Source of the DNA: a virus
Length of the DNA: 62,125 bases
Virus record (IMG/VR): IMGVR_UViG_3300023174_000172
Coordinates: 1 to 62,125 of that record
Direction: 5' to 3' (one strand)
Shown here one piece after another: positions 1 through 62,125 of this stretch. A program made the translations under genes and the position numbers. The first letter of the stretch is position 1, and every line of letters begins with the position of its first letter. The notes beneath the pieces were generated by a model. It was not told the origin of the DNA, searched no databases, and was given only the letters and a program-made list of their open reading frames with translations.

Positions 1-2
1 TA

Positions 3-80
3 ATATTAAGATCCCCGAATAATACTAGATGGAGAATTACCATAAATAACTCAGGACAGTTAATTACGACATCATTGTGA
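3..80 (+). CDS. C-terminal end of a virion structural protein (partial)
   Basis: Frame 3 is open from the window edge to TGA at 78-80 and encodes 25 residues. The tail reads SPNNTRWRITINNSGQL, a pattern (SPxxT-WRI-V/I-xxxG-L) common at the C-terminus or in repeats of phage fibre and virion proteins. The gene runs in the same direction as the neck gene 17 bases downstream. The fragment is too short for a firm assignment; the rest lies outside the window. Confidence 0.5.
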   Translation: MLRSPNNTRWRITINNSGQLITTSL

Positions 81-91
81 TATAAGTATAT
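81..91 (+). promoter_or_regulatory. Late-promoter-like box, TATAAGTATAT
   Basis: Matches the window-wide element NNTAA(A/G/T)TA..T and resembles the T4 late promoter TATAAATA. It ends 6 bases before the ATG of the neck gene. Confidence 0.5.
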
Positions 92-97
92 TAATAT

Positions 98-982
98 ATG
101 CCTTATCCAGTACAACCAGTTTTACCCAATTCTTTTCACGGAAGTACAACCTTTAATTCACAGATTAAAAGTTATGATCACCTAGCCCAAAGAGTAAGGA
201 GAACATTAGGCGAGCCATTAATAAGAGTCGAAATAAGTTCAGAGCAAATGTACGAATTTATTGATATTGCTCTAGAATGGTTTACAAAATTTGCTGGTGT
301 TACCGAAGAATATTTGATTTTTAAATCCGATTTATACGAAAGAGGCAAAGGATTAAGATTAGATCGTTTAATTAGCATAACACCAGAATTGGCTAATCCT
401 ATATCAACCGAAACGCCAACACTATCATCCGGATATGATTTTGATATGGACAATTATAGAAAAGTTGTTGATGTTTTTTCATTTAACGAAGGAAATAATT
501 CGGGTGTTAATACATTATTCACAATCGAACACACTATAGCCCAACAAGCATATTTTGGACATTTATTAGGTAATGTTGGATATGATTTGGTTACATGGCA
601 CGCACTCAAATCATGGCTAAATACTAGAGAAAAGGTATTAGCACTTAAACCATACCTTAGATTTGAACCCGAAACCCAATTATTAAAGATTATTCCGGAA
701 CCACCACAATCAAATATATATTATGGGTTAATCGGTTGTAAGGTTCAGAAGCCTATCAAGTTTTTAGTATCCGAATTATGGGTTTTTCGTTATGTTTCGG
801 CTCTTTCAAAGATATCGATAGCAAATATAAGAGGTAAATTCAATGGAACTATACTTTTTGGAGGCCAACAAGTTAATGGTGCTGATCTAATGCGTATGGG
901 AGAAAAAGAAAAAGACGAATTAGAGAAAGAATTAATGGGGAATACTATTGATACCGATATTGTGAGATTTTTTGTTGGTTAA
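98..982 (+). CDS. Neck protein, T4 gp13 family-like
   Basis: 294 residues. The N-terminal third has the pattern LGEPLIRVEISSEQM followed by an FxKFAGVTEEYLIF segment. The C-terminal part has W-x-F-R-Y-x-x-ALSK, then RGKFNGT-LFGG-x-x-NG, an acidic EKEKDELEKEL helix and a terminal FFVG. This order is typical of the family annotated as neck protein in T4-like and jumbo phages, where it closes the filled head and receives the tail. It sits just upstream of the head genes, which fits. A late-type box precedes the ATG. Assignment rests on recalled family patterns; another connector or baseplate protein of similar fold is possible. Confidence 0.65.
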   Translation: MPYPVQPVLPNSFHGSTTFNSQIKSYDHLAQRVRRTLGEPLIRVEISSEQMYEFIDIALEWFTKFAGVTEEYLIFKSDLYERGKGLRLDRLISITPELANPISTETPTLSSGYDFDMDNYRKVVDVFSFNEGNNSGVNTLFTIEHTIAQQAYFGHLLGNVGYDLVTWHALKSWLNTREKVLALKPYLRFEPETQLLKIIPEPPQSNIYYGLIGCKVQKPIKFLVSELWVFRYVSALSKISIANIRGKFNGTILFGGQQVNGADLMRMGEKEKDELEKELMGNTIDTDIVRFFVG

Positions 983-1003
983 AAAAATATTTGATAGCGA
1001 ACG

Positions 1004-1032
1004 TTGAAATCGATGAACCCATATGGTAAATA
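1004..1032 (+). promoter_or_regulatory. Sigma-70-type promoter for homing endonuclease gene
   Basis: TTGAAA (1004-1009), 17-base spacer, TAAATA (1027-1032). The -10 box ends 6 bases before the ATG at 1039, so the transcript would be leaderless or nearly so. Same layout as the promoters before the clamp loader and methyltransferase genes. Confidence 0.5.
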
Positions 1033-1038
1033 TATTAT

Positions 1039-3132
1039 ATGGTAAATTTCGAATCCACCTTACAAAAATGTAAAGATATTTGGTTTGATGATAATAAAAA
1101 AATAAAAATTCGTAGAAAAGAAGGAATGTTTTTAGAACAAGAATTATTTTTCATTGATAATAAAATAAACTGGATAAACCGAAAAAAAGATAATATTAAA
1201 GAAAAGGTTATGTATATGGCTCATGAAATTTTCGAGCCTTTGATATGTCCAATAACAAAAAAAACGATTAATACCTATAATCCACTATATAGAAATTATA
1301 CCGATGATATGATTAGAAACCGATGTTTTTTATTCAATCAAAAAATAAAAAATATATTAGAATTTCCTTTTTTTGAAAATTACAATCATCATGAATTGGA
1401 AAAAATACTTGAAAAAATTCCAAATAATATAGCAATAAAATATCCGATGATACTGAATCATTGTTGGCTGAGTTTACAAAAAAGAGAATTTGATGTTTCT
1501 AATATAGAAAGTAACGAAGAAGCTTTTTTTTTACATAAGAATAAATTTGAAAAATTACCATTATGTCCAATATCAGGAAAAAAAAGAAAATTTTCAGAAA
1601 AAAGATTAAAATATTTAGAATTTGATTCTTTAGAATCTTCATATATTTCCAATGGAATTAGAAATAAAGGAAAAATAATTTCAGAAGAAACTATAAAAAA
1701 AAGAAAAATAACATCAATTCAAAAATATGGAGTATCTTCTATACTCAAATTAAAACATATATATGAAAAAGCTTTACAAAAAAGAAGAGAAAATAGAGAA
1801 ATAAGAAAAAAAAATAAAATAATTGATAACAGGACAAGAAAAGAAAAATGGTTGGACACATTAAAAACCAAATATAACGTTTCTTCTTATAGAGAATATT
1901 TAAAAAAATATCATAATCCAGAAGAAATATCAGAAAAAAAGAAAAAAACATTTAAAATAACTCTCAAAAAAAGATATGGTGTAGAAAAAATTTCAGATAT
2001 TGAAGGAGTTATTGAAAAAATTAAAAATACATGTTTATTAAAATATGGCGCAACCACAGCATTAAATACACCAGAACAAAAAGAAAAAAGAAAAATACAA
2101 AATAGAATAAAAACATATTATAATTTTTCTAGGTTTAAAACTGAATGTATTCCTTTATTTACATTAGAAGAATGGTTAGAAAAATATGATCAAAATTTAC
2201 CTTGGAAAAAAACGAATACAGGAGAAATATATTATTGTAAATATTGGGGATATGCGCCAATAGGAAAGTTTAAATCTTCTAGATTGGAAAAAAGCATACA
2301 ACATATGTTGGATTTTTTAAATATAGAATATATAAAAAATACCAGAGATATAATACCGCCTATGGAATTAGATATATATATACCAAAATATAAAATTGGT
2401 ATTGAATGTAATGGTGAATATTATCATTCAACAAGAACAAAAGCAAAAAATTACCATTTACAAAAAAAAATAAAATCTGAAGAAAACGGAATAAAATTAT
2501 TACATTTTTACGGAAAAGACATAATAAATAAAGAAAATAAAGTTTTTAATATTATAAAAACCGCCACAAAAGGAAATAAAATAAAAATTTTTGCAAGAAA
2601 ATGTTTTTTAGCAGAAATTAGTAATGATTTATCTAAAATTTTTTTAAATAAATATCATTTTGATGGGTTTTGTAATGCTAAAAATCATTTTGGGTTATTT
2701 TATAAAAATAGATTAATTTCTGTTTTATCTTTAAGTAAAGCAAGATTTTTAAAAAATTCAAATGATTTAGAAATTATAAGATATGCAACAATGAAAAATG
2801 TTTTTATTGTCGGCGGATTCAATAAATTTATATCCCACATTAGAAAAATACATAAAAACAAAAAATTACACACATATGCCGATTTAAATTTATTTACGGG
2901 TGATGTTTATATTAAAAATGGGTTTAAGTTTGAAGGGGTAACTACTCCAGATTTTTATTATTATAAAGATAAAAATAATATTCTTTCCAGATATCAATCA
3001 CAAAAACACAAATTAAAATATATATTAAAAAATAATTTTAATCCCAATAAAACCGAAGAAGAAAATATGAACGATAATGGTTACTATAGAATATATGGAT
3101 GCGGAAATAAATATTTTACATTGATTTTATGA
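1039..3132 (+). CDS. Free-standing homing endonuclease, Vsr/EDxHD-like with Hef-type C-terminus
   Basis: 697 residues, Lys/Asn/Ile-rich. The middle holds repeated KYGV segments (about residues 233-335), typical of DNA-binding repeats in phage homing endonucleases. A PD-(D/E)XK or EDxHD-like nuclease core follows: E443-L-D445, then IGIE456-CNGEYYH463. The C-terminal third (about 510-697) contains KYHFDG, LFYKNRLISVLSLS and IVGG-NKF motifs and closely parallels the second endonuclease at 7055-8500. The gene lies between the neck and gp4-like genes, has its own promoter, and its TGA overlaps the next ATG (ATGA). The ORF looks intact. It is a selfish element that would cut an allele lacking it; the target site is unknown. 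Confidence 0.8.
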   Translation: MVNFESTLQKCKDIWFDDNKKIKIRRKEGMFLEQELFFIDNKINWINRKKDNIKEKVMYMAHEIFEPLICPITKKTINTYNPLYRNYTDDMIRNRCFLFNQKIKNILEFPFFENYNHHELEKILEKIPNNIAIKYPMILNHCWLSLQKREFDVSNIESNEEAFFLHKNKFEKLPLCPISGKKRKFSEKRLKYLEFDSLESSYISNGIRNKGKIISEETIKKRKITSIQKYGVSSILKLKHIYEKALQKRRENREIRKKNKIIDNRTRKEKWLDTLKTKYNVSSYREYLKKYHNPEEISEKKKKTFKITLKKRYGVEKISDIEGVIEKIKNTCLLKYGATTALNTPEQKEKRKIQNRIKTYYNFSRFKTECIPLFTLEEWLEKYDQNLPWKKTNTGEIYYCKYWGYAPIGKFKSSRLEKSIQHMLDFLNIEYIKNTRDIIPPMELDIYIPKYKIGIECNGEYYHSTRTKAKNYHLQKKIKSEENGIKLLHFYGKDIINKENKVFNIIKTATKGNKIKIFARKCFLAEISNDLSKIFLNKYHFDGFCNAKNHFGLFYKNRLISVLSLSKARFLKNSNDLEIIRYATMKNVFIVGGFNKFISHIRKIHKNKKLHTYADLNLFTGDVYIKNGFKFEGVTTPDFYYYKDKNNILSRYQSQKHKLKYILKNNFNPNKTEEENMNDNGYYRIYGCGNKYFTLIL

Positions 3133-3587
3133 AACCAAGATTGCAAAAAAACAATAAATATGTGCAATCTTTGTTTAATCCTAGATATCCCGAAAAATAT
3201 AAGGGTAAGTTTCCTATATTTGCCAGATCTTCGTTAGAAATTAAGGCAATGAGGTGGATGGATGATAACAACAACGTAATAACATGGGGATCTGAGTCTG
3301 TAGTAGTACCATATCAAGGACCGGATGGCAAAATACATAGATATTTTGTTGATCTGGTGTGTGAAATGAAAAGAAAAGACGGAAAAAACGAAAAATTGTT
3401 AATAGAAGTAAAACCAGAGAAACAAACCCAACCACCCACCCCAAGTTTAAGAAAATCTAAGAAAACTGTTCTATATGAGTCATTTCAATATGCTCAAAAT
3501 CAGGCAAAATGGGCGGCAGCAAGAGCATGGTGTGATAAAAAAGGGTATAAATTCATAATTTTAACCGAAAAACATCTTAAAAATTGA
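3129..3587 (+). CDS. 4: Head completion protein, T4 gp4-like (TnsA-fold nuclease)
   Basis: 152 residues, as expected for T4 gp4. The sequence carries E37 in SSLEIKAM, D75 in RYFVDLV and E93-V-K95 in LLIEVKPEKQT, the three acidic/lysine positions of a PD-(D/E)XK TnsA-like nuclease. In T4, gp4 acts at head completion, acting on packaged DNA ends before tail joining. The start overlaps the stop of the homing endonuclease by four bases, so translation is probably coupled to it, suggesting the endonuclease gene was inserted directly ahead of this essential gene. Confidence 0.85.
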   Translation: MKPRLQKNNKYVQSLFNPRYPEKYKGKFPIFARSSLEIKAMRWMDDNNNVITWGSESVVVPYQGPDGKIHRYFVDLVCEMKRKDGKNEKLLIEVKPEKQTQPPTPSLRKSKKTVLYESFQYAQNQAKWAAARAWCDKKGYKFIILTEKHLKN

Positions 3588-3606
3588 TGTTTTTGTTTAG
3601 CAATAA

Positions 3607-3617
3607 GATAAATATTT
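3607..3617 (+). promoter_or_regulatory. Late-promoter-like box, GATAAATATTT
   Basis: Matches the shared element and ends 8 bases before the prohead protease ATG. Confidence 0.45.
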
Positions 3618-3625
3618 AATACAAT

Positions 3626-4294
3626 ATGGAAAAAGCATATAAGCTTATCGTAGAATCACCAAATTATGAAGTAAAATATCTAATGGTGGAAGAAAATAGA
3701 AATTCTCCTGCTAATTTGTATATCAAAGGTCCGTTTTTAATGGCAAATGAGGCTAATAGAAACAATAGAATCTATCCTTTGGAAGAAATGGTATCCGAAG
3801 TTGGTAGATATACAACCGAAATGATAAACGGCAACAGAGCTACAGGTGAACTCAATCATCCTTCTACTGGTGAGGTCAATCTAGAAAGAGCTTGCCATAT
3901 TGTTACCGAATTAAAACAAAACGGTAATATTTTTGAAGGAAAATCTAAAATTTTAAGTACTCCTATGGGCCAAATTGTCAGAAGTTTAATCAATGACGGT
4001 GTAAAACTAGGAGTTTCTTCAAGAGCATTGGGTAGAATTGATGAAAAAGAAGGAAAATCATTTGTTTCGGATTTTCGTTTAGTGGCTATTGATGTTGTAG
4101 CTGATCCATCTGTTCCTACAGCATTTGTAAATGGTATTTTAGAATCAAAAAAATGGATTTTGGCTGAAAGTGGACAATTTCAACCCGTATATGAAGATTT
4201 TGAAGATAAAATTTCAAAATTACCAAAGAAAAATCAAAGAGAATTTTTAAAAGAACAAGTAATTAATTTCATTAATGCTCTTAAAACAAGATAA
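3626..4294 (+). CDS. 21: Prohead core protease, T4 gp21-like
   Basis: 222 residues, close to T4 gp21 (212). The N-terminal domain has the typical NRNNRIYP motif. Catalytic candidates are H78 in ATGELNHPS and S131 or S132 in GVSSRALG, matching the His/Ser layout of herpesvirus-assemblin-like prohead proteases; the conserved DVVADPSVP segment follows. It digests the scaffold and trims capsid proteins after (L/I)-x-E. Gene order 21, small gene, 22, 23 matches T4-like head clusters. The likely substrate site in gp23 is after E61 and in the 59509 product after E21. Confidence 0.92.
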   Translation: MEKAYKLIVESPNYEVKYLMVEENRNSPANLYIKGPFLMANEANRNNRIYPLEEMVSEVGRYTTEMINGNRATGELNHPSTGEVNLERACHIVTELKQNGNIFEGKSKILSTPMGQIVRSLINDGVKLGVSSRALGRIDEKEGKSFVSDFRLVAIDVVADPSVPTAFVNGILESKKWILAESGQFQPVYEDFEDKISKLPKKNQREFLKEQVINFINALKTR

Positions 4295-4300
4295 GTAATT
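4290..4300 (+). promoter_or_regulatory. Late-promoter-like box, GATAAGTAATT
   Basis: Overlaps the last codons and stop of the protease gene and ends 6 bases before the next ATG. Its 11 bases are identical to the box at 4533-4543. Confidence 0.45.
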
Positions 4301-4306
4301 TACAAT

Positions 4307-4501
4307 ATGAATAATCTAAAATCATTATATTCAAAATTTATCATGAATATTTGTGAAAACAAATACGCAGATGCAGACAATATGCTAGATAAAATTTTAA
4401 CCGAAAAAGTTAAAAAGAAAGTCGAACGAACAATTAAGAGTAAATTAGAAAAAAATTGTAAGTGTAAAAGTTCTAAAAAATGCGATTGTTGCAAAAAATA
4501 A
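4307..4501 (+). CDS. Small Cys/Lys-rich head-cluster protein
   Basis: 64 residues between the protease and scaffold genes. The first half is helical and mildly amphipathic; the tail is Lys/Cys-rich with CKCKSSKKCDCCKK, five cysteines that could bind metal. Small prohead core genes (67, 68) sit near 21 and 22 in T4, and this may fill that place, but there is no recognisable sequence match. It has its own upstream box and conserved gene context, so it is probably real. Confidence 0.65.
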   Translation: MNNLKSLYSKFIMNICENKYADADNMLDKILTEKVKKKVERTIKSKLEKNCKCKSSKKCDCCKK

Positions 4502-4532
4502 AAAAAAAATAATACTTTTGTAATCAAATAAA

Positions 4533-4543
4533 GATAAGTAATT
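4533..4543 (+). promoter_or_regulatory. Late-promoter-like box, GATAAGTAATT
   Basis: Ends 11 bases before the scaffold ATG; identical to the 4290-4300 element. Confidence 0.45.
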
Positions 4544-4554
4544 TTATAAAAAAT

Positions 4555-5445
4555 ATGGATATCACAGATCTTCTTAAAAACTTAGACAAAAATCTTGTCA
4601 ACGAAGAAACCGCTAATGCTATTGCCGATGCTTTTAAACAAGCCGTCGAAGAAAAAGCCAAAGCTCGAATTGAATTATCAGTAGAAAAAGCATTATTAGA
4701 ACAAGACGAAGATCATGCTAAAAAACTTCAAGATATTTTAGAAAAAACTGATGAAGACCATACCAATAAATTAAAATTGGTAGTTAAAACAATTTCAGAA
4801 AATCATACTAACAAATTAGCCAAAATTGTTAATATGTATAAAAAAACAGTTGATGATAAAGCCAAAACTTTTTCAGAAAAAGTTATCACTGACCTTGATA
4901 AATTTTTATCAACCTATTTAGAAAATAAAATTCCTTATACACAAATTAAAGAAGCTGTTGAAAATACACACGCTCGCAAACAACTTGAAAGAATTCGTGA
5001 ATTAGTTGGATTCGATCCTTCACTGGTTAACGAAAATGTTAAAAATGTTGTTAAAGAAGGAAAAACCAAATTTGAAAAACTAAGCCAACAATTAAATGAA
5101 GCCTACGAGAATAATACTCGTCTTTCACAAGAATTGAAAAAAACACAAACAGCTTTAGTTTTAGAAGGCAAAACCAAAGGAATGCCTAAATCAAAAAAAG
5201 AATTTGTAGTAAAACTTTTAGAAGATAAAGATATTACTTACATCAAAGAAAATTTTAACTACGTAGTTGAGATGTTCGAAAACGGTGAACAAGAAGAAAC
5301 CGTACAAGTAGCGAAGGAAGCTAACAAAACTGCATTAAGCCGTAATGTTAATCCTCCGGTACAGTTGGTGTCTGAGTCTACCTCAAGTGAGGCAAAGAAT
5401 ACACCCGTTAACGAATATCTGAGTGAATTGGAACGTATTGGCTAA
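4555..5445 (+). CDS. 22: Prohead scaffolding core protein, T4 gp22-like
   Basis: 296 residues, highly charged and mainly helical. Heptad-like repeats (EDHAKKL, DEDHTNKL, ENHTNKL) run across about residues 50-100 and point to coiled coil. Several (L/I)-x-E motifs (ALLE, DILE, LVLE, SELE) are candidate protease sites, as expected for a scaffold that is degraded during maturation. T4 gp22 is 269 residues. Position between the protease and the major capsid gene is diagnostic. Confidence 0.85.
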   Translation: MDITDLLKNLDKNLVNEETANAIADAFKQAVEEKAKARIELSVEKALLEQDEDHAKKLQDILEKTDEDHTNKLKLVVKTISENHTNKLAKIVNMYKKTVDDKAKTFSEKVITDLDKFLSTYLENKIPYTQIKEAVENTHARKQLERIRELVGFDPSLVNENVKNVVKEGKTKFEKLSQQLNEAYENNTRLSQELKKTQTALVLEGKTKGMPKSKKEFVVKLLEDKDITYIKENFNYVVEMFENGEQEETVQVAKEANKTALSRNVNPPVQLVSESTSSEAKNTPVNEYLSELERIG

Positions 5446-5498
5446 TACCCAATCGTTCACCAATCAAATCCAAAAAATAGAAAGAAAAAATAACAAAT

Positions 5499-6938
5499 AT
5501 GAGCAAAAATATCAAACCCGCAACAGGATTTATCGATAGATCCCGCGCACAACAACTCGTTGAAAAATGGAAGCCTCTCTTGGAACATAGTTCCGATAAG
5601 GTTGCTCCAATTACCGATGAACACACCCGTCTCAATACAGCCATCCTCATGGAAAACCAAGAGCGTTGGTGCTTAAATGAAGCAAACACAGCTGCCTCCG
5701 GTGGCGTTTTTGGTTCAGCAGGAAGCATGGGCTTCGGTGGTGCAGTCGGAAATGGTGATAATTACGCATCTGGTGATGCACGTTTACCAAAGGTTTTAAT
5801 ACCTATGGTTCGCCGTACATTCCCTGAGCTTATCACTAACGAAATCGTTGGCGTTCAACCTATGAGCGGTCCTGTAGGTCTTGCTTTTGCACTCCGTTAT
5901 CGTTATGAAGCAGATAGTCTTGGTTCAAACGGCATCGACGGTTATAACAATCTTGGCCCGACTCAAACTGGCAGAGATTCTCAAAGCCGCGCTTATGCCG
6001 ATGGAAAAGAACTTGGCTATCAATATTTGGACACACGCTTTACTGGCACTAGCTCTTCACAATTATCAGGCAATTCAGAATTCCAAGTCCTTGGATCTGA
6101 TGCTGGTGTTGCTGCATTGTTAAGTCAGTTTGAGCTTACTGGTAACATTCCTCAAATTACTGTAGAATTTAGCAAAACCTCCGTCGAAGCTGGTACACGC
6201 CGCCTCGCCGCTCGTTGGTCTGTTGAACTTGAACAAGATTTGAAGAACATGAATGGTCTTGATATCGACTCTGAACTCACAAATGCTATGTCATATGAGC
6301 TTCAAGCCGAAATCGACCGTGAAATGGTTATCAGAATGGTCCAAGTTGCTCTTAATGCTGGTCCTAAGAATGGTTATAGCTTCTGGTACGCCGTATCAGC
6401 TGACGCACGTTGGCTCGGTGAAAGAAACCGCGACTTCTATTCCAAAATTATTGTTGAAGCAAACCGCATCGCCATCCGCAACCGCCGTGGTGCTGCTAAC
6501 TTCATCATCGCAACTCCTAGAGTTTGCGCAATCTTGGAAATGTTGCCTGAGTTTCAATGGATGTCTGTAAACGGAAACGTTAACACCCAACCTACTGGCA
6601 TTGCCAAAGTTGGTAATGTTGGCGGACGTTTCACAGTCTACCGTGATACCAGAACTGACGCCCAATTCCTTGACGGATCACGCGGAAGTGCTCTTGAATA
6701 TGCATTACTTGGATACAAAGGATCTGAATATTACGATACAGGTATCGTATATTGTCCGTATATTCCTGTAATGATCCAACGCACCGTTGGTCCTAATGAC
6801 TTCTCCCCAAGAGTTGGTCTTATGACCCGTTATGGTGTAGTTGATTATATTTTTGGTGCATCTTTATTCTACCATGTGATTTTAGTTCGTGGCCTCGGTC
6901 AAGAATTTACACAATCTGGTGGAAGAATGTACCTCTAA
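5499..6938 (+). CDS. 23: Major capsid protein, T4 gp23-like
   Basis: 479 residues (T4 gp23 is 521). Family signatures include VLIPMVRRTFPELI, GVQPMSGPVGLAFALRYRY, RLAARWSVELEQDLK, NMNGLDIDSELTN and the C-terminal FSPRVGLMTRYGV. A propeptide cut is predicted after E61 in CLNE-ANT, matching the (L/I)-x-E rule and close to the T4 cut after residue 65. Codon use is visibly more C/G-ending than in neighbouring genes, typical of the most abundant virion protein. A 53-base AT-rich leader has no good Shine-Dalgarno and no clear late box. A strong terminator follows at 6973-7002. Confidence 0.96.
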   Translation: MSKNIKPATGFIDRSRAQQLVEKWKPLLEHSSDKVAPITDEHTRLNTAILMENQERWCLNEANTAASGGVFGSAGSMGFGGAVGNGDNYASGDARLPKVLIPMVRRTFPELITNEIVGVQPMSGPVGLAFALRYRYEADSLGSNGIDGYNNLGPTQTGRDSQSRAYADGKELGYQYLDTRFTGTSSSQLSGNSEFQVLGSDAGVAALLSQFELTGNIPQITVEFSKTSVEAGTRRLAARWSVELEQDLKNMNGLDIDSELTNAMSYELQAEIDREMVIRMVQVALNAGPKNGYSFWYAVSADARWLGERNRDFYSKIIVEANRIAIRNRRGAANFIIATPRVCAILEMLPEFQWMSVNGNVNTQPTGIAKVGNVGGRFTVYRDTRTDAQFLDGSRGSALEYALLGYKGSEYYDTGIVYCPYIPVMIQRTVGPNDFSPRVGLMTRYGVVDYIFGASLFYHVILVRGLGQEFTQSGGRMYL

Positions 6939-6972
6939 TACATATACAGACTTACAACAGTTCAAAACATTT

Positions 6973-7002
6973 AAAAAACCCGCTGGTAACGGCGGGTTTT
7001 TT
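6973..7002 (+). terminator. Rho-independent terminator after the major capsid gene
   Basis: An 11-base perfect stem (6973-6983 with 6992-7002) has a CCCGC/GCGGG core. Four further pairs (one G-U) inside can close a GTAA tetraloop of GNRA type. The A-run on the 5' side and T-run on the 3' side are followed by more T. It separates the head operon from the second homing endonuclease gene. Confidence 0.92.
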
Positions 7003-7054
7003 ATTTTATATTTTTTTCTTTACTTACGATACAGATATGTAATTATATTTACAT

Positions 7055-8500
7055 ATGGATCAAAAATTGTGCAAATGTGGATGCGGTGAAGCCGTAAAAA
7101 ACATAAAAAATACGTATATATTAGGACATTCCAATAGATCACCAGAGGTTAAATTAAAAAAGGCCCAAATGTTTTTGAAAAAATACGGAGTTGATAATCC
7201 GTCTAAACATCAAGAAATAAAAAATAAAAAAGAAGAGACGAATTTAAAAAAATTTGGAACAAAGTATGCGGCACAGAATGAAAATGTTAAAAAAGAATTA
7301 AAGGAAAAGTGGGTGGAAAAGTATGGTGTTGATAATCCAGCCAAAATACCACAAATAAAAAAAATAATATCCGAAAAAGTCAAAGCGTCCAGAGAAGTGG
7401 TAAGAGAAAAGACACAAAAAACATTTTATAAAACAATTTTAAAACGGTTGCACGAAGAAGGAAAAATGGGAACACTGGAACCATTATTCGACTATGATGA
7501 TTATAAAGGAAGATTGTTCAAATATCCTTTTCGTTGTAATAAATGCCTAAATATAACCGAAACTAATCTAAGAATTGCATATGAGCCATTGAGATGTTTT
7601 ATATGCACACCAAAGATAGATACAGGAGGACAATCTATATTGGAAAAAGATATATGCGACTATGTAAAAATACTAGATCCTGATATTAAAGAGCAAAATC
7701 GAAATATTATAGATCCTTTTGAATTAGATATTGTTTCCGAAAAATATAAAATCGCCATAGAAATAGATGGATTGTATTGGCATTCGGAAACAACCGGAAA
7801 GAAAAATAAATTCTACCATATAACAAAAAGAAAAAAAACAAATGAAGCTGGTTACAAGTTGATACAGATATTTGAGGACGAGTGGATAGAAAAACAAAAA
7901 ATAGTAAAATCTAGACTTAAAAATTTGTTTAATAAAAATAAAAGAAAGATATATGCTCGAAATTGTATGGTTAAAGAAATATCAACTGACCAAAAATCAA
8001 AATTTTTAAAAAAATATCATATACAGGGAAATGATAAGTCTAATATTTTTATAGGATTATATTATAAAAACAGATTAGTTTCGATTATGACATTTAATCC
8101 ATATAGAATAGCACTGGGAAATACATCAAAAAAAGATTGTTACGAATTAACCAGATTTTGTTCCATTTTTAATTTTTCTATTGTAGGTGGAGCATCAAAA
8201 CTATTAAATTATTTTGAAAAAATTTATAAACCTACTACTATATTATCATACGCCGATAAAAGATGGTCAGACGGAAATCTTTATAATGCTATAGGGTTTA
8301 ATTTAATCGGCGCAACACAACCAAATTATTGGTATATTATAAAAAATCAAAGAAAACATAGATTTGCATATAGAAAATCTGAACTTCCAAAATTATTAAA
8401 AACATTTGATAATACTTTAACCGAATGGGAAAATATGCAATTAAACAATTATGATCGAATTTGGGATTGTGGAAGTTTAAAATATGAGAAACATTATTAA
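7055..8500 (+). CDS. Free-standing homing endonuclease, Hef-like, with N-terminal Cys motif
   Basis: 481 residues. The N-terminus has a CKCGCGE zinc-knuckle-like motif, then KYGVDNP and KFGTKYA repeats. A second Cys pair set (CNKC...CFIC) lies near residue 165-190. The nuclease core is E223-L-D225 followed by IAIE236-IDGLYWH243. The C-terminal domain (GLYYKNRLVSIMTF, IVGGASKLL, SYADKRWSDG) is paralogous to that of the endonuclease at 1039-3132. The gene sits directly after the capsid gene and its terminator. TATATT at 7044-7049 could be a -10 box 5 bases before the ATG, but the -35 region is weak. Confidence 0.8.
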   Translation: MDQKLCKCGCGEAVKNIKNTYILGHSNRSPEVKLKKAQMFLKKYGVDNPSKHQEIKNKKEETNLKKFGTKYAAQNENVKKELKEKWVEKYGVDNPAKIPQIKKIISEKVKASREVVREKTQKTFYKTILKRLHEEGKMGTLEPLFDYDDYKGRLFKYPFRCNKCLNITETNLRIAYEPLRCFICTPKIDTGGQSILEKDICDYVKILDPDIKEQNRNIIDPFELDIVSEKYKIAIEIDGLYWHSETTGKKNKFYHITKRKKTNEAGYKLIQIFEDEWIEKQKIVKSRLKNLFNKNKRKIYARNCMVKEISTDQKSKFLKKYHIQGNDKSNIFIGLYYKNRLVSIMTFNPYRIALGNTSKKDCYELTRFCSIFNFSIVGGASKLLNYFEKIYKPTTILSYADKRWSDGNLYNAIGFNLIGATQPNYWYIIKNQRKHRFAYRKSELPKLLKTFDNTLTEWENMQLNNYDRIWDCGSLKYEKHY

Positions 8501-8520
8501 TTTTTTAAAGGGTTTTTCTT

Positions 8521-8531
8521 TATAAGTATTT
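8521..8531 (+). promoter_or_regulatory. Late-promoter-like box, TATAAGTATTT
   Basis: Ends 5 bases before the ATG of the Thr-Pro-linker protein. Confidence 0.5.
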
Positions 8532-8536
8532 AAATA

Positions 8537-9289
8537 ATGAGAGTAAGATTAAAAATAAATAAAGGTCTTAGCATTGGATTAGGTCCAAATTTTAAAATTT
8601 CCACTGATTTTGGTGTAATTAATCCTATTTATGCAACAAAAGAACAATTATTAAATGGAATAGAGGTAACCTTATCGGAATATGATGCTAGTAAGATAAA
8701 AATAACATCTATCGGCAATTGTACTAATTTTTTGGAGGTTGATATATCTAAAGATCCTACTTACGCTATAACTGCTACCCCTACACCAGTTCCTACATCT
8801 ACACCAACTCAAACACTCACCAATACACCTACACTAACTCCCAGCCCAACACCTACTAATACCCCTACACTAACACCAACCAATACTTCTACTCTTACAC
8901 CAACAGGAACTCTGACAAACACTCCTACTAATACTCCTACTAATACACCCACAAGAACTCCTACTAATACACCCACAAGAACTCCTACAATAACGCCAAC
9001 GCCTACAAATAATTTAATTAATATAACAATTACATCATTTGGAAATTGTTCTTATAAAGAAGATATTTATTATGAATCTACATATGATTTAAATTTATAT
9101 CCAAATATAATAGATTATTTAAATTTTTGGAATGGTGTATGGCACTGGGCTTCAACACCACCATTAAATGAAAGTACTTGTCCAGAAATAATTTATATGG
9201 TTGCTACTAATTCTATAGGACAAACTGTATATAGTACAGATTATAGCACATGGGGACCATTAGAACAAGATTGTCCTCCCTGCGTTTAA
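8537..9289 (+). CDS. Virion-type protein with Thr-Pro linker
   Basis: 250 residues in three parts: a small beta-rich N-terminal domain (1-80) with ITSIGNCTNF, a Thr-Pro-rich tract (81-158), and a C-terminal domain (159-250). The C-terminal domain repeats the ITSFGNCSYK motif of the N-terminal one, so the two ends may be related modules around the linker. Cys pairs occur in both (NCTN; CPEI, DCPPC). No signal peptide or membrane segment is seen. The late-type box and the shared linker suggest a decoration or fibre-associated protein. The exact role is unknown. Confidence 0.7.
   Translation: MRVRLKINKGLSIGLGPNFKISTDFGVINPIYATKEQLLNGIEVTLSEYDASKIKITSIGNCTNFLEVDISKDPTYAITATPTPVPTSTPTQTLTNTPTLTPSPTPTNTPTLTPTNTSTLTPTGTLTNTPTNTPTNTPTRTPTNTPTRTPTITPTPTNNLINITITSFGNCSYKEDIYYESTYDLNLYPNIIDYLNFWNGVWHWASTPPLNESTCPEIIYMVATNSIGQTVYSTDYSTWGPLEQDCPPCV
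8777..9010 (+). repeat. Thr-Pro tract 1 (mucin-like linker, hexanucleotide-type repeat)
   Basis: Codes 78 residues of [11 protein letters not shown] repeats with intermixed S, L, I and N. The DNA is a degenerate ACNCCN-type repeat with local identical copies such as ACTCCTACTAATACACCC. Confidence 0.95.
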
Positions 9290-9293
9290 TATA

Positions 9294-9584
9294 TTAATTT
9301 TTTAATTTAAAATAAATCTTGTATAAAAAACAAGCAAATAAATGCACAACCAATCCGCAAAAAGGATAAGAATAATTTCCCAATATATTAAAAAGTGGAT
9401 TATAAAATAAACTTGTTAATATACCCACCCAAAAACTACTACATTCTGGACACAAAAATGGTTTTCTTATATATGGAATTCTGGCAATAAAATTTCTAAC
9501 CGGAGCAAATATATCTGAAAAGCTCCACATAAAACTAACACTCAAACTTAATATAATATAGGTTAAAAGATAAAAAAGGATCAT
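9294..9584 (-). CDS. Small membrane protein, DUF1360-like
   Basis: 96 residues. Hydrophobic segments lie at about residues 3-20, 50-70 and 72-90. The central motif FLCPECSSFWVGI resembles the CxxC-xxFWxG signature of DUF1360-type phage/bacterial membrane proteins. The start overlaps the stop of the next gene upstream (9581-10027) by four bases, so they are co-translated. It ends 4 bases from the convergent Thr-Pro gene. Function is unknown. Confidence 0.65.
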   Translation of the reverse strand: MILFYLLTYIILSLSVSFMWSFSDIFAPVRNFIARIPYIRKPFLCPECSSFWVGILTSLFYNPLFNILGNYSYPFCGLVVHLFACFLYKIYFKLKN

Positions 9585-10027
9585 AGGAAAAATACATTTA
9601 CGTATTCGCTATCGATAGGAGAAACCGAAAATGCTCTATAAGCGGCTCGTTTTTGTGCTAAACCATCAGAAAATTCTTGCCATTCTGATATTTTAACCTT
9701 TTCGACCTTACCATGATATATAACAAACTTATATCTGTTCTCAATTTCGTCTAAAACTATATTATATTTGTTATCTCGTAGGAAATCATTTAAAAATACC
9801 GAAGATTTTTCTCTATTAGTATTAACATAATTTTCTACTTTACTTCTACAACTACAATTAGGATTAGTAGAAGCAGATTCAATATCAGCATAAATTTCGG
9901 GTGCTACTGCTTGGAATCTGGATTTGAATTCAGGTTTTAGTGACAACAATTCTAAAAATATTTTAGATAAAAATTCATAAGATTGTTCAATTTTTGTTAC
10001 GCTTTGTACATTTTCTTCGATAATCAT
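9581..10027 (-). CDS. Hypothetical protein
   Basis: 148 residues, soluble and mostly helical at the N-terminus, with one CSCR motif near the middle and a beta-rich C-terminal third. I do not recognise a family. A late-type box lies just upstream. It is the first gene of a two-gene unit with the small membrane protein. Confidence 0.65.
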   Translation of the reverse strand: MIIEENVQSVTKIEQSYEFLSKIFLELLSLKPEFKSRFQAVAPEIYADIESASTNPNCSCRSKVENYVNTNREKSSVFLNDFLRDNKYNIVLDEIENRYKFVIYHGKVEKVKISEWQEFSDGLAQKRAAYRAFSVSPIDSEYVNVFFL

Positions 10028-10037
10028 AGTATGTATA

Positions 10038-10048
10038 ACTTATTTATT
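10038..10048 (-). promoter_or_regulatory. Late-promoter-like box, AATAAATAAGT (minus strand)
   Basis: Ends 10 bases before the ATG at 10027; lies over the end of the GT25-like gene. Confidence 0.35.
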
Positions 10049-10747
10049 ATTATTAATAGGTTTGTCCATCATTTTTAACCAAAAATCATCACACATTCCA
10101 CCATAAGGAATTTCACCTATATCATTGTCAATTCCACATCTTTGTGAAACGCATAACGGATATGCTAAATATTTTTCTTTAAATGTATTTGATAAATAAA
10201 TGTCAAAAGCATATTGTGTTTCATATTCAGCTATAATTTTTTCAAAAATAGTATTTCTGATTAAAACGGCATGTGTTCCTATAGATTCGGATATTTTTAC
10301 TAAATTTTTTCCATACATAATAAATTCAGTTTGATTTTCACCCGGATTTGTCCCAAGAAAAAATAATTCCCAGTTTTCTATTTTATTTAAATCGATCAAA
10401 GCGTTTTCTATATATATCAAAGGATCATATCCACCATCATAATAAAATTTAGCATCGTCTTCAAAAATAAGAACATTATTTAAATTTTGTTCTTTTGCCT
10501 TTTTTATAATCTCAATATGAGAGTATAAACATGCTCTCGAATAACCTTCATGTGGATATTTACCACTCGGTTTTAAACTATATCCTAGATCTAAAGGAGT
10601 TAAAGCACTTTTTCTTTTTATATATTTTATTATATCAATATCTGTAAAATGTTTATATATAATGTTATTTTTGTCTGTTCTATAATCTAGATTTATATAA
10701 TAAGCATCGTCTATAAAGTTAAATAATTTTTCATTCATATTTTTCAT
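10040..10747 (-). CDS. Glycosyltransferase family 25-like protein
   Basis: 235 residues. The N-terminus has DDAYYINLDYRTDK, the usual (Y/F)-INL-x-R start of GT25 enzymes. YSRACLYSHIEIIKKA corresponds to the family motif GxxGCxLSHxxxxxxA, and VLIFEDDAKF is the conserved EDD metal-binding segment. GT25 enzymes add galactose or glucose to LPS or to protein (collagen hydroxylysine) acceptors. The start overlaps the stop of the GT4-like gene by four bases, so it is the last gene of the glycosylation operon. Confidence 0.82.
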   Translation of the reverse strand: MKNMNEKLFNFIDDAYYINLDYRTDKNNIIYKHFTDIDIIKYIKRKSALTPLDLGYSLKPSGKYPHEGYSRACLYSHIEIIKKAKEQNLNNVLIFEDDAKFYYDGGYDPLIYIENALIDLNKIENWELFFLGTNPGENQTEFIMYGKNLVKISESIGTHAVLIRNTIFEKIIAEYETQYAFDIYLSNTFKEKYLAYPLCVSQRCGIDNDIGEIPYGGMCDDFWLKMMDKPINNNK

Positions 10748-11919
10748 AATTTATTTAAAAAATCTATCCACATATTACCAACTTTTTTAATATTGAAAGC
10801 ATCTAAGATGTATTTTTTACCATTTTCTCTTATATTATTTTTAATATCAGGATTATATTCTAAATAATTGATACTATTTAATATGTATTCAATATTATTT
10901 TTAAATTTACCGTCTAAATCTTTTGTTAAGGATTCTTTTTGAAGCTTTTCTTGTTCAATACCATCAGGAAATTGAATCCATTGACAATATCCATCAAAAT
11001 TTTCGGGTAATGCTCCTAATGGATAGGTAATAGGTATAGCACCAAGAGCAATGGCTTCGGCTACAACACAAGAAAATGTATCCTTGTGAACATCTTGATA
11101 AGGTGTATAAAGAGGATATAAGAAATATTCACTTTCGGCTAAATGTCGGAACAATGTTTTTTTATCTACTCCATCATGACGATAAAAATAAGGATGTTGA
11201 TGATCATGTATGGTAATCAAATAATCAAAAGCATGAAATTCTTTGTCTGGAAAATTTAATTTCTCGACAGCATCTATTGCAACATTACCACCTCTAGCCC
11301 AAGAAGCATGAAAAATAAATTTATGAGGTTTTCTTTGTATATTTTCAGATAATACTTCTTCGACTACATCATCACATATTGGATTAGGAATTAAAGTTGA
11401 TTTAGTATTCTCATATCGATTAATTGTTGATTCTATTAACCCAATATTCATGGATTTTTCCCATTCAGAAATGTTCACAAACCCCAAACTTAGATTATTT
11501 GCTTTAGCATAGTTAACAGTCTCATCGATACCATATATCCATTGCATATGACACCAATAAATTAAACTTTTTGTTACTTTAATAGGCAATTTATCATAAT
11601 CCTGAAACCATAGACTGTTAACAAGAACATCAAATTCTTTATTATCAATATGATTAAATTCTATATCCGTATATTGAACACCTCGGATAGTGTCACCTTT
11701 AGGAAAAAACTTTCCTTCTCTTGCATATGACTCTTCAAGCAAAGGTTCCATTTTTTCAGTAACAACAACTACATCATGACCCTGTGTGGCTAGATATTCG
11801 GCTACTAGAATAGTGCTTGTATCGGTTCCAGAGCCTCCTCCACCGCCATATCTTAATGTTTCACCATTAAGATAGTTACTCCTTCTACTATTACCTATTA
11901 AAATAAAGGCTATTCTCAT
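10744..11919 (-). CDS. Glycosyltransferase, GT4-like (GT-B fold)
   Basis: 391 residues. The N-terminal domain starts MRIAFILIGNSRR with a glycine-rich GGGGGSGTD acceptor-loop and YLATQGHDVVVVTE, typical of GT-B enzymes. The C-terminal domain has DTFSCVVAEAIALGAIPITY, the E-x7-E type nucleotide-sugar motif of GT4 enzymes. Length is normal for the family. No signal or membrane segment is seen, so it should act in the cytoplasm. Its start overlaps the GT60-like stop and its stop overlaps the GT25-like start. Confidence 0.82.
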   Translation of the reverse strand: MRIAFILIGNSRRSNYLNGETLRYGGGGGSGTDTSTILVAEYLATQGHDVVVVTEKMEPLLEESYAREGKFFPKGDTIRGVQYTDIEFNHIDNKEFDVLVNSLWFQDYDKLPIKVTKSLIYWCHMQWIYGIDETVNYAKANNLSLGFVNISEWEKSMNIGLIESTINRYENTKSTLIPNPICDDVVEEVLSENIQRKPHKFIFHASWARGGNVAIDAVEKLNFPDKEFHAFDYLITIHDHQHPYFYRHDGVDKKTLFRHLAESEYFLYPLYTPYQDVHKDTFSCVVAEAIALGAIPITYPLGALPENFDGYCQWIQFPDGIEQEKLQKESLTKDLDGKFKNNIEYILNSINYLEYNPDIKNNIRENGKKYILDAFNIKKVGNMWIDFLNKL

Positions 11920-13184
11920 ACATTAATATCTTTTTCGTATCTTTCTCCCCACTGTTTATCTTTATCAAATAAATACATTACAATTTTAGATGGTTTGTCT
12001 ATCGAATAAAAACTAGCATTGTATTTATTATTTTTTAGAGTTACGTATTCTTTACCGTTTTCCAATGTAAAATCATGTCTAAAAACTTCAGCACCCGAAC
12101 TATTTTGAAGTCCAAATGTCATAAATTGGGGATCTTCGAAATTGTGCTTTTTGAAAAATTCTAAATCCCATTCACAATCTACAACATATTTGTGTGAAAT
12201 AAATTGATCTTCCCAATCTGATGGATTAGGAGGAGTTTTAACCTTTAATGTATAGTCTTGGATTCTGCATTTCTTAAAATCAAATCCACCATAAACCTCA
12301 TAATCATGTAAGGTTCTAACTGTACCCAAACCATATTTTCCCATATCTAAACTATGTTCTTCTTGTTCGAATAATTGTCGGGTTTTATTTCTTGCAAAGA
12401 CATCTCTCTCACCGCTTGTCTTTTTTGTTTTTATATAACCTACTGATGTTTCTGTGCCATGGTCTTCCCAGTGCTTAGGTCTTCCTTCTCTTGTATATTC
12501 GTGCCATATGTATTGACGATACGGGCTATAGAAATCATAACCGCTAGTAAATGCTCTAACACTTAAAGTAGTTTCTTCGGTATATCCACCAAAATAAATA
12601 TCAGGATCATACGGAACATCATTCACAAAAGAACCATCAGCCAAGAAAAAGTGACCGCTGATTGTTCGTGCCTTGATAACACAATCTCTTTCTTTGTAGT
12701 CCATGATATGATATGGGCGGCTCATTAACAATTTATCACTACTAAATTCATATTGACTCATCAAACACGGACATTCTTCATATTTTTCTTGTCGAGGTTC
12801 GAAAGGTGTTAAATATGTTGTCAATACAGGCTTATCACTAAACTTTTTAGCTTGATAAAAGTCTTCAAGCATCATAGTATCCCAACCTTTTAAAAATCTA
12901 TGATGACTGTCCAACTGCAAAACTAATTCTTCGCCATCATATAACTCATTTGTAATAGCCCTAGCCCATCCCAACCCTTGGCTTTCATCATAATGATGTT
13001 TTCTTATTCTAAAATTAGGTTTATTATCATATCTGGTTATATCTTCTGATTCATCATATTGCCAACATATACCGAAACTAAATAAATCGGGATTATCAGC
13101 TTTTTCCAACATATCATCAATCGTTACAGGCAATTGCGGATCACGATAAGAAGCGAGTTCTACAAAAATTTTTGGTTTATTCAT
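11916..13184 (-). CDS. GlcNAc-transferase-like protein, GT60 family (Pfam GlcNAc type)
   Basis: 422 residues. The opening IFVELASYRDPQLPVTIDDML, FGICWQYDE, GWARAITNELYDGEE and the DxH-type metal motif QLDSHHRF (D92-S-H94) with a following WD match the GT60-type polypeptide GlcNAc-transferase family. The residue pattern FFLADGSFVNDVPYDPDIYF and EETTLSVRAFTSGYDFYSP is also typical. Characterised relatives add GlcNAc to hydroxyproline (Skp1) or to Thr of trypanosome mucins. About 110 C-terminal residues form an extra beta-rich domain. Four-base overlaps join it to the mutase and GT4 genes. The acceptor here is not shown by sequence. Confidence 0.8.
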   Translation of the reverse strand: MNKPKIFVELASYRDPQLPVTIDDMLEKADNPDLFSFGICWQYDESEDITRYDNKPNFRIRKHHYDESQGLGWARAITNELYDGEELVLQLDSHHRFLKGWDTMMLEDFYQAKKFSDKPVLTTYLTPFEPRQEKYEECPCLMSQYEFSSDKLLMSRPYHIMDYKERDCVIKARTISGHFFLADGSFVNDVPYDPDIYFGGYTEETTLSVRAFTSGYDFYSPYRQYIWHEYTREGRPKHWEDHGTETSVGYIKTKKTSGERDVFARNKTRQLFEQEEHSLDMGKYGLGTVRTLHDYEVYGGFDFKKCRIQDYTLKVKTPPNPSDWEDQFISHKYVVDCEWDLEFFKKHNFEDPQFMTFGLQNSSGAEVFRHDFTLENGKEYVTLKNNKYNASFYSIDKPSKIVMYLFDKDKQWGERYEKDINV

Positions 13185-14170
13185 ATATTTTTAAGTTTTA
13201 TCATCGATTGTTTTACAGACATCCACATATCAAGATATGTATATGTTGCTAAACGTCCTATAAACAATGTATCCTTTAAACTTTCGGCTAAATTCTTATA
13301 TTTATTATAAATATTTGGACCTTCACCAAAAGGTATCGGATAAAACGGTATATCGTTTTTAGTACATTGTTTTGGATATTCTTCAGTAATTATCGTAGAC
13401 CCTTTATGATTCAAGTTAAAATAACTATGATCGTATGTTCTAGTATATTCAACATTTTTTGTATTTTGATTTATAATATTGACCGGAAGTTTCATATTCG
13501 ACGTTTTATGTTTGAATAATAAAGATCTATAAGGAAGTTCGCCAAAAGAATAATCAAAAAACTCGTCAATTTTTCCTGTATATATTGTTAAATCTGTTTT
13601 ATAACCTTCCCAATCTTTATTTTCACATCCTAAATTGATAGAAAACCCATTTAACATATTTTCCATCATTTTAGTGTAACCTTCTTTTGGTAAACATTGA
13701 TATTTTTCTCCCTCATACCAAGTAGGATCATCACAATCTTTGGTTTTAGGTATTCTATTAGTAATTGATTTAGGAATTTGCTCAAAAGGTACGCCCCATT
13801 GTTTTTCTGAATAATCTTTAAATATATATTGTATGATTTCCTCTTGTGATAACTCTCTACCGATTTCCTTTATAGTTTTTTTGCTATAGGGTAAAGAAAT
13901 TAAACCCAATTCGGTATTACCAAGTGGTTTATTTTTAAAATCAAACCATTCCGTATATCTATTTAAGAAATGAAAAACATCGTCATCGTTTGTATGAAAC
14001 ATATGAGGTCCATATTTGTGTACCAGTGTTCCATTAATATTTTGATCGAAACAATTACCACCTATATGATCACGTTTATCAAAAATTTCTATATTATAAC
14101 CTTTTTCCTTCAATAATATAGCCGATGTTATACCGGACAACCCACAACCTATAATTTTAGCGGTTTTCAT
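13181..14170 (-). CDS. glf: UDP-galactopyranose mutase
   Basis: 329 residues, somewhat shorter than bacterial Glf (about 370-390). The FAD-binding Rossmann motif IIGCGLSGITSA is at the N-terminus, then EIFDKRDHIGGNCFD and HKYGPHMFHT, both hallmark segments. WYEGEKYQCLPKEGYTKM and the C-terminal FIGRLATYTYLDM, with its conserved Arg, are the substrate-binding region. It converts UDP-Galp to UDP-Galf, the donor for galactofuranosylation. It is joined by 4-base overlaps to the small-terminase gene upstream and the GT60-like gene downstream, so a Galf-transferase is expected among the three neighbours. Confidence 0.93.
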   Translation of the reverse strand: MKTAKIIGCGLSGITSAILLKEKGYNIEIFDKRDHIGGNCFDQNINGTLVHKYGPHMFHTNDDDVFHFLNRYTEWFDFKNKPLGNTELGLISLPYSKKTIKEIGRELSQEEIIQYIFKDYSEKQWGVPFEQIPKSITNRIPKTKDCDDPTWYEGEKYQCLPKEGYTKMMENMLNGFSINLGCENKDWEGYKTDLTIYTGKIDEFFDYSFGELPYRSLLFKHKTSNMKLPVNIINQNTKNVEYTRTYDHSYFNLNHKGSTIITEEYPKQCTKNDIPFYPIPFGEGPNIYNKYKNLAESLKDTLFIGRLATYTYLDMWMSVKQSMIKLKNI

Positions 14171-14673
14171 TCCTCTTCTATAATATCAGAGTTTTCTATT
14201 AATTCTATTTTTTTGGGTTTGTTTTTTAAAAGTTGCATAGCCTCGTCTCTAGAACCTATAAAAATGTTATTGGTTTGTTGACCAGCAGTAGAACCCAACA
14301 AAGGATTATGTTTTCCTTTCACTGCTTCTGCCTCTATACGTTTAACTTCTATATTATTTTTAGCTTGCTTTTGCTGTATATTAATTTTATTTAAATTTTC
14401 TATACCTTTAAATGCAGTATTCATTAATTGAGCATATGCTGAAATTTCTTTAGGATCAGCAGCAGTTTGAATCAATTGCTGCATATCTTTAATAGCACTC
14501 ATGGTCAATTCTAGCATTTCGGCTGATTTTTGATATATGTAATCGCTTACAGTGTCATCTGTTATTTGCGGTGTGTTTATAACTTGTTTTTTTTGAGTAC
14601 TGTTGTTAGAATTATCCTTTAATTCTGATATGATGTCATTAATATCAGAATCATCTATTGAATTGTTATCCAT
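14167..14673 (-). CDS. 16: Terminase small subunit, T4 gp16-like
   Basis: 168 residues (T4 gp16 is 164). A disordered acidic N-terminus leads to a long helical core (about 45-105) with a TAADPKEISAYAQLM segment. A Gly/Asn-rich stretch NNIFIGSRDEAMQLL and an acidic tail follow. This helix, LM, NxxxFxGS, acidic-tail order parallels T4 gp16 as I recall it (ADSPRHMEVFATLM, ATVFMGSPTELM). It would bind DNA and regulate the packaging motor; the large subunit is not in this window. It is the first gene of the operon with the mutase and glycosyltransferases. Confidence 0.7.
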   Translation of the reverse strand: MDNNSIDDSDINDIISELKDNSNNSTQKKQVINTPQITDDTVSDYIYQKSAEMLELTMSAIKDMQQLIQTAADPKEISAYAQLMNTAFKGIENLNKINIQQKQAKNNIEVKRIEAEAVKGKHNPLLGSTAGQQTNNIFIGSRDEAMQLLKNKPKKIELIENSDIIEEE

Positions 14674-14676
14674 TAT

Positions 14677-14690
14677 AATAAATAATTATT
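14677..14690. promoter_or_regulatory. Overlapping divergent late-type boxes
   Basis: On the plus strand AATAAATAATT (14677-14687) ends 6 bases before the ATG at 14694. On the minus strand AATAATTATTT (14680-14690) ends 6 bases before the ATG at 14673. The two overlap, so one AT-rich patch may serve both directions. Confidence 0.35.
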
Positions 14691-14693
14691 GAT

Positions 14694-14858
14694 ATGGTTA
14701 CAATTACAATACATGGATATGGAAATTATGAGATTTCGGCTGAAAAATTACAAGAATTGTTGTCTTGGTTGTCTAGAAATAGTGGTGTTAGAACCCAAAC
14801 GAATGAACAATTGAGAATACCCGCACAATTCCAAGGAAGAGACTTGATACAAGGTTAA
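14694..14858 (+). CDS. Small conserved-looking phage protein
   Basis: 54 residues from ATG at 14694 to TAA at 14856. It begins MVTITIHGYGNYEI, has an amphipathic ELLSWLSRN helix and ends GRDLIQG. Short phage proteins with a beta hairpin, a LQxLLxWL helix and a terminal GRxLxxG are common in T4-like genomes, and this fits that type from memory. It fills the divergent gap between the small-terminase operon and the clamp loader. The next gene's -35 box lies inside its last codons. Function is unknown. Confidence 0.65.
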   Translation: MVTITIHGYGNYEISAEKLQELLSWLSRNSGVRTQTNEQLRIPAQFQGRDLIQG

Positions 14859-14872
14859 TTCTGTGCTATATT
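14844..14872 (+). promoter_or_regulatory. Sigma-70-type promoter for the clamp loader gene
   Basis: TTGATA (14844-14849), 17-base spacer, TATATT (14867-14872). The -10 box ends 7 bases before the ATG at 14880. Confidence 0.65.
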
Positions 14873-14879
14873 CTATAGC

Positions 14880-15809
14880 ATGAATCATTATAAAGATCTT
14901 TGGTGCGAAAAATATAGACCTCAAAAGATATCGGATATTGTTCTTTCAGAAGATTCTAAAGAACATCTGAAAAATATATCAGATGATATCCCACATTTGC
15001 TTTTTTACGGTAAAGCCGGAACAGGTAAAACCACAACCGCAAAGGTTTTAATCAATGATGTATTAAAATGCCAATATTTGTATATAAATGCTAGCGATGA
15101 ATCCGGAATTGATACTATTCGTAATAAAGTAATATCTTTTGCGCAAACAAGATCAGTGGACGGTCAAAAAAAAGTAATTTTATTAGACGAATCTGACGGT
15201 CTTAGTGCTAGTGCTATGAGAACTTTGCGTAACGTGATGGAGGAATACGCTAATTCAACCAGATTCATCTTAACCGCTAACGATTTTAACAAAATAATCG
15301 AACCTATTAGATCAAGGTGTGTAATTTTCAATCTAAAACCGGATTTAAAGGGATGCGTACAGCGTTGCGTAGATATCCTTAAAAGAGAAAATGTAGATTA
15401 TAAGGATAGCATATCTAAATTGGTTGTATGTGTGAAAGATCGATACCCCGATATGCGTAGAATGGTAAACGATTTACAAAAGTTTTCAATATCCGGAAAA
15501 TTGCAACTAGAAAATGTAGATTTAACCGAAACATTTTCGCATATATTGTTTAAAAGGTTAATACAGAAGGAAAATTCACTAGATTTGCGTAAAATGATAA
15601 TAGAAGGTGAATCAGAATTTGACTCGGATTATCAAAATTTATATAAATCTCTTTTCGATGTTATATATAATTCAAATATTACCGAAATTAAAAAGAAAAC
15701 CCTGATGTTAGAGTTGGGAGAATATACATATCGTGATAATTTTGTGGTTGATCACGAAATAAACTTCTTTTGTTTTATTTTATCAGCCGAAAATATTATT
15801 AAAGCTTAG
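14880..15809 (+). CDS. 44: DNA polymerase clamp loader subunit, T4 gp44-like (RFC small subunit type)
   Basis: 309 residues (T4 gp44 is 319). AAA+ motifs are in order: KYRPQKISDIV at the N-terminus, Walker A FYGKAGTGKTTTA (G44-T51), Walker B VILLDESD (99-106), sensor 1 LTAND (131-135) and the SRC arginine-finger motif (145-147). It uses ATP to open and load the sliding clamp for replication. It has an early-type promoter and stands among late genes. Its 3' end overlaps the end of the convergent gene 15799-16368 by 11 bases. Confidence 0.94.
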   Translation: MNHYKDLWCEKYRPQKISDIVLSEDSKEHLKNISDDIPHLLFYGKAGTGKTTTAKVLINDVLKCQYLYINASDESGIDTIRNKVISFAQTRSVDGQKKVILLDESDGLSASAMRTLRNVMEEYANSTRFILTANDFNKIIEPIRSRCVIFNLKPDLKGCVQRCVDILKRENVDYKDSISKLVVCVKDRYPDMRRMVNDLQKFSISGKLQLENVDLTETFSHILFKRLIQKENSLDLRKMIIEGESEFDSDYQNLYKSLFDVIYNSNITEIKKKTLMLELGEYTYRDNFVVDHEINFFCFILSAENIIKA

Positions 15810-16368
15810 TATTTTGTGTAGGCAATGATCTGTTAGTCGGAGAATTGCCCAATCCAGCAAAATCTTTATCATTTACAGGTGTTGGTTTGCCATTTTCAGT
15901 GTCATGAAAAGAATAATTTGTTTTTGGTGCTAAGATAGGGGGTAAATTATCACCCCAATTACAAATTTCTATGTGTTTAATATCGGTAGAAGGTATCATG
16001 AATTTAAACATTGCATTATCCTTTTCAGCAGCCGAAATAGCACCATATTCTATACCCGTCGAGTTAATATCATTTGCGCTTTTAAAGTTAGGACCAGAAA
16101 CTTCTCTAGTATCGGTTTTTACTTTAAAATAGTGCTGGCATTTTTCATACATTCTACTGTTTAATTCTTTAAGTGCTTCAATTTGACTTTGATCCATGAC
16201 CGAAGCAGCTTCAGATTTTGTAAAAAAGCTAGGTTTTAATCTAAAACATACTCCTATTTTTACACCATTAGAGTACATTGCCGAATCTATAGCATTTTCT
16301 TCTTTTATTACATCTAAATTACCCAAAGCTTTTTCGTAAACAAGGTCAAATCTATTAAACTTTTTCAT
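15799..16368 (-). CDS. Hypothetical protein, possible virion protein
   Basis: 189 residues. The N-terminus MKKFNRFDLVYEKALGN followed by VIKEEN resembles the FxxVYExxL start seen in processed internal proteins of T4-like phages, with IKE as a possible protease site; this is weak. The C-terminal quarter is Pro/Asn/Thr-rich and looks disordered. No family is recognised. A late-type box lies 5 bases upstream of the ATG, which supports late expression. Confidence 0.6.
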   Translation of the reverse strand: MKKFNRFDLVYEKALGNLDVIKEENAIDSAMYSNGVKIGVCFRLKPSFFTKSEAASVMDQSQIEALKELNSRMYEKCQHYFKVKTDTREVSGPNFKSANDINSTGIEYGAISAAEKDNAMFKFMIPSTDIKHIEICNWGDNLPPILAPKTNYSFHDTENGKPTPVNDKDFAGLGNSPTNRSLPTQNTKL

Positions 16369-16373
16369 CTTTT

Positions 16374-16384
16374 AATTACTTACT
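16374..16384 (-). promoter_or_regulatory. Late-promoter-like box, AGTAAGTAATT (minus strand)
   Basis: Ends 5 bases before the ATG at 16368; divergent from the gp25 box. Confidence 0.4.
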
Positions 16385-16403
16385 CCATCTTTAATTCTTT
16401 TTA

Positions 16404-16414
16404 GGTAATTATTT
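16404..16414 (+). promoter_or_regulatory. Late-promoter-like box, GGTAATTATTT
   Basis: Ends 3 bases before the gp25 ATG. The longer string TTTTTAGGTAATTATTT is also found, inverted, before the collar gene at 37616. Confidence 0.45.
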
Positions 16415-16417
16415 TAA

Positions 16418-16924
16418 ATGGCAACTATAAGATTAGACAATTTAACCAAACCTCGACAAGTAGGACTGGATCAAAATCAATATGATAAACTGCTTTTTGA
16501 TGAAGAAAAAGCAGTTTATACAGATCTTCACCTAGATTTAAAGCTTAAAACGATAATCGACGGTGATAGAGTAATAAATTCTAATGATATAGAGGTAGAT
16601 GAAAATTTAAGTGCCATAAAAAACTCAATAAGAAACATTTTTACAACAAAAAGAGGGCAAAAAATATATGATCCTGAGTTCGGTGCTTCCTTGGATCAAC
16701 ATTTATTTGAAAGAGTAGACGAATTTTATGCTAAACTTATAGGCGACGAAATATTAAAAAATATAGAAACCTATGAACCACGAATAGAAGTTTTAAAAAT
16801 ATCAATTCTACCAATTCCTGATCAAAATGAATATAGAATATCTATATATTATACATTTTTAAAAATAAAAAAACAACAAATGTTAGAATTAAGAATATTA
16901 AATGGTGGTCAAATTATTTTGTAA
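16418..16924 (+). CDS. 25: Baseplate wedge protein, T4 gp25-like
   Basis: 168 residues (T4 gp25 is 132). The family core is clear: LSAIKNSIRNIFTTKRGQ, then DPEFGASLDQHLFE, ILKNIETYEPRIEV and the final IYYTFL strand. This is the gp25/lysozyme-like wedge domain conserved in contractile tails, forming part of the baseplate core with gp6 and gp7. About 40 extra residues at the N-terminus come before the core. It is first in the wedge gene series, 15 bases from gp6. Confidence 0.92.
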   Translation: MATIRLDNLTKPRQVGLDQNQYDKLLFDEEKAVYTDLHLDLKLKTIIDGDRVINSNDIEVDENLSAIKNSIRNIFTTKRGQKIYDPEFGASLDQHLFERVDEFYAKLIGDEILKNIETYEPRIEVLKISILPIPDQNEYRISIYYTFLKIKKQQMLELRILNGGQIIL

Positions 16925-16926
16925 GG

Positions 16927-16937
16927 GTTAATTAGTT
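16927..16937 (+). promoter_or_regulatory. Weak late-type box, GTTAATTAGTT
   Basis: Partial match to the shared element, ending 2 bases before the gp6 ATG; similar to TATAAATAGTT before 27447. Confidence 0.25.
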
Positions 16938-16939
16938 AT

Positions 16940-18739
16940 ATGGAATTAATCGAAAAAAGTTATATTAATAAAGACTCTTATTTAACATTCGACGGTAAAA
17001 GTATAAGAGATGTAATAATAGACCGTTTAAATAAAGAAGGAATTTTCACAGATCAAAATTATCAAGGTTCAAATTTCTCGGCTTTTATAGATGTTATTTC
17101 TTATACATTTTCTACACTTTTATACTATTTAAATAAAACCTCATCAGAAAGTATGTTTTCCGAAGCACAATTATACGAAAACATGAATAGAATTATAAAA
17201 ATATTAAATTATAAACCTATCGGAAAGTTAGCACAAACAGTATCATATAGTTTATCAGTAAATAATTTAAATATCGGAAGCTATACAATTCCTAGATATT
17301 CATATATAAGAATCGGTGATTTAAATTTTTCATTTTCTACTGATATATCATTTTCTAAATCTATAAACGGAACCGAAACTATAGAAAATTTAAAAAATAA
17401 AAATATATTAAAGGAAGGTAAATTTATAGAATCTTCTATATATAAAGCCAACGGTATAAACAACGAAATTATATTCATATCAACATCCGAAAGCGTTTCA
17501 ATAGATCATTTTGATATACATGTTTACGTTAAAAGAGAAAATAGTTTATATTGGGAATCTTGGAACAGAGTAGATGATTTATTTTTAAGTAAAACTAACG
17601 ATGAAGTTTATGAAATACGATACAATCAAAACAAAAACTATGAAATAAAATTTGGTGATGATATAAACGGTTCAAAATTAAATAAAAATGATCAGGTTAT
17701 AATTTATTATCTTCAAATCAATCCTAATAGTGTTACGATTGGTCCTAATGCACTATTAAATTCAAAAATTATTCCATTTAATTCTATAAATTTTAATAAA
17801 ATTTTAATAGATACTAAATCGGAATTAGGAGAATATTTAAATTCTTTAAATTTTTCAAATCTTATATTAGATAACCAATATAGTTCTTCCGCACCACAGT
17901 TAGAAGAAACAGTTGATCAAATAAGAGAAAAAGCCCCAAAATTTTTTAGACTTCAAAATAGATTAATAACATCAAATGATTTTGAAACATATATAGAAAC
18001 CAATTTTTCAAATATTATAGCAGACGTAAAAGTTATAAATAATGAAGAATATTTAAAAACCTATATGAAATATTTGTATAATATAGGGTTAAAAAATCCA
18101 CAATTAGAAGATAACGTTTTATTAAACCAAATAAATTTTGGAACAAGTTGTAATTTTAATAATATATACATTTATACTATACCTAAAAATGATGATATAA
18201 TTTACCTAACAGAACCACAAAAAGAATTAATTAATACTAAAATTCGAGATATGAAACCATTAACGTCTAATACGGTTTTAATAGATCCTATTTATATGTT
18301 TTTAGATTTTTATTTACCTATCGTCAATGTAAATTATCAAGAAATTGCAAATACTAAATTATATATATACAAAAAAAATAATAATAAAAGATCATCATCG
18401 GCTATATTATTTGATGTTGAAGATATATTTAAAAAATATTTTACCAAAACTGCTAATAAAATAGGACAAGAAATTGATTTGTATAAAATAAATTCAGAAA
18501 TACTAACGATAGATGGTATTGATTATGTAACAACAAAAAGAGAAGATACTGGAACCGAATTAGAAGGTATAAATGTTTTGTGCTGGAATTCTATATATCC
18601 CGAATTAGATTCAAAGGTATACAGTCAAAATTTTGTATTAGAAGATTTCCAATATCCGGTTTTTAACAATTTATCCAATATTAAAAATCGAATAAATATT
18701 GTAGAAGAAACCGGAATTATTACATCTGCCGGATTTTAA
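16940..18739 (+). CDS. 6: Baseplate wedge subunit, T4 gp6-like (baseplate J family)
   Basis: 599 residues (T4 gp6 is 660). The N-terminus DVIIDRLNKEGIFTDQNYQGSN followed by ISYTFSTLLYYLNK and ENMNRIIKILNYKPIG is the characteristic gp6 opening. The middle carries YEIRFGDDINGSKLN-like strands and QIREKAPKFFRLQNR, standard for gpJ/gp6 proteins. It dimerises to form the inner baseplate ring with gp25 and gp7. It follows gp25 by 15 bases and precedes the next gene by 3. Confidence 0.92.
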   Translation: MELIEKSYINKDSYLTFDGKSIRDVIIDRLNKEGIFTDQNYQGSNFSAFIDVISYTFSTLLYYLNKTSSESMFSEAQLYENMNRIIKILNYKPIGKLAQTVSYSLSVNNLNIGSYTIPRYSYIRIGDLNFSFSTDISFSKSINGTETIENLKNKNILKEGKFIESSIYKANGINNEIIFISTSESVSIDHFDIHVYVKRENSLYWESWNRVDDLFLSKTNDEVYEIRYNQNKNYEIKFGDDINGSKLNKNDQVIIYYLQINPNSVTIGPNALLNSKIIPFNSINFNKILIDTKSELGEYLNSLNFSNLILDNQYSSSAPQLEETVDQIREKAPKFFRLQNRLITSNDFETYIETNFSNIIADVKVINNEEYLKTYMKYLYNIGLKNPQLEDNVLLNQINFGTSCNFNNIYIYTIPKNDDIIYLTEPQKELINTKIRDMKPLTSNTVLIDPIYMFLDFYLPIVNVNYQEIANTKLYIYKKNNNKRSSSAILFDVEDIFKKYFTKTANKIGQEIDLYKINSEILTIDGIDYVTTKREDTGTELEGINVLCWNSIYPELDSKVYSQNFVLEDFQYPVFNNLSNIKNRINIVEETGIITSAGF

Positions 18740-18742
18740 TAT

Positions 18743-21700
18743 ATGAGTAGAATAATTACAAATTTAACATTTTCAGATGTTTTAAACTATAATTCAGCGG
18801 AATTTGTAACAAACACCGATATAGGAAATGTAATAGAAAATTATAATAGAATCAATAATATTGGTAACTATGCTTATTTTTGGGGGTCGACAAAAAAATT
18901 TGTAACAATTACTTCAATAGATTCAGATCCAAACGTATTAGGATCTTTTAGATCATACACATATGGTTATTCTTATGGTGGTAATGATTGGATAGTCAGA
19001 AAAAACAATACAACAAATACATGGACTCTTATTGCTTACATGTATGGCGGAACTAAACAAAACGAAAATATAGCATTTAGTAATACAACATTAAATTCAT
19101 TGGTATGGGGGGATTGTTTTACTTTTAATTGGGAAAATGTTTTATTAGAAGATGAATTATATAAAATAAATTCAAATATAATTTTAGTGCCACAAAGAAC
19201 ATGTGTCAGTGGCACATTAACTCCCACACCAACCTCTACTAATACACCAACACCCACTCCAACAAGAACACTCATTAGTACCCCCACCACAACCCCCACC
19301 AATACTCCTACAAGAACATCTACACCCACAATAGCACCAACTGCTACTAATACACCAACACCCACACCAACAAGAACACCCACTAATACCCCAACACCGA
19401 CTAATACATCTACTCCAACACCTACACCAACGTTTAATTTTAATTTGTCTGTAAATAAAATTTCTGGGTTTGAAAAGGCAACAGAGTTTAAATTTAATAT
19501 TAGCCCAAATTATTTAAGCAGAATACAAAATATTAAATGGATATTTGATGATGGGACTACACAAGATCAATTATTGGAAGTAAATCATAAATATTCTTTT
19601 AGCGGAACATACAATCCAACCGTATTAGTTTTTACAGAAACCGAGATATTATCAGCATCGGTAGAAATAAATGTTTCTCATTATACAAATGAAGTATTAT
19701 ATTTTGATCAAGTTCCTCCATCAACATGGTCAGGCTATTATTCTCCAAAATACCCATTCAGAATTCATATAGCTTCTAAAGATATGGGACCGCATTACAT
19801 AGATTTGGCAGCAATGTATTCAAATTCCAAAAGATATCAAGAAAATCCCTCAAAATGGGGATTTTTAAAACCAGAATGGAGGTTTCTAGATTTAGATGGA
19901 AATGTCATACAAAGTATAAAAACCGAAGATACATTAATACGAATAGATGATGATGGAAACTTAGATCCTAATGGTATAGTTGTCGGTGTAACCGGAAAAG
20001 CAGAATTTTTCTTTGTTGATGATTTATATAATTTTAATAATTTTTTAAATAAAACTCCTATTACTACAATTATTGCAACTCTTCAAACTAGTGCGATATC
20101 CGTAAAATCTGACTACGAGTTAACCAATGCCGTAGTACCCGGTTACGCGAACAGTCTAGCATATGACTGCATACCATATATATCTTTTTTACCGATACCC
20201 GACAGTTTAAAATTAACCGAAAACGCTGTTAACGATTTTACTAACCCAAAATGGATCGATGCTAACATTCCTATATTTATAAATATAGAAGATAAAAAAG
20301 ATTATTTTGATTTTTGTTTAGATTCCGAATATCAATTAACAAATGTACCAAATAAAACATATTTTAATAAAAATTATCCCATAGAAAAACCAGAAGATCC
20401 TTTATTTGTTAATATCAATAATAAAACATTAACATTTACACCGTCTTCTTTAAATTTTCATATTAAAGATGCTGATGATTTTTACGATGCTGGTTATTAT
20501 CGAGGATTTTTTAAAATTGATACCGAAGAAGATTTTACATCAACAATAGCAGCTACTTCACAAATCACATTACCATCAAATTTTAAAGTTTTTTATAATA
20601 ACCCTTATATATGGGTATCTAATCCAACTGCCGGAACCATATCGAAACTTGTATACACCGGAGAACTAAGCCCATGTAAAAAATCTACAAATTTTTTACA
20701 AATACAAACATACGAAGTACCTATATTAAAAGATGAAAATTTAGATGTTACTCCTAATATGTATCTTTCGGGATTTCATGGTGTTGATTATTTTGCAATA
20801 TTACCCTTTCCGTATTGTCAATCATGGGTTTTAGATTCAGAATTAAATAGTATTTATGCTATTTCTAACACAGATGGTAAAATTTTAAAAACAATTGATG
20901 TTAATAAAATAGTAAAAGACCAAGATCTTGGGTTTTTGATAGATTTTCAAACTACACCATCTTCTATTGTTTTAAACAGCAAAAAAGATTTTTGGGTAAC
21001 TTTATACGACACTGTTTCTACATTAAAATTCGATAAATATGGTAACTATTTGTTTGCGATTCATCCATTAAATTTTACGGGTTATGAAAATTTACCATCA
21101 AATTATTTATTTAAACTTAGACAGGCATTTAGCGGTTTACCTGATCAAAATTTAATAGAACCAACAGTTGTTGATGTTGATATAGAAGATAATATTTGGA
21201 TAACATATTCAAATCCATTGAGTAGTTTCATTATTAAATACGATACAGATGGAAATTTATTAAAATGTATTGATTTTCCGGCTTTTTCATCACCACAGGA
21301 AATTATTTGCGATTCTACTGGAAATTTTTGGGTTAAAGGCGTTGAAACAAGAAGCGGTGATTTTAATAATAGTCTTTCCGCGACATTTATAGAAAAAAGA
21401 AATTCTGATGGAGTATTGCTTAGTTCATATAGAAATCTTCATAATGTCACCCATCTAACATTAGATCAATATCAAAATTTATGGTATTTACACGATTTTA
21501 ATGGACTGGGAAAAATTGAAAACATTAATGGAAATAACACTAGAATTTGGTTAAATTACGATTATCAAAACTTAGAATATCCTTATAATGCAAAAGAATG
21601 GCACGATGCATCAAGAAAAAACGCAGATTATACAATATTTGACGGTATAGCCGTAGATATTAGAGATTATGTATATGTTTTGAATTCTTTGGAAAATTAT

Positions 21701-22732
21701 ATATACGTTTATGATGCTATAACAACAAATTTTATAATTAAATTACCAGTACCTTTAAGAAAAGGTGTTAATTTTTGGATTAACGACAAAGGAGAAGTAG
21801 TAACAGATAAAACACCGATTAGTTTTTCCTTAAAAGCGAATGGAGATTTTACCGGATTTAAATGGTTAAATAAATATGTAAATAAACATGTTGATTATCT
21901 ATTTGATAGACCAATATATGATCTATCGGCTATATATATCGAAGGCGAAAGCAAATCTTTAAATTTTTATAAAAATAATCCTTACGATTTTTATAAAATT
22001 AAAGAAAAATTTAATCTTTCTAACTATATAAAAGATAGCGCAAACATGCCTGTTATAAAAGAAAGCGATTTTTTATTTGATACGTTTTTTAAAACAATTT
22101 TTGGAGAAGAACACCGTAACGATTTAGGAGTTTTAGCATACGAAAAAATTTCTAATTTTAATTTAAATCATTCTGATATAGATACCTGCAACATAGAACA
22201 ATTATATAATTTATCACAATTATTAGGAATTGAAAACGATAATTATCGATTAAATTTTACAAACGATGTTAAAAGAATATTAGACATAGCCAGTATTAAT
22301 GAATCATATTTATGGGGAAATCAAACCGAAAATGAAATTGATATTTATAAATTATTAAATGAAAAAAATCCAGTTAATAGTTTAACATTTCAAGTTACTG
22401 CTGGTGTTCCCATGATATTAAAAACAAAAATATCCAAAAAATATGAAATTGTTTTTACCGGACCATTAAGCGGTGATAATATATATAGTTTAGAAACATT
22501 AGCAAACTATATTGGTCTAAATCAATATAACTGGCAGGTAGATTATGATTTTTATTTAGGAGATATATGGAAAGATAAAGAATATAGGAATAACATAATA
22601 GATTGGAACAATAATAAAACAACAATTTCTCCTAATTTATCAGATTCTTATATAGATTGGAGTAAAAATGAAGGTATAGTGGAAACTTTATTATCATATG
22701 AGATATATAAAGGATTGGATTTTTTCAATTAA
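18743..22732 (+). CDS. Giant baseplate/tail protein with PKD-like and beta-propeller domains
   Basis: 1329 residues. Parts in order: a unique N-terminal domain (1-157), a Thr-Pro tract (158-230), a PKD-like domain (about 240-310, IKWIFDDGT with YSFSGTYNPTV), and a large middle region. NHL-type beta-propeller repeats span about 615-1050 (IWVSNPTAG, NIWITYSNPL, NLWYLHDFNG, YVYVLNSLEN). A helical C-terminus ends KGLDFFN. The propeller end GDFTGFKWLNKYV matches GDFTGYQYLRKFE in the minus-strand protein at 44062-47370. Position after gp6 suggests the gp7 place in the wedge, but sequence does not prove it. Confidence 0.75.
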   Translation: MSRIITNLTFSDVLNYNSAEFVTNTDIGNVIENYNRINNIGNYAYFWGSTKKFVTITSIDSDPNVLGSFRSYTYGYSYGGNDWIVRKNNTTNTWTLIAYMYGGTKQNENIAFSNTTLNSLVWGDCFTFNWENVLLEDELYKINSNIILVPQRTCVSGTLTPTPTSTNTPTPTPTRTLISTPTTTPTNTPTRTSTPTIAPTATNTPTPTPTRTPTNTPTPTNTSTPTPTPTFNFNLSVNKISGFEKATEFKFNISPNYLSRIQNIKWIFDDGTTQDQLLEVNHKYSFSGTYNPTVLVFTETEILSASVEINVSHYTNEVLYFDQVPPSTWSGYYSPKYPFRIHIASKDMGPHYIDLAAMYSNSKRYQENPSKWGFLKPEWRFLDLDGNVIQSIKTEDTLIRIDDDGNLDPNGIVVGVTGKAEFFFVDDLYNFNNFLNKTPITTIIATLQTSAISVKSDYELTNAVVPGYANSLAYDCIPYISFLPIPDSLKLTENAVNDFTNPKWIDANIPIFINIEDKKDYFDFCLDSEYQLTNVPNKTYFNKNYPIEKPEDPLFVNINNKTLTFTPSSLNFHIKDADDFYDAGYYRGFFKIDTEEDFTSTIAATSQITLPSNFKVFYNNPYIWVSNPTAGTISKLVYTGELSPCKKSTNFLQIQTYEVPILKDENLDVTPNMYLSGFHGVDYFAILPFPYCQSWVLDSELNSIYAISNTDGKILKTIDVNKIVKDQDLGFLIDFQTTPSSIVLNSKKDFWVTLYDTVSTLKFDKYGNYLFAIHPLNFTGYENLPSNYLFKLRQAFSGLPDQNLIEPTVVDVDIEDNIWITYSNPLSSFIIKYDTDGNLLKCIDFPAFSSPQEIICDSTGNFWVKGVETRSGDFNNSLSATFIEKRNSDGVLLSSYRNLHNVTHLTLDQYQNLWYLHDFNGLGKIENINGNNTRIWLNYDYQNLEYPYNAKEWHDASRKNADYTIFDGIAVDIRDYVYVLNSLENYIYVYDAITTNFIIKLPVPLRKGVNFWINDKGEVVTDKTPISFSLKANGDFTGFKWLNKYVNKHVDYLFDRPIYDLSAIYIEGESKSLNFYKNNPYDFYKIKEKFNLSNYIKDSANMPVIKESDFLFDTFFKTIFGEEHRNDLGVLAYEKISNFNLNHSDIDTCNIEQLYNLSQLLGIENDNYRLNFTNDVKRILDIASINESYLWGNQTENEIDIYKLLNEKNPVNSLTFQVTAGVPMILKTKISKKYEIVFTGPLSGDNIYSLETLANYIGLNQYNWQVDYDFYLGDIWKDKEYRNNIIDWNNNKTTISPNLSDSYIDWSKNEGIVETLLSYEIYKGLDFFN
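19214..19432 (+). repeat. Thr-Pro tract 2
   Basis: Codes 73 residues rich in TPTPT and NTPTPT between the N-terminal and PKD-like domains. Confidence 0.95.
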
Positions 22733-22747
22733 AAACTTAAATAGTTA

Positions 22748-22758
22748 CCTAAATATTT
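22748..22758 (+). promoter_or_regulatory. Late-promoter-like box, CCTAAATATTT
   Basis: Ends 3 bases before the ATG at 22762. Confidence 0.35.
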
Positions 22759-22761
22759 AAA

Positions 22762-25700
22762 ATGCAATTTGAGTACAATAAAAGTTTTAATTTTACGGAA
22801 ATAGGTAATTGGCCGAATGAAAAATATAATTTTTCTCCTATTTCTGAAAATATAGAACCAATATCAAAACCAATTTATTTATATTTTCCGGTTTTTGGAA
22901 ATCCATCAGTAGATTATGGAATATATTCAAAAAATCCATTAATAGACTATGAGTATGGCAGCATATATAAAGATCATCAGCCATTTAAAAATAAAATTAC
23001 ATTAAATTTATTTTCAAATACAGTACCATTAAGTTTTTACTATACTCCTATACATAGAGAACTATATCCATATTCAATTTTTAATGTTTTCGGCATAGAT
23101 TCTGATGAAACAACAAAAGGATTTTTTTTAAACCCTAAAACACTTTTTTTTAAACCCGTTTATACCGAAAAATCTGATATAGGATGGCGAATATCTCTTA
23201 CAACAATACTTTTAGGAACAAATCCTATATATTTTCATTCTAATGAATTTATAGCAGATGCTTTAAAAATTTATAAATTAGATAGAGAAAAATATGATCT
23301 AAAAACCGAAACAGAAATCCCAAAAAATTTAATTTTTAAATATGATGTTAAAGGATGTGAAAAATATTTTAATAAAGGTATAATAAATTTTACAGATACA
23401 TTTAATCCAAGTTCATATCAAATTACTTTAGAAGAAACTGGTACACACATTAAACCTAATAGCATTTATATAACAAATAAACACTATTTGATTGAAAATA
23501 ATGCAAATATAGGAGAAATATCATATTATAATAACGAAGATAATGATTTTTTCAATTATAACGGAACAAATTATAATTTTAATAATGACAACGATTATCA
23601 AAAATACGAATTATTTAAAAATCCTTTAGATTCTGATGATATTTGGTTGAGTTTAAAATTAAGTCCGTCTACCACATATTTAGAATACGATTGTAACCTA
23701 GAAAAAGTTAAGGGTGTAGTAGATACGTCATTAGGTATAAAATATATAGCAGATTCCGATAAAATTAAAAATACCAATGAAAATGTAGAAGATACTATAT
23801 TAATATTTGAAGATAATGGAAATATACAAGATATAAATCAAGAATTTTCAAGTGAAAATTCTGGAAATATTTTACTAGATTTAAAATATCCACCACATTA
23901 TTATAATATAAATTTAAAATACAAAGCATACACGGATTTTTATAATTTAAGCGGTATTTTAACATTCGAAGACAATGACACCGATACACTATTACAGAAA
24001 ATTTTTGATTATTTTGATTCTCCTATATTTATAGATGATCGATATTCTAAATTTGCGTATAGTTTAATAGCAATAGACGATTCTTTTTATAAATCTACTG
24101 GAGTTTTGTTAAGTTCTATAAGTTCATATAGTAATTATAATATTAATAATATTACAAATCTAACAGCATATTCTTTAGAAGAATTAAAAACAAATTTAAC
24201 ATCAATATGCTCAATTTTTGACAATATATTATACACAGAAATTGATAATGATATATATAAAACAAAAGGAATCAAATTAAGCGGTATTCCGGTTTTTTCG
24301 GGGTATAATTATATTACCGGATCAACCCTAGAAGAATTATCAGCTAATATTTTAAATTTTGGAATTCCGGTATATGTAATAACAAATACTACAAATTCAT
24401 CAGATTTATATAAATCTTCGGGTACATATAATACATCTGTAAATTATTATAATGATACGTTTGTAAACGAAGTATCCTCATATGAAACTGTTTCATATTT
24501 ATTAAATACTATTTTAGTAACAGCTACAGAAATACCACAATTGACAAGTTTGATATATAATTTAGGCGAACCTTATATAAATTATGCCGAAATAACAAAC
24601 TCAATATATCATCAAAATGAATATGTATCCACTGGTATAGTATTAAGCGGAGACTGGGTTTGTATAGATACCCAAACTGCTACAGGTTCGAATTATTACG
24701 AATTAACCGCAAGTGCCGATTCTTTTGGCGGCATATACTCATTATATTCTACGATAACAAGTAAAATAAATTTTTTAAATGATTTTAAAACTACTGGTGC
24801 ATATTTTGACGGAATTGTTTATAAAAACCAATTAAGTTCATTTGAATTTCAAGAAGCAACACCAACAACTTATTATAATTCTATAAGTACATACGATTTA
24901 AGAGTAAATGCTATTTTTAATGTTTCGGTAAGTTCATATGACGAAACATTGATACAAGACACGTATCTATATAATACAATAAGTGTTTATAATATAGATA
25001 GTAAAATTTATGAAAATTTTGTAGAAGGTTATAGTTTTAATTACGATTTAACATCTAAAGTGATCGATTATTCGACGGATTTTGTTAAAATTTCAACATA
25101 TTTATTTTCAGATTATCATTTATCGATGTTAGATTTAGAAACATACGGTATTTTTGATTATATTAAATATGAATTTTTAGATGTATCGAATACATTAAAA
25201 CCTTTTTTATCATGCTATTACAGCGAAGAAAAAATTCCATATAATATATATGATCTAGATTGGGTTTCGGCTACTAGTGGATGTGTTTTATATATTGAAT
25301 ACCCCAATACTACCTTTGGCGAAGTTTCTTTTAACATAGTTCCAAAATTATCAACACAAAACGGTATTCTAGATTCATATTTTAAAACAAAAATAACTCT
25401 AGCCAAAAATTTAACGAACAATGATTTATATGGGTCTAATAAATTAATATTAAACAAAAAAAATGAAAAATCTAATTTAATAGAAATCGAATTAGTAGAT
25501 TTATACGATGATTTAACCGGAAATAATACGTCATGGACATTTGAACCGGATATAAAAAACGTTGTAATGTATGTTAAAAATCCAGAAACCGACGAAATAC
25601 AATATATACAAAAAAATGAATCTATAGTATACAATAAAAACTATACATCAATCGTTTATCTATCGGGTTATACAAATAACGAATTAAAAATTATAGCTTA

Positions 25701-27420
25701 TTCAGAAAAGTATAATAAAACAGTAGATTTAAATACAAATTTAGAATTATTTGATATATATGAAGATAGTCAACCGATAATATATCCAATAATACCATTA
25801 GATAATTTAAATAAAATAAGAACTATTGATTTAGCGGTTTATTTACAAACCCAAGAAACATTGAATGAATTTTCCGATGAATTTTCGATGTATTGGCTTT
25901 GGGAATATGGCGATCTGACCGATTCTACTATACAACCGATAACAGCTATAAAAAATGATGGCAGACTATATTCTTCAGGTGAAACCGAAACAATACAAAG
26001 TATAAGTGCTTTAAGGTTTTTTATAAATCCCAATCAAAATTATAGTTCTATAGAAAATACAATAAAAATAAAGGCATATATTTTAAATGAAAAAAAATAC
26101 TTTACTCCAGAGTATACCTTTACCGTCGATGATTATCCAATAGATAGTTTATACTCATTAAACATAGAATCTTATTATGATAACTATCCTGATGTACCTA
26201 TACATAATACAACAATTTCACCTTTTTTTACAAGACCTTTAAACGATTTTTCGGTTTATAGATTTAGTATTGATTCTTCCGAAACATCAATATTTAAATT
26301 TTTAGATAATTATGAAAATATAACATGGGAATTTTATGATAATTTGGGATTCTATCAAAAAATAACAGGAGTAGACACGGTAGATCATTACGAAATTTAT
26401 AATTCTTTAGATTGGAATTTAAATTTTGTAAAATTAAAAATAGAAAATCTTAAATTACCAAATTGGAATACACCTCACACTTTTACAAAAATTTTAACTA
26501 TAAAATCATTAACAGAAACCGAGTTTTATAATCCATTAAAGGTAATATTCTATCCTGAATTTTATTGGCCTACTCATAGTTCTAATATTGTTTTTTCAAA
26601 TGAAGATAATTTTATTTATGCTTTAACACCTTCAACCTACGAAAATAAAAAATCAGAAACTTATAGCTTTTATGTTAGTGCTGATAAAAATTTTAACACT
26701 TATGAATATTCTACGGGAGATGTTTTAAACACTCCAACCGGAAAAATTGTATTACCAGAATCAAATCAAATAAAATCTTATAACGGAATATCTATATCGG
26801 TTAGTGCTTTTGATGATATATATTTCCCAAAACAAAACGGAATAGTTTATAAAATAGCAACAGAAACTGAATTATTAGATTATTATATGGATAATTTGGT
26901 ATTCACTACATTACCATTTGAATCTGAAGTAGATTTTTATATAGATAATTTTACAAAATCTCCTAAGATATTGCCATTTGACACTTTCAATTTTACATTT
27001 TCTTCAATTTTTAGTTCTGTAAATATTAAAGATAATAGAATATTAATAGTCGATCAATTTATACTACCAAATTATAAAAATAGTCCGATTAAAATTGTAG
27101 ATGATAATAGTACAGTAGTATACACGCTCTCAACGATATATTGGGTAGCTACAAAAGAAATAGAAGCTAAAACCGGAAGATATAATATATTTGAATTAAA
27201 TTTAGGAAATCCATTAGAAATTTTAACAATATCTAATAAAAGTATAGAAACTTTATATCTTACCGCAGAAGCTAGATTGAAAAAAACTATACCATATGAA
27301 ACTTTTGAGAATTATCCATCATACGAAGATAAAGAATTATGGAAAATTGTTGATGAAACATTAGAAGCTAAAGAATTAGATTATGCCTTTATAGCGGATA
27401 TTTTAGGTAATATAGAATAA
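22762..27420 (+). CDS. Giant structural protein of the baseplate/tail region
   Basis: 1552 residues, Tyr/Asn/Ser-rich and beta-strand rich, with no recognised catalytic motif. About residues 420-680 hold diverged repeats of some 50 residues marked by YKSTGVLLSS, YKTKGIKLSG, YKSSGTYNTS, STGIVLSGDW and FKTTGAYFDG. Later parts look like Ig-type beta domains (about 1050-1500). The C-terminus ends in a helix, ELDYAFIADILGNIE. It lies between two propeller-containing genes in the same direction and is probably part of the wedge or fibre-network assembly. A specific role cannot be given. Confidence 0.7.
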   Translation: MQFEYNKSFNFTEIGNWPNEKYNFSPISENIEPISKPIYLYFPVFGNPSVDYGIYSKNPLIDYEYGSIYKDHQPFKNKITLNLFSNTVPLSFYYTPIHRELYPYSIFNVFGIDSDETTKGFFLNPKTLFFKPVYTEKSDIGWRISLTTILLGTNPIYFHSNEFIADALKIYKLDREKYDLKTETEIPKNLIFKYDVKGCEKYFNKGIINFTDTFNPSSYQITLEETGTHIKPNSIYITNKHYLIENNANIGEISYYNNEDNDFFNYNGTNYNFNNDNDYQKYELFKNPLDSDDIWLSLKLSPSTTYLEYDCNLEKVKGVVDTSLGIKYIADSDKIKNTNENVEDTILIFEDNGNIQDINQEFSSENSGNILLDLKYPPHYYNINLKYKAYTDFYNLSGILTFEDNDTDTLLQKIFDYFDSPIFIDDRYSKFAYSLIAIDDSFYKSTGVLLSSISSYSNYNINNITNLTAYSLEELKTNLTSICSIFDNILYTEIDNDIYKTKGIKLSGIPVFSGYNYITGSTLEELSANILNFGIPVYVITNTTNSSDLYKSSGTYNTSVNYYNDTFVNEVSSYETVSYLLNTILVTATEIPQLTSLIYNLGEPYINYAEITNSIYHQNEYVSTGIVLSGDWVCIDTQTATGSNYYELTASADSFGGIYSLYSTITSKINFLNDFKTTGAYFDGIVYKNQLSSFEFQEATPTTYYNSISTYDLRVNAIFNVSVSSYDETLIQDTYLYNTISVYNIDSKIYENFVEGYSFNYDLTSKVIDYSTDFVKISTYLFSDYHLSMLDLETYGIFDYIKYEFLDVSNTLKPFLSCYYSEEKIPYNIYDLDWVSATSGCVLYIEYPNTTFGEVSFNIVPKLSTQNGILDSYFKTKITLAKNLTNNDLYGSNKLILNKKNEKSNLIEIELVDLYDDLTGNNTSWTFEPDIKNVVMYVKNPETDEIQYIQKNESIVYNKNYTSIVYLSGYTNNELKIIAYSEKYNKTVDLNTNLELFDIYEDSQPIIYPIIPLDNLNKIRTIDLAVYLQTQETLNEFSDEFSMYWLWEYGDLTDSTIQPITAIKNDGRLYSSGETETIQSISALRFFINPNQNYSSIENTIKIKAYILNEKKYFTPEYTFTVDDYPIDSLYSLNIESYYDNYPDVPIHNTTISPFFTRPLNDFSVYRFSIDSSETSIFKFLDNYENITWEFYDNLGFYQKITGVDTVDHYEIYNSLDWNLNFVKLKIENLKLPNWNTPHTFTKILTIKSLTETEFYNPLKVIFYPEFYWPTHSSNIVFSNEDNFIYALTPSTYENKKSETYSFYVSADKNFNTYEYSTGDVLNTPTGKIVLPESNQIKSYNGISISVSAFDDIYFPKQNGIVYKIATETELLDYYMDNLVFTTLPFESEVDFYIDNFTKSPKILPFDTFNFTFSSIFSSVNIKDNRILIVDQFILPNYKNSPIKIVDDNSTVVYTLSTIYWVATKEIEAKTGRYNIFELNLGNPLEILTISNKSIETLYLTAEARLKKTIPYETFENYPSYEDKELWKIVDETLEAKELDYAFIADILGNIE

Positions 27421-27432
27421 TATATATCCGCA

Positions 27433-27443
27433 TATAAATAGTT
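27433..27443 (+). promoter_or_regulatory. Late-promoter-like box, TATAAATAGTT
   Basis: Exact TATAAATA core (27433-27440), as in T4 late promoters, ending 3 bases before the ATG at 27447. Confidence 0.55.
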
Positions 27444-27446
27444 ATT

Positions 27447-30400
27447 ATGGCAAATGGTTATATCCAAGAAATTAAAACGTATGGTGTATCAGATGAATTA
27501 GAGATTTTCATATCCTCTTATTTTAAAAAGATAGACGAATACATTTTTTTTGAATTTGGGTATGTTGATAATGATTTTAATGATAATCTAAAAACTATTT
27601 TTTTAGATTTTGGCGATGATATAACTCAAACTGTTGATATCGACGAACGAATTTATCATAAATACGAAAATGCAGGAACATATACTATAACCTACAGCGC
27701 ATTATATGAAAGTGGAAAAACTACCGATCTATTATATTTAAACAAACCCATTCAAATTTTTACAGAATGGCCGTCATATAATCAAGACGATATCCGTTTA
27801 TTGGACGAAACTGAATTAAAATTACCTTATACCCTAGATCAAATAGAAATTCAACCAAATGAATTCGGAAATGTTGATATTTTTAATACAGCTATATCAA
27901 GATTATTTGATAATTTACAATATTTAATTTATAATTCTAGGACACTTAAAATAGATTTTCCTTATGATGTATACGGCTGGCTCGGTACACATCCGATAGA
28001 AAAAACAGTCGGGGTTCAATGGCACACACAAAATTTTAATTCGGACTATTATAATATACAGGATTCGCTTACAAATTTAAGTTTTTCTATAAATAATAGA
28101 AGTTTATTTCAAAATAACCAATTTAAATTAAATCATTTTTATAATATTAAAGACGTTATAGAAAAAAAAGAAGATTTAATAGTTTTAGATGGTAATACAT
28201 TATTTTATTTGTCAGCCGGAAAAATACCAACACCTATAAATTTTGTAAATAGCACCGAATTTTATACAGATTTTAAAAATATAGTTTCTATAGATATAGA
28301 TGATACCGGAAAATATATTTTTGCCGCTGATGACGTTACGAATAGGGTATATAAAATATATCTAGATATTTCTAAAGGGTTATCTTATATTTATAATGTT
28401 ATAGATGTTGGAGGATTTGGTTATAAAAATGACATTTCTAAATTCGACTCACCATCACAATTAAAATATTATAATAAAAATGTTTTTGTTTTAGATTATA
28501 ATAATAAATGTATTAAAAAATACAATGAATATTTGGTTTGGATTAAAACATACACATATGGGTTTTTAGACACTGTAGATTGGTTGAGTTTTGATATACA
28601 TCCAACAACAGGATTGATATATCTAATAACATCGGATAATAAAATTTATGTTTTAGACGAAACTTTTTATGATTTTGTTTACAGTATAGATTTATCTAAC
28701 ATATTAGAATATGGTGATAAAAAGCTAGTTTTTGACGAAGGCGGTGAGTTTTTTTATATTTTAGTCGCAAATAAAATTGTTTATAAATTTACAGCAACAG
28801 GTATATTTTTAAATTCTTTTGAAAATGATTATATTTTTACAAATATTAAAAAATCCGAAAATAGATCTTTGTTTTTAACATCTAATAATTTTATTTTAAA
28901 ATTTACTGATATTGTAAAATATTATGGAATAGGCGAAGGATTACAAAAATCATATTGGTCAAAAAATGAATTATTGTTGGAATCTGATGAATTTGCATCA
29001 GAATTAAATTATAATAGATCATTATTAAGAATATGTCAAAATATCAAAAAATTTAGAGATTATCTGGATTCTAAATTTATAATAGCAACAGAATTTTCGA
29101 GAGGAAATTTAATAACATTTTATACAAAACAACCGATATCAATAAATGATAGACCGCAATTTGAAATAGATATAGAACTTGAAAAAATTAAAATTGGTTC
29201 TAATGAATTGCATATACCTCAAACATTTAATAGAGAATTAAAAAAACTTTATAATGCATTAGACACTATAAATAATTTTTTAAGCATAAAAACCGAAGAT
29301 GTTGTTAGAATACAAAGAGAAACTTGCGATAGTCCTTTTTGTTGGTCATGGAAAGCAATGTCTTCTTACAATTTAACTCTTCCGGCTATTAAAGTTTGTA
29401 ATATAAACCCAATAACATATAAAGAATTAAAATCAAATTTTCCGGTTGCATATGCTCCAACAAAAAACTGGAATTCTGCTACATCTAAATGTTGTCAAGG
29501 AAAAGCAGATAATATTAATGCTGTAATTTCTGAAAATACTATAATAGTTCCAGCCCCAACATTTTTACCAACAATTAGACCAACAAATACACCTACACCT
29601 ACACCTACAGTTACTCCTACATTTACACCAAGCCCAACACCAACATTCACCCTAACACCAACATCAACTCCTACAGGAACACCAACAAACACACCTACAA
29701 TTACACCAACACCAACTCCTACAAAAACTCCCACCCCTACAGGAACACCAACTCCCACAGGAACACCAACAAACACACCAACAAACACACCAACAAACAC
29801 ACCTACTAGAACACCTACTAGAACACCTACTAGAACTCCAACCAATACACCAACTAGTACACCGTTACCACCCACATCTACTCCTACACCAACGTCAACA
29901 TTGACCCGAACACCAGTCCCAACCGAAACACCAACACCAACACCTACACCTACTAATACACTAACACCAACACCAACAAACACACCGACCAATACTCCAA
30001 CACGTACTCCAACACCAACACCTACTAATACACCGATACCAAGAGTTTCTTTTCAATCTGATTACAGTAATAATGCTACGTTTGTGGTTCCTGCTGGGTG
30101 TAATTCTATCAATGCTTTAATAATTGCTGGCGGCGGTGGCGGCGGAACAGGGCAAGAAGTTGGAGATGGCGGTGGCGGTGGCGGCGGAGGATCTGGCGGT
30201 TATACTAATGTGACCATTTCCGTAACACCCGGTCAAAGTATTGGCGTAATAGTTGGTTCTGGTGGAGCTGGAGGTCAAACGTCAGGAAGAGGAAGTAAAC
30301 ATAATGGAGATACTGGTGGATTTTCTCAAGTCGGTGGATCAAGAGTTAACGGAGGATTTGGTGGACAGGCTGGAAATAGTGGAAACGGTGGCTCTGGCGG

Positions 30401-30665
30401 CAACGGCGGAAGTCCCAATGGAGGATCAGGGTCAAGAGGAAGCAGTGGAAGTAAAGATACCTCTAGCGGCAACGGCGGCAACGGCGGTGGAAACCCATAC
30501 GGATCAGGCGGCGGCGGTGGAAACAAAGGAACTGGCAGCAACGGTAACGGTCATGGCGGCGGTGGAGGTGGAGCAGGTTTCAATGATCGATCCAAACCAC
30601 TTGGTTGGTCTGGTGGAAACGGCGCAAAAGGTTTTGTTAGAATAACCGGATCAAAATATAGATAA
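27447..30665 (+). CDS. Tail adhesin: PKD-like, beta-propeller, Thr-Pro linker, Gly-rich tip
   Basis: 1072 residues. The N-terminal PKD-like domain (about 40-95) has [10 protein letters not shown] and [16 protein letters not shown] beta-propeller-like region (about 240-500) has [16 protein letters not shown] and [16 protein letters not shown]. Residues about 510-700 end with a Cys-containing CDSPFCWSW segment. Then come the longest Thr-Pro tract (about 710-865) and a Gly-rich C-terminal module (about 870-1072). That module opens [20 protein letters not shown] and is full of GGGGG runs. Such Gly-rich tips occur in phage adhesins and could form a polyglycine-II packed receptor-binding domain. 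It is paralogous to both Gly-rich modules of the 37642-40554 product. Confidence 0.8.
29575..30040 (+). repeat. Thr-Pro tract 3 (longest)
   Basis: About 155 residues of [13 protein letters not shown] and RTPTRTPT. Near-identical 12-base units (ACACCAACAAAC, ACACCTACTAGA) occur three times in succession, a sign of recent slippage or recombination. Confidence 0.95.
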
Positions 30666-30698
30666 AAGCAAAAAAAATAGTAATTACATTAAAATAAA

Positions 30699-30709
30699 AA
30701 TAAGTATTT
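30699..30709 (+). promoter_or_regulatory. Late-promoter-like box, AATAAGTATTT, with long leader
   Basis: Matches the element but lies 70 bases before the ATG at 30780. It would give the only real 5' leader among the boxes, containing ATAACGGAGAACAC, which includes a GGAG too far from the ATG to act as a normal Shine-Dalgarno. Confidence 0.35.
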
Positions 30710-30779
30710 TCGTTCAATAATAGTATTCACGTTTTATAATATAACGGAGAACACATTTTTTGATGAGACTTGAGAACAT

Positions 30780-33700
30780 ATGAGCAATAGATACCATTCC
30801 AAATACCATAGAAGAAATCACCACACATATTCAAATATAAACATTCCTGATGCGGGACACGATCCTATAGCAAGTATAGCAGAACCGTTTTTAGGGGAAT
30901 TTATATTATCAGGATCTTTAAGTGCTGTAGCACCTTTAAGTTCTTATGCAGCACATTTTTATTCAAATAATACTGCAATTTGCGCTATTGGGGGATATGA
31001 AGGCATTTTTGTAAAAGGATCAAATGACGGTATTCAAGTTTTTTCTGAAAATTTAGCAATTTCATCGTATTCTTTAAAACTTGCTGGAAGTTTTGCCTCT
31101 CCGGTTAGAGCTATTTCTGCTAATGGTAACTTCATTGGTGCTGATATTTATTCTAATAATGTTTCTATCTCATCATTCGGTAAAAATATTGGACTAGAGG
31201 TTGCATCAAACAATAGAGCTATCTCTGCTAATGGTAACTTCATTGGTCTAGAAGTTGTATCTCCTGTTAGAGCTATTTCTGCTAATGGTAATATTTTAGG
31301 TGCTGATATTTATTCTAATAATGTTTCTATCTCTTCTTTTGGTAAAAATATTGGTCTAGAAGTAGCCTCTAATTTTAGAGCTATTTCTGCTAATGGTAAC
31401 TTCATTGGTGCTGATATTTATTCTAATAATGTTTCTATCTCTTCTTTTGGTAAAAATATAGGATTAGAGGTTGCATCAAACAATAGAGCTATCTCTGCTA
31501 ATGGTAACTTCATTGGTGCTGATATATACTCTAACAATGTTTCTATATCATCTTTTGGTAAAAATATTGGTCTAGAAGTAGCCTCTAATTTTAGAGCTAT
31601 TTCTGCTAATGGTAATATTTTAGGTGCTGATATTTATTCTAATAATGTTTCTATCTCTTCTTTTGGTAAAAATATAGGATTAGAGGTTGCATCAAACAAT
31701 AGAGCTATTTCTGCTAATGGTAATTTTATTGGTATAGAAGTTGCCTCTCCGGTTAGAGCTATCTCTGCTAATGGTAACTTCATTGGTGCTGATATATACT
31801 CTAACAATGTTTCTATATCATCTTTTGGTAAAAATATAGGATTAGAGGTTGCATCAAACAATCGAGCTATTTCTGCTAATGGTATAACAGTAGCAATAGA
31901 GGCTTATAGTTTAAACACTCCTCTTTCAACAGCATATGGAAATAATATTATGCACGGTAGAGTGGGTATTAACAATAATGCCCCTACCAAGGCATTAGAT
32001 TTATTAGGAGATACTAATTTTGACGGAAACGTTACAATTACCGGAAATCTTTCAACGTTAGGATATGTAACTAGACTTGATACATATGTAGTAATAACAA
32101 GTGCTGTTGATATTTACAATAAAGGCACAGGACCAGCCTTAACAGTTACACAAGAAGGAAATCAACCAATAGCACATTTTATAGATTCTAATGGCGATGA
32201 TATTGTTTTTGCCGATGATGGTAAATTGGGATTAGGAACATATACACCAGAAGCAAATATTCATATAGTAGAATCTACCCAAATACCAGAAGTTAGAATA
32301 CAATCTTTAATTGATGCATATAATCCAGTGTTAAGATTGGCGGGAAATTCGGGGTTAAATGCTGAAGGATTTTACATACAATATGATAATTTTTACGGTG
32401 ACACATATTTTAAAAATATATATCACAACGCAACACTAAATAAAGCATTTCATTTTCAAACCGGATATAATACTACCACAGAAGCTCTTACAATAAAATC
32501 TACAGGTCAAGTAGGTATTTTAACAACAGAGCCGACAGAATCATTGACCGTAAATGGAAATATTAGTACAAATGGTAACATATTAGTAAATGATTCTAAA
32601 TTTATTCAATTTGGTTATAATTATGGAGCAAATGATTACGGTTTAATTAAATTTGACTTTACTGATGACGGTAACTCTAGATTAATTTTTCAAACCGGAG
32701 ATAATGGAAATGAACCTCTTGTATTTAGACAATATAATAATTCTACACCATATAATAGACTGATTATAGGAACCGATGGTAGGGTAGGCATAGGAACTAA
32801 TACTTCTACAACAATCGAAACCTTTCCGCAACAACTAACAGTTTATGGCGGCATCAGTGCAACCGAAGAAGGATATTTTGATAAAGTCAATATAAATAAA
32901 GGAACGGTAACACAACCATCATTAAAATTTCAAACAGATTCTAATACAGGTATATTTTCACCAGCCGATGATACCTTTTCAATAACCACAAATGGTTCTG
33001 AAAAAGTTAGAGTATCACAAAAAGGAGACGTTCTTTTAGATACTTATATATATCCACCAACTTCATATAATAATAGTAATTATAAAGTATTACATATGGC
33101 CTCTCCGGTTTCTAATGGAAGCACTGTTGTTTCTTTAGCATCTCTCGGCAACAATACATCTTTTATCGGAACACTATCGTCTACTGGTATGGTAATAGGA
33201 ACCGAAACCCAAAATATAGATTTTAAATCTGGAATGGTTTATGCCAGTAATGATATTTTAAATACAGGAACTTCTCGTCTTTCTATTAAAAATGGTAATA
33301 TCGGTATCGGAACAAATAATCCAGTCGAAAAATTAACCATAGTTGGCAATATCAGCACAACCGGAAAAATTAATGATAAATGGTTCGATCCATTAGATTT
33401 TAGTTATGTTTCACTAAGAGAAGAATTTGGAACTGGTGGTACTACATCAGGAACAATAGGTCAATTAGGATGGAATATCGCAGGAACCGGAGTAACTATT
33501 GAAAACAGTTTTAGTAATACTTTTCATAGTATACCTTTTTCTTTATATATAAGAACTCCTGCGAGTATAATAACTCCAAATTTAGTAGTAGGTTCTTTGA
33601 GCTTAGGAAATATCCCAGCATTTACCGGACAAGGACTAGCAACAAACAGTTCTTACAAAACAAAAACGGCTGGTCTTGTTTACCATGAAATTGCAAACAA

Positions 33701-35066
33701 AATTGCTTGGTCATTACAATATAGCGCAGACCGAACATATGATAAAATAACCTTACCATATTCGTTTGGCGTAAGATATATCCCTAGATCAAGTGCGGCA
33801 TGGTCAACCCCAACATCTTACTCTATAGGTGATAATATAAGACCAACCTCACAAAATGGATTTAAATACATAACAACAACAGCTGGATCTAGCTATGCAT
33901 CTTATCCAGAACCAACATGGCCTACCACATTTAAAGACACTGTTATAGGATATCCGTCTATATGGGCAAGTACTACAAGTTATGCTACGAATTATTACGT
34001 TAGACCAACAGTAGTTAATGCTTACAAATATAAAAATATAGTAACCGGAACAACTACTTCCAATGGATCACAACCAACATGGCCTACATCGGTTGGTCAA
34101 CTTGTTGCTGATACTAATATATCTATATGGGTTACAACTAATTCATATTCTCTTAATTCTGTAGTTAGACCCACAGCAGTTACTTCAGGTGGCTACAAAT
34201 ATGTTAACCAAGTAACCGGAACAACTACTTCCAATGGATCACAACCAACATGGCCTACTAATATAGGAGATTTGATTGCTGATACTAGTATATCTATTTG
34301 GGCTACAACTAATTCTTATTCTCTCAGTTCTGTAGTCAGACCTACTGTAGTTACTTCTGGTGGTTACAAGTATGTTAATGCTGTAACCGGAACAACTACT
34401 TCTAATGGATCACAACCAACATGGCCTACATCGGTTGGTCAGCTTGTTGCCGATACTAGTATATCTACTTTCACTCCTTCTATAGCATATTCCGTAAATA
34501 ATTATGTCAGACCTACCGTAGTTACTTCAGGGGGGTTTAAATATAAATGTACTGTCGGTGGTACAGCAGGAGCAGAACCCGTATGGCCTACAGTAGTAGG
34601 AAATACTGTTACTTCCGGTGCAACAACATGGATATGTGAAGCTGGTGGCTATCCTGTATGGCAAACACAGGCTGGTGGCTATCCTGTATGGCAAACACAG
34701 GCTGGTGGCTATCCTGTATGGATTACCGAAGCAGCTGATTATGCTACATGGGTTAATGCTGGCGCGGACGGAAGATCTGATGGAAAATTTGAATTTTTTA
34801 TTACAGGTGCAAATGCCGAAACTAATATTACAACATACCCATCAACAATTTCGTCCGACACATCAAAATATTGTAAGATATCAATTAGATTTTCGAGTAA
34901 TATCGTTAATTTTAGTATAAACGGAGAAAATGAAATATCACATAATATAGGTACTGATTATAATGTCCACCCATCGTTTAATACTAGAAATGATGGAGCA
35001 TATCAATATCCAGATTTTTATATTAAAAAATGGGCATTATATTCAGATGGATGGAATGAGTTTTAA
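30780..35066 (+). CDS. Long tail fibre protein with 18-residue repeat array
   Basis: 1428 residues. Residues about 110-379 are fifteen 18-residue repeats, RAISANGNFIGADIYSNN alternating with VSISSFGKNIGLEVASNN, likely a beta-helical or triple-beta shaft. Fibre modules follow (TESLTVNGNISTNGN, LKFQTDSNTGIFSPADDTF, GIGTNTST). Residues about 1000-1287 contain five W/P repeats with YSxxxxVRPT, GGYKYV and TSNGSQPTWPT, resembling carbohydrate-binding repeats. Three copies of GGYPVWQTQA/ITEA come next. The last ~100 residues look like a lectin-like beta sandwich (CKISIRFSSNIVNFSINGE). It is probably a receptor-binding fibre. Confidence 0.85.
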   Translation: MSNRYHSKYHRRNHHTYSNINIPDAGHDPIASIAEPFLGEFILSGSLSAVAPLSSYAAHFYSNNTAICAIGGYEGIFVKGSNDGIQVFSENLAISSYSLKLAGSFASPVRAISANGNFIGADIYSNNVSISSFGKNIGLEVASNNRAISANGNFIGLEVVSPVRAISANGNILGADIYSNNVSISSFGKNIGLEVASNFRAISANGNFIGADIYSNNVSISSFGKNIGLEVASNNRAISANGNFIGADIYSNNVSISSFGKNIGLEVASNFRAISANGNILGADIYSNNVSISSFGKNIGLEVASNNRAISANGNFIGIEVASPVRAISANGNFIGADIYSNNVSISSFGKNIGLEVASNNRAISANGITVAIEAYSLNTPLSTAYGNNIMHGRVGINNNAPTKALDLLGDTNFDGNVTITGNLSTLGYVTRLDTYVVITSAVDIYNKGTGPALTVTQEGNQPIAHFIDSNGDDIVFADDGKLGLGTYTPEANIHIVESTQIPEVRIQSLIDAYNPVLRLAGNSGLNAEGFYIQYDNFYGDTYFKNIYHNATLNKAFHFQTGYNTTTEALTIKSTGQVGILTTEPTESLTVNGNISTNGNILVNDSKFIQFGYNYGANDYGLIKFDFTDDGNSRLIFQTGDNGNEPLVFRQYNNSTPYNRLIIGTDGRVGIGTNTSTTIETFPQQLTVYGGISATEEGYFDKVNINKGTVTQPSLKFQTDSNTGIFSPADDTFSITTNGSEKVRVSQKGDVLLDTYIYPPTSYNNSNYKVLHMASPVSNGSTVVSLASLGNNTSFIGTLSSTGMVIGTETQNIDFKSGMVYASNDILNTGTSRLSIKNGNIGIGTNNPVEKLTIVGNISTTGKINDKWFDPLDFSYVSLREEFGTGGTTSGTIGQLGWNIAGTGVTIENSFSNTFHSIPFSLYIRTPASIITPNLVVGSLSLGNIPAFTGQGLATNSSYKTKTAGLVYHEIANKIAWSLQYSADRTYDKITLPYSFGVRYIPRSSAAWSTPTSYSIGDNIRPTSQNGFKYITTTAGSSYASYPEPTWPTTFKDTVIGYPSIWASTTSYATNYYVRPTVVNAYKYKNIVTGTTTSNGSQPTWPTSVGQLVADTNISIWVTTNSYSLNSVVRPTAVTSGGYKYVNQVTGTTTSNGSQPTWPTNIGDLIADTSISIWATTNSYSLSSVVRPTVVTSGGYKYVNAVTGTTTSNGSQPTWPTSVGQLVADTSISTFTPSIAYSVNNYVRPTVVTSGGFKYKCTVGGTAGAEPVWPTVVGNTVTSGATTWICEAGGYPVWQTQAGGYPVWQTQAGGYPVWITEAADYATWVNAGADGRSDGKFEFFITGANAETNITTYPSTISSDTSKYCKISIRFSSNIVNFSINGENEISHNIGTDYNVHPSFNTRNDGAYQYPDFYIKKWALYSDGWNEF
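31107..31916 (+). repeat. Fifteen 54-base tandem repeats in the fibre gene
   Basis: Each 54-base unit codes 18 residues. Two alternating unit types (RAISANGN... and VSISSFGK...) form a 108-base higher-order repeat, interrupted at units 3 and 12 by ...VVSPV and ...VASPV variants. Several units are nearly identical in DNA, including wobble positions. Degenerate units precede and follow the array. Confidence 0.95.
33786..34640 (+). repeat. Five W/P carbohydrate-binding-like repeats
   Basis: Five units of about 50-58 residues with W...YS..VRPT..GGYKY..TGTTTSNGSQPTWPT. The central three are nearly identical in DNA (for example GGAACAACTACTTCCAATGG recurs), indicating recent duplication. Confidence 0.9.
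34641..34730 (+). repeat. Three 30-base tandem repeats
   Basis: Units at 34641-34670 and 34671-34700 are identical (GGYPVWQTQA frame); the third (34701-34730) matches for its first 20 bases. Confidence 0.97.
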
Positions 35067-35084
35067 TAATAAAAAAAATAAAAA

Positions 35085-35690
35085 ATGATTAATGAAACAT
35101 TAATAGATATCAATAATGCTACATATGGACAAATTTTTGATTTTGTTTCACCATTAACATTAAATTTTTGTATATCTGGCTATATACCAACAAAAAAAAT
35201 ATGGAAGGTTGTATATGATTTCGGTGACGGTAACACAAAAACCCAAATATTAAATAATGCTACAGAATTTTTAAATTTAACAGCTTTACCGTATCAAAAC
35301 GAACCGGGTGATCCAAGAAACTATATAATAAAAAATCATTATTATTTTGAAGATGTAACAAATAAAATATATAACGTAAAAATTGATTTTTATAGAATAG
35401 GAGAAGAATTGCCACAAATTCTTAAATTTGATTTAAATTTAAGATTACCTATTTACAATTCTGCCGATTTACCATTAAAAAATTTTAAATTGGTAGGCAC
35501 TCGAATGTTTGGTATAGATAATAGAATGATTTATTTATTCGAAAGTCAAAAATATAACCATTTAATACCAGTATTGTTGGATTTCAATATTAAAAATACT
35601 CCCACCCCCACCCCCACTCCTACTCCTACTCCTACCCCTACACCAACTAGAATATATTCACATACATTTACACCAACGCCAACCCCGTAG
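35085..35690 (+). CDS. Tail-associated protein ending in a bare Thr-Pro tract (possibly truncated)
   Basis: 201 residues. An N-terminal domain of about 170 residues has a PKD-like strand pattern (KVVYDFGDGNTKTQI with NHYYFEDVT). It then runs into a Thr-Pro tract that ends in TFTPTPTP and a TAG. Every other Thr-Pro tract here is followed by a C-terminal domain or tail, so this gene may have lost one. The DNA of the tract is a short pure ACTCCTACTCCT-type repeat. It follows the fibre gene by 18 bases and ends 3 bases from the convergent gene 35694-36149. Confidence 0.7.
   Translation: MINETLIDINNATYGQIFDFVSPLTLNFCISGYIPTKKIWKVVYDFGDGNTKTQILNNATEFLNLTALPYQNEPGDPRNYIIKNHYYFEDVTNKIYNVKIDFYRIGEELPQILKFDLNLRLPIYNSADLPLKNFKLVGTRMFGIDNRMIYLFESQKYNHLIPVLLDFNIKNTPTPTPTPTPTPTPTPTRIYSHTFTPTPTP
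35596..35687 (+). repeat. Thr-Pro tract 4 (simple repeat)
   Basis: About 30 residues. Contains the purest hexanucleotide run of the window, CCCACCCCCACTCCTACTCC, followed by RIYSHTF and a last TPTPTP. Confidence 0.93.
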
Positions 35691-35693
35691 AGA

Positions 35694-36149
35694 TTAACAC
35701 ATTGATATTAAATAATTGGCTTTATTGATAGAAGAGTAAATTTCTTCTAGTGTATTATTTAATCCTGATTTTTCTTGGGAGGCTATAAAGGTTTTTAATT
35801 CTTCGGAGTTTAAAAGATTAGTTATTCCGTCGATCAAACTAAAATAACTGTTTTTATAGTCATCAGAACTTTCGGTAATTCTATTTTGACAGAAATTATC
35901 TAGAAATTCTTTGGTTAAAAAATTATTACAATTAGTTTTTGTTAATCCTATAATTTCTTCTTGAAATTTATCAAAAATATCTCCTAGACTATCGTATAAT
36001 TTACCATATATTTTATGTAGATTTATATTATTAGTAAATAAATGACATAATTTTAAATCAGAAAGAAAATCATTCAATTTTTGACAAAATGTAAAAGTTC
36101 CACTAGTTTCAACTTTTGCTGCTATATATGTTATTTCTAAAGTTTGCAT
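35694..36149 (-). CDS. Hypothetical protein
   Basis: 151 residues, helical, with three cysteines in the first half (FCQKL, LCHLF, NCNNF). It has no recognised family or membrane segment. Its ATG overlaps the stop of the gene upstream (TAATG), so it is the last gene of a coupled trio within the minus-strand tail block. It may be a tail assembly factor, by position only. Confidence 0.6.
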   Translation of the reverse strand: MQTLEITYIAAKVETSGTFTFCQKLNDFLSDLKLCHLFTNNINLHKIYGKLYDSLGDIFDKFQEEIIGLTKTNCNNFLTKEFLDNFCQNRITESSDDYKNSYFSLIDGITNLLNSEELKTFIASQEKSGLNNTLEEIYSSINKANYLISMC

Positions 36150-36652
36150 TATAATTTTTTATAGATTCTATTTACAAGTAATAAATTTTCGTGTTCGGTT
36201 CTAGACTCTGATACTAACATGTAATCTTTAAAAATATCAGAATTATTTGATTGTTGGATCAATGTCTCATTATTACTTTCTATTGATAATCCATCATTTT
36301 TTTCTATAGAAGAAGGCGATAGAATTTCTCTAGGTTCTTCTGTAATTTTATCAACAAAAGAATTTTCTTTTGCTATTTTTTCAAAATTTTTATTTAAAGA
36401 TTTATTATAAAAATCATCATTCTTAAAAAAAAGTCTCCAAAAAGGAATAGGAAACAAAAGATTTAGAGCGGTTCTACGATTTTGACATCTTGGGCAAGGT
36501 TCTAAATCTCCTGTAACTAAATATGTTATAGGCCCGATTAACTTTGAATGTAAAATAGCCGCGCAAACATCACCGATACCTTGAGCATATCTAATTTTTT
36601 TAAAATAAAAAAATTCTTTTTTATGATTAAAGTACGTTTTTAAATTTCTCAT
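36149..36652 (-). CDS. Small phage protein with CPxC motif
   Basis: 167 residues. The segment GIGDVCAAILHSKLIGPITY followed by PCPRCQNRRTALNLLFP resembles small phage proteins with a GxGD start, a Cys pair and an R..LN.LFP motif, recalled from phage genomes but with no known function. The remainder is acidic and probably disordered. It overlaps the 36627-37055 gene by 26 bases and the next gene by one. Confidence 0.65.
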   Translation of the reverse strand: MRNLKTYFNHKKEFFYFKKIRYAQGIGDVCAAILHSKLIGPITYLVTGDLEPCPRCQNRRTALNLLFPIPFWRLFFKNDDFYNKSLNKNFEKIAKENSFVDKITEEPREILSPSSIEKNDGLSIESNNETLIQQSNNSDIFKDYMLVSESRTEHENLLLVNRIYKKL

Positions 36653-37055
36653 ATGTTTCTTCTTTCTTTTCTAACTTATCAAGATTTTTTAGATTTTCAA
36701 CTATATTATCATATTTTCCGAATAACGGTTGTAGTTCTAACCACATTTCTTTAAATTGTGGATCAAATAAATTTATATATTCCGATATTTTTCCTAATTG
36801 TCTAATACAAAGTAAATGACTTATTTCTGTATTATAAAGAGCCTTTGTTTTGTTAATAAAATCGGCCTCTAATTCAAATTCATTTAATTTTTGGGTTTCT
36901 ATTTTTTTTATAGAACCGTTTTCATAATTACCGTCCCAAAATTCTTTGTTTATATCAAAATCATCATCAATGTTACGATAATATTGAATGGATGGCGGTA
37001 ATTGATCAGAATATCCTATAAATTCCTTTCGATTATTAAAAAGTACAAACATCAA
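36627..37055 (-). CDS. Hypothetical protein, possible fibre-associated protein
   Basis: 142 residues. The N-terminus MMFVLFNNRKEFIGYSDQLP and a helical, acidic C-terminal half suggest a small soluble protein. Placement next to a collar protein is usual for fibre assembly or host-range accessory genes, but no family match is recognised. It lies 6 bases downstream of the collar gene and overlaps the next gene. Confidence 0.6.
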   Translation of the reverse strand: MMFVLFNNRKEFIGYSDQLPPSIQYYRNIDDDFDINKEFWDGNYENGSIKKIETQKLNEFELEADFINKTKALYNTEISHLLCIRQLGKISEYINLFDPQFKEMWLELQPLFGKYDNIVENLKNLDKLEKKEETYEKFKNVL

Positions 37056-37061
37056 ATATAT

Positions 37062-37616
37062 TTAATATTTGATTATATAATGTAAAGCCACATTTTTTGG
37101 TCGAGTTTCTGTACCACCTTCACCGGAACCATCAGTGGCTGAATTTTTATAGGTATAAGGAGTTACCCAATTCCAACCAGTTTCATTGTTTCCGCCAACT
37201 TTAGTTTTTGATCCAAAATTAGCATACGTATCAACATAAGGATGCGAATGATTTTTAAATGCATCCCCTTGATAGCTTCTAATACCTCTACCGCTATCCA
37301 CACCTCTACCGCTATCCACACCTCTGATAAAAACACCTCTTAAATCAGGCACATTACTACCCACAATAGAAAATAAAATACTAAAATTATCTGTTTTACC
37401 TTGAACGGTTCCAACTGCATTTGGTATAGCCGATCCATCACACAAAAGCCATCCTTCGGGTATAGTGGTTCCAGCAAAAGCCATAACACAACCAGCAGGA
37501 ACAATCGAAAGACCTATTTTAGCCTTATAGGTTCTACCTGCTCTAGCTAGTGGTATTTCGTCTGATGCTGTAATATTACCAGCATCGGTTAATTCTGAAA
37601 TTTTTTTATTTGCCAT
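37062..37616 (-). CDS. Tail collar/short fibre protein (phage collar domain)
   Basis: 184 residues. The N-terminal ISELTDAGNITASDEIPLARAG is a common fibre attachment motif. The collar domain follows, with GTTIPEGWLLCDGSAIPNA and VPDLRGVFIRG. The tip region has NHSHPY, an H-x-H that in T4 gp12/gp37-type fibres coordinates iron, and the end KNVALHYIIKY is the usual C-terminal strand. RGVDSG is duplicated by a perfect 18-base repeat. It is probably a small receptor-binding or collar fibre. Confidence 0.88.
   Translation of the reverse strand: MANKKISELTDAGNITASDEIPLARAGRTYKAKIGLSIVPAGCVMAFAGTTIPEGWLLCDGSAIPNAVGTVQGKTDNFSILFSIVGSNVPDLRGVFIRGVDSGRGVDSGRGIRSYQGDAFKNHSHPYVDTYANFGSKTKVGGNNETGWNWVTPYTYKNSATDGSGEGGTETRPKNVALHYIIKY
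37285..37325 (-). repeat. Perfect 18-base tandem duplication in the collar gene
   Basis: CCTCTACCGCTATCCACA occurs at 37285-37302 and 37303-37320, with a further CCTCT. It duplicates six residues, RGVDSG. Confidence 0.95.
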
Positions 37617-37622
37617 ATATTT

Positions 37623-37633
37623 AAATAATTACC
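37623..37633 (-). promoter_or_regulatory. Late-promoter-like box, GGTAATTATTT (minus strand)
   Basis: Ends 6 bases before the collar ATG; same 11-mer as before gp25. Confidence 0.45.
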
Positions 37634-37641
37634 TAAAAATA

Positions 37642-40554
37642 TTAAACATAATATTTAATTCTTATCATACCAGATCCACCATTGCCACCAACTTTTCCAT
37701 TATTAGTGGCATTTGTTCCTATTCCTGTTGTAGTATCGGTTATAGTTCTAGAACAAGCATCAGCGGTCCATTTTATTCTATATATACCCCAAACATAATA
37801 AGGATAGTAAGAGGTGCCTGGTGTAGTGCATCTAGTTACCGAACATCTCGCTCCACCAAAGTCTAAACCGCCACAATCATTATTCCCCTCACCACACAAA
37901 CCAGCCCATTTTCTTCTATTGTAACTTGATTCAGCTGATAAATCATAAGAATTACCATTCCAAGGTTTAGTAGTACCAACAAGGTCTTCCGATGCATAAT
38001 ACCAAGAATCGTGACCTTTTTTCCCACAGTTTGATAAACAATTTAAATTAAAATCTAAAATATTTTTAGATATGTTATTTTCCACCCATTTATCATTTTC
38101 TTTACAAATTCTACAAACATAACCAGTAGCTTGTTTTTCTTTGCTTTCCGCATAACAAGCATATTTTTCCACTCTCGAATTATTAATACTATAAGTTCCA
38201 GCCCAAGCAGATCCACCACCACCGCCCGTATTTGCTCCAGCACTAATACCATTGGAATTTTCGGTTTTAGCACCAGAACCACCACCAGTTCCAGCATTTC
38301 CATTTTTTCCCCCACCACTACCAGATTTTATTTCAGATATTAAAAATAATGGAGGCTGTATACCATTAACACCGTTAATATTTATATTTCCACCAGAAGA
38401 TCCATTGCCGTAATTACCGATACCACCAATACCACCAATACCGTTTACTATACCGCCCTTTCCGCCAGTAGCTTTTAAGGTTCCAAAATAACTATCTCCG
38501 CCATCTGTACCGTTTGTAACATAATCACTCGTTCCACCAGTTCCGACAATAACAGATATATTTTGACCCGAAGAAACAGTATAATTTTTTTCATAACTAA
38601 TACCTCCACCACCTCCACCACCACCGATCTGACCAGCACCACCACCACCACCAGCGATTACGGCAACTTCTACGGATTTAACATTATTAGGAACCGTCCA
38701 ATTAGTAGTACCAGATTTAGTAAAATCAACAATAACTTCTCTTGGTGTGGGTGTAGGGGTTACGGTAGGAGTTGATGTAGGTGTTGCAGTAGGAGTAGGG
38801 CTTGGGGTTGGTGTTAATGTGGGAGTATTAGTCGGCGTTCTAGTAGGAGTTGGACTAGGTGTAGGAGTTAAAGTTGGAGTATTAGTTGGTGTGGGAGTAA
38901 GTGTTGCGGTCGGTGTACTTGTTGGTGTATATGTAGGTACAGGTGTTTTAGTTGCAGTAGAAGTAGGAGTTGGTGTTAGTGTAGGAGTATTAGTCGGTGT
39001 TCTTGTCGGTGTTCTTGTCGGCGTATTAGTTGGTGTATTGGTTGGTGTAAGTGTAGGTGTATTTGTTGGGGTCGGTGTGATTGTAGGTGTATTGGTCGGA
39101 GTTGGTGTTGGTGTTTTAGTTGGAACCAACGGTAAAGATGGTTCAACATAATTAAAAGGTTCACCGCAAATATTATTTTTTAAAACCCATTGATTGTTTA
39201 TTTTTTTAAATTTAAATGTGCATCCTTTAGATATAAAAACATCTTTTTTAATATAATGGGAAATCCATTGTTCCATTATAGGCCAAATAACATAACTAGG
39301 TAATAGAGTGGGAGTCGGTGTAGGGGTTGTTGTTGGTATTGGGGTAGAAGTAGGTCTTAGTGTTGTTGTGGGAGTAGGCGTAGGAGTACTAGTTGGTGTA
39401 ATATTAGAAACACCAGTTGGAGTAGGAGTACTTGTAGAAGTAGGTGTAGAAGTTGGTGCAATAGTAGGTCTTAAAGTATATGTTGGCGTAGGAGTGGGTG
39501 TAGATGTAGGGGTCGGGGTAGAAGTAAAAGTAGGAGTAGGCGTTATCGTGGGTGTTCCGGTTGGCGTAGGAGTGGGTGTAGATGTAGGCGGAAGCGATTC
39601 ATTATAAATTATTACAACTATACCAGAACCACCATTACCGGAACTAGCATTAACTGTTATTGCTGGTGTTATTAATGCGGGTGTTATATTTCTTGTACAT
39701 GTTTTTGCTTGTGTATATGAACAATCATAAGAAACTGTTTTAGACCAATCATATTCCTTACATCCACCGCCCTTACCAGAAGCACAACCTTTTTTAGTTT
39801 TACCATTTTTTTTATTAACACCCGAAGGACAATTATTTTTACAGTCAAATGTATATCCCCAACAATCGTCTATACATTTACCAGTTTCTTCTTTATTACA
39901 CGTTTTATGTACTTTATAAGAACAATCATAATTTTCGGTAGAAGGACCATAAACAGCAGCAGTAAAACTACCATTACCCGCGCCACCACCACCACCAGTA
40001 TTATTTAAACCGCCCGAACCATCAATTGTTAAACCCAATAATCCAGCAGCAGGAGGAACACCACCACCATTTCCTCCCCCACCACTTCCACCCAAAGAAC
40101 GACTTCCGCCACCACCACCAGAACAATTTAATACAATTTTTTCTAAAAGTCCGGTTATATTATAACCATTATTACCAACCTTTAAATAATCACCGCCAGC
40201 ACTTCCATTTCTATAATTTCCGATTCCACCTAAACCACCACTTCCGACCAATTTTCCACCCTTACCGCCAGTAGATATTAATGTTCCGAATTTGCTGGAT
40301 TCTCCGTCATTGCCATCAGCACCACTAGCTATACCAGAATTACCACCATTACCAACAATCACCGAAATAATTTGACCAGATGTAACAGGATATGCTTTTT
40401 GATAAGATATACCACCACCTCCACCCCCGCCACCTTGACGACCAGAAGCACCACCACCCCCAGCAACAACAATTACATCAACAGAAGTTACATTAGCCGG
40501 AACACTCCAATTTATTGTTCCCACATTTTTAAATTCTATTGTTTGTATTGCCAT
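37642..40554 (-). CDS. Double Gly-rich adhesin with Cys-rich inserts and two Thr-Pro linkers
   Basis: 970 residues. Gly-rich module 1 (1-320) opens [20 protein letters not shown]. Thr-Pro tract (about 321-416), small domain (416-476), second tract (477-604) and Gly-rich module 2 (604-970, [20 protein letters not shown]) follow. The modules share SGQxISVIVGxGG, GTLxxTGGKGG and GGIGNYxNGSxGG. Each has a divergent Cys-rich insertion (about 208-281 and 798-941) before the closing GGSGxxxIxY strand. The architecture is of a tail adhesin with two receptor-binding tips and variable loops. A TATAAATA box precedes it. Confidence 0.82.
38743..39125 (-). repeat. Thr-Pro tract 5 (second linker of the double Gly-rich adhesin)
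   Basis: About 127 residues, including two copies of [18 protein letters not shown]-like units. Confidence 0.95.
39307..39592 (-). repeat. Thr-Pro tract 6 (first linker of the double Gly-rich adhesin)
   Basis: About 95 residues of STPTPT, TLRPT and GTPT-type repeats, interrupted by GVSNI. Confidence 0.95.
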
Positions 40555-40560
40555 GAGTTG

Positions 40561-40571
40561 AAATATTTATA
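40561..40571 (-). promoter_or_regulatory. Late-promoter-like box, TATAAATATTT (minus strand)
   Basis: Exact TATAAATA core, ending 6 bases before the ATG at 40554. Confidence 0.55.
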
Positions 40572-40584
40572 TCTTTTTTATATT

Positions 40585-41403
40585 TTACAATATTATATAA
40601 TCATCATCAGGATCACTATCATCAATTCCTAATATTCCATCATTTATATCTTCTTCCATAGCCAAAGCAACAATTGGTGTAGGTGTTATGGTTGGTGTAT
40701 TTGTCGGTGTTGGTGTTGGTGTATTTGTCGGTGTTGGTGTTGGTGTATTTGTCGGTGTTGGTGTTGGAGAGCCAGTAGGCGTTGGTGATGGTGTTGGAGA
40801 GCCAGTAGGCGTTGGTGATGGTGTTATTGTCGGTGTATTTGTTGGTGTAGGAGTACCTGTAGGTGTTGATGTAGGAGTAGGAGTCGGTGTTATATTAGGA
40901 TCAGGATTTCCGTCTGCTCTCCATGCTACGTTTATAAAATCTGATGTAGAATTATATAATAAAAATTGTACATTAATAACATCTCCTTCATTATAGTTTT
41001 CAACCGAAAAATTTTTATTTAAATAATTTCGAGCTGTTTCTATTAATGCATTATTGTCAACAGTTTTTAAATAAAAATCCTTAATATTATTATAAGAATC
41101 TGATAAAAAATTTATAGGATATTGAACCGTAATCTCGGTCTTATCCCAATAAGAACTTAATATATTTGTTGCGGTATAACATCTTTGATATTCATCAGGA
41201 TCATCAAAAACATTTATAGAATCCAAAACGTTTAAAAACTTCGATGAGAATGCTAAAAAATTTGTGAATAAACTATTATTTCCTTCAAAATATTTATTTA
41301 TTAAATTACAAGTTTGAATATCAAGATTTGAAAAATTATAATTTAATTTTCCAAGAGAATTTCCAACAGAATCATCTTCATATATGTTATGGCTATATAT
41401 CAT
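40585..41403 (-). CDS. Structural paralogue A with Thr-Pro tract and acidic tail
   Basis: 272 residues. The N-terminal domain (1-170) has [19 protein letters not shown], a middle [14 protein letters not shown], and a late ...[12 protein letters not shown] segment. These are shared in order with the next two genes upstream. A Thr-Pro tract (170-243) and a very acidic tail ([20 protein letters not shown]) follow. The ATG overlaps the TAA of the gene upstream (TAATG). It is likely a tail-fibre-network or baseplate-periphery protein; no known family was recognised. Confidence 0.7.
40674..40893 (-). repeat. Thr-Pro tract 7
   Basis: About 73 residues. Contains three copies of an 18-21 base unit coding NTPTPT and two exact copies of the [10 protein letters not shown]-type unit. 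Confidence 0.95.
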
Positions 41404-42173
41404 TATAAAATCCTTTCAATCACCCAATCACAATCTTTTACTGTTAAAAATATTGTTTTTATTTCTTTTTCAGATATGTCTTCAAAATTACTTCTAATTA
41501 TTGCTTGAATATAACGATTGGTCGTTGTTGTTTTAGTTTCAGGATATAAACAAGTTACCGATACTTCTTGCTGACACGGAGTTCCTTCACAACCCAAACA
41601 ACTTACTTCAGAACCATTACATGTTGTTGTCGAATTTAATCTTTGGTTTTGACAATTTATAACAGTAGTTTTTGTACCCTGAGAAACACAATTAGCTATA
41701 TCGGAATTTATTGTATCATTTATTGTTAATTTATTGCTTATATGGTTAACATAATAATAAACTACGGCTTTTTGGTTTTCTATATAATTGGGTCGTTGCG
41801 AAGAAGAACTTTCAAACATAGGATAAACACTTTTAAATTGATTTATTACACTGTTTATGGTTGATTGATCATTAGATTCGGGAAACCGATAAACATTGGA
41901 ACTAATAAAAACAATAGGTTTTATCCATTTTGCACTATTAGTCGAAACTATTGTTACCATAGAATCCCACAATGGTTTTCGATCATAAAAAACATCGGTT
42001 ATAGATTTTATTATCTTTTGATTTTGTTTAAAAAAATTAGAATACGGGATTAAAAATTTATTAGTATCAATATTTAATTTTTGTAAAGTCGAATCAATTA
42101 CATCAAAATTTATATTTATGGCTGATAAAGAATCACCAACAAATTCAAAATTTTCTATATTTAAAAGTTGCAT
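41403..42173 (-). CDS. Structural paralogue B, Cys-rich C-terminus
   Basis: 256 residues. It starts with [18 protein letters not shown], has [11 protein letters not shown] in the middle and [14 protein letters not shown] near 150, aligning with paralogues A and C. The second half has seven cysteines ([33 protein letters not shown]), unusual for a cytoplasmically assembled virion protein. No Thr-Pro tract. TATAAATA lies immediately upstream of the ATG. Confidence 0.7.
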
Positions 42174-42183
42174 ATTATTTATA
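42173..42183 (-). promoter_or_regulatory. Late-promoter-like box, TATAAATAATA (minus strand)
   Basis: TATAAATA core at 42176-42183; the last A of the 11-mer is the A of the start ATG at 42173. Confidence 0.45.
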
Positions 42184-42185
42184 TT

Positions 42186-44060
42186 TTATCGATATATCCA
42201 ATTTCCATTGTTATTTGTAAATGTTATATAGAAAGTTCTATATATCGATCTATCGGAAATACCCTTTGTATAATTAATATTTATGGTTTTATCACCGGAT
42301 AGTTTACCGCATTCAACCGTAGCATATTTATCTTCCGGTACAACATCACAATTATTACAAATATCACAACCATTAATATTATCTGGTTTAATTTCAGGTA
42401 AACATTTTATAAACCATTCAATATTACCATCAAATCCAATTTCATTAGGAATATCCTGTAAACTATACCACGTAACCCTACCAACAATTTCGGCGTAATC
42501 AGTAGAAACATCACTCCTTTGACTAGTATACGCAGACATATTTACTGTACCACCAGCCGAAACAGTATTTATAGTTTTTGTTATCTCTGTTTTAGATGTT
42601 AAAAAATCAGTAACCGGAACACCATTTAAATACAGTTGATTATCAATTGTTCCTTCAAATTTAAAACTAGCCGGATAATCAAAAGGATTTGTAAGATTAA
42701 TCATGTCATATAATCCATCATTAGGTCCGGTTATAAAAGTATTAGGAATCATTTTTACAAGTTTAAATGTAGGAGCAACATTATCTAATATTCGATTATC
42801 ATTATATGAAGAATCATTAAAAAGCATATCTATAGCCCCACCATTATGATTAAATTCATGAAACCATGCTTCTCCTTGATTAGCAGTAGAGGCATTTCTA
42901 ACAGCATTTATAGGATCGGTATAATCTAAATAATCTGTATAAAATGTATTAGAACCATTCATTATTTTAATAACCGGAACACCAGACCATCTATTTCCGG
43001 TTGACCAAGGACTCATAGCTCCTTTAACATATACCAATCTATATCTACCAGCACTAATGTTACCAAAAAAAACAGGTGTATTATTAAAAACGTTTAATGA
43101 TTTTTCGGATATTGTTTCGCCTATAGAATAACTTCCGGTGAATGCGGAATTCCTTTGAGGAGATGCTTGTTTTTTTACCGAAACATCATCTATAATTGTT
43201 CTAGTAACATCGGTAAATATATCATAGTTTAAATATAAAGTTTTTTTAATTCGATCTATTTCAACATCTATATCGGTATCCAATTCTAAGGTTTTGCTTG
43301 ATATGTCGAGATTTCCTAATTTACCAGTTCCACTAATTCTAAATCCTTTTTTTAATCTAGCACCATATTCAATATTAAAAGAAGGATTTAAAAAATTAAT
43401 ATCAAAAGAATTACTTTTTATATTACTTTTTATGTTTGTTTCTGATGCTATAGTGTTTATATATTCTAATTTTGTTTTATTGATACAATATTCATTTGAA
43501 ACACAACATGTTCTAGGAGAAACATTATTACATTTTTCACATTTTTTAGTTGCACTATTAAAAACAGTACATTTTTCATCGTAAGATTTTTTAAAATTAA
43601 ATGTATTATATTCGGGTTTTGTTAAATTTAGTGATATATTTATTTTTTGATTTTGGCTATAATCTTTTGACGGAAAATTGGTTTCTAACCAATGTACAAC
43701 ATTATCTTTAACCGCATCAGTATATAAATACCATCTATCAAATTCTATTAAAGTTGGATATATTAAATATATAGGAGAAGAATTCCATTTTTCTTTATAG
43801 GTATTAATAGTATTATAAGCACTATCCCATTTAGCACTAAATTGATTAACATATGTTAAAGTATTAAAATATTTTGAACTATTGCTTTCAAAAAAAGTAT
43901 AAAAACTTTGAAACATATCATAATATTTTTGAATATTATTAATCTGAGCAGACAAATTTTTAAAATTTGTGTTGACTATATTTAGAGAATCAGAAAGACA
44001 AAAATCATGATCTATTAAATATATGTTAGAGCATTCTTTATTTATTTTTTCTGTTTCCAT
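42186..44060 (-). CDS. Structural paralogue C, large, with beta-rich C-terminal domains
   Basis: 624 residues. The N-terminal 190 residues match paralogues A and B in order: CLSDSLNIVNTNFKNLS, QFSAKWDSAY, YLIYP, then NQKINISLNL. A Cys cluster (KCEKCNNVSPRTCCVSNEYC) follows. The C-terminal two thirds look like jelly-roll or lectin-like beta domains (RYRLVYVKGAMSPW, VPVIKIMNGSNTFYTDYLDY) and end in another Cys group (CDICNNCD) and a strand-rich tail. It may be a carbohydrate-binding tail component; that is inference. Confidence 0.7.
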   Translation of the reverse strand: METEKINKECSNIYLIDHDFCLSDSLNIVNTNFKNLSAQINNIQKYYDMFQSFYTFFESNSSKYFNTLTYVNQFSAKWDSAYNTINTYKEKWNSSPIYLIYPTLIEFDRWYLYTDAVKDNVVHWLETNFPSKDYSQNQKINISLNLTKPEYNTFNFKKSYDEKCTVFNSATKKCEKCNNVSPRTCCVSNEYCINKTKLEYINTIASETNIKSNIKSNSFDINFLNPSFNIEYGARLKKGFRISGTGKLGNLDISSKTLELDTDIDVEIDRIKKTLYLNYDIFTDVTRTIIDDVSVKKQASPQRNSAFTGSYSIGETISEKSLNVFNNTPVFFGNISAGRYRLVYVKGAMSPWSTGNRWSGVPVIKIMNGSNTFYTDYLDYTDPINAVRNASTANQGEAWFHEFNHNGGAIDMLFNDSSYNDNRILDNVAPTFKLVKMIPNTFITGPNDGLYDMINLTNPFDYPASFKFEGTIDNQLYLNGVPVTDFLTSKTEITKTINTVSAGGTVNMSAYTSQRSDVSTDYAEIVGRVTWYSLQDIPNEIGFDGNIEWFIKCLPEIKPDNINGCDICNNCDVVPEDKYATVECGKLSGDKTININYTKGISDRSIYRTFYITFTNNNGNWIYR

Positions 44061-44061
44061 T

Positions 44062-47000
44062 TTATAACCATTCTAATTTATTTAAATTTGTATATGAAGG
44101 ACTTATTTTACCAATAACATTTTTCAATGAATTTTCAAATAAACTCTTTTGATGATCGTCTAATTTTAAATTGTGTATTTTAATATTAAAATATTTAGAT
44201 TTTGAACCAGTTAATTGCATTTTAAACCAATGTGTTATTTTTTCTATATAATTTCTTTCCCCTACCGAAATATTCCAATTTAAATCCTTTATCTTGTCAG
44301 AAATACTATTTATATTATATAAATTTCTACATTGATTATTTGTTAAGGCTCTTGAATATATACTAATATCTTTTACATCTCCTATAAATTTATAAGATTC
44401 TTTTAAATTTAAAACATCGTTTAATACTTTATTTTTAATCGTTGCCGCACCCAATAATAAATTTGATCTATAATCAAAATATAGGCTATATTTTTGTTTT
44501 TCAAATTTGACTGATTCTACTTCTACGCCGTCAATCAAACTTTTAGCACAACCATTTAAAGAATCAAATACAAAGGTAAATTGATGCCATCCCTTATAAA
44601 GATTTTCTGTAGAATGGTTCAAATTGTATAATCTACTATCTAAACTATTTGGTTGTGCTAATTTAAATTTCCAACTAAAATAACTGCCCGATTTTTCAAA
44701 TTTTCTTAAATACTGATAACCTGTAAAATCACCTTCAGCATAAAATTTAAATGTTGATGATTGTGTAAATGCTCTTAACGGTATTTTATTTAATAATTTA
44801 CCAGATTGACTCATGATATAACACTGATTTTCAAAAACATCGATAATAATCGCAACATCGTGCATATCCCCTAAAGAATTTTTAGGAATTCTTAAAAAAT
44901 TTATGGTTCTTACTGTTTTGTTTTCTTTAAGGAACGATATCAGACAATAATTTTCGGGTAAATTTGTTCTAATTCCCAATCTATGTGTAAACTCAAATAA
45001 ATCTTTTGTTACATTTAATTTGGTTATTTTATCTTGATCGTGTAGTATCCACAAATTATTAAAATCATCAAAACTCATTTGATTTATTGTTCCGATGGTT
45101 CCATATATTTTTTTATTTTTATATAAATTATTACCCAGTGCTTCCCATAATACACCATCATTATCGATAGCAGATATGTCGCTTACAGATAAAACAATTT
45201 GATTAGAACTATTAATCTGAAATCCTTCCGACCCTAAATATTGATAATTCAAAAATTCGCCATTAGGATTTAATATAACCACATTTTTAGTACTTTTATC
45301 GAATATATATAAATTTTCGTATTCATCGATTTCTACCTGAGTTATATTATTTAAATACTGTTTTAATATATCCGAATTTGTTGTAGTTTTTAATATTTTT
45401 CCTTCTATATCGTATTTAACTGCCACCAAATTATAACAGTCAAAAATCCAGCAATCAAAATTAGAGAGTCTTTGTATTATTTTATTTTGAGCTTTGGGTA
45501 AACTATTTAAAATTGTATTATTGATAATATTAATTTTATAATTTGAGGTTATACCCATACCGCTTACATTTTCAGATAAAGTAAATGTTGGTGTAGTTAA
45601 AGATGACCCGTTTATTAAACCGTAACCACTATCATAAAAATTACCAAATATTTGATTACCTTCGATTTTTTTCCAGTCTTTTACATTTATCCACAAATTA
45701 ACCGTAAATTGTTCAGTATTCAACAATTCTTCGGTTGATGGAAATACTGCATGATTTTGACCGTCTAATACCAAATAAGAATTTTTTAAATTTTCTATTT
45801 TATTATAAAATAAAGTACCATTATGTTTATATACAGAAAAATCTTCTAGAATATCAGAATTAAAACTAGTAACATTTAATAATAAAGTATTACCGTCAAC
45901 ATTTTCACTTTTTACATATGAATTTACATAAGAATTTAAAATGTTTTCTCCTATTCTGTAATAACTATACCTAACGCCCGGTTCCAAATACATCTTAGAC
46001 GGTTCATCCCAAACATAATCTTTTGTTGGGTCATATTTATCATGATAAGTTTTATAAGATGTTAATGCTGAGTCATGTGTATAATAAGCGGCATTGTAAT
46101 ATCTATCTATCCACATCTTTTCATTATTTTCGTTTCCACTTAACCATGCACAGGCCCATGTTCCATCATATTTATTAAAACTCTGTGGAGGAGTAAATTC
46201 TAAAGTAGGCAATATGTCATTATAATCAATTTTATTTAAAAATACCTTATCAGATTCAAATGGTATTTTTCCGGCTATAGCACCGTCTTCTATTAACCCC
46301 GAATCTTGTATGTGTAATTTATCAGCAAAAATAGGATAAAAGAATTTAGTATTTTCATCTGGTTTAAATTTTAATTGTTTTGTTTTAGACGTATAATCCA
46401 AATAAACATTTTCATACCCGCCTTCTTGATTCGTACCAGTAAATAATTTTTCATAATTTCTACGAATCCATTTACTATCATATCCACTATAACCATTACT
46501 ATATTCATATTCGGCAGTTTGATAGTTTTTTAATCCATGTATATAAAACGGATATTTTAAATCTTTTTGAAATTTATATGGATACATTATAATATAATTT
46601 TGTTTATATTTTTCAGATTCGGTATCCTCTATATATTTTAATTGATCAGGTGTATTTTCGATAGGATTGTTATCATACCGAACCATAAATTCTTTTGTAT
46701 TCTTTAAAAGTGATTTTGATTTTTCATATGAATAAAAACCAAAATAATATTTTTTATTATTAAAAAATACATCATCATCGTTATAGGCTTTTATAGATAT
46801 AGGAACAGAAGAAGCGTCTATATATTTTGTTTTATTGGTATTATAAATAAATAAAATTATATTGTTATCATTCAGAATATAATCAAATTTTTGATATTCC
46901 GATCCGACTACATAATAACTAAAATTTATTTTGGTTAAATTTTCATTATATGTTAAATAGTTATTATTAATATTGGCTATTTTGACATAATCATCTTCAA

Positions 47001-47370
47001 AAATAAATTTTAAATTGTCATTTTTGTTTGCTATATTATTAGTTTTTAAATATAAACTGCTTAATTGAAATTGAAAAATATTACCATCTAAATTTATCAA
47101 AGGACTTTCTATTTCGGTTAATTCGGTTTGAAATGGTTCATTATATTCAAATATATCCGAATTAGTATATAAATTAGATAAAAAAAATCCGGTTTTATTA
47201 TTAAAAGAAAAATCTTTAGGTTTTTTTAAAAAATCATATAGATAAAATTTTAAACCATTATCAAAACAAATTTTTTCTTTTTTAAAATTATAACCTTCTG
47301 AAATAGGTTGAAATTCAAAATTATATTGATTTATAGCTGAAAATGAATTTAAAATTGTAAATCGAGTCAC
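44062..47370 (-). CDS. Tail protein with LamG-like domain split by a beta-propeller
   Basis: 1102 residues from a GTG start at 47368-47370. A LamG/concanavalin-like domain begins near residue 513 (VLDGQNHAVFPST, FTVNLWINV) and seems to resume near 885-1010 (GWHQFTFVFDS, LIDGVEVESV, GDVKDISIYSRALTNNQCRNLY). Between them lies a beta-propeller-like stretch (about 640-880) with ENLYIFDKSTKNVVIL and NNLWILHDQDK. It ends GDFTGYQYLRKFE, clearly related to the plus-strand protein at 18743-22732. It lies one base from the next gene upstream of paralogue C and is likely part of the tail-tip/fibre network. Confidence 0.75.
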   Translation of the reverse strand: MTRFTILNSFSAINQYNFEFQPISEGYNFKKEKICFDNGLKFYLYDFLKKPKDFSFNNKTGFFLSNLYTNSDIFEYNEPFQTELTEIESPLINLDGNIFQFQLSSLYLKTNNIANKNDNLKFIFEDDYVKIANINNNYLTYNENLTKINFSYYVVGSEYQKFDYILNDNNIILFIYNTNKTKYIDASSVPISIKAYNDDDVFFNNKKYYFGFYSYEKSKSLLKNTKEFMVRYDNNPIENTPDQLKYIEDTESEKYKQNYIIMYPYKFQKDLKYPFYIHGLKNYQTAEYEYSNGYSGYDSKWIRRNYEKLFTGTNQEGGYENVYLDYTSKTKQLKFKPDENTKFFYPIFADKLHIQDSGLIEDGAIAGKIPFESDKVFLNKIDYNDILPTLEFTPPQSFNKYDGTWACAWLSGNENNEKMWIDRYYNAAYYTHDSALTSYKTYHDKYDPTKDYVWDEPSKMYLEPGVRYSYYRIGENILNSYVNSYVKSENVDGNTLLLNVTSFNSDILEDFSVYKHNGTLFYNKIENLKNSYLVLDGQNHAVFPSTEELLNTEQFTVNLWINVKDWKKIEGNQIFGNFYDSGYGLINGSSLTTPTFTLSENVSGMGITSNYKINIINNTILNSLPKAQNKIIQRLSNFDCWIFDCYNLVAVKYDIEGKILKTTTNSDILKQYLNNITQVEIDEYENLYIFDKSTKNVVILNPNGEFLNYQYLGSEGFQINSSNQIVLSVSDISAIDNDGVLWEALGNNLYKNKKIYGTIGTINQMSFDDFNNLWILHDQDKITKLNVTKDLFEFTHRLGIRTNLPENYCLISFLKENKTVRTINFLRIPKNSLGDMHDVAIIIDVFENQCYIMSQSGKLLNKIPLRAFTQSSTFKFYAEGDFTGYQYLRKFEKSGSYFSWKFKLAQPNSLDSRLYNLNHSTENLYKGWHQFTFVFDSLNGCAKSLIDGVEVESVKFEKQKYSLYFDYRSNLLLGAATIKNKVLNDVLNLKESYKFIGDVKDISIYSRALTNNQCRNLYNINSISDKIKDLNWNISVGERNYIEKITHWFKMQLTGSKSKYFNIKIHNLKLDDHQKSLFENSLKNVIGKISPSYTNLNKLEWL

Positions 47371-47372
47371 TT

Positions 47373-47383
47373 AAATATTTATT
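47373..47383 (-). promoter_or_regulatory. Late-promoter-like box, AATAAATATTT (minus strand)
   Basis: Ends 2 bases before the GTG start at 47370 and overlaps the end of the 47379-48044 gene. Confidence 0.4.
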
Positions 47384-48044
47384 CAAATATTTGGAAATCG
47401 TCTAAAAAAATAAAGTTATTATCAGGAACAATTAAAACAACATTATCAATCTCCCAATTTTTTTTAAATTTTAAATTAGAAGTATATAAATTATTTTCGT
47501 TAAACATAAAGGTAATATTATATGTATTAGTATCTATATTGTAACAGGAATTAAAACAATCTATAGAAGAAATAAAGTTACCCGATAATGAAAAAGAAAA
47601 CATATTTTTTCTAAAAAAATCACCACTATCAATATTATAATTTTTAAAAATTAAAACCATTTGATTTTTATCATCGTTATACGAAGATACCTGAACATTA
47701 AAGGTTTTCAATTCCCTATCCAGTTCGTCATACCAATATGTTATTTTATTATTAGCCGACAGAGATGTAAAATTGTTTTGATATGATAAAGGATATGGAA
47801 CATTATTTATCATTTCATATTTTTCTATAAAAAATCCATTTTCAGTTTCAAATATTAAATTGTCTTCTATAACATCTAATTTTTTTAAACTATTATCATA
47901 AAATTGATTTGAAAAATCAGGATCAATAAAAACATATTTTTCAGAAAAAGCTGACAATGCTTGATTTATATAATATTTTTTACCGTTGGCTTGTTTAAAC
48001 CAAGCTTCCCCGATTACATTTTGTTTTTGATATATTGTTAGCAT
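47379..48044 (-). CDS. Hypothetical tail-block protein
   Basis: 221 residues, strongly beta-rich and aromatic (Phe/Tyr/Asn), with a pair of Cys in CFNSCYNI. No family is recognised. It follows the giant vWA gene by one base, so the two are probably co-translated, and may form a complex with it. Confidence 0.6.
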   Translation of the reverse strand: MLTIYQKQNVIGEAWFKQANGKKYYINQALSAFSEKYVFIDPDFSNQFYDNSLKKLDVIEDNLIFETENGFFIEKYEMINNVPYPLSYQNNFTSLSANNKITYWYDELDRELKTFNVQVSSYNDDKNQMVLIFKNYNIDSGDFFRKNMFSFSLSGNFISSIDCFNSCYNIDTNTYNITFMFNENNLYTSNLKFKKNWEIDNVVLIVPDNNFIFLDDFQIFE

Positions 48045-48045
48045 T

Positions 48046-51000
48046 TTATATATTTTCTTCCAATTGATCTATTTCTAATGAATCGTAAAACTGAGTAAAC
48101 AATATAGAATATTTTTCGGTTAAAATATTAGGAGTATGACTTTTAAATACACCAAATTCATTTCCGTATATATCAGTTTTCCAATCACATAAAACTCCAA
48201 TATTGCACATTAAAGTATTAACCTTTAATAAAAAATTCTCTAGAGATAGTTCATTTTTAATATTTAGTTTAATATTTTTATCTTTCCAATTCAAAGGCTC
48301 TATCGGAAACCACAATTCTAGATCGTCGTCCTGTCTAGAAATACCGTAATATTGTTTTCTTTTATTTTCATAATCGGTATGATATGGTACAAGTTTTTGG
48401 TAAGCATATGGTTTTTTTATCATACCAGATTTATCAGAATTATATTCGTAATCAGAAATCCAATGATTATTGATCTCTTTTATATCCGATATTGTATATT
48501 GATCTTTTTTACTCAATCCTCTATATCTGCCACTGTATTTATTTAAATCAAAATATATTCTCTCTGAACTTAAAGAATCTATCATATCAATTTTATTATT
48601 AGATATTTCTGAAAAATATCCCTTACCTAGATAAAAAGAAGCTCCTAATCTTTCGGGTAATAGATATAACCCCTTTTCCTTTTCAGATACAAGATTTTTT
48701 GGAAATTGTGAAACAGCTACAGTAGGAAAGTTTATATTTAAAAGATTGCTATAAGGATTTTGGGGTTCTATGTAAATACCTGTATTATAAACAACAAAAG
48801 AATTTAAATCTCTTTCAATATATCTTAAATTTTCATTATAAACAAAAGAATTTCTAGCATAATAATTATATTTGGTTGGATAAAAGGAAGAGTAACTTTC
48901 TAATAAAATATCACTATCTATATCAGTAGCAACCGCATATTTTTCAATACTATTATTTTTTAAAATTTCGTTTAAATTTGATGGTATTTTTTTAAATTCT
49001 AATTTTTTCCACCTATTAACATTTTCGGTTGTTGTGTAATATATCGGTTGTTTCCAGTTTAAATATATTTCCTTTCTTCTTTTATAGGTTAAAAAATTTC
49101 CTTTATCTAATTTTAAAGTAGAAATTTCAGGTTGGGTTAAAGGAACATATTCATTTTTAAATCTCAAATGTCCTGCAAACATGGAAGTTTCTTTATTAAA
49201 AAGATTAGATTCATCAATATCAGTATAAATTTTAGCCCAAAATGGTTTAGCTCCAAAACTTGGTCCTATTGCTATAGGAGAAAATGTACCAGACGCATAA
49301 TCCCAACCATTTAATTTTGCATTTATAGTAAATCCGATAGAAGGTAAAATAAATTCACTATTGTATCCATTATATATTGTAGATGGTCGATGAATATATG
49401 CCAAATAATCACCGGGTCGAATTACCATGTCACTTTCATCCAAACTTTCAACCCATTGTCCTAAATTGTTTTTAATCATTTTTTTCCAACGAGGAGTAAT
49501 AGGTCCACATGTATCATTAATAGTTCTTTGTATCAAATATTCGACAAAAGATTTTATATCTCCTTCACCATTAACTAAATATTTTTGTAAATTAAAATAA
49601 TTTTGTTTTTTTGGATAAACAATTTGTTCCATTAGTGCATTAGAATTAGAATATTCTCCAACATCAATAGCACAAATATCAACATTTTTTAAATTTGTTT
49701 TTATATATTCTTTTATACTATCAGCATTATAAATTTTACCATCAATGTCTTTTAAAGTTGTTACCGCACCATCACTAAATATTATTAATTTTTTCTTAGC
49801 ATCTGGTCTAGGGTCATTTATGGAATATATAGCACTAGTAGAACCCATTACAATTTCTTTACTTACATCTTTACATAAATTTTTAAAATTAACGGATTGT
49901 CCCTTAATATTTGGATCATATATTTCATTTTCATTTAAAATATAATTTGTAAAGGAAAGAGCATCATATAAATTTGTAACAAAATTTGGATATGATTTAG
50001 GTTGTTCTATTCTATTTAAACTTATTTCAATTTCTCCTGAATTTTTTGTTAGATAACTAATAACATATGAATCTTTAGAGAAAGCAATTACCGAAATTTT
50101 ATAATCTAATGCTGTATCATTTAATATTTGTGAACAAAAACTGTTTATAATTTTTTTATTTTGTTCAAAAGCATTAGTTTGACTTCGAGAAATATCTAGT
50201 AAAATTACAAGATCGGCTTTTGTATCGGTGCTACAAAAACTGTCACTATGATAACCTTTTATATCTTTATAATTATATTTTATAATAAAATAAGGAGATG
50301 TAGCACCGTCTAAATCAGATCTTAGTGATGTTCTCCAGTAGGTATAACGTCTACCTGTTTTTAAAACCATTCTATCACCCGAACCAGTTTTCCAATATCC
50401 TTTACCCCAACCAACACTTTTATTATTTTCGGTTAATCTATAATATGAAAATTGTGGGCTTGTTTCTACATCAAGTCCTCTAGTATCCTTCCAATTATTA
50501 AATGTAAAATATTCACCCAACCCGTCAACATCATGGAATAACATGTCCGTCATATTATTATAGTCAAAAACACTATCACCCGCATGACCGATAGGCGAAT
50601 AAATAACCGATTTACAGCTACATTTGGTCCAATTTTTTCGGTTGTTTATTGGAATATTATTTATAAAATCTTGATCTGGATATAAATCGCTTGAATTTTG
50701 TTTAAATGCACAAGAATCAGAATGTTCATAAAATTTAAAAACATCATCAGCATATGTATCAACATCACCCCAAATAAACGATATTTTTTTACCAGCATCA
50801 GCTTTAAATGATAATGAAGATTGTATCGGGCCACTTATATATTTTGAACACTTATTAGCAGAATCATTATAAATCTTTATGCTATTGTGGTATTGATCTA
50901 AATTGTCGGTCGAGCTACTCTTTAAAAATGCAGCTTCGATTGGTTCACCTGTTCTGGTATTTAATTTATATATTATATCAGAGGAATCAATGGTCAGTCC

Positions 51001-52620
51001 GGCAACAGATCCCACAAAATTATTAACCGACATTTCTTTTAATGTTATAGGTATACAAGTATCTTGCAATATAGTTACCGGAAAATTATCATTCGGCTCA
51101 TAGGTTATATATGGCCAATAAATATATGTTAATTCTTTTAATATAGGCAAATCGGTTTTTTGCATTTTATATAAAAAAGCCGCTTCGGTTAAACCATCGG
51201 TAGAATCGGAATGCAAATTATTTGTATTTAAATATGAGGGTTGTTTTATTAAAATATCAGAAGAATCCGATAAAATTTCAGCATAAGCACCTGATTTTAC
51301 TAGTGATGTATTATTAATATACATACTTTCTATGTTAATATCGGGTAAAGTAGAACTATAATAAGATTCCAAAATATTATTTTGTTTTTCTTTATCTAGA
51401 AAATAAAAATTTTTTAGTTGTTCGTCGGTTAAAGAATATCGATTAAAATTATTTCCGATTTCAGATAGCTCAAACCCACAATAAGGATATATAAATTCTC
51501 TTTTTTCACCAGCCAATATTTTTATAGACATGGTTTCGTTTATTTCTTTTATTTTATTACCCTGAAACCATGCACCGTCAATACCACTATTTTTTTCGGC
51601 AAATAATAGATCAGAATTTTTATAATCGGTTCCTCCGGTTGCACCAGAAGAAAGAAAAGATGAGTTATTTAATAATATAGGTTCATAAAAATTTGAAAAA
51701 TCATCTAAACGAAATGATTTATTACCACTAGGCCAATAAAACCAATTATTACCATTTGCTACATTTAGAGAAAAACTAAAATCAGGTGTATTTACTTCTT
51801 TAAGTCTGGTAGCGGTTAAACTATAAACAGTTTCCCCTAAATATTTTCTGGTCAATTCCGCCGAATAATTTGCTTTATTAGTAGAACTTAAAATATCTAT
51901 TTCGGTGTATTCTTTAAATGTTTTAGATAATACATCACTCGAAACCTTTTCAAAAAAACGAGTACTTAACAAATTTACTAATTCATTAATATCAAAATTT
52001 TCAAATGGAGTTTCTGCTATTAAACTTTCAATATCATGATAATTGGTAATATTTACAGATGGATCGGAATCGTAATAAGAATTAGGATCATGCAATTCCT
52101 CAATTTCTATATAAAAATCGTCTTTAACCTCATATAAATCAGGTAGAAATTTTTGTATAGCTAATGTCGGAATTTGGGTTAAATTATTTTCTTTTTTTGT
52201 AAAATTTTTTAATATATATTCGTATAAAATATTTTCTAATCCTAGACTAGAACCAATCGAATTATATTTAATTTTTGTGTTTTTAATATTTTCTCTTTTA
52301 GATAATAAAACCCTAGATATTTCTTTTATCTTTGTAACAAAATAAGGAATATTATATATTACATCTTCTTCACTATCAAAATTTATATCATTTAAAAATT
52401 TATTTTTTTCTTCCTCGGAAAAAAGATATAGTAAATCTTTTAATAATTTTATATAATTTTCTTTCAATGTTTTATTAGTCTGAGAATAAAAAACAGTTCT
52501 ATTGTTATACCATGATTTTAAATAATTTTTATATTTATCATAAGAGTTTCCAGATACATCAATTGCTTGTAAATTTGTCCATTCTTTAAAGGTGTATGGT
52601 TTATTTGTATCTAAATTCAT
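48046..52620 (-). CDS. Giant tail protein with von Willebrand A (MIDAS) domain
   Basis: 1524 residues. A helical N-terminal region (1-190) has NSIGSSLGLENILYEYILKNF. A vWA domain lies at about 800-1010: DLVILLDISRSQT carries the D-x-S-x-S MIDAS motif, followed by KISVIAFSKDS, LYDALSF and LIIFSDGAVTT with the second conserved Asp, and VDICAIDVGEYS. The flanking regions are beta-rich with cysteines (SCAFK, CSCKS, CSTDT, DTCGP). vWA MIDAS domains bind metal and mediate protein-protein or adhesin contacts. In this setting it could act in baseplate assembly or host attachment. Confidence 0.8.
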   Translation of the reverse strand: MNLDTNKPYTFKEWTNLQAIDVSGNSYDKYKNYLKSWYNNRTVFYSQTNKTLKENYIKLLKDLLYLFSEEEKNKFLNDINFDSEEDVIYNIPYFVTKIKEISRVLLSKRENIKNTKIKYNSIGSSLGLENILYEYILKNFTKKENNLTQIPTLAIQKFLPDLYEVKDDFYIEIEELHDPNSYYDSDPSVNITNYHDIESLIAETPFENFDINELVNLLSTRFFEKVSSDVLSKTFKEYTEIDILSSTNKANYSAELTRKYLGETVYSLTATRLKEVNTPDFSFSLNVANGNNWFYWPSGNKSFRLDDFSNFYEPILLNNSSFLSSGATGGTDYKNSDLLFAEKNSGIDGAWFQGNKIKEINETMSIKILAGEKREFIYPYCGFELSEIGNNFNRYSLTDEQLKNFYFLDKEKQNNILESYYSSTLPDINIESMYINNTSLVKSGAYAEILSDSSDILIKQPSYLNTNNLHSDSTDGLTEAAFLYKMQKTDLPILKELTYIYWPYITYEPNDNFPVTILQDTCIPITLKEMSVNNFVGSVAGLTIDSSDIIYKLNTRTGEPIEAAFLKSSSTDNLDQYHNSIKIYNDSANKCSKYISGPIQSSLSFKADAGKKISFIWGDVDTYADDVFKFYEHSDSCAFKQNSSDLYPDQDFINNIPINNRKNWTKCSCKSVIYSPIGHAGDSVFDYNNMTDMLFHDVDGLGEYFTFNNWKDTRGLDVETSPQFSYYRLTENNKSVGWGKGYWKTGSGDRMVLKTGRRYTYWRTSLRSDLDGATSPYFIIKYNYKDIKGYHSDSFCSTDTKADLVILLDISRSQTNAFEQNKKIINSFCSQILNDTALDYKISVIAFSKDSYVISYLTKNSGEIEISLNRIEQPKSYPNFVTNLYDALSFTNYILNENEIYDPNIKGQSVNFKNLCKDVSKEIVMGSTSAIYSINDPRPDAKKKLIIFSDGAVTTLKDIDGKIYNADSIKEYIKTNLKNVDICAIDVGEYSNSNALMEQIVYPKKQNYFNLQKYLVNGEGDIKSFVEYLIQRTINDTCGPITPRWKKMIKNNLGQWVESLDESDMVIRPGDYLAYIHRPSTIYNGYNSEFILPSIGFTINAKLNGWDYASGTFSPIAIGPSFGAKPFWAKIYTDIDESNLFNKETSMFAGHLRFKNEYVPLTQPEISTLKLDKGNFLTYKRRKEIYLNWKQPIYYTTTENVNRWKKLEFKKIPSNLNEILKNNSIEKYAVATDIDSDILLESYSSFYPTKYNYYARNSFVYNENLRYIERDLNSFVVYNTGIYIEPQNPYSNLLNINFPTVAVSQFPKNLVSEKEKGLYLLPERLGASFYLGKGYFSEISNNKIDMIDSLSSERIYFDLNKYSGRYRGLSKKDQYTISDIKEINNHWISDYEYNSDKSGMIKKPYAYQKLVPYHTDYENKRKQYYGISRQDDDLELWFPIEPLNWKDKNIKLNIKNELSLENFLLKVNTLMCNIGVLCDWKTDIYGNEFGVFKSHTPNILTEKYSILFTQFYDSLEIDQLEENI

Positions 52621-52626
52621 CGGTTT

Positions 52627-52637
52627 AATTATTTATT
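52627..52637 (-). promoter_or_regulatory. Late-promoter-like box, AATAAATAATT (minus strand)
   Basis: Ends 6 bases before the ATG at 52620. Confidence 0.35.
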
Positions 52638-52649
52638 TTATTTTATTTT

Positions 52650-53591
52650 TTATACAACATTTATCGTAACACATGTATATTGGGTATTAATGACTCCACC
52701 ATAACATTCCATATATGATATTATAATAAATTTATATATTCCTTTTGTTTTTATCGACCCATTAAGATTTCCACTAGATTCTAACCCTTTATCATTATTC
52801 GTATAAATTAAACCAAAAGGAACACTAAATGGTATAGAAGATTGTGTTAAACATTGACCATATTGTAACTTTATTGATGTATTAAAATATACACCAGCAT
52901 GAGTAGTAATAGTAACAGGATTTACAACAGTTTTTCCTTTAACAACATGCGGCGGTTTATTGTTACAATTATAATATCTGTTGATAGTTGGTTTAACCGG
53001 AGATGTCCTTGTAGGAGTAGGTGTTAAATTTCTTGTAGCTGTAGGAGTTGTTGTTATTGATGTTGTCGGAGTAGGAGTAGGTGTTCGGGTGGGAGTTGTT
53101 GTAGGTGTTATAGTAGGAGTAGATGTTGGTGTATTGGTAGGTAAAGGAGTGTTTGTAGGAATATGTGTCGGAGTTATCGTAGGAGTAGATGTAGGAGTAG
53201 ATGTAGGTGTTCTTGTAGAAGTAGGTGTAGGAGTAACGGTCGGAGTTCTTGTGGGAGTAGAAGTGGGGGTAGAAGTCGGAGTTTGAACTATTATATCATT
53301 AAAATATATTAATGCACTTCCACCAGAAAAACTGCAATCCTCATATGTTTTGATTAAATTTTCACAATTACAGGATTCATCCAAATTAGAAAGACTTTCG
53401 GGTACATTATAAGAGGGTTGATTATTAGAAGTAGTGCTTATACTATCATTTATACTGTCACTGCTATACAATAAACTTCTAAAAAAAGAAATATCACATA
53501 ATAATGGATTTTCCACATTAACAGGAAAATTGCCAGTTATATTGTTCTTGCTAAATGAATATGTTTTTAAAAGTTTTATTTGATCTGGCAT
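52650..53591 (-). CDS. Virion-type protein with Thr-Pro linker
   Basis: 313 residues. The N-terminal domain (1-101) includes a CNCEN Cys pair, SCN and DCSFSG. The Thr-Pro tract (about 102-195) joins it to a beta-rich C-terminal domain (about 196-313) with [20 protein letters not shown] and [17 protein letters not shown], which looks like an Ig- or Calx-type domain. It is the first gene of the minus-strand tail block, with a TATAAATA box 2 bases upstream. It is likely a decoration or fibre-linked protein. Confidence 0.72.
53006..53286 (-). repeat. Thr-Pro tract 8
   Basis: About 94 residues of [12 protein letters not shown] and NTP repeats; ends in [15 protein letters not shown]. Confidence 0.95.
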
Positions 53592-53593
53592 AT

Positions 53594-53604
53594 AATTATT
53601 TATA
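53594..53604 (-). promoter_or_regulatory. Late-promoter-like box, TATAAATAATT (minus strand)
   Basis: Exact TATAAATA core (53597-53604), ending 2 bases before the ATG at 53591. A second TATAAATA on the same strand is at 53623-53630. Confidence 0.55.
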
Positions 53605-53666
53605 AATTTTTTAAATATTAAATATTTATATCAACGGTTCAAATTTAAAAAATACAGAGTAAAAAA

Positions 53667-53677
53667 GGTAAGTATTT
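53667..53677 (+). promoter_or_regulatory. Late-promoter-like box, GGTAAGTATTT
   Basis: Ends 9 bases before the ATG at 53687; divergent from the minus-strand block promoter. Confidence 0.45.
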
Positions 53678-53686
53678 TTACATATT

Positions 53687-54121
53687 ATGAACCTTTATCC
53701 AGTCATTGCACAAGCCCTAGAAGTATTTAAAAGTACCACCAATACCGGAATGAATTTACCCGATCTTTTATTAGTAACCGGAATGTTAGGAGGAATTTTA
53801 GGGTTTTTTCACTTATTGGTTAATATTGGTGACAGGTTATGGAAAAAGGGAACCAGAGCCGAAGATGAAAATGCATACATCGAAAGAATATTAAATGTTT
53901 ATAGTGATAATATAAAAACATTAATAACCAAACAATTAGAGCAAATACAAAATCAAAATGAGACAATTAAAGAAATGATCACCTCATTTAGAGCAAGTGC
54001 AGAAGACTCGAAGTTAAGACACGAAATAATAATGAATTCTTTAAGAAATGTTGAAAAATCAGAAGATAGTCTAACTCAAAAAATAGATAAAATAGCCGAA
54101 AAAGTTTTTTACGGTAAGTAA
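53687..54121 (+). CDS. Membrane-anchored coiled-coil protein (holin-like at best)
   Basis: 144 residues. One hydrophobic segment (about 25-47, LPDLLLVTGMLGGILGFFHLL) is followed by a charged region and a long helical coiled coil (about 60-140) with QIQNQNETIKEM and SEDSLTQKIDKIAE. One transmembrane segment with a long cytoplasmic or periplasmic helix could suit a T4-type holin or a spanin-like part, but no lysozyme neighbour is present and no motif confirms it. It is first in a plus-strand unit with two fibre genes. Confidence 0.7.
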   Translation: MNLYPVIAQALEVFKSTTNTGMNLPDLLLVTGMLGGILGFFHLLVNIGDRLWKKGTRAEDENAYIERILNVYSDNIKTLITKQLEQIQNQNETIKEMITSFRASAEDSKLRHEIIMNSLRNVEKSEDSLTQKIDKIAEKVFYGK

Positions 54122-54127
54122 TATAAT

Positions 54128-56302
54128 ATGGGCATTAGAATTTCGCAATTACCAGAAACACAAACTATTGATGTTACAAAAGACATTATACCCATAGTTC
54201 AAGAAGGTGTTACTAAAAAAATATTATTAGATAATATACAACACCCTGATGCTTTATCCGTTTTTAGTAACGTTAACATATTAAGTTCTAATTGGAATTC
54301 TGTTTATACTTCTGTTAATCCTGTAAGTTCTAATTGGAATTCTGTTTATACTTCTGTTTTAAATACTTCGGCTAATTGGAATTCTGTTTATACATCTGTT
54401 TTAAATACTTCGGCTAATTGGAATTCTGTTTATACTTCTGTTAATCCTGTAAGTTCTAATTGGAATTCTGTTTATACTTCTGTTTTAAATGCTTCGGCTA
54501 GTAATGCTTCTATAAATTATGTCAATTCTAATTATTTTCCGATTACAGGAGGAACAATAACAGGTCCGGTTGAAATAAATGCATCAGCATACAACAATAT
54601 ATTAAAATTAAAAAATTTAGGTAGTACCTTTTTCGTAACGATAGCGGATGAGCCTTTGACAAATGGATATTCTGCTCCATTTGGATCTTTTGGAACTTCA
54701 ACTGATGATGGATTTTGCATAAAATATGGAGAAGGTGAAACTCAATGGGGTAAGGTTGTTTACAGTACCAATGAAACCGATGGTAATATAGCTAATATTA
54801 CAAATTTAAAACTAGAAAAATTAAAAGATGGTTATAACAATTTTGTTTTAGATACAACTGGTGGATTTCAGGTTTATAATACAATTAATTCAAATAAAGC
54901 TATAGCAATCGTAGATGATCAAGAATTATATAATGTTTTTAATGAAGTAGTATTAGATTTTACAGATAAATTTTATATTAAAAAAAGCACAAGAATAGAT
55001 GCTGATGTTACTATTTTTGGTAATCTAACCTCAACTGGTACTCAGACATTTACAAACACTATATTTTCAACAACAAGCGCATTAAGTGTTGTACATATCG
55101 GAACCGGACCAGCAGTATGGATTGGCAATAACGGAACCGGAGACATTGCATCTTTTTACGATATAGATCAAAACATAGAAGTTCTTCATGTTGGCGGTGT
55201 TAACTCAACATATCCTAATGTTGGTATTAAAACATCCAATCCCAATAAAGAATTAACCGTAAACGGTTCAATAAGTTCTAATAACAATATTTATGATAAA
55301 AACGGTAATTCCGGTCAATGGAATTCTGTTTATACTATATTACAAAGTAATTCTGCTTCTTATTTAAAAACTTCTACAGCTTCGGTTGTTATAGCTCAAC
55401 CAGGAGATAATATAACCGAAAAGTATGCAGAAACCGTAGCATTGTCATTAATTACAGGACAAAGAACTAATGTTAACAGAGCTACTTTATTATTACTTCC
55501 CGGTGAATATCCTCTTAATGATGAACCAATTTTTGATGAAGAATTTGTTGATGTTATTGCACTAGGATCATCTGAAAAAAAACCAAGCGTGTTCATTGAA
55601 GATGGCTCAATTCATGTTACAGCAAACGATGTCAGAGTAGTTGGTATTAGCACTAAAGGACACCCATTTGATATTTCAGGTGGACCTCTACAAGTTTTTG
55701 AAAATTGTTCTGGCGGCAATAATAGTTTTGGTGGTGGTGGTGTCACAGCAAGCGGAAATTTTGTGAATTGCACAGGTGGAGATCAAAGTTTTGGGGGCGT
55801 AGGTGGTGGCGATGCAAGTGGAACATTTACAAACTGTATTGGTGGATTTGCGAGTTTTGGTGCTACCACAACAGCAAGCGGAAATTTTGTGAATTGCACA
55901 GGTGGAGAATACTCGTTTGGTGGGGCAGGAGGAGCAAGTGGAGCATTTACAAATTGCACAGGTGGAGAATACTCGTTTGGGGGAGATGGAGGAATAGCAA
56001 GTGGAGATTTTGAAAATTGCACTGGTGGCGTAGGGGCTTTTGCTTATGCTGGAGAAGCAAACGGGACTTTTAAGAATTGCCGAGGTTTAGATTTTAGTTT
56101 TGGTGGGACAGGAATTGCAAGCGGAATATTTACAAATTGTGTGGGTGGAGCAGATTCATTTGGAGGAGATGGAGGCACTGCAAGCGGAAGCTTTTTTTAT
56201 TGCAGAATTACTTTTGGTTTATTCCAAACGCCAACCGGAGCTGGTATTATTCGCCTATGCATTGATGGAAATAATGACGTAGTAAACGCACAAGCTATAT
56301 AA
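54128..56302 (+). CDS. Tail fibre/tailspike-like protein with beta-helix Cys ladder
   Basis: 724 residues. The N-terminus RISQLPETQTIDVTKDIIPI is a phage fibre attachment motif. Five 14-residue repeats SxNWNSVYTSV follow (residues 53-122). A middle fibre part has TGPAVWIGNNG and NPNKELTVNGSISS. From about 418 a pectin-lyase-like region begins (LLLLPGEYPLNDEP, VRVVGISTKGHP). It continues into about nine 20-22-residue coils with NCTGGxxSFGGxGxASGxF (about 525-693), each with one Cys at the same place. A receptor-binding or glycan-degrading tailspike is plausible; catalytic residues are not evident. Confidence 0.85.
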   Translation: MGIRISQLPETQTIDVTKDIIPIVQEGVTKKILLDNIQHPDALSVFSNVNILSSNWNSVYTSVNPVSSNWNSVYTSVLNTSANWNSVYTSVLNTSANWNSVYTSVNPVSSNWNSVYTSVLNASASNASINYVNSNYFPITGGTITGPVEINASAYNNILKLKNLGSTFFVTIADEPLTNGYSAPFGSFGTSTDDGFCIKYGEGETQWGKVVYSTNETDGNIANITNLKLEKLKDGYNNFVLDTTGGFQVYNTINSNKAIAIVDDQELYNVFNEVVLDFTDKFYIKKSTRIDADVTIFGNLTSTGTQTFTNTIFSTTSALSVVHIGTGPAVWIGNNGTGDIASFYDIDQNIEVLHVGGVNSTYPNVGIKTSNPNKELTVNGSISSNNNIYDKNGNSGQWNSVYTILQSNSASYLKTSTASVVIAQPGDNITEKYAETVALSLITGQRTNVNRATLLLLPGEYPLNDEPIFDEEFVDVIALGSSEKKPSVFIEDGSIHVTANDVRVVGISTKGHPFDISGGPLQVFENCSGGNNSFGGGGVTASGNFVNCTGGDQSFGGVGGGDASGTFTNCIGGFASFGATTTASGNFVNCTGGEYSFGGAGGASGAFTNCTGGEYSFGGDGGIASGDFENCTGGVGAFAYAGEANGTFKNCRGLDFSFGGTGIASGIFTNCVGGADSFGGDGGTASGSFFYCRITFGLFQTPTGAGIIRLCIDGNNDVVNAQAI
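54284..54493 (+). repeat. Five 42-base repeats (SxNWNSVYTSV)
   Basis: Five 14-residue units. Two full variants, ...TSVNPV and ...TSVLNT, alternate, and the DNA is identical over long stretches (AATTGGAATTCTGTTTATAC in each unit). Confidence 0.95.
55700..56205 (+). repeat. Beta-helix coils with stacked cysteines
   Basis: About nine units of 60-66 bases coding NCxGGxxSFGGxGxASGxFxNC-type coils. Sister units at 55885-55975 share long identical strings such as AATTGCACAGGTGGAGAATA. Confidence 0.9.
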
Positions 56303-56306
56303 AAAT

Positions 56307-59039
56307 ATGAATACGAAATTTAATAACACAATAGTAGAAACAAATGGAGTTCGCACAATAGCTGGTGGAGGAACAGGAACAACAACACTTGGATCATTAA
56401 GAGATAGTCTAGAGGTATTATCATTAAGCGGTGGAGTAATTTCTGCAAATACTACTACAAATGCACTTAGAATTACTCAAACGGGAACAGGAAATGCTCT
56501 TTTAATCGAAGATGATACAAATCCAGATTCCACTTCTTTTCTTATCGATCAAAAGGGAACACTTGTGATTGGTGCTAGTGCTGCATCAGGCACAGTTTCA
56601 AACGCAACTAGACTTGCTCAATTTGTTTCAATTGGTGCGCCTGGACTATCTCAAGGAGGAGGTTCGGGAAAGCGTATTTTCGAGTTAAGAAATCATGCTG
56701 ATTCTGGTACTTCCAACGTTTTAAGATTCATAAAAACACGCTCTAACGACTCGAACGATTTTCGAGTTTTTAATTATCCTTTATCTGCTGGAGATTCATC
56801 GGGATCAATACAGTTTTATGGTAATGCATCAAGTCTTGTTTCAATAGATGCTGTAAATAAATATGATACATTTGCGGGAAATCCCGCTCTAGGTTCTACG
56901 TTATTATTTGGTATGTTATCGGGTGGAGAAAGAGTTTATCCTTTAATATTAAATGAAAATAAAGTTGGGATTGGTGGAACTGACAATCCCAATGAAGCAT
57001 TAACGGTTGTTGGAAATATTTCTGCTACTGGAAATATTGGGATAGGTGGAGATATAAACGTAAAAAATAACGAAATTAATATATATGGCGATGCTGCTTC
57101 TTCTTTAGCTGGGCAAAGATATGGATTAAATTTAACTAATTTGGATAGTTTCGATCCCGGTCAGCCTTTAACCGTTGATGGACGCGCCAGAATTGTACAT
57201 GGGATGACATTTCAGGCAGGTATTAACAACTTTACTAACGGATCTGATCACACTCATGTTTTATGGGCCGCACAAAATAGAAATTTATGGCAGATGATTC
57301 AAAATGGAGGAAATTCAACATTCGATAAAAATTACTTTACTCTAACAACAGTAGGATATAATTCTACTCTAACATTTTTTAATGAAGCAAATATTTATAG
57401 TGTTGATACAACAAATTCTACCATAAATGCATCTTTTCCGTTTGCGTTATCTAATGTTAGAATTGCGTTTAATACTAACCAAACTCCAAATTTAATAGCT
57501 GGTGATTATGTTTCTATAGGTTTTAATCCGGGTGCGGCGGGTATCGTGGCAAATACCTATACCGGAACCGTAGCAAGTGGACCTACCTCGGTTACTATAA
57601 ATGGTTCTACTAGATTCCAGTATACATTTACCTTAAACATGTTCAATACATTGAATTGGGTAGAATCTAGTAAAGGATTGGAACTTGTAAGCGTAAATGC
57701 CAGCGGAAATAAAAATGTAAGAGTTTCAACTTCACCCGAAACATTAACCGGAACAAAAGTATCCTTACAAGGTAATTACAATAATATACCTAGATTTGTT
57801 CTTGTGACTATGAACGGTCACAACGCATACGAAGGAGAATCTGTGGTATTCAATAATCTTGTTAGTTTAATAGGAATATCGATTGGACAATGGAATGCTT
57901 ACGTAAGACATGTTATAAATGCTAATCAATTTGTTATATCTATTGGTAATCCGATTGGTGGATATGTCAACAGCACCGGAACAACCACAAACACAACTGA
58001 TTGGTTTATTGTTAAAGGTTCTACTGATGCTATACACCAATACAATGCAGCACTCCAACATTTAGTAATACAACGATTTCCGAATTCTGACACATCAACT
58101 ACTACAACAGGTGGAAATCGAGCCGTAGCACTAGGAAATTCGGCTGAAGTAGATGGTGATTTTTCTTATGCTTTAGGTTATAAATCAACTGTTACCGGAA
58201 ATAAATCAGTAGTACTCGGAGGAGAAAATAATTATGTCACCGGAAACAATTCTTCTATATTAGGTGGTAGTCATAATAGCATACAAGGAAATAATATATT
58301 TACTCTAGGTTCTAATTTAACAGCTTCTGTTGCAAATACAACCTATACAAATAATTTAAGTGTTATTGGAGATATGTATTCTTCTGGTAATATTATTTAT
58401 GATGGCAGTGAATTTATAAATAAATTACCAACAACATCCACTTTAACAACATCAGGAACTTTGTTTATAAATAATGGCGGTGCTACTGGAACATCAATTG
58501 CCTGTGCATCACAACAATTGTTTTTAGTTCCTATATGGGTTCCGACTGATTGCAAAATAAATCAAGCTGGTGTTTATACTTCTACCAATGGAACTTCGGT
58601 TGATATTAAAATTTGCATTTATGATGGAAAATTTGATGGACGACCCGGCAAACGAATAAGTCCGGTTATAACCGTTCCTACCGGAAATACTTCTGTTTTT
58701 GGTGGAAGCACAATTTCACCATCATTAACACTAAAAAGGGGCAATTACTATGCTGGTATTATGGCTTTTGGCGCATCGGCAAATTTAAATAGAAGTATAG
58801 CAGGAAATTTAAGTATGGCGAATGGATCGGCTTTAATGTCTGGTATATATAGAATGTTACCGGGTTATTTTGATCCGCAAGGATCTCATTTAATAACAGC
58901 CGTTTCTTCAGGATCGGAACCACCAGATGATTTATCATCAAGAACATTAGATACAGCGTCTGGTGCTGGAACAGGTATTACAACAACAATAAGATATAGA
59001 TTATCTGCTCCTTTTGTTTATTTTAAACTAGAAATATAA
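56307..59039 (+). CDS. Long tail fibre protein with YadA-like head repeats
   Basis: 910 residues. The N-terminus NGVRTIAGGGTGTTTLGSL is a common trimeric-fibre opening. Fibre modules follow (NALRITQTGTGNALLIEDDT, NPNEALTVVGNISATGNIG). Residues about 605-670 (AVALGNSAEVDGDFSYALGY, SVVLGGENNYVTGNNSSILG, GGSHNSIQGNN) are YadA-head-like left-handed coils seen in trimeric adhesins and phage fibres. The C-terminal ~200 residues form a beta-rich tip. Starts 5 bases after the previous fibre gene stop; no separate box. Confidence 0.85.
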   Translation: MNTKFNNTIVETNGVRTIAGGGTGTTTLGSLRDSLEVLSLSGGVISANTTTNALRITQTGTGNALLIEDDTNPDSTSFLIDQKGTLVIGASAASGTVSNATRLAQFVSIGAPGLSQGGGSGKRIFELRNHADSGTSNVLRFIKTRSNDSNDFRVFNYPLSAGDSSGSIQFYGNASSLVSIDAVNKYDTFAGNPALGSTLLFGMLSGGERVYPLILNENKVGIGGTDNPNEALTVVGNISATGNIGIGGDINVKNNEINIYGDAASSLAGQRYGLNLTNLDSFDPGQPLTVDGRARIVHGMTFQAGINNFTNGSDHTHVLWAAQNRNLWQMIQNGGNSTFDKNYFTLTTVGYNSTLTFFNEANIYSVDTTNSTINASFPFALSNVRIAFNTNQTPNLIAGDYVSIGFNPGAAGIVANTYTGTVASGPTSVTINGSTRFQYTFTLNMFNTLNWVESSKGLELVSVNASGNKNVRVSTSPETLTGTKVSLQGNYNNIPRFVLVTMNGHNAYEGESVVFNNLVSLIGISIGQWNAYVRHVINANQFVISIGNPIGGYVNSTGTTTNTTDWFIVKGSTDAIHQYNAALQHLVIQRFPNSDTSTTTTGGNRAVALGNSAEVDGDFSYALGYKSTVTGNKSVVLGGENNYVTGNNSSILGGSHNSIQGNNIFTLGSNLTASVANTTYTNNLSVIGDMYSSGNIIYDGSEFINKLPTTSTLTTSGTLFINNGGATGTSIACASQQLFLVPIWVPTDCKINQAGVYTSTNGTSVDIKICIYDGKFDGRPGKRISPVITVPTGNTSVFGGSTISPSLTLKRGNYYAGIMAFGASANLNRSIAGNLSMANGSALMSGIYRMLPGYFDPQGSHLITAVSSGSEPPDDLSSRTLDTASGAGTGITTTIRYRLSAPFVYFKLEI

Positions 59040-59043
59040 AAAT

Positions 59044-59340
59044 ATGAATACTGAAATGTATAAATTTGTCATAGATGGAATTGCTTATGATAATCGCACC
59101 TTAGAAACCACAAAAGAACAAAAAATAAAAATATTGAGAGAGCTTACTACACAAAATATAATAGAATTTGAAGGGATAGATTTGTTTACTCAAATAAATG
59201 CATCATTAAGTATTTATAATGAAGAAAGATCAGAAGAAATAAAAAATAAAATTTCTTATTGGGTAAATAGATATAATGCTGCTAAAATAAAAGTATTATA
59301 TGCTTTATCAAATGATGAAATTGATAATATAATTTTATAA
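59044..59340 (+). CDS. Small protein following the fibre gene
   Basis: 98 residues, helical, with an N-terminal MYKFVIDGIAYDNR strand pair. It is 4 bases after the fibre gene, where fibre assembly or attachment chaperones often lie, but no family is recognised. Confidence 0.65.
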   Translation: MNTEMYKFVIDGIAYDNRTLETTKEQKIKILRELTTQNIIEFEGIDLFTQINASLSIYNEERSEEIKNKISYWVNRYNAAKIKVLYALSNDEIDNIIL

Positions 59341-59342
59341 AA

Positions 59343-59353
59343 ATTAATTATTA
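59343..59353 (+). promoter_or_regulatory. Weak late-type box, ATTAATTATTA
   Basis: Partial match to the shared element, ending 2 bases before the ATG at 59356. Confidence 0.25.
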
Positions 59354-59355
59354 CT

Positions 59356-59499
59356 ATGAATACTGGCGCAGGAAAAGGAGACAAAGATAGGTCTACATAT
59401 AAAAAAGATTTTAAAAATAATTTTGATGCTATAAAATGGGAAAAATCCGAAAAATCTTCAATAATTAAAAAAAATAAAAAAATATATGTATATAAATAA
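59356..59499 (+). CDS. Small conserved-type phage protein
   Basis: 47 residues, ATG at 59356 and TAA at 59497. The opening GAGKGDKDRSTYKKDFKNNF followed by DAIKW matches a widespread short phage protein of the form GKGDxxR....(Y/F)xxNFDxIxW, whose function is unknown. The C-terminus is Lys-rich. The downstream late box overlaps its stop. Confidence 0.7.
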   Translation: MNTGAGKGDKDRSTYKKDFKNNFDAIKWEKSEKSSIIKKNKKIYVYK

Positions 59500-59501
59500 G
59501 T
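59491..59501 (+). promoter_or_regulatory. Late-promoter-like box, TATAAATAAGT
   Basis: Exact TATAAATA core (59491-59498), ending 7 bases before the ATG at 59509. Confidence 0.55.
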
Positions 59502-59508
59502 ATTAGAT

Positions 59509-60297
59509 ATGCGAGATTCGGATACAATTTTATTAGAAGATATTTATACTAACCAAATACTTTTAAACGAAGCTGCCCCTAGACAAAGAAGCCGAATTCA
59601 AGGAGCATGGGACCGAATGGCAGGAGGACCATTAGAGCATCCGACAAGCATGGCCAGAAACAATTTGATGGATGTTTATAGAGATGTTTGGGAAGCTTTA
59701 GAAAATGATTGGGAAGCAAATAACGCAACATCAAGAAATTCTCCTATTCCTATAACATTAGACTATTTGGCCGATTTCTTAAAAAGAAATTATCCGCAAA
59801 TAAATACATCACAAATTGTTGATCCTTTAGCCCTAGAATATTCTCGTAATGGTAATCTTAGCTATACCGACGAATTGGATGAACAAATTAGTGGCGATTT
59901 CTTATATGATGCATTAGCCGATTACTATGAAAGTATAGGTGGTATAAATAAAACGAATGCCAATCTTCCTAACGCTCAATCTACACAACAAACTAATAAT
60001 CCGCCCCCTTCCCCAAATCAACAACCTTCTCAAAATCAACCCCCTTCTTCAAATCAACAACCTAACAATCAAACTCAACCAAATACTACACCGAATACAC
60101 CAACAGCACCACAACCCACAACACCCACAAATAATAAAAAAACAAAATTACCATCTAGTAAGTCAAGGGAAATGTTTAGCGACGAAAAAAAGAAACCTAG
60201 CTTATGGAAAAGATATAAAAATTTTGCAAAAAATCAAGCCAAAACAGGTTATAGTGATGCTGCAAAAAGATCAAAATCTCAAATAGTACATACCTAA
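59509..60297 (+). CDS. Probable internal virion protein with prohead-protease site
   Basis: 262 residues. The N-terminus MRDSDTILLEDIYTNQILLN-E21-AAP contains LNE followed by Ala, the same context as the predicted gp23 cut (CLNE-AN). Short acidic leader peptides ending in (L/I)xE mark T4-type internal proteins processed by gp21. Residues about 30-145 form a helical domain (AWDRMAGGPLEHP, VYRDVWEALENDW). A Pro/Gln/Asn-rich disordered stretch (about 150-205) and a very basic C-terminus (KKKPSLWKRYKNFAKNQAK) follow and could bind packaged DNA. Late box upstream. Function is inferred. Confidence 0.7.
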   Translation: MRDSDTILLEDIYTNQILLNEAAPRQRSRIQGAWDRMAGGPLEHPTSMARNNLMDVYRDVWEALENDWEANNATSRNSPIPITLDYLADFLKRNYPQINTSQIVDPLALEYSRNGNLSYTDELDEQISGDFLYDALADYYESIGGINKTNANLPNAQSTQQTNNPPPSPNQQPSQNQPPSSNQQPNNQTQPNTTPNTPTAPQPTTPTNNKKTKLPSSKSREMFSDEKKKPSLWKRYKNFAKNQAKTGYSDAAKRSKSQIVHT

Positions 60298-60301
60298 AAT
60301 A

Positions 60302-60330
60302 TTGACACGGCTATAAACATTCTGTATGCT
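60302..60330 (+). promoter_or_regulatory. Sigma-70-type promoter for the methyltransferase operon
   Basis: TTGACA (60302-60307), 17-base spacer, TATGCT (60325-60330), 8 bases before the ATG at 60339. Confidence 0.75.
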
Positions 60331-60338
60331 GTGTATAG

Positions 60339-61415
60339 ATGTTCGTAATATATAATCAAAAAGAATGGTCGGAAATACTACAAGAATTTCCAAAACCAGA
60401 TAATTCTATAAAAGAACTTGTATGGGAAAAAACAAGAAATTTTCAGGTTCCTTTGGTAGAAATCGAAGAAATTGATGCAAAAGAAGATTTTGAAAAATTA
60501 AAAAATCTAGATACATCAACACTATTAAAAACCGACAATCTTTTCAGCAGATATGAATATACATGGGATCTAGGAAACAAATATATAGATTCTTGCAATG
60601 TCGGAAACAAGTCATCCAATTATTTTCATCAAGATATAAGATTTAAGTGTGATTCCATAAATTCTCCATCACCATATAGAACATGGAACGATAAGAAATT
60701 TTTCATGACTCTTTTAAATGCTCTATGGACCTTAAAGGTTAAAGAGGTTACATCAGAAACACTAAGAACCTGTATAGCTCTTAGAAAATACATAGCCAGC
60801 CAATTTAGACCATCAGCCGCAAAATTTATGTATGATTACTTTAAGGCTGAAACGGTATTAGATTTTAGTTCTGGATGGGGTGACAGGCTTTCTGGAGCAA
60901 TGGCATCAGATTATGTTAAATCTTATACAGGAATAGATCCAAATAAAAATCTAGTCGAAAATTACAATAAACAAATCGAACTTTTTGGTAATACTAAAAA
61001 TATTCAAATGATTCCAGAACCAGCCGAAGATGCTATTAAAAATCTAAATGATGAATTTGATCTAATATTCACCAGTCCTCCTTATTTTATAATCGAACGC
61101 TATTCCAAGGACTCTTCGCAATCATGGCAAAGATACAAAAAAATCGACAAATGGTTAAATGGTTTTTTATTTCCGGTATTAGAAAATTCTTGGAAACTAT
61201 TAAAAAACGGTGGTCATATAGCAATCAATATTAGCGATGTTTACTGCAATCATACCATAAACAGAATATGTGATCCTATGAATAATTTTATTGATGGATT
61301 GACAAATTCTACTAAAGTTGATAATTTAAACTACCGAATGATGAAAAGAACAAATAGTAAATCGGACAGAGAAGGAATTTTTGTAGAACCAAACTGGATA
61401 TGGAAAAAGAATTAA
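60339..61415 (+). CDS. DNA methyltransferase-like protein (SPPY type)
   Basis: 358 residues. The SAM-binding motif I is VLDFSSGWGDRLSGA (173-187), followed by the acidic end of strand 2 in YTGIDP. The catalytic motif IV is FTSPPYF (244-250), the DPPY/SPPY type used by N6-adenine and N4-cytosine DNA methylases. LLKNGGHIAINISDVY is the late conserved strand. About 170 N-terminal residues come before the fold and may recognise DNA. It is probably an early enzyme that protects or marks phage DNA. It overlaps the dCMP deaminase gene by 16 bases. Confidence 0.8.
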   Translation: MFVIYNQKEWSEILQEFPKPDNSIKELVWEKTRNFQVPLVEIEEIDAKEDFEKLKNLDTSTLLKTDNLFSRYEYTWDLGNKYIDSCNVGNKSSNYFHQDIRFKCDSINSPSPYRTWNDKKFFMTLLNALWTLKVKEVTSETLRTCIALRKYIASQFRPSAAKFMYDYFKAETVLDFSSGWGDRLSGAMASDYVKSYTGIDPNKNLVENYNKQIELFGNTKNIQMIPEPAEDAIKNLNDEFDLIFTSPPYFIIERYSKDSSQSWQRYKKIDKWLNGFLFPVLENSWKLLKNGGHIAINISDVYCNHTINRICDPMNNFIDGLTNSTKVDNLNYRMMKRTNSKSDREGIFVEPNWIWKKN

Positions 61416-61846
61416 AGTGGGTCAATAGATGGTTTCAGTTAGTTGATTTAGCAGCTTCTTGGTCTTATGATAAAACAAAGGTAGGAGCAGTAATCATACC
61501 AGAAAATTCGGATGTTCCATTAATCGGTTGGAACGGATTTCCTAGAAAAGTAAAAGATCTAGCCGAAAGATACGAAAACCGAGAATTAAAATATAAACTA
61601 ATTGTACATGCGGAAATGAATGCTTTATTGAATTCATCACACAATGGAATAAATGTAAAAAATGGAACACTATTCGTATCATATTTTCCTTGTAATGAAT
61701 GTGCAAAATCCATAGCCCAAGCCGGAATAAAGAAAATATATTATAAAAACAATGATCCTGATTTTTTTGAAAGATGGAAAGAATCTATAAAAATTAGTAA
61801 ATTAATATTTGACGAAACACAAATACATTACATAGAACATAAATAA
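61400..61846 (+). CDS. cd: Deoxycytidylate (dCMP) deaminase
   Basis: 148 residues. Zinc-site motifs are complete: H70-A-E72 in IVHAEMNALL and P97-C98-NE-C101 in FPCNECAKSIAQAGI. The N-terminal AASWSYDKTKVGAVII and GWNGFPR are typical of dCMP deaminases of phages. It converts dCMP to dUMP, feeding thymidylate synthesis. It starts inside the end of the methyltransferase gene. Confidence 0.92.
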   Translation: MEKELKWVNRWFQLVDLAASWSYDKTKVGAVIIPENSDVPLIGWNGFPRKVKDLAERYENRELKYKLIVHAEMNALLNSSHNGINVKNGTLFVSYFPCNECAKSIAQAGIKKIYYKNNDPDFFERWKESIKISKLIFDETQIHYIEHK

Positions 61847-61851
61847 TAATT

Positions 61852-62094
61852 ATGGGAAGAAAGAAAAAACAAATAGTTGAACGAATAATACTTAAACCAG
61901 AAATAGAAGAACCCAAAAAGAACGTAGGATTTTCTAAAAATAAAAAATTATGCGAAGAGATAACAAGAGGTTCGTGTTTAAGACCGGACATTTTTCTTAA
62001 AAACCGAGATTGTGATGATTGTTATTTAAATGAATTTTGTATAGCTCCTAATAAAATATTCTCAAAGGACAAAAAAAGAAAAAAGAACCATTGA
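61852..62094 (+). CDS. Small Cys-rich basic protein
   Basis: 80 residues, strongly basic at both ends. The middle has five cysteines (KLCEEITRGSCLRPD, DCDDCYLNEFC) that could form a zinc-binding fold. It lies 5 bases after the deaminase gene in the same early-type unit. The TGA stop lies inside the -35 box of the next promoter. Function is unknown. Confidence 0.65.
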   Translation: MGRKKKQIVERIILKPEIEEPKKNVGFSKNKKLCEEITRGSCLRPDIFLKNRDCDDCYLNEFCIAPNKIFSKDKKRKKNH

Positions 62095-62119
62095 CAAAGT
62101 TTTTATATTCTGATACATT
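62091..62119 (+). promoter_or_regulatory. Sigma-70-type promoter for a gene beyond the window
   Basis: TTGACA (62091-62096), 17-base spacer, TACATT (62114-62119) preceded by TGA (extended -10 type). By the pattern of the other three, the next ATG should lie within about 2-4 bases of the window end. Confidence 0.7.
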
Positions 62120-62125
62120 TTTTAT

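What the first reader, a model, noticed from the sequence alone, without database searches (positions are those of the whole stretch)
9294..14673. Candidate phage-encoded mucin-type glycosylation of Thr-Pro virion linkers
Seen: a GT60-like polypeptide GlcNAc-transferase homologue (DxH motif LDSHHRF), UDP-galactopyranose mutase, a GT4-like and a GT25-like enzyme are in one operon. The window also holds eight Thr-Pro-rich tracts in seven structural proteins. Known: characterised GT60 enzymes start O-GlcNAc on Thr in trypanosome mucins or on hydroxyproline, and some trypanosome mucin glycans carry Galf. Inference: the cassette may glycosylate the tracts, making mucin-like stalks that resist proteases, extend adhesins or mimic surface glycans. 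The operon starts at a late-type gene (small terminase), so the enzymes would be made with the virion proteins. That favours virion targets over host-surface or DNA modification, but does not exclude them.
Basis: partly seen in the sequence, partly recalled or inferred. Interest (0 to 1): 0.88.

Follow-up and report, generated by a model that had tools for sequence, protein, structure and literature searches.

The report
Phage sugar-coating kit for Thr-Pro stalks
A T4-like environmental phage carries a set of sugar-transfer enzymes, led by one built like the enzymes that start mucin glycosylation in animals, and comparative genomics suggests that their target is the long threonine-proline stalks in the phage's own proteins.

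Summary
One minus-strand operon encodes a GT60-family enzyme (PF11397), UDP-galactopyranose mutase, a GT4-like and a GT25-like enzyme. Eight Thr-Pro tracts lie in seven proteins (94 pattern matches, 0.00 expected). 'Structural' is only partly shown.

Of viral records of at least 50 kb, 23 of 26 with GT60 carry the tract pattern, against 1 of 11 capsid relatives without GT60. In reverse, 13 of 40 records chosen by tract hold GT60; controls 0 of 50. Sister record G048 lacks the cassette, and four of four comparable orthologues lack the tract. The GT60 model's best 29 structural matches are polypeptide GalNAc-transferases. XacN1, an isolate with a GT60 homologue and reported virion glycoproteins (PMC5852040), has many such tracts. 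Bacterial GT60 loci are enriched too.

Most likely GT60 puts HexNAc on Thr of the tracts and partner enzymes extend it; UGM is optional. Sugar, residue and benefit are unproven, and evolutionary independence is thin.

The parts
11916..13184 (-). GT60-family (PF11397) glycosyltransferase, proposed initiator of O-glycosylation of the tracts
   Evidence: PF11397 E 5e-60; DSHHRF invariant in 26 of 26 aligned sequences; model nearest to polypeptide GalNAc-transferases, Z 20.8
13181..14170 (-). UDP-galactopyranose mutase (would make UDP-Galf); short form lacking about 30 residues present in most aligned relatives
   Evidence: PF03275 E 1e-51; alignment A3; profile A3 matches solved UGMs
10744..11919 (-). 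GT4-like GT-B glycosyltransferase, proposed chain extender
   Evidence: no Pfam match; phrog_2170 weak; model pLDDT 91, GT-B fold matches MshA, WaaG, PglA; beside GT60 in most relatives
10040..10747 (-). GT25-like glycosyltransferase, proposed outer-sugar enzyme; a FkbM methyltransferase stands in its place in L002
   Evidence: PF01755 E 1e-6; profile A4 nearest solved structure procollagen galactosyltransferase 1, E 4e-8; L002
14167..14673 (-). first gene of the operon; weakly a terminase small subunit
   Evidence: phrog_735 E 0.0022; 4 of 10 homologues hit phrog_445; next to the HNH gene, without the cassette, in G048
9581..10027 (-). cassette ORF of unknown function
   Evidence: no family match at 1e-3; homologue only in L002 among the 128 loci then held
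9294..9584 (-). cassette ORF of unknown function, hydrophobic, with a CPEC motif (read by eye)
   Evidence: no family match at 1e-3; homologue only in L002 among the 128 loci then held
8756..9016 (+). Thr-Pro tract (residues 74-160) of ORF 8537-9289
19196..19450 (+). Thr-Pro tract (residues 152-236) of ORF 18743-22732; this and the N-terminal part are absent from the G048 orthologue
29550..30053 (+). Thr-Pro tract (residues 702-869) of tail-fibre-like ORF 27447-30665; absent from the G048 orthologue
35580..35687 (+). C-terminal Thr-Pro tract (residues 166-201) of ORF 35085-35690; the G048 orthologue ends before it
39286..39609 (-). first Thr-Pro tract (residues 316-423) of tail-fibre-like ORF 37642-40554
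38731..39144 (-). second Thr-Pro tract (residues 471-608) of ORF 37642-40554
40663..40911 (-). Thr-Pro tract (residues 165-247) of ORF 40585-41403; absent from the G048 orthologue
52995..53297 (-). Thr-Pro tract (residues 99-199) of ORF 52650-53591

Best explanation
The cassette is a phage-encoded mucin-type O-glycosylation pathway whose main substrate is the phage's own Thr-Pro tracts. Outer-sugar genes differ between phages (GT25, GT11, FkbM methyltransferase, UGM), which would give changing glycan coats. Shown here: the enzyme families, the tracts, their association and the presence/absence pair. Inferred: that the tracts are the substrate, the sugar, the residue, the order of steps and the benefit.
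For: Forward survey: the tract pattern is in 35 of 47 GT60-selected viral records and 7 of 39 records picked by capsid protein; 2 of those 39 have GT60 and both have tracts. At least 50 kb: 23 of 26 GT60+ against 1 of 11 GT60-, 623 against 1 matches, Fisher p 8e-6. Reverse survey: GT60 in 13 of 40 tract-selected records, 0 of 25 random and 0 of 25 Lys-Pro-pattern controls, p 7e-6. Sister pair: G048 (capsid 87% identical) has no cassette between small-terminase-like and HNH genes, and its orthologues of 18743, 27447, 35085 and 40585 lack the tract. Adjacency: the ORF just upstream of GT60 is a tract ORF in 7 of 29 GT60 clusters against 15 of 462 other neighbours, p 3e-5. Fold: the top 29 rows are all polypeptide GalNAc-transferases, Z 20.8 to 16.8; next LARGE1, 15.2. 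XacN1: GT60 homologue ORF334, 51 tract matches with 0 control, at least two virion glycoproteins reported (PMC5852040). Bacteria: 9 of 50 GT60 loci hold the pattern against at most 2.35 expected from the same genomes, P 2e-4; control pattern 1 against 1.33. Family precedent: a trypanosome GT60 makes GlcNAc-alpha-Thr on mucins that also carry Galf (PMC9472816).
Against: No glycan has been observed here. 12 of 47 GT60+ records lack the pattern, three of them at least 50 kb (G010, G011, G037). 27 of 40 tract-selected records lack GT60. On the capsid tree only 3-4 independent GT60 differences exist; usually 2 or 3 of them go the predicted way and almost never one the other way, too few for significance. 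UGM is nearly absent from tract-selected records (2 of 40). In 22 of 29 clusters the upstream neighbour of GT60 is not a tract ORF. The GT4-like fold also matches phage T4 DNA alpha-glucosyltransferase (rank 24). XacN1's enzyme is only 31% identical and the text I read does not say which proteins are glycosylated.
Confidence: 0.7

Rival explanations
1. The cassette modifies the host surface (O-antigen or capsule) after infection, and the tracts are plain unmodified spacers; both are merely common in large environmental phages.
For: GT25 is named for LPS biosynthesis; phages can carry surface-modifying genes (recalled); bacterial GT60 genes are widespread. 27 of 40 tract-selected records lack GT60.
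Against: The association holds within a tree of Gp23-type phages and in records of at least 50 kb; 0 of 25 random contigs of at least 30 kb hold GT60; in the sister record cassette and tracts are both absent while the carrier proteins of four tracts remain; the GT60 fold is that of polypeptide transferases. The seven cassette ORFs have no family match to a flippase or polymerase at 1e-3.
Confidence: 0.13
2. The target is proline, after hydroxylation (a Skp1-like or plant-like hydroxyproline glycan), rather than threonine.
For: GT60 of Dictyostelium acts on hydroxyproline (recalled); tracts are Pro-rich; the 2OG-Fe(II) oxygenase family PF13640 occurs in 4 of 28 GT60+ records and 0 of 11 GT60- controls.
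Against: 24 of 28 GT60+ records lack PF13640, and the hits lie about 10 kb or more from GT60 (with the locus ranges); Thr outnumbers Pro in every tract. Host hydroxylases cannot be excluded.
Confidence: 0.07
3. The enzymes glycosylate modified phage DNA, as in T4.
For: The GT4-like model also matches T4 alpha-glucosyltransferase (rank 24); the phage is T4-like.
Against: The T4 enzyme is one of many GT-B matches; GT60 is not known to me as a DNA-glycosyltransferase family (recalled), and the association with tracts would be unexplained. The window is a single record and genes for modified pyrimidines were not surveyed.
Confidence: 0.05

Closest known systems
Trypanosoma cruzi TcOGNT (GT60) mucin O-glycosylation
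   Same: Same family; UDP-sugar:polypeptide transferase making GlcNAc-alpha-Thr on mucin-like proteins, with glycans that can carry Galf (PMC9472816, passages read)
   Different: Golgi enzyme of a protist; here an operon in a phage with tail-fibre-like targets, no secretory pathway, and Galf only optional
Polypeptide GalNAc-transferases (GT27), animal mucin-type O-glycosylation
   Same: Nearest solved fold; DxH in place of DxD and a shared clade with GT60 (PMC7185993, passages read)
   Different: 13-16% identity in the ten best rows; C-terminal part not matched there; different sequence family
Mycobacteriophage Che8/Rita virion glycosylation
   Same: Phages whose capsid proteins carry covalent glycans, with phage glycosyltransferases (PMC11256854, passages read; the primary paper, Freeman 2023, seen only as a citation)
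   Different: Capsid target; no Thr-Pro tracts or GT60 mentioned in what I read
Xanthomonas jumbo phage XacN1
   Same: GT60 homologue ORF334, many Thr-Pro tracts, glycoproteins reported in virions (PMC5852040, passages and section 13 read)
   Different: Remote (31% identity); annotated neighbours include a carbamoyl transferase and a GT9; the authors did not link enzyme and tracts in what I read

Membership tests
GT60 / PF11397 | Profile match over the curated cut-off | tested here: met
   204 bits against cut-off 21
GT60 / PF11397 | DxH metal-binding motif | tested here: met
   DSHHRF invariant in 26 of 26; DxH as a GT60/GT27 trait from PMC7185993
GT60 / PF11397 | GT-A fold akin to polypeptide transferases | tested here: met
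   Z 20.8, rmsd 3.5, 265 aligned to GalNAc-T2
GT60 / PF11397 | Retaining transfer of GlcNAc to a polypeptide hydroxyl | not testable with these tools
   needs an enzyme assay
UDP-galactopyranose mutase | Profile match and conserved active-site residues | tested here: met
   PF03275 over cut-off; KQW, first Arg of RLP, TR, YP and GRL..Y.Y.D positions invariant in 15 of 15 (their roles are recalled)
UDP-galactopyranose mutase | Complete length relative to relatives | tested here: inconclusive
   about 30 residues missing in window and L002 against 13 other aligned sequences; whether the segment is needed is unknown
GT4 | GT-B fold nearest to GT4 members | tested here: met
   (family labels of some rows recalled)
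GT4 | Match to a GT4 sequence family | tested here: inconclusive
   no Pfam match at 1e-3
GT25 | PF01755 over cut-off, acidic EDD motif | tested here: met
   28.8 bits against 24; E96-D97-D98 invariant in 10 of 10
Mucin-type PTS domain | Long Thr/Pro-rich repeats of variable length | tested here: met
   36-168 aa; 87 tract residues in window 8537-9289 against 170 in its L002 homologue
Mucin-type PTS domain | Dense O-glycosylation | not testable with these tools
   needs glycoproteomics
Terminase small subunit (14167-14673) | Profile match | tested here: inconclusive
   E 0.0022; 4 of 10 homologues hit phrog_445, best 1e-4

The most novel reading that the evidence does not exclude
GT60 enzymes across phages and many bacterial phyla form a general prokaryotic mucin-type O-glycosylation system in which Thr-Pro tracts are the dedicated substrate, so that 'tract plus GT60' travels as a substrate-enzyme module and tract presence can be predicted from the enzyme.
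Probability: 0.5. Interest if true: 0.9.

Novelty: new variant of a known kind. Interest (0 to 1): 0.8.

Why it matters
If true, a glycan type thought of as eukaryotic (polypeptide-initiated, mucin-like O-glycans on Pro/Thr-rich stalks) is made by phages on their own proteins and probably by bacteria. It would give a function to Thr-Pro tracts that are easily dismissed as low-complexity linkers, supply new polypeptide glycosyltransferases that work in bacterial cells, and add a virion surface trait that could affect adsorption and contact with proteases. The public XacN1 proteomics data make the first test cheap.

Tried and rejected
Hydroxyproline route as the general rule: PF13640 in only 4 of 28 GT60+ records, not beside GT60.

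UGM/Galf as the defining enzyme: 2 of 40 tract-selected records, one of them with GT60 (G091) and one without (G107).

DNA microsatellite slippage as the cause of the tracts: mixed synonymous codons.

Late timing by promoter: exact TATAAATA lies within 60 bases upstream of 5 of 45 ORFs (background 1.2%, p 2e-4), including tract genes 27447, 37642 and 52650, but not upstream of the cassette; over the whole window the motif is not enriched (30 against 27.8). The general promoter/terminator scan was uninformative for the cassette.

GT60+ records of at least 50 kb without the pattern: G037 has Thr/Ser-rich proteins with little Pro; G010 has weaker Ser/Thr-rich stretches and a Pro/Ala-rich one; G011 was not looked at.

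Other glycosyltransferases near tracts in GT60-negative records: of 50 ORFs scanned from loci of 11 such records, single hits to a GT2-like family, FkbM and PF13640 (25 of 30 families were shown); no common substitute.

Gene-order test in bacteria: 6 of 45 clusters have a tract neighbour against 21 of 475, p 0.014, with the GT60 ORF found in only 63 of 75 loci by my ORF caller.

PDB sequence search with the GT60 profile: no match at E 1. Viral fold library: GT60-like proteins in other phages and giant viruses.

Literature: the ten searches of the held open-access library listed no paper that I could see to join GT60 or Thr-Pro tracts with phages; (GT60 with phage) returned none. Listings were seen, not every paper read; the XacN1 paper does join phage glycosyltransferases with virion glycoproteins, without naming GT60 or tracts in what I read.

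Limits of the controls: the 39 capsid-selected records are 39 of 80 loci (short ones left out by me); GT60+ records were chosen by GT60, so they are not matched to the controls by capsid, and 22 of the 44 that I searched had a Gp23 match. The Lys-Pro controls are the 25 largest of about 35 of at least 30 kb, and I did not check that their matches lie in the Lys-Pro frame. One search found nothing anywhere, its control genomes included; the same family search did find GT60. The 50 bacterial genomes are 50 of 75 loci. Records are mostly fragments. Only 2 of 15 GT11-cluster members and 1 of 6 FkbM-cluster members were scanned. The window's tract count in the tree script (99) was a placeholder; the counted value is 94, with the same effect at both thresholds.


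Full report
What the window is. The window is the whole of a 62,125-base virus record, probably a genome fragment, since T4-like genomes are larger (recalled). PHROG matches show a T4-like structural region: head-tail adaptor, head closure, prohead protease, scaffold, major head protein and baseplate wedge proteins, with a clamp loader. The capsid protein is under 60% identical to all 2,488 matching phage records; the 15 rows listed, mostly cyanophages with one Xanthomonas phage and one marine virus, are at 32-35%. The host is unknown.

The cassette. ORFs 14167-14673, 13181-14170, 11916-13184, 10744-11919, 10040-10747, 9581-10027 and 9294-9584 run on the minus strand, 5 of 6 junctions with overlapping stop/start codons. 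Three have Pfam matches over the cut-off: GLF/UGM, GlcNAc (GT60) and GT25. The fourth enzyme has no Pfam match, but a confident model (pLDDT 91.3) with a GT-B fold whose matches include MshA, WaaG, PglA and HepE. The first gene is weakly a terminase small subunit. The UGM is a short form: about 30 residues present in 13 of the 15 aligned sequences are missing, while the positions I recall as active-site positions are kept.

The tracts. Eight Thr-Pro tracts lie in seven ORFs. They total 806 residues: 344 Thr, 221 Pro, then Ser, Asn, Leu, Ile and Arg; the commonest TPTxTP hexapeptides are TPTNTP and TPTPTP. The DNA pattern for TPTxTPT matches 94 times, against 0.00 in shuffles. All four codons of both residues are used, which points to selection on the protein. 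Two of the seven proteins have tail-fibre-type matches (27447-30665 and 37642-40554), and three have an exact T4-type late promoter word just upstream (27447, 37642, 52650).

Relatives of the cassette. A scan of viral contigs with the GT60 protein gave 47 loci. In 30 clusters at 90% identity, the homology group that holds the GT4- and GT25-like proteins occurs near GT60 in 28, UGM in 20, a group whose two scanned members are GT11-family in 15, and a group whose one scanned member is a FkbM methyltransferase in 6. In L002, whose GT60 is 92% identical, the FkbM gene stands where the window has its GT25 gene. The core therefore looks like GT60 plus a GT4-like enzyme, with variable outer enzymes. 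That is what one expects of a pathway with a fixed start and a changing end (inference).

Do GT60 and tracts go together? Forward: the tract pattern is in 35 of 47 GT60-selected records. Among 39 records chosen by capsid protein it is in 7; two of the 39 have GT60, and both are among the 7. The other five are one 211-kb record with a single match and four fragments of 11-43 kb; three of the four form a group with a GT60+ record, G034, on the capsid tree. Pooled, 37 of 49 GT60+ against 5 of 37 GT60- records, p 7e-9; at 50 kb or more, 23 of 26 against 1 of 11, p 8e-6. GT60 was found in 0 of 25 random records and 0 of 25 Lys-Pro-pattern records of at least 30 kb; p 7e-6 against both together, 1e-3 against random alone. 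UGM is in 2 of the 40.

How independent is this? On a capsid tree of 55 rows (window, 39 capsid-selected, 15 GT60-selected) GT60 changes at least 5 times. At three or more matches, 16 of 18 GT60+ and 4 of 37 GT60- rows have tracts (p 2e-8), and at 50 kb or more 13 of 15 against 0 of 11 (p 2e-5). Independent contrasts are only 3-4; on average 2.7-2.9 go the predicted way and 0.0 the other way, which cannot reach significance. The raw p-values therefore overstate the evidence, though the direction is steady.

A natural experiment. The nearest row without GT60 on that tree is G048 (capsid 87% identical, 58.9 kb). Between its small-terminase-like gene and its HNH gene there is no cassette, whereas the window has six genes and a tract gene there. 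Four of the window's tract proteins have orthologues in G048 and all four lack the tract: 35085-35690 is matched up to its tract, where the G048 protein ends; 40585-41403 is matched over residues 1-160, then the tract is missing; 27447-30665 is matched over 1-695, with tract and glycine-rich C-terminal domain missing; 18743-22732 is matched from residue 231 on, with N-terminal part and tract missing. Of the other three tract genes, 8537 has no counterpart, 37642 only a short matching stretch, and 52650 would lie beyond the contig end. So cassette and tracts were gained or lost together in this one pair, while the carrier proteins stayed.

Adjacency. In 7 of 29 GT60 clusters the ORF just upstream of GT60 is a tract ORF, in all 7 on the same strand; among other neighbours in the same loci it is 15 of 462 (p 3e-5). 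In several loci further tract ORFs follow UGM.

Fold. The GT60 model (pLDDT 82, with weak loops at 126-143, 246-249 and 315-317) was compared with solved structures. Foldseek's best rows are polypeptide GalNAc-transferases. In the VIA-align list the first 29 rows are all of that kind, Z 20.8 to 16.8, then LARGE1 at 15.2 and others at 15 and below. Residues 1-311 are covered; the C-terminal beta-rich part was barely tested. The 2020 GT-A survey places GT60 with GT27, both with DxH, and cites shared Ser/Thr O-glycosylation (PMC7185993, passages). A shared fold does not prove the acceptor.

An isolate. The only records of the phage collection with a match at 1e-5 are Xanthomonas phage XacN1 and Stenotrophomonas phages CM1 and RAS14 (31%). 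XacN1 has 51 and RAS14 22 pattern matches, with 0 of the reversed control in either; CM1 was not searched. In XacN1, 13 of the 18 ORFs I translated, most of them picked at match positions, contain TPTxTPT, among them a giant ORF384 read in part. The XacN1 paper names ORF334, the GT60 homologue, as one of two glycosyltransferases and reports at least two virion glycoproteins (PMC5852040; passages and section 13 read). The figure that would say which proteins are glycosylated is in a supplement I could not see.

Bacteria. A genome scan gave 75 bacterial GT60 loci whose record titles span many phyla. By one ORF measure, 23 of 75 contain a tract ORF, against 19 of 47 viral GT60 loci, 3 of 39 capsid loci of at least 10 kb and 3 of 66 random viral loci of at least 5 kb; these comparison loci are not bacterial, so the fair test is within genomes. 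In 50 of these genomes the whole-genome pattern count gives an upper bound of 2.35 loci expected to hold a match; 9 do (P 2e-4), while the reversed control gives 1 against 1.33. In Jiulongibacter sediminis all 5 matches of a 4.5-Mb genome lie in the ORF beside GT60. Some of these contigs may be phage DNA.

Verdict. The simplest account is that GT60 initiates O-glycosylation on Thr of the tracts and that its partners extend it. The rivals (host surface, hydroxyproline, DNA) explain less. Nothing here shows a sugar on a protein.

Noticed in passing
L564-L638: GT60 relatives occur in 75 bacterial loci of many phyla, and tract ORFs sit in 23 of them, in some right beside GT60 (L566, L570, L578, L630, L633).
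   Followed up: partly
window 1039-3132 and 7055-8500: Two related HNH homing endonuclease genes flank the capsid region; the second borders the cassette region and its homologue is the gene next to the empty site in G048.
   Followed up: partly
L002:12446-13171: A FkbM-type methyltransferase gene stands where the window has its GT25 gene in the closest relative, a sign of outer-sugar swapping.
   Followed up: partly
L041:14490-15392, L047:13075-13848: GT11-family genes; their homology group occurs in 15 of 30 GT60 clusters.
   Followed up: partly
window 35694-36149: ORF among tail genes with a PHROG match to a starvation-inducible transcriptional regulator (8e-11).
   Followed up: no
window 60339-61415: PHROG matches to DNA methyltransferases (best of these 3e-10).
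   Followed up: no
window 27447, 37642, 41403, 52650, 59509 starts: Exact TATAAATA (T4-type late promoter word, recalled) ends within 31 bases upstream of five ORFs; suggests T4-like late transcription in this group.
   Followed up: partly
fold library, Pandoravirus salinus and Megaviridae proteins: GT60-like folds also appear in giant viruses; whether these carry Thr-Pro tracts was not checked.
   Followed up: no
L041:17801-18559: A trypsin-family protease gene lies in the GT60 neighbourhood of L041.
   Followed up: no
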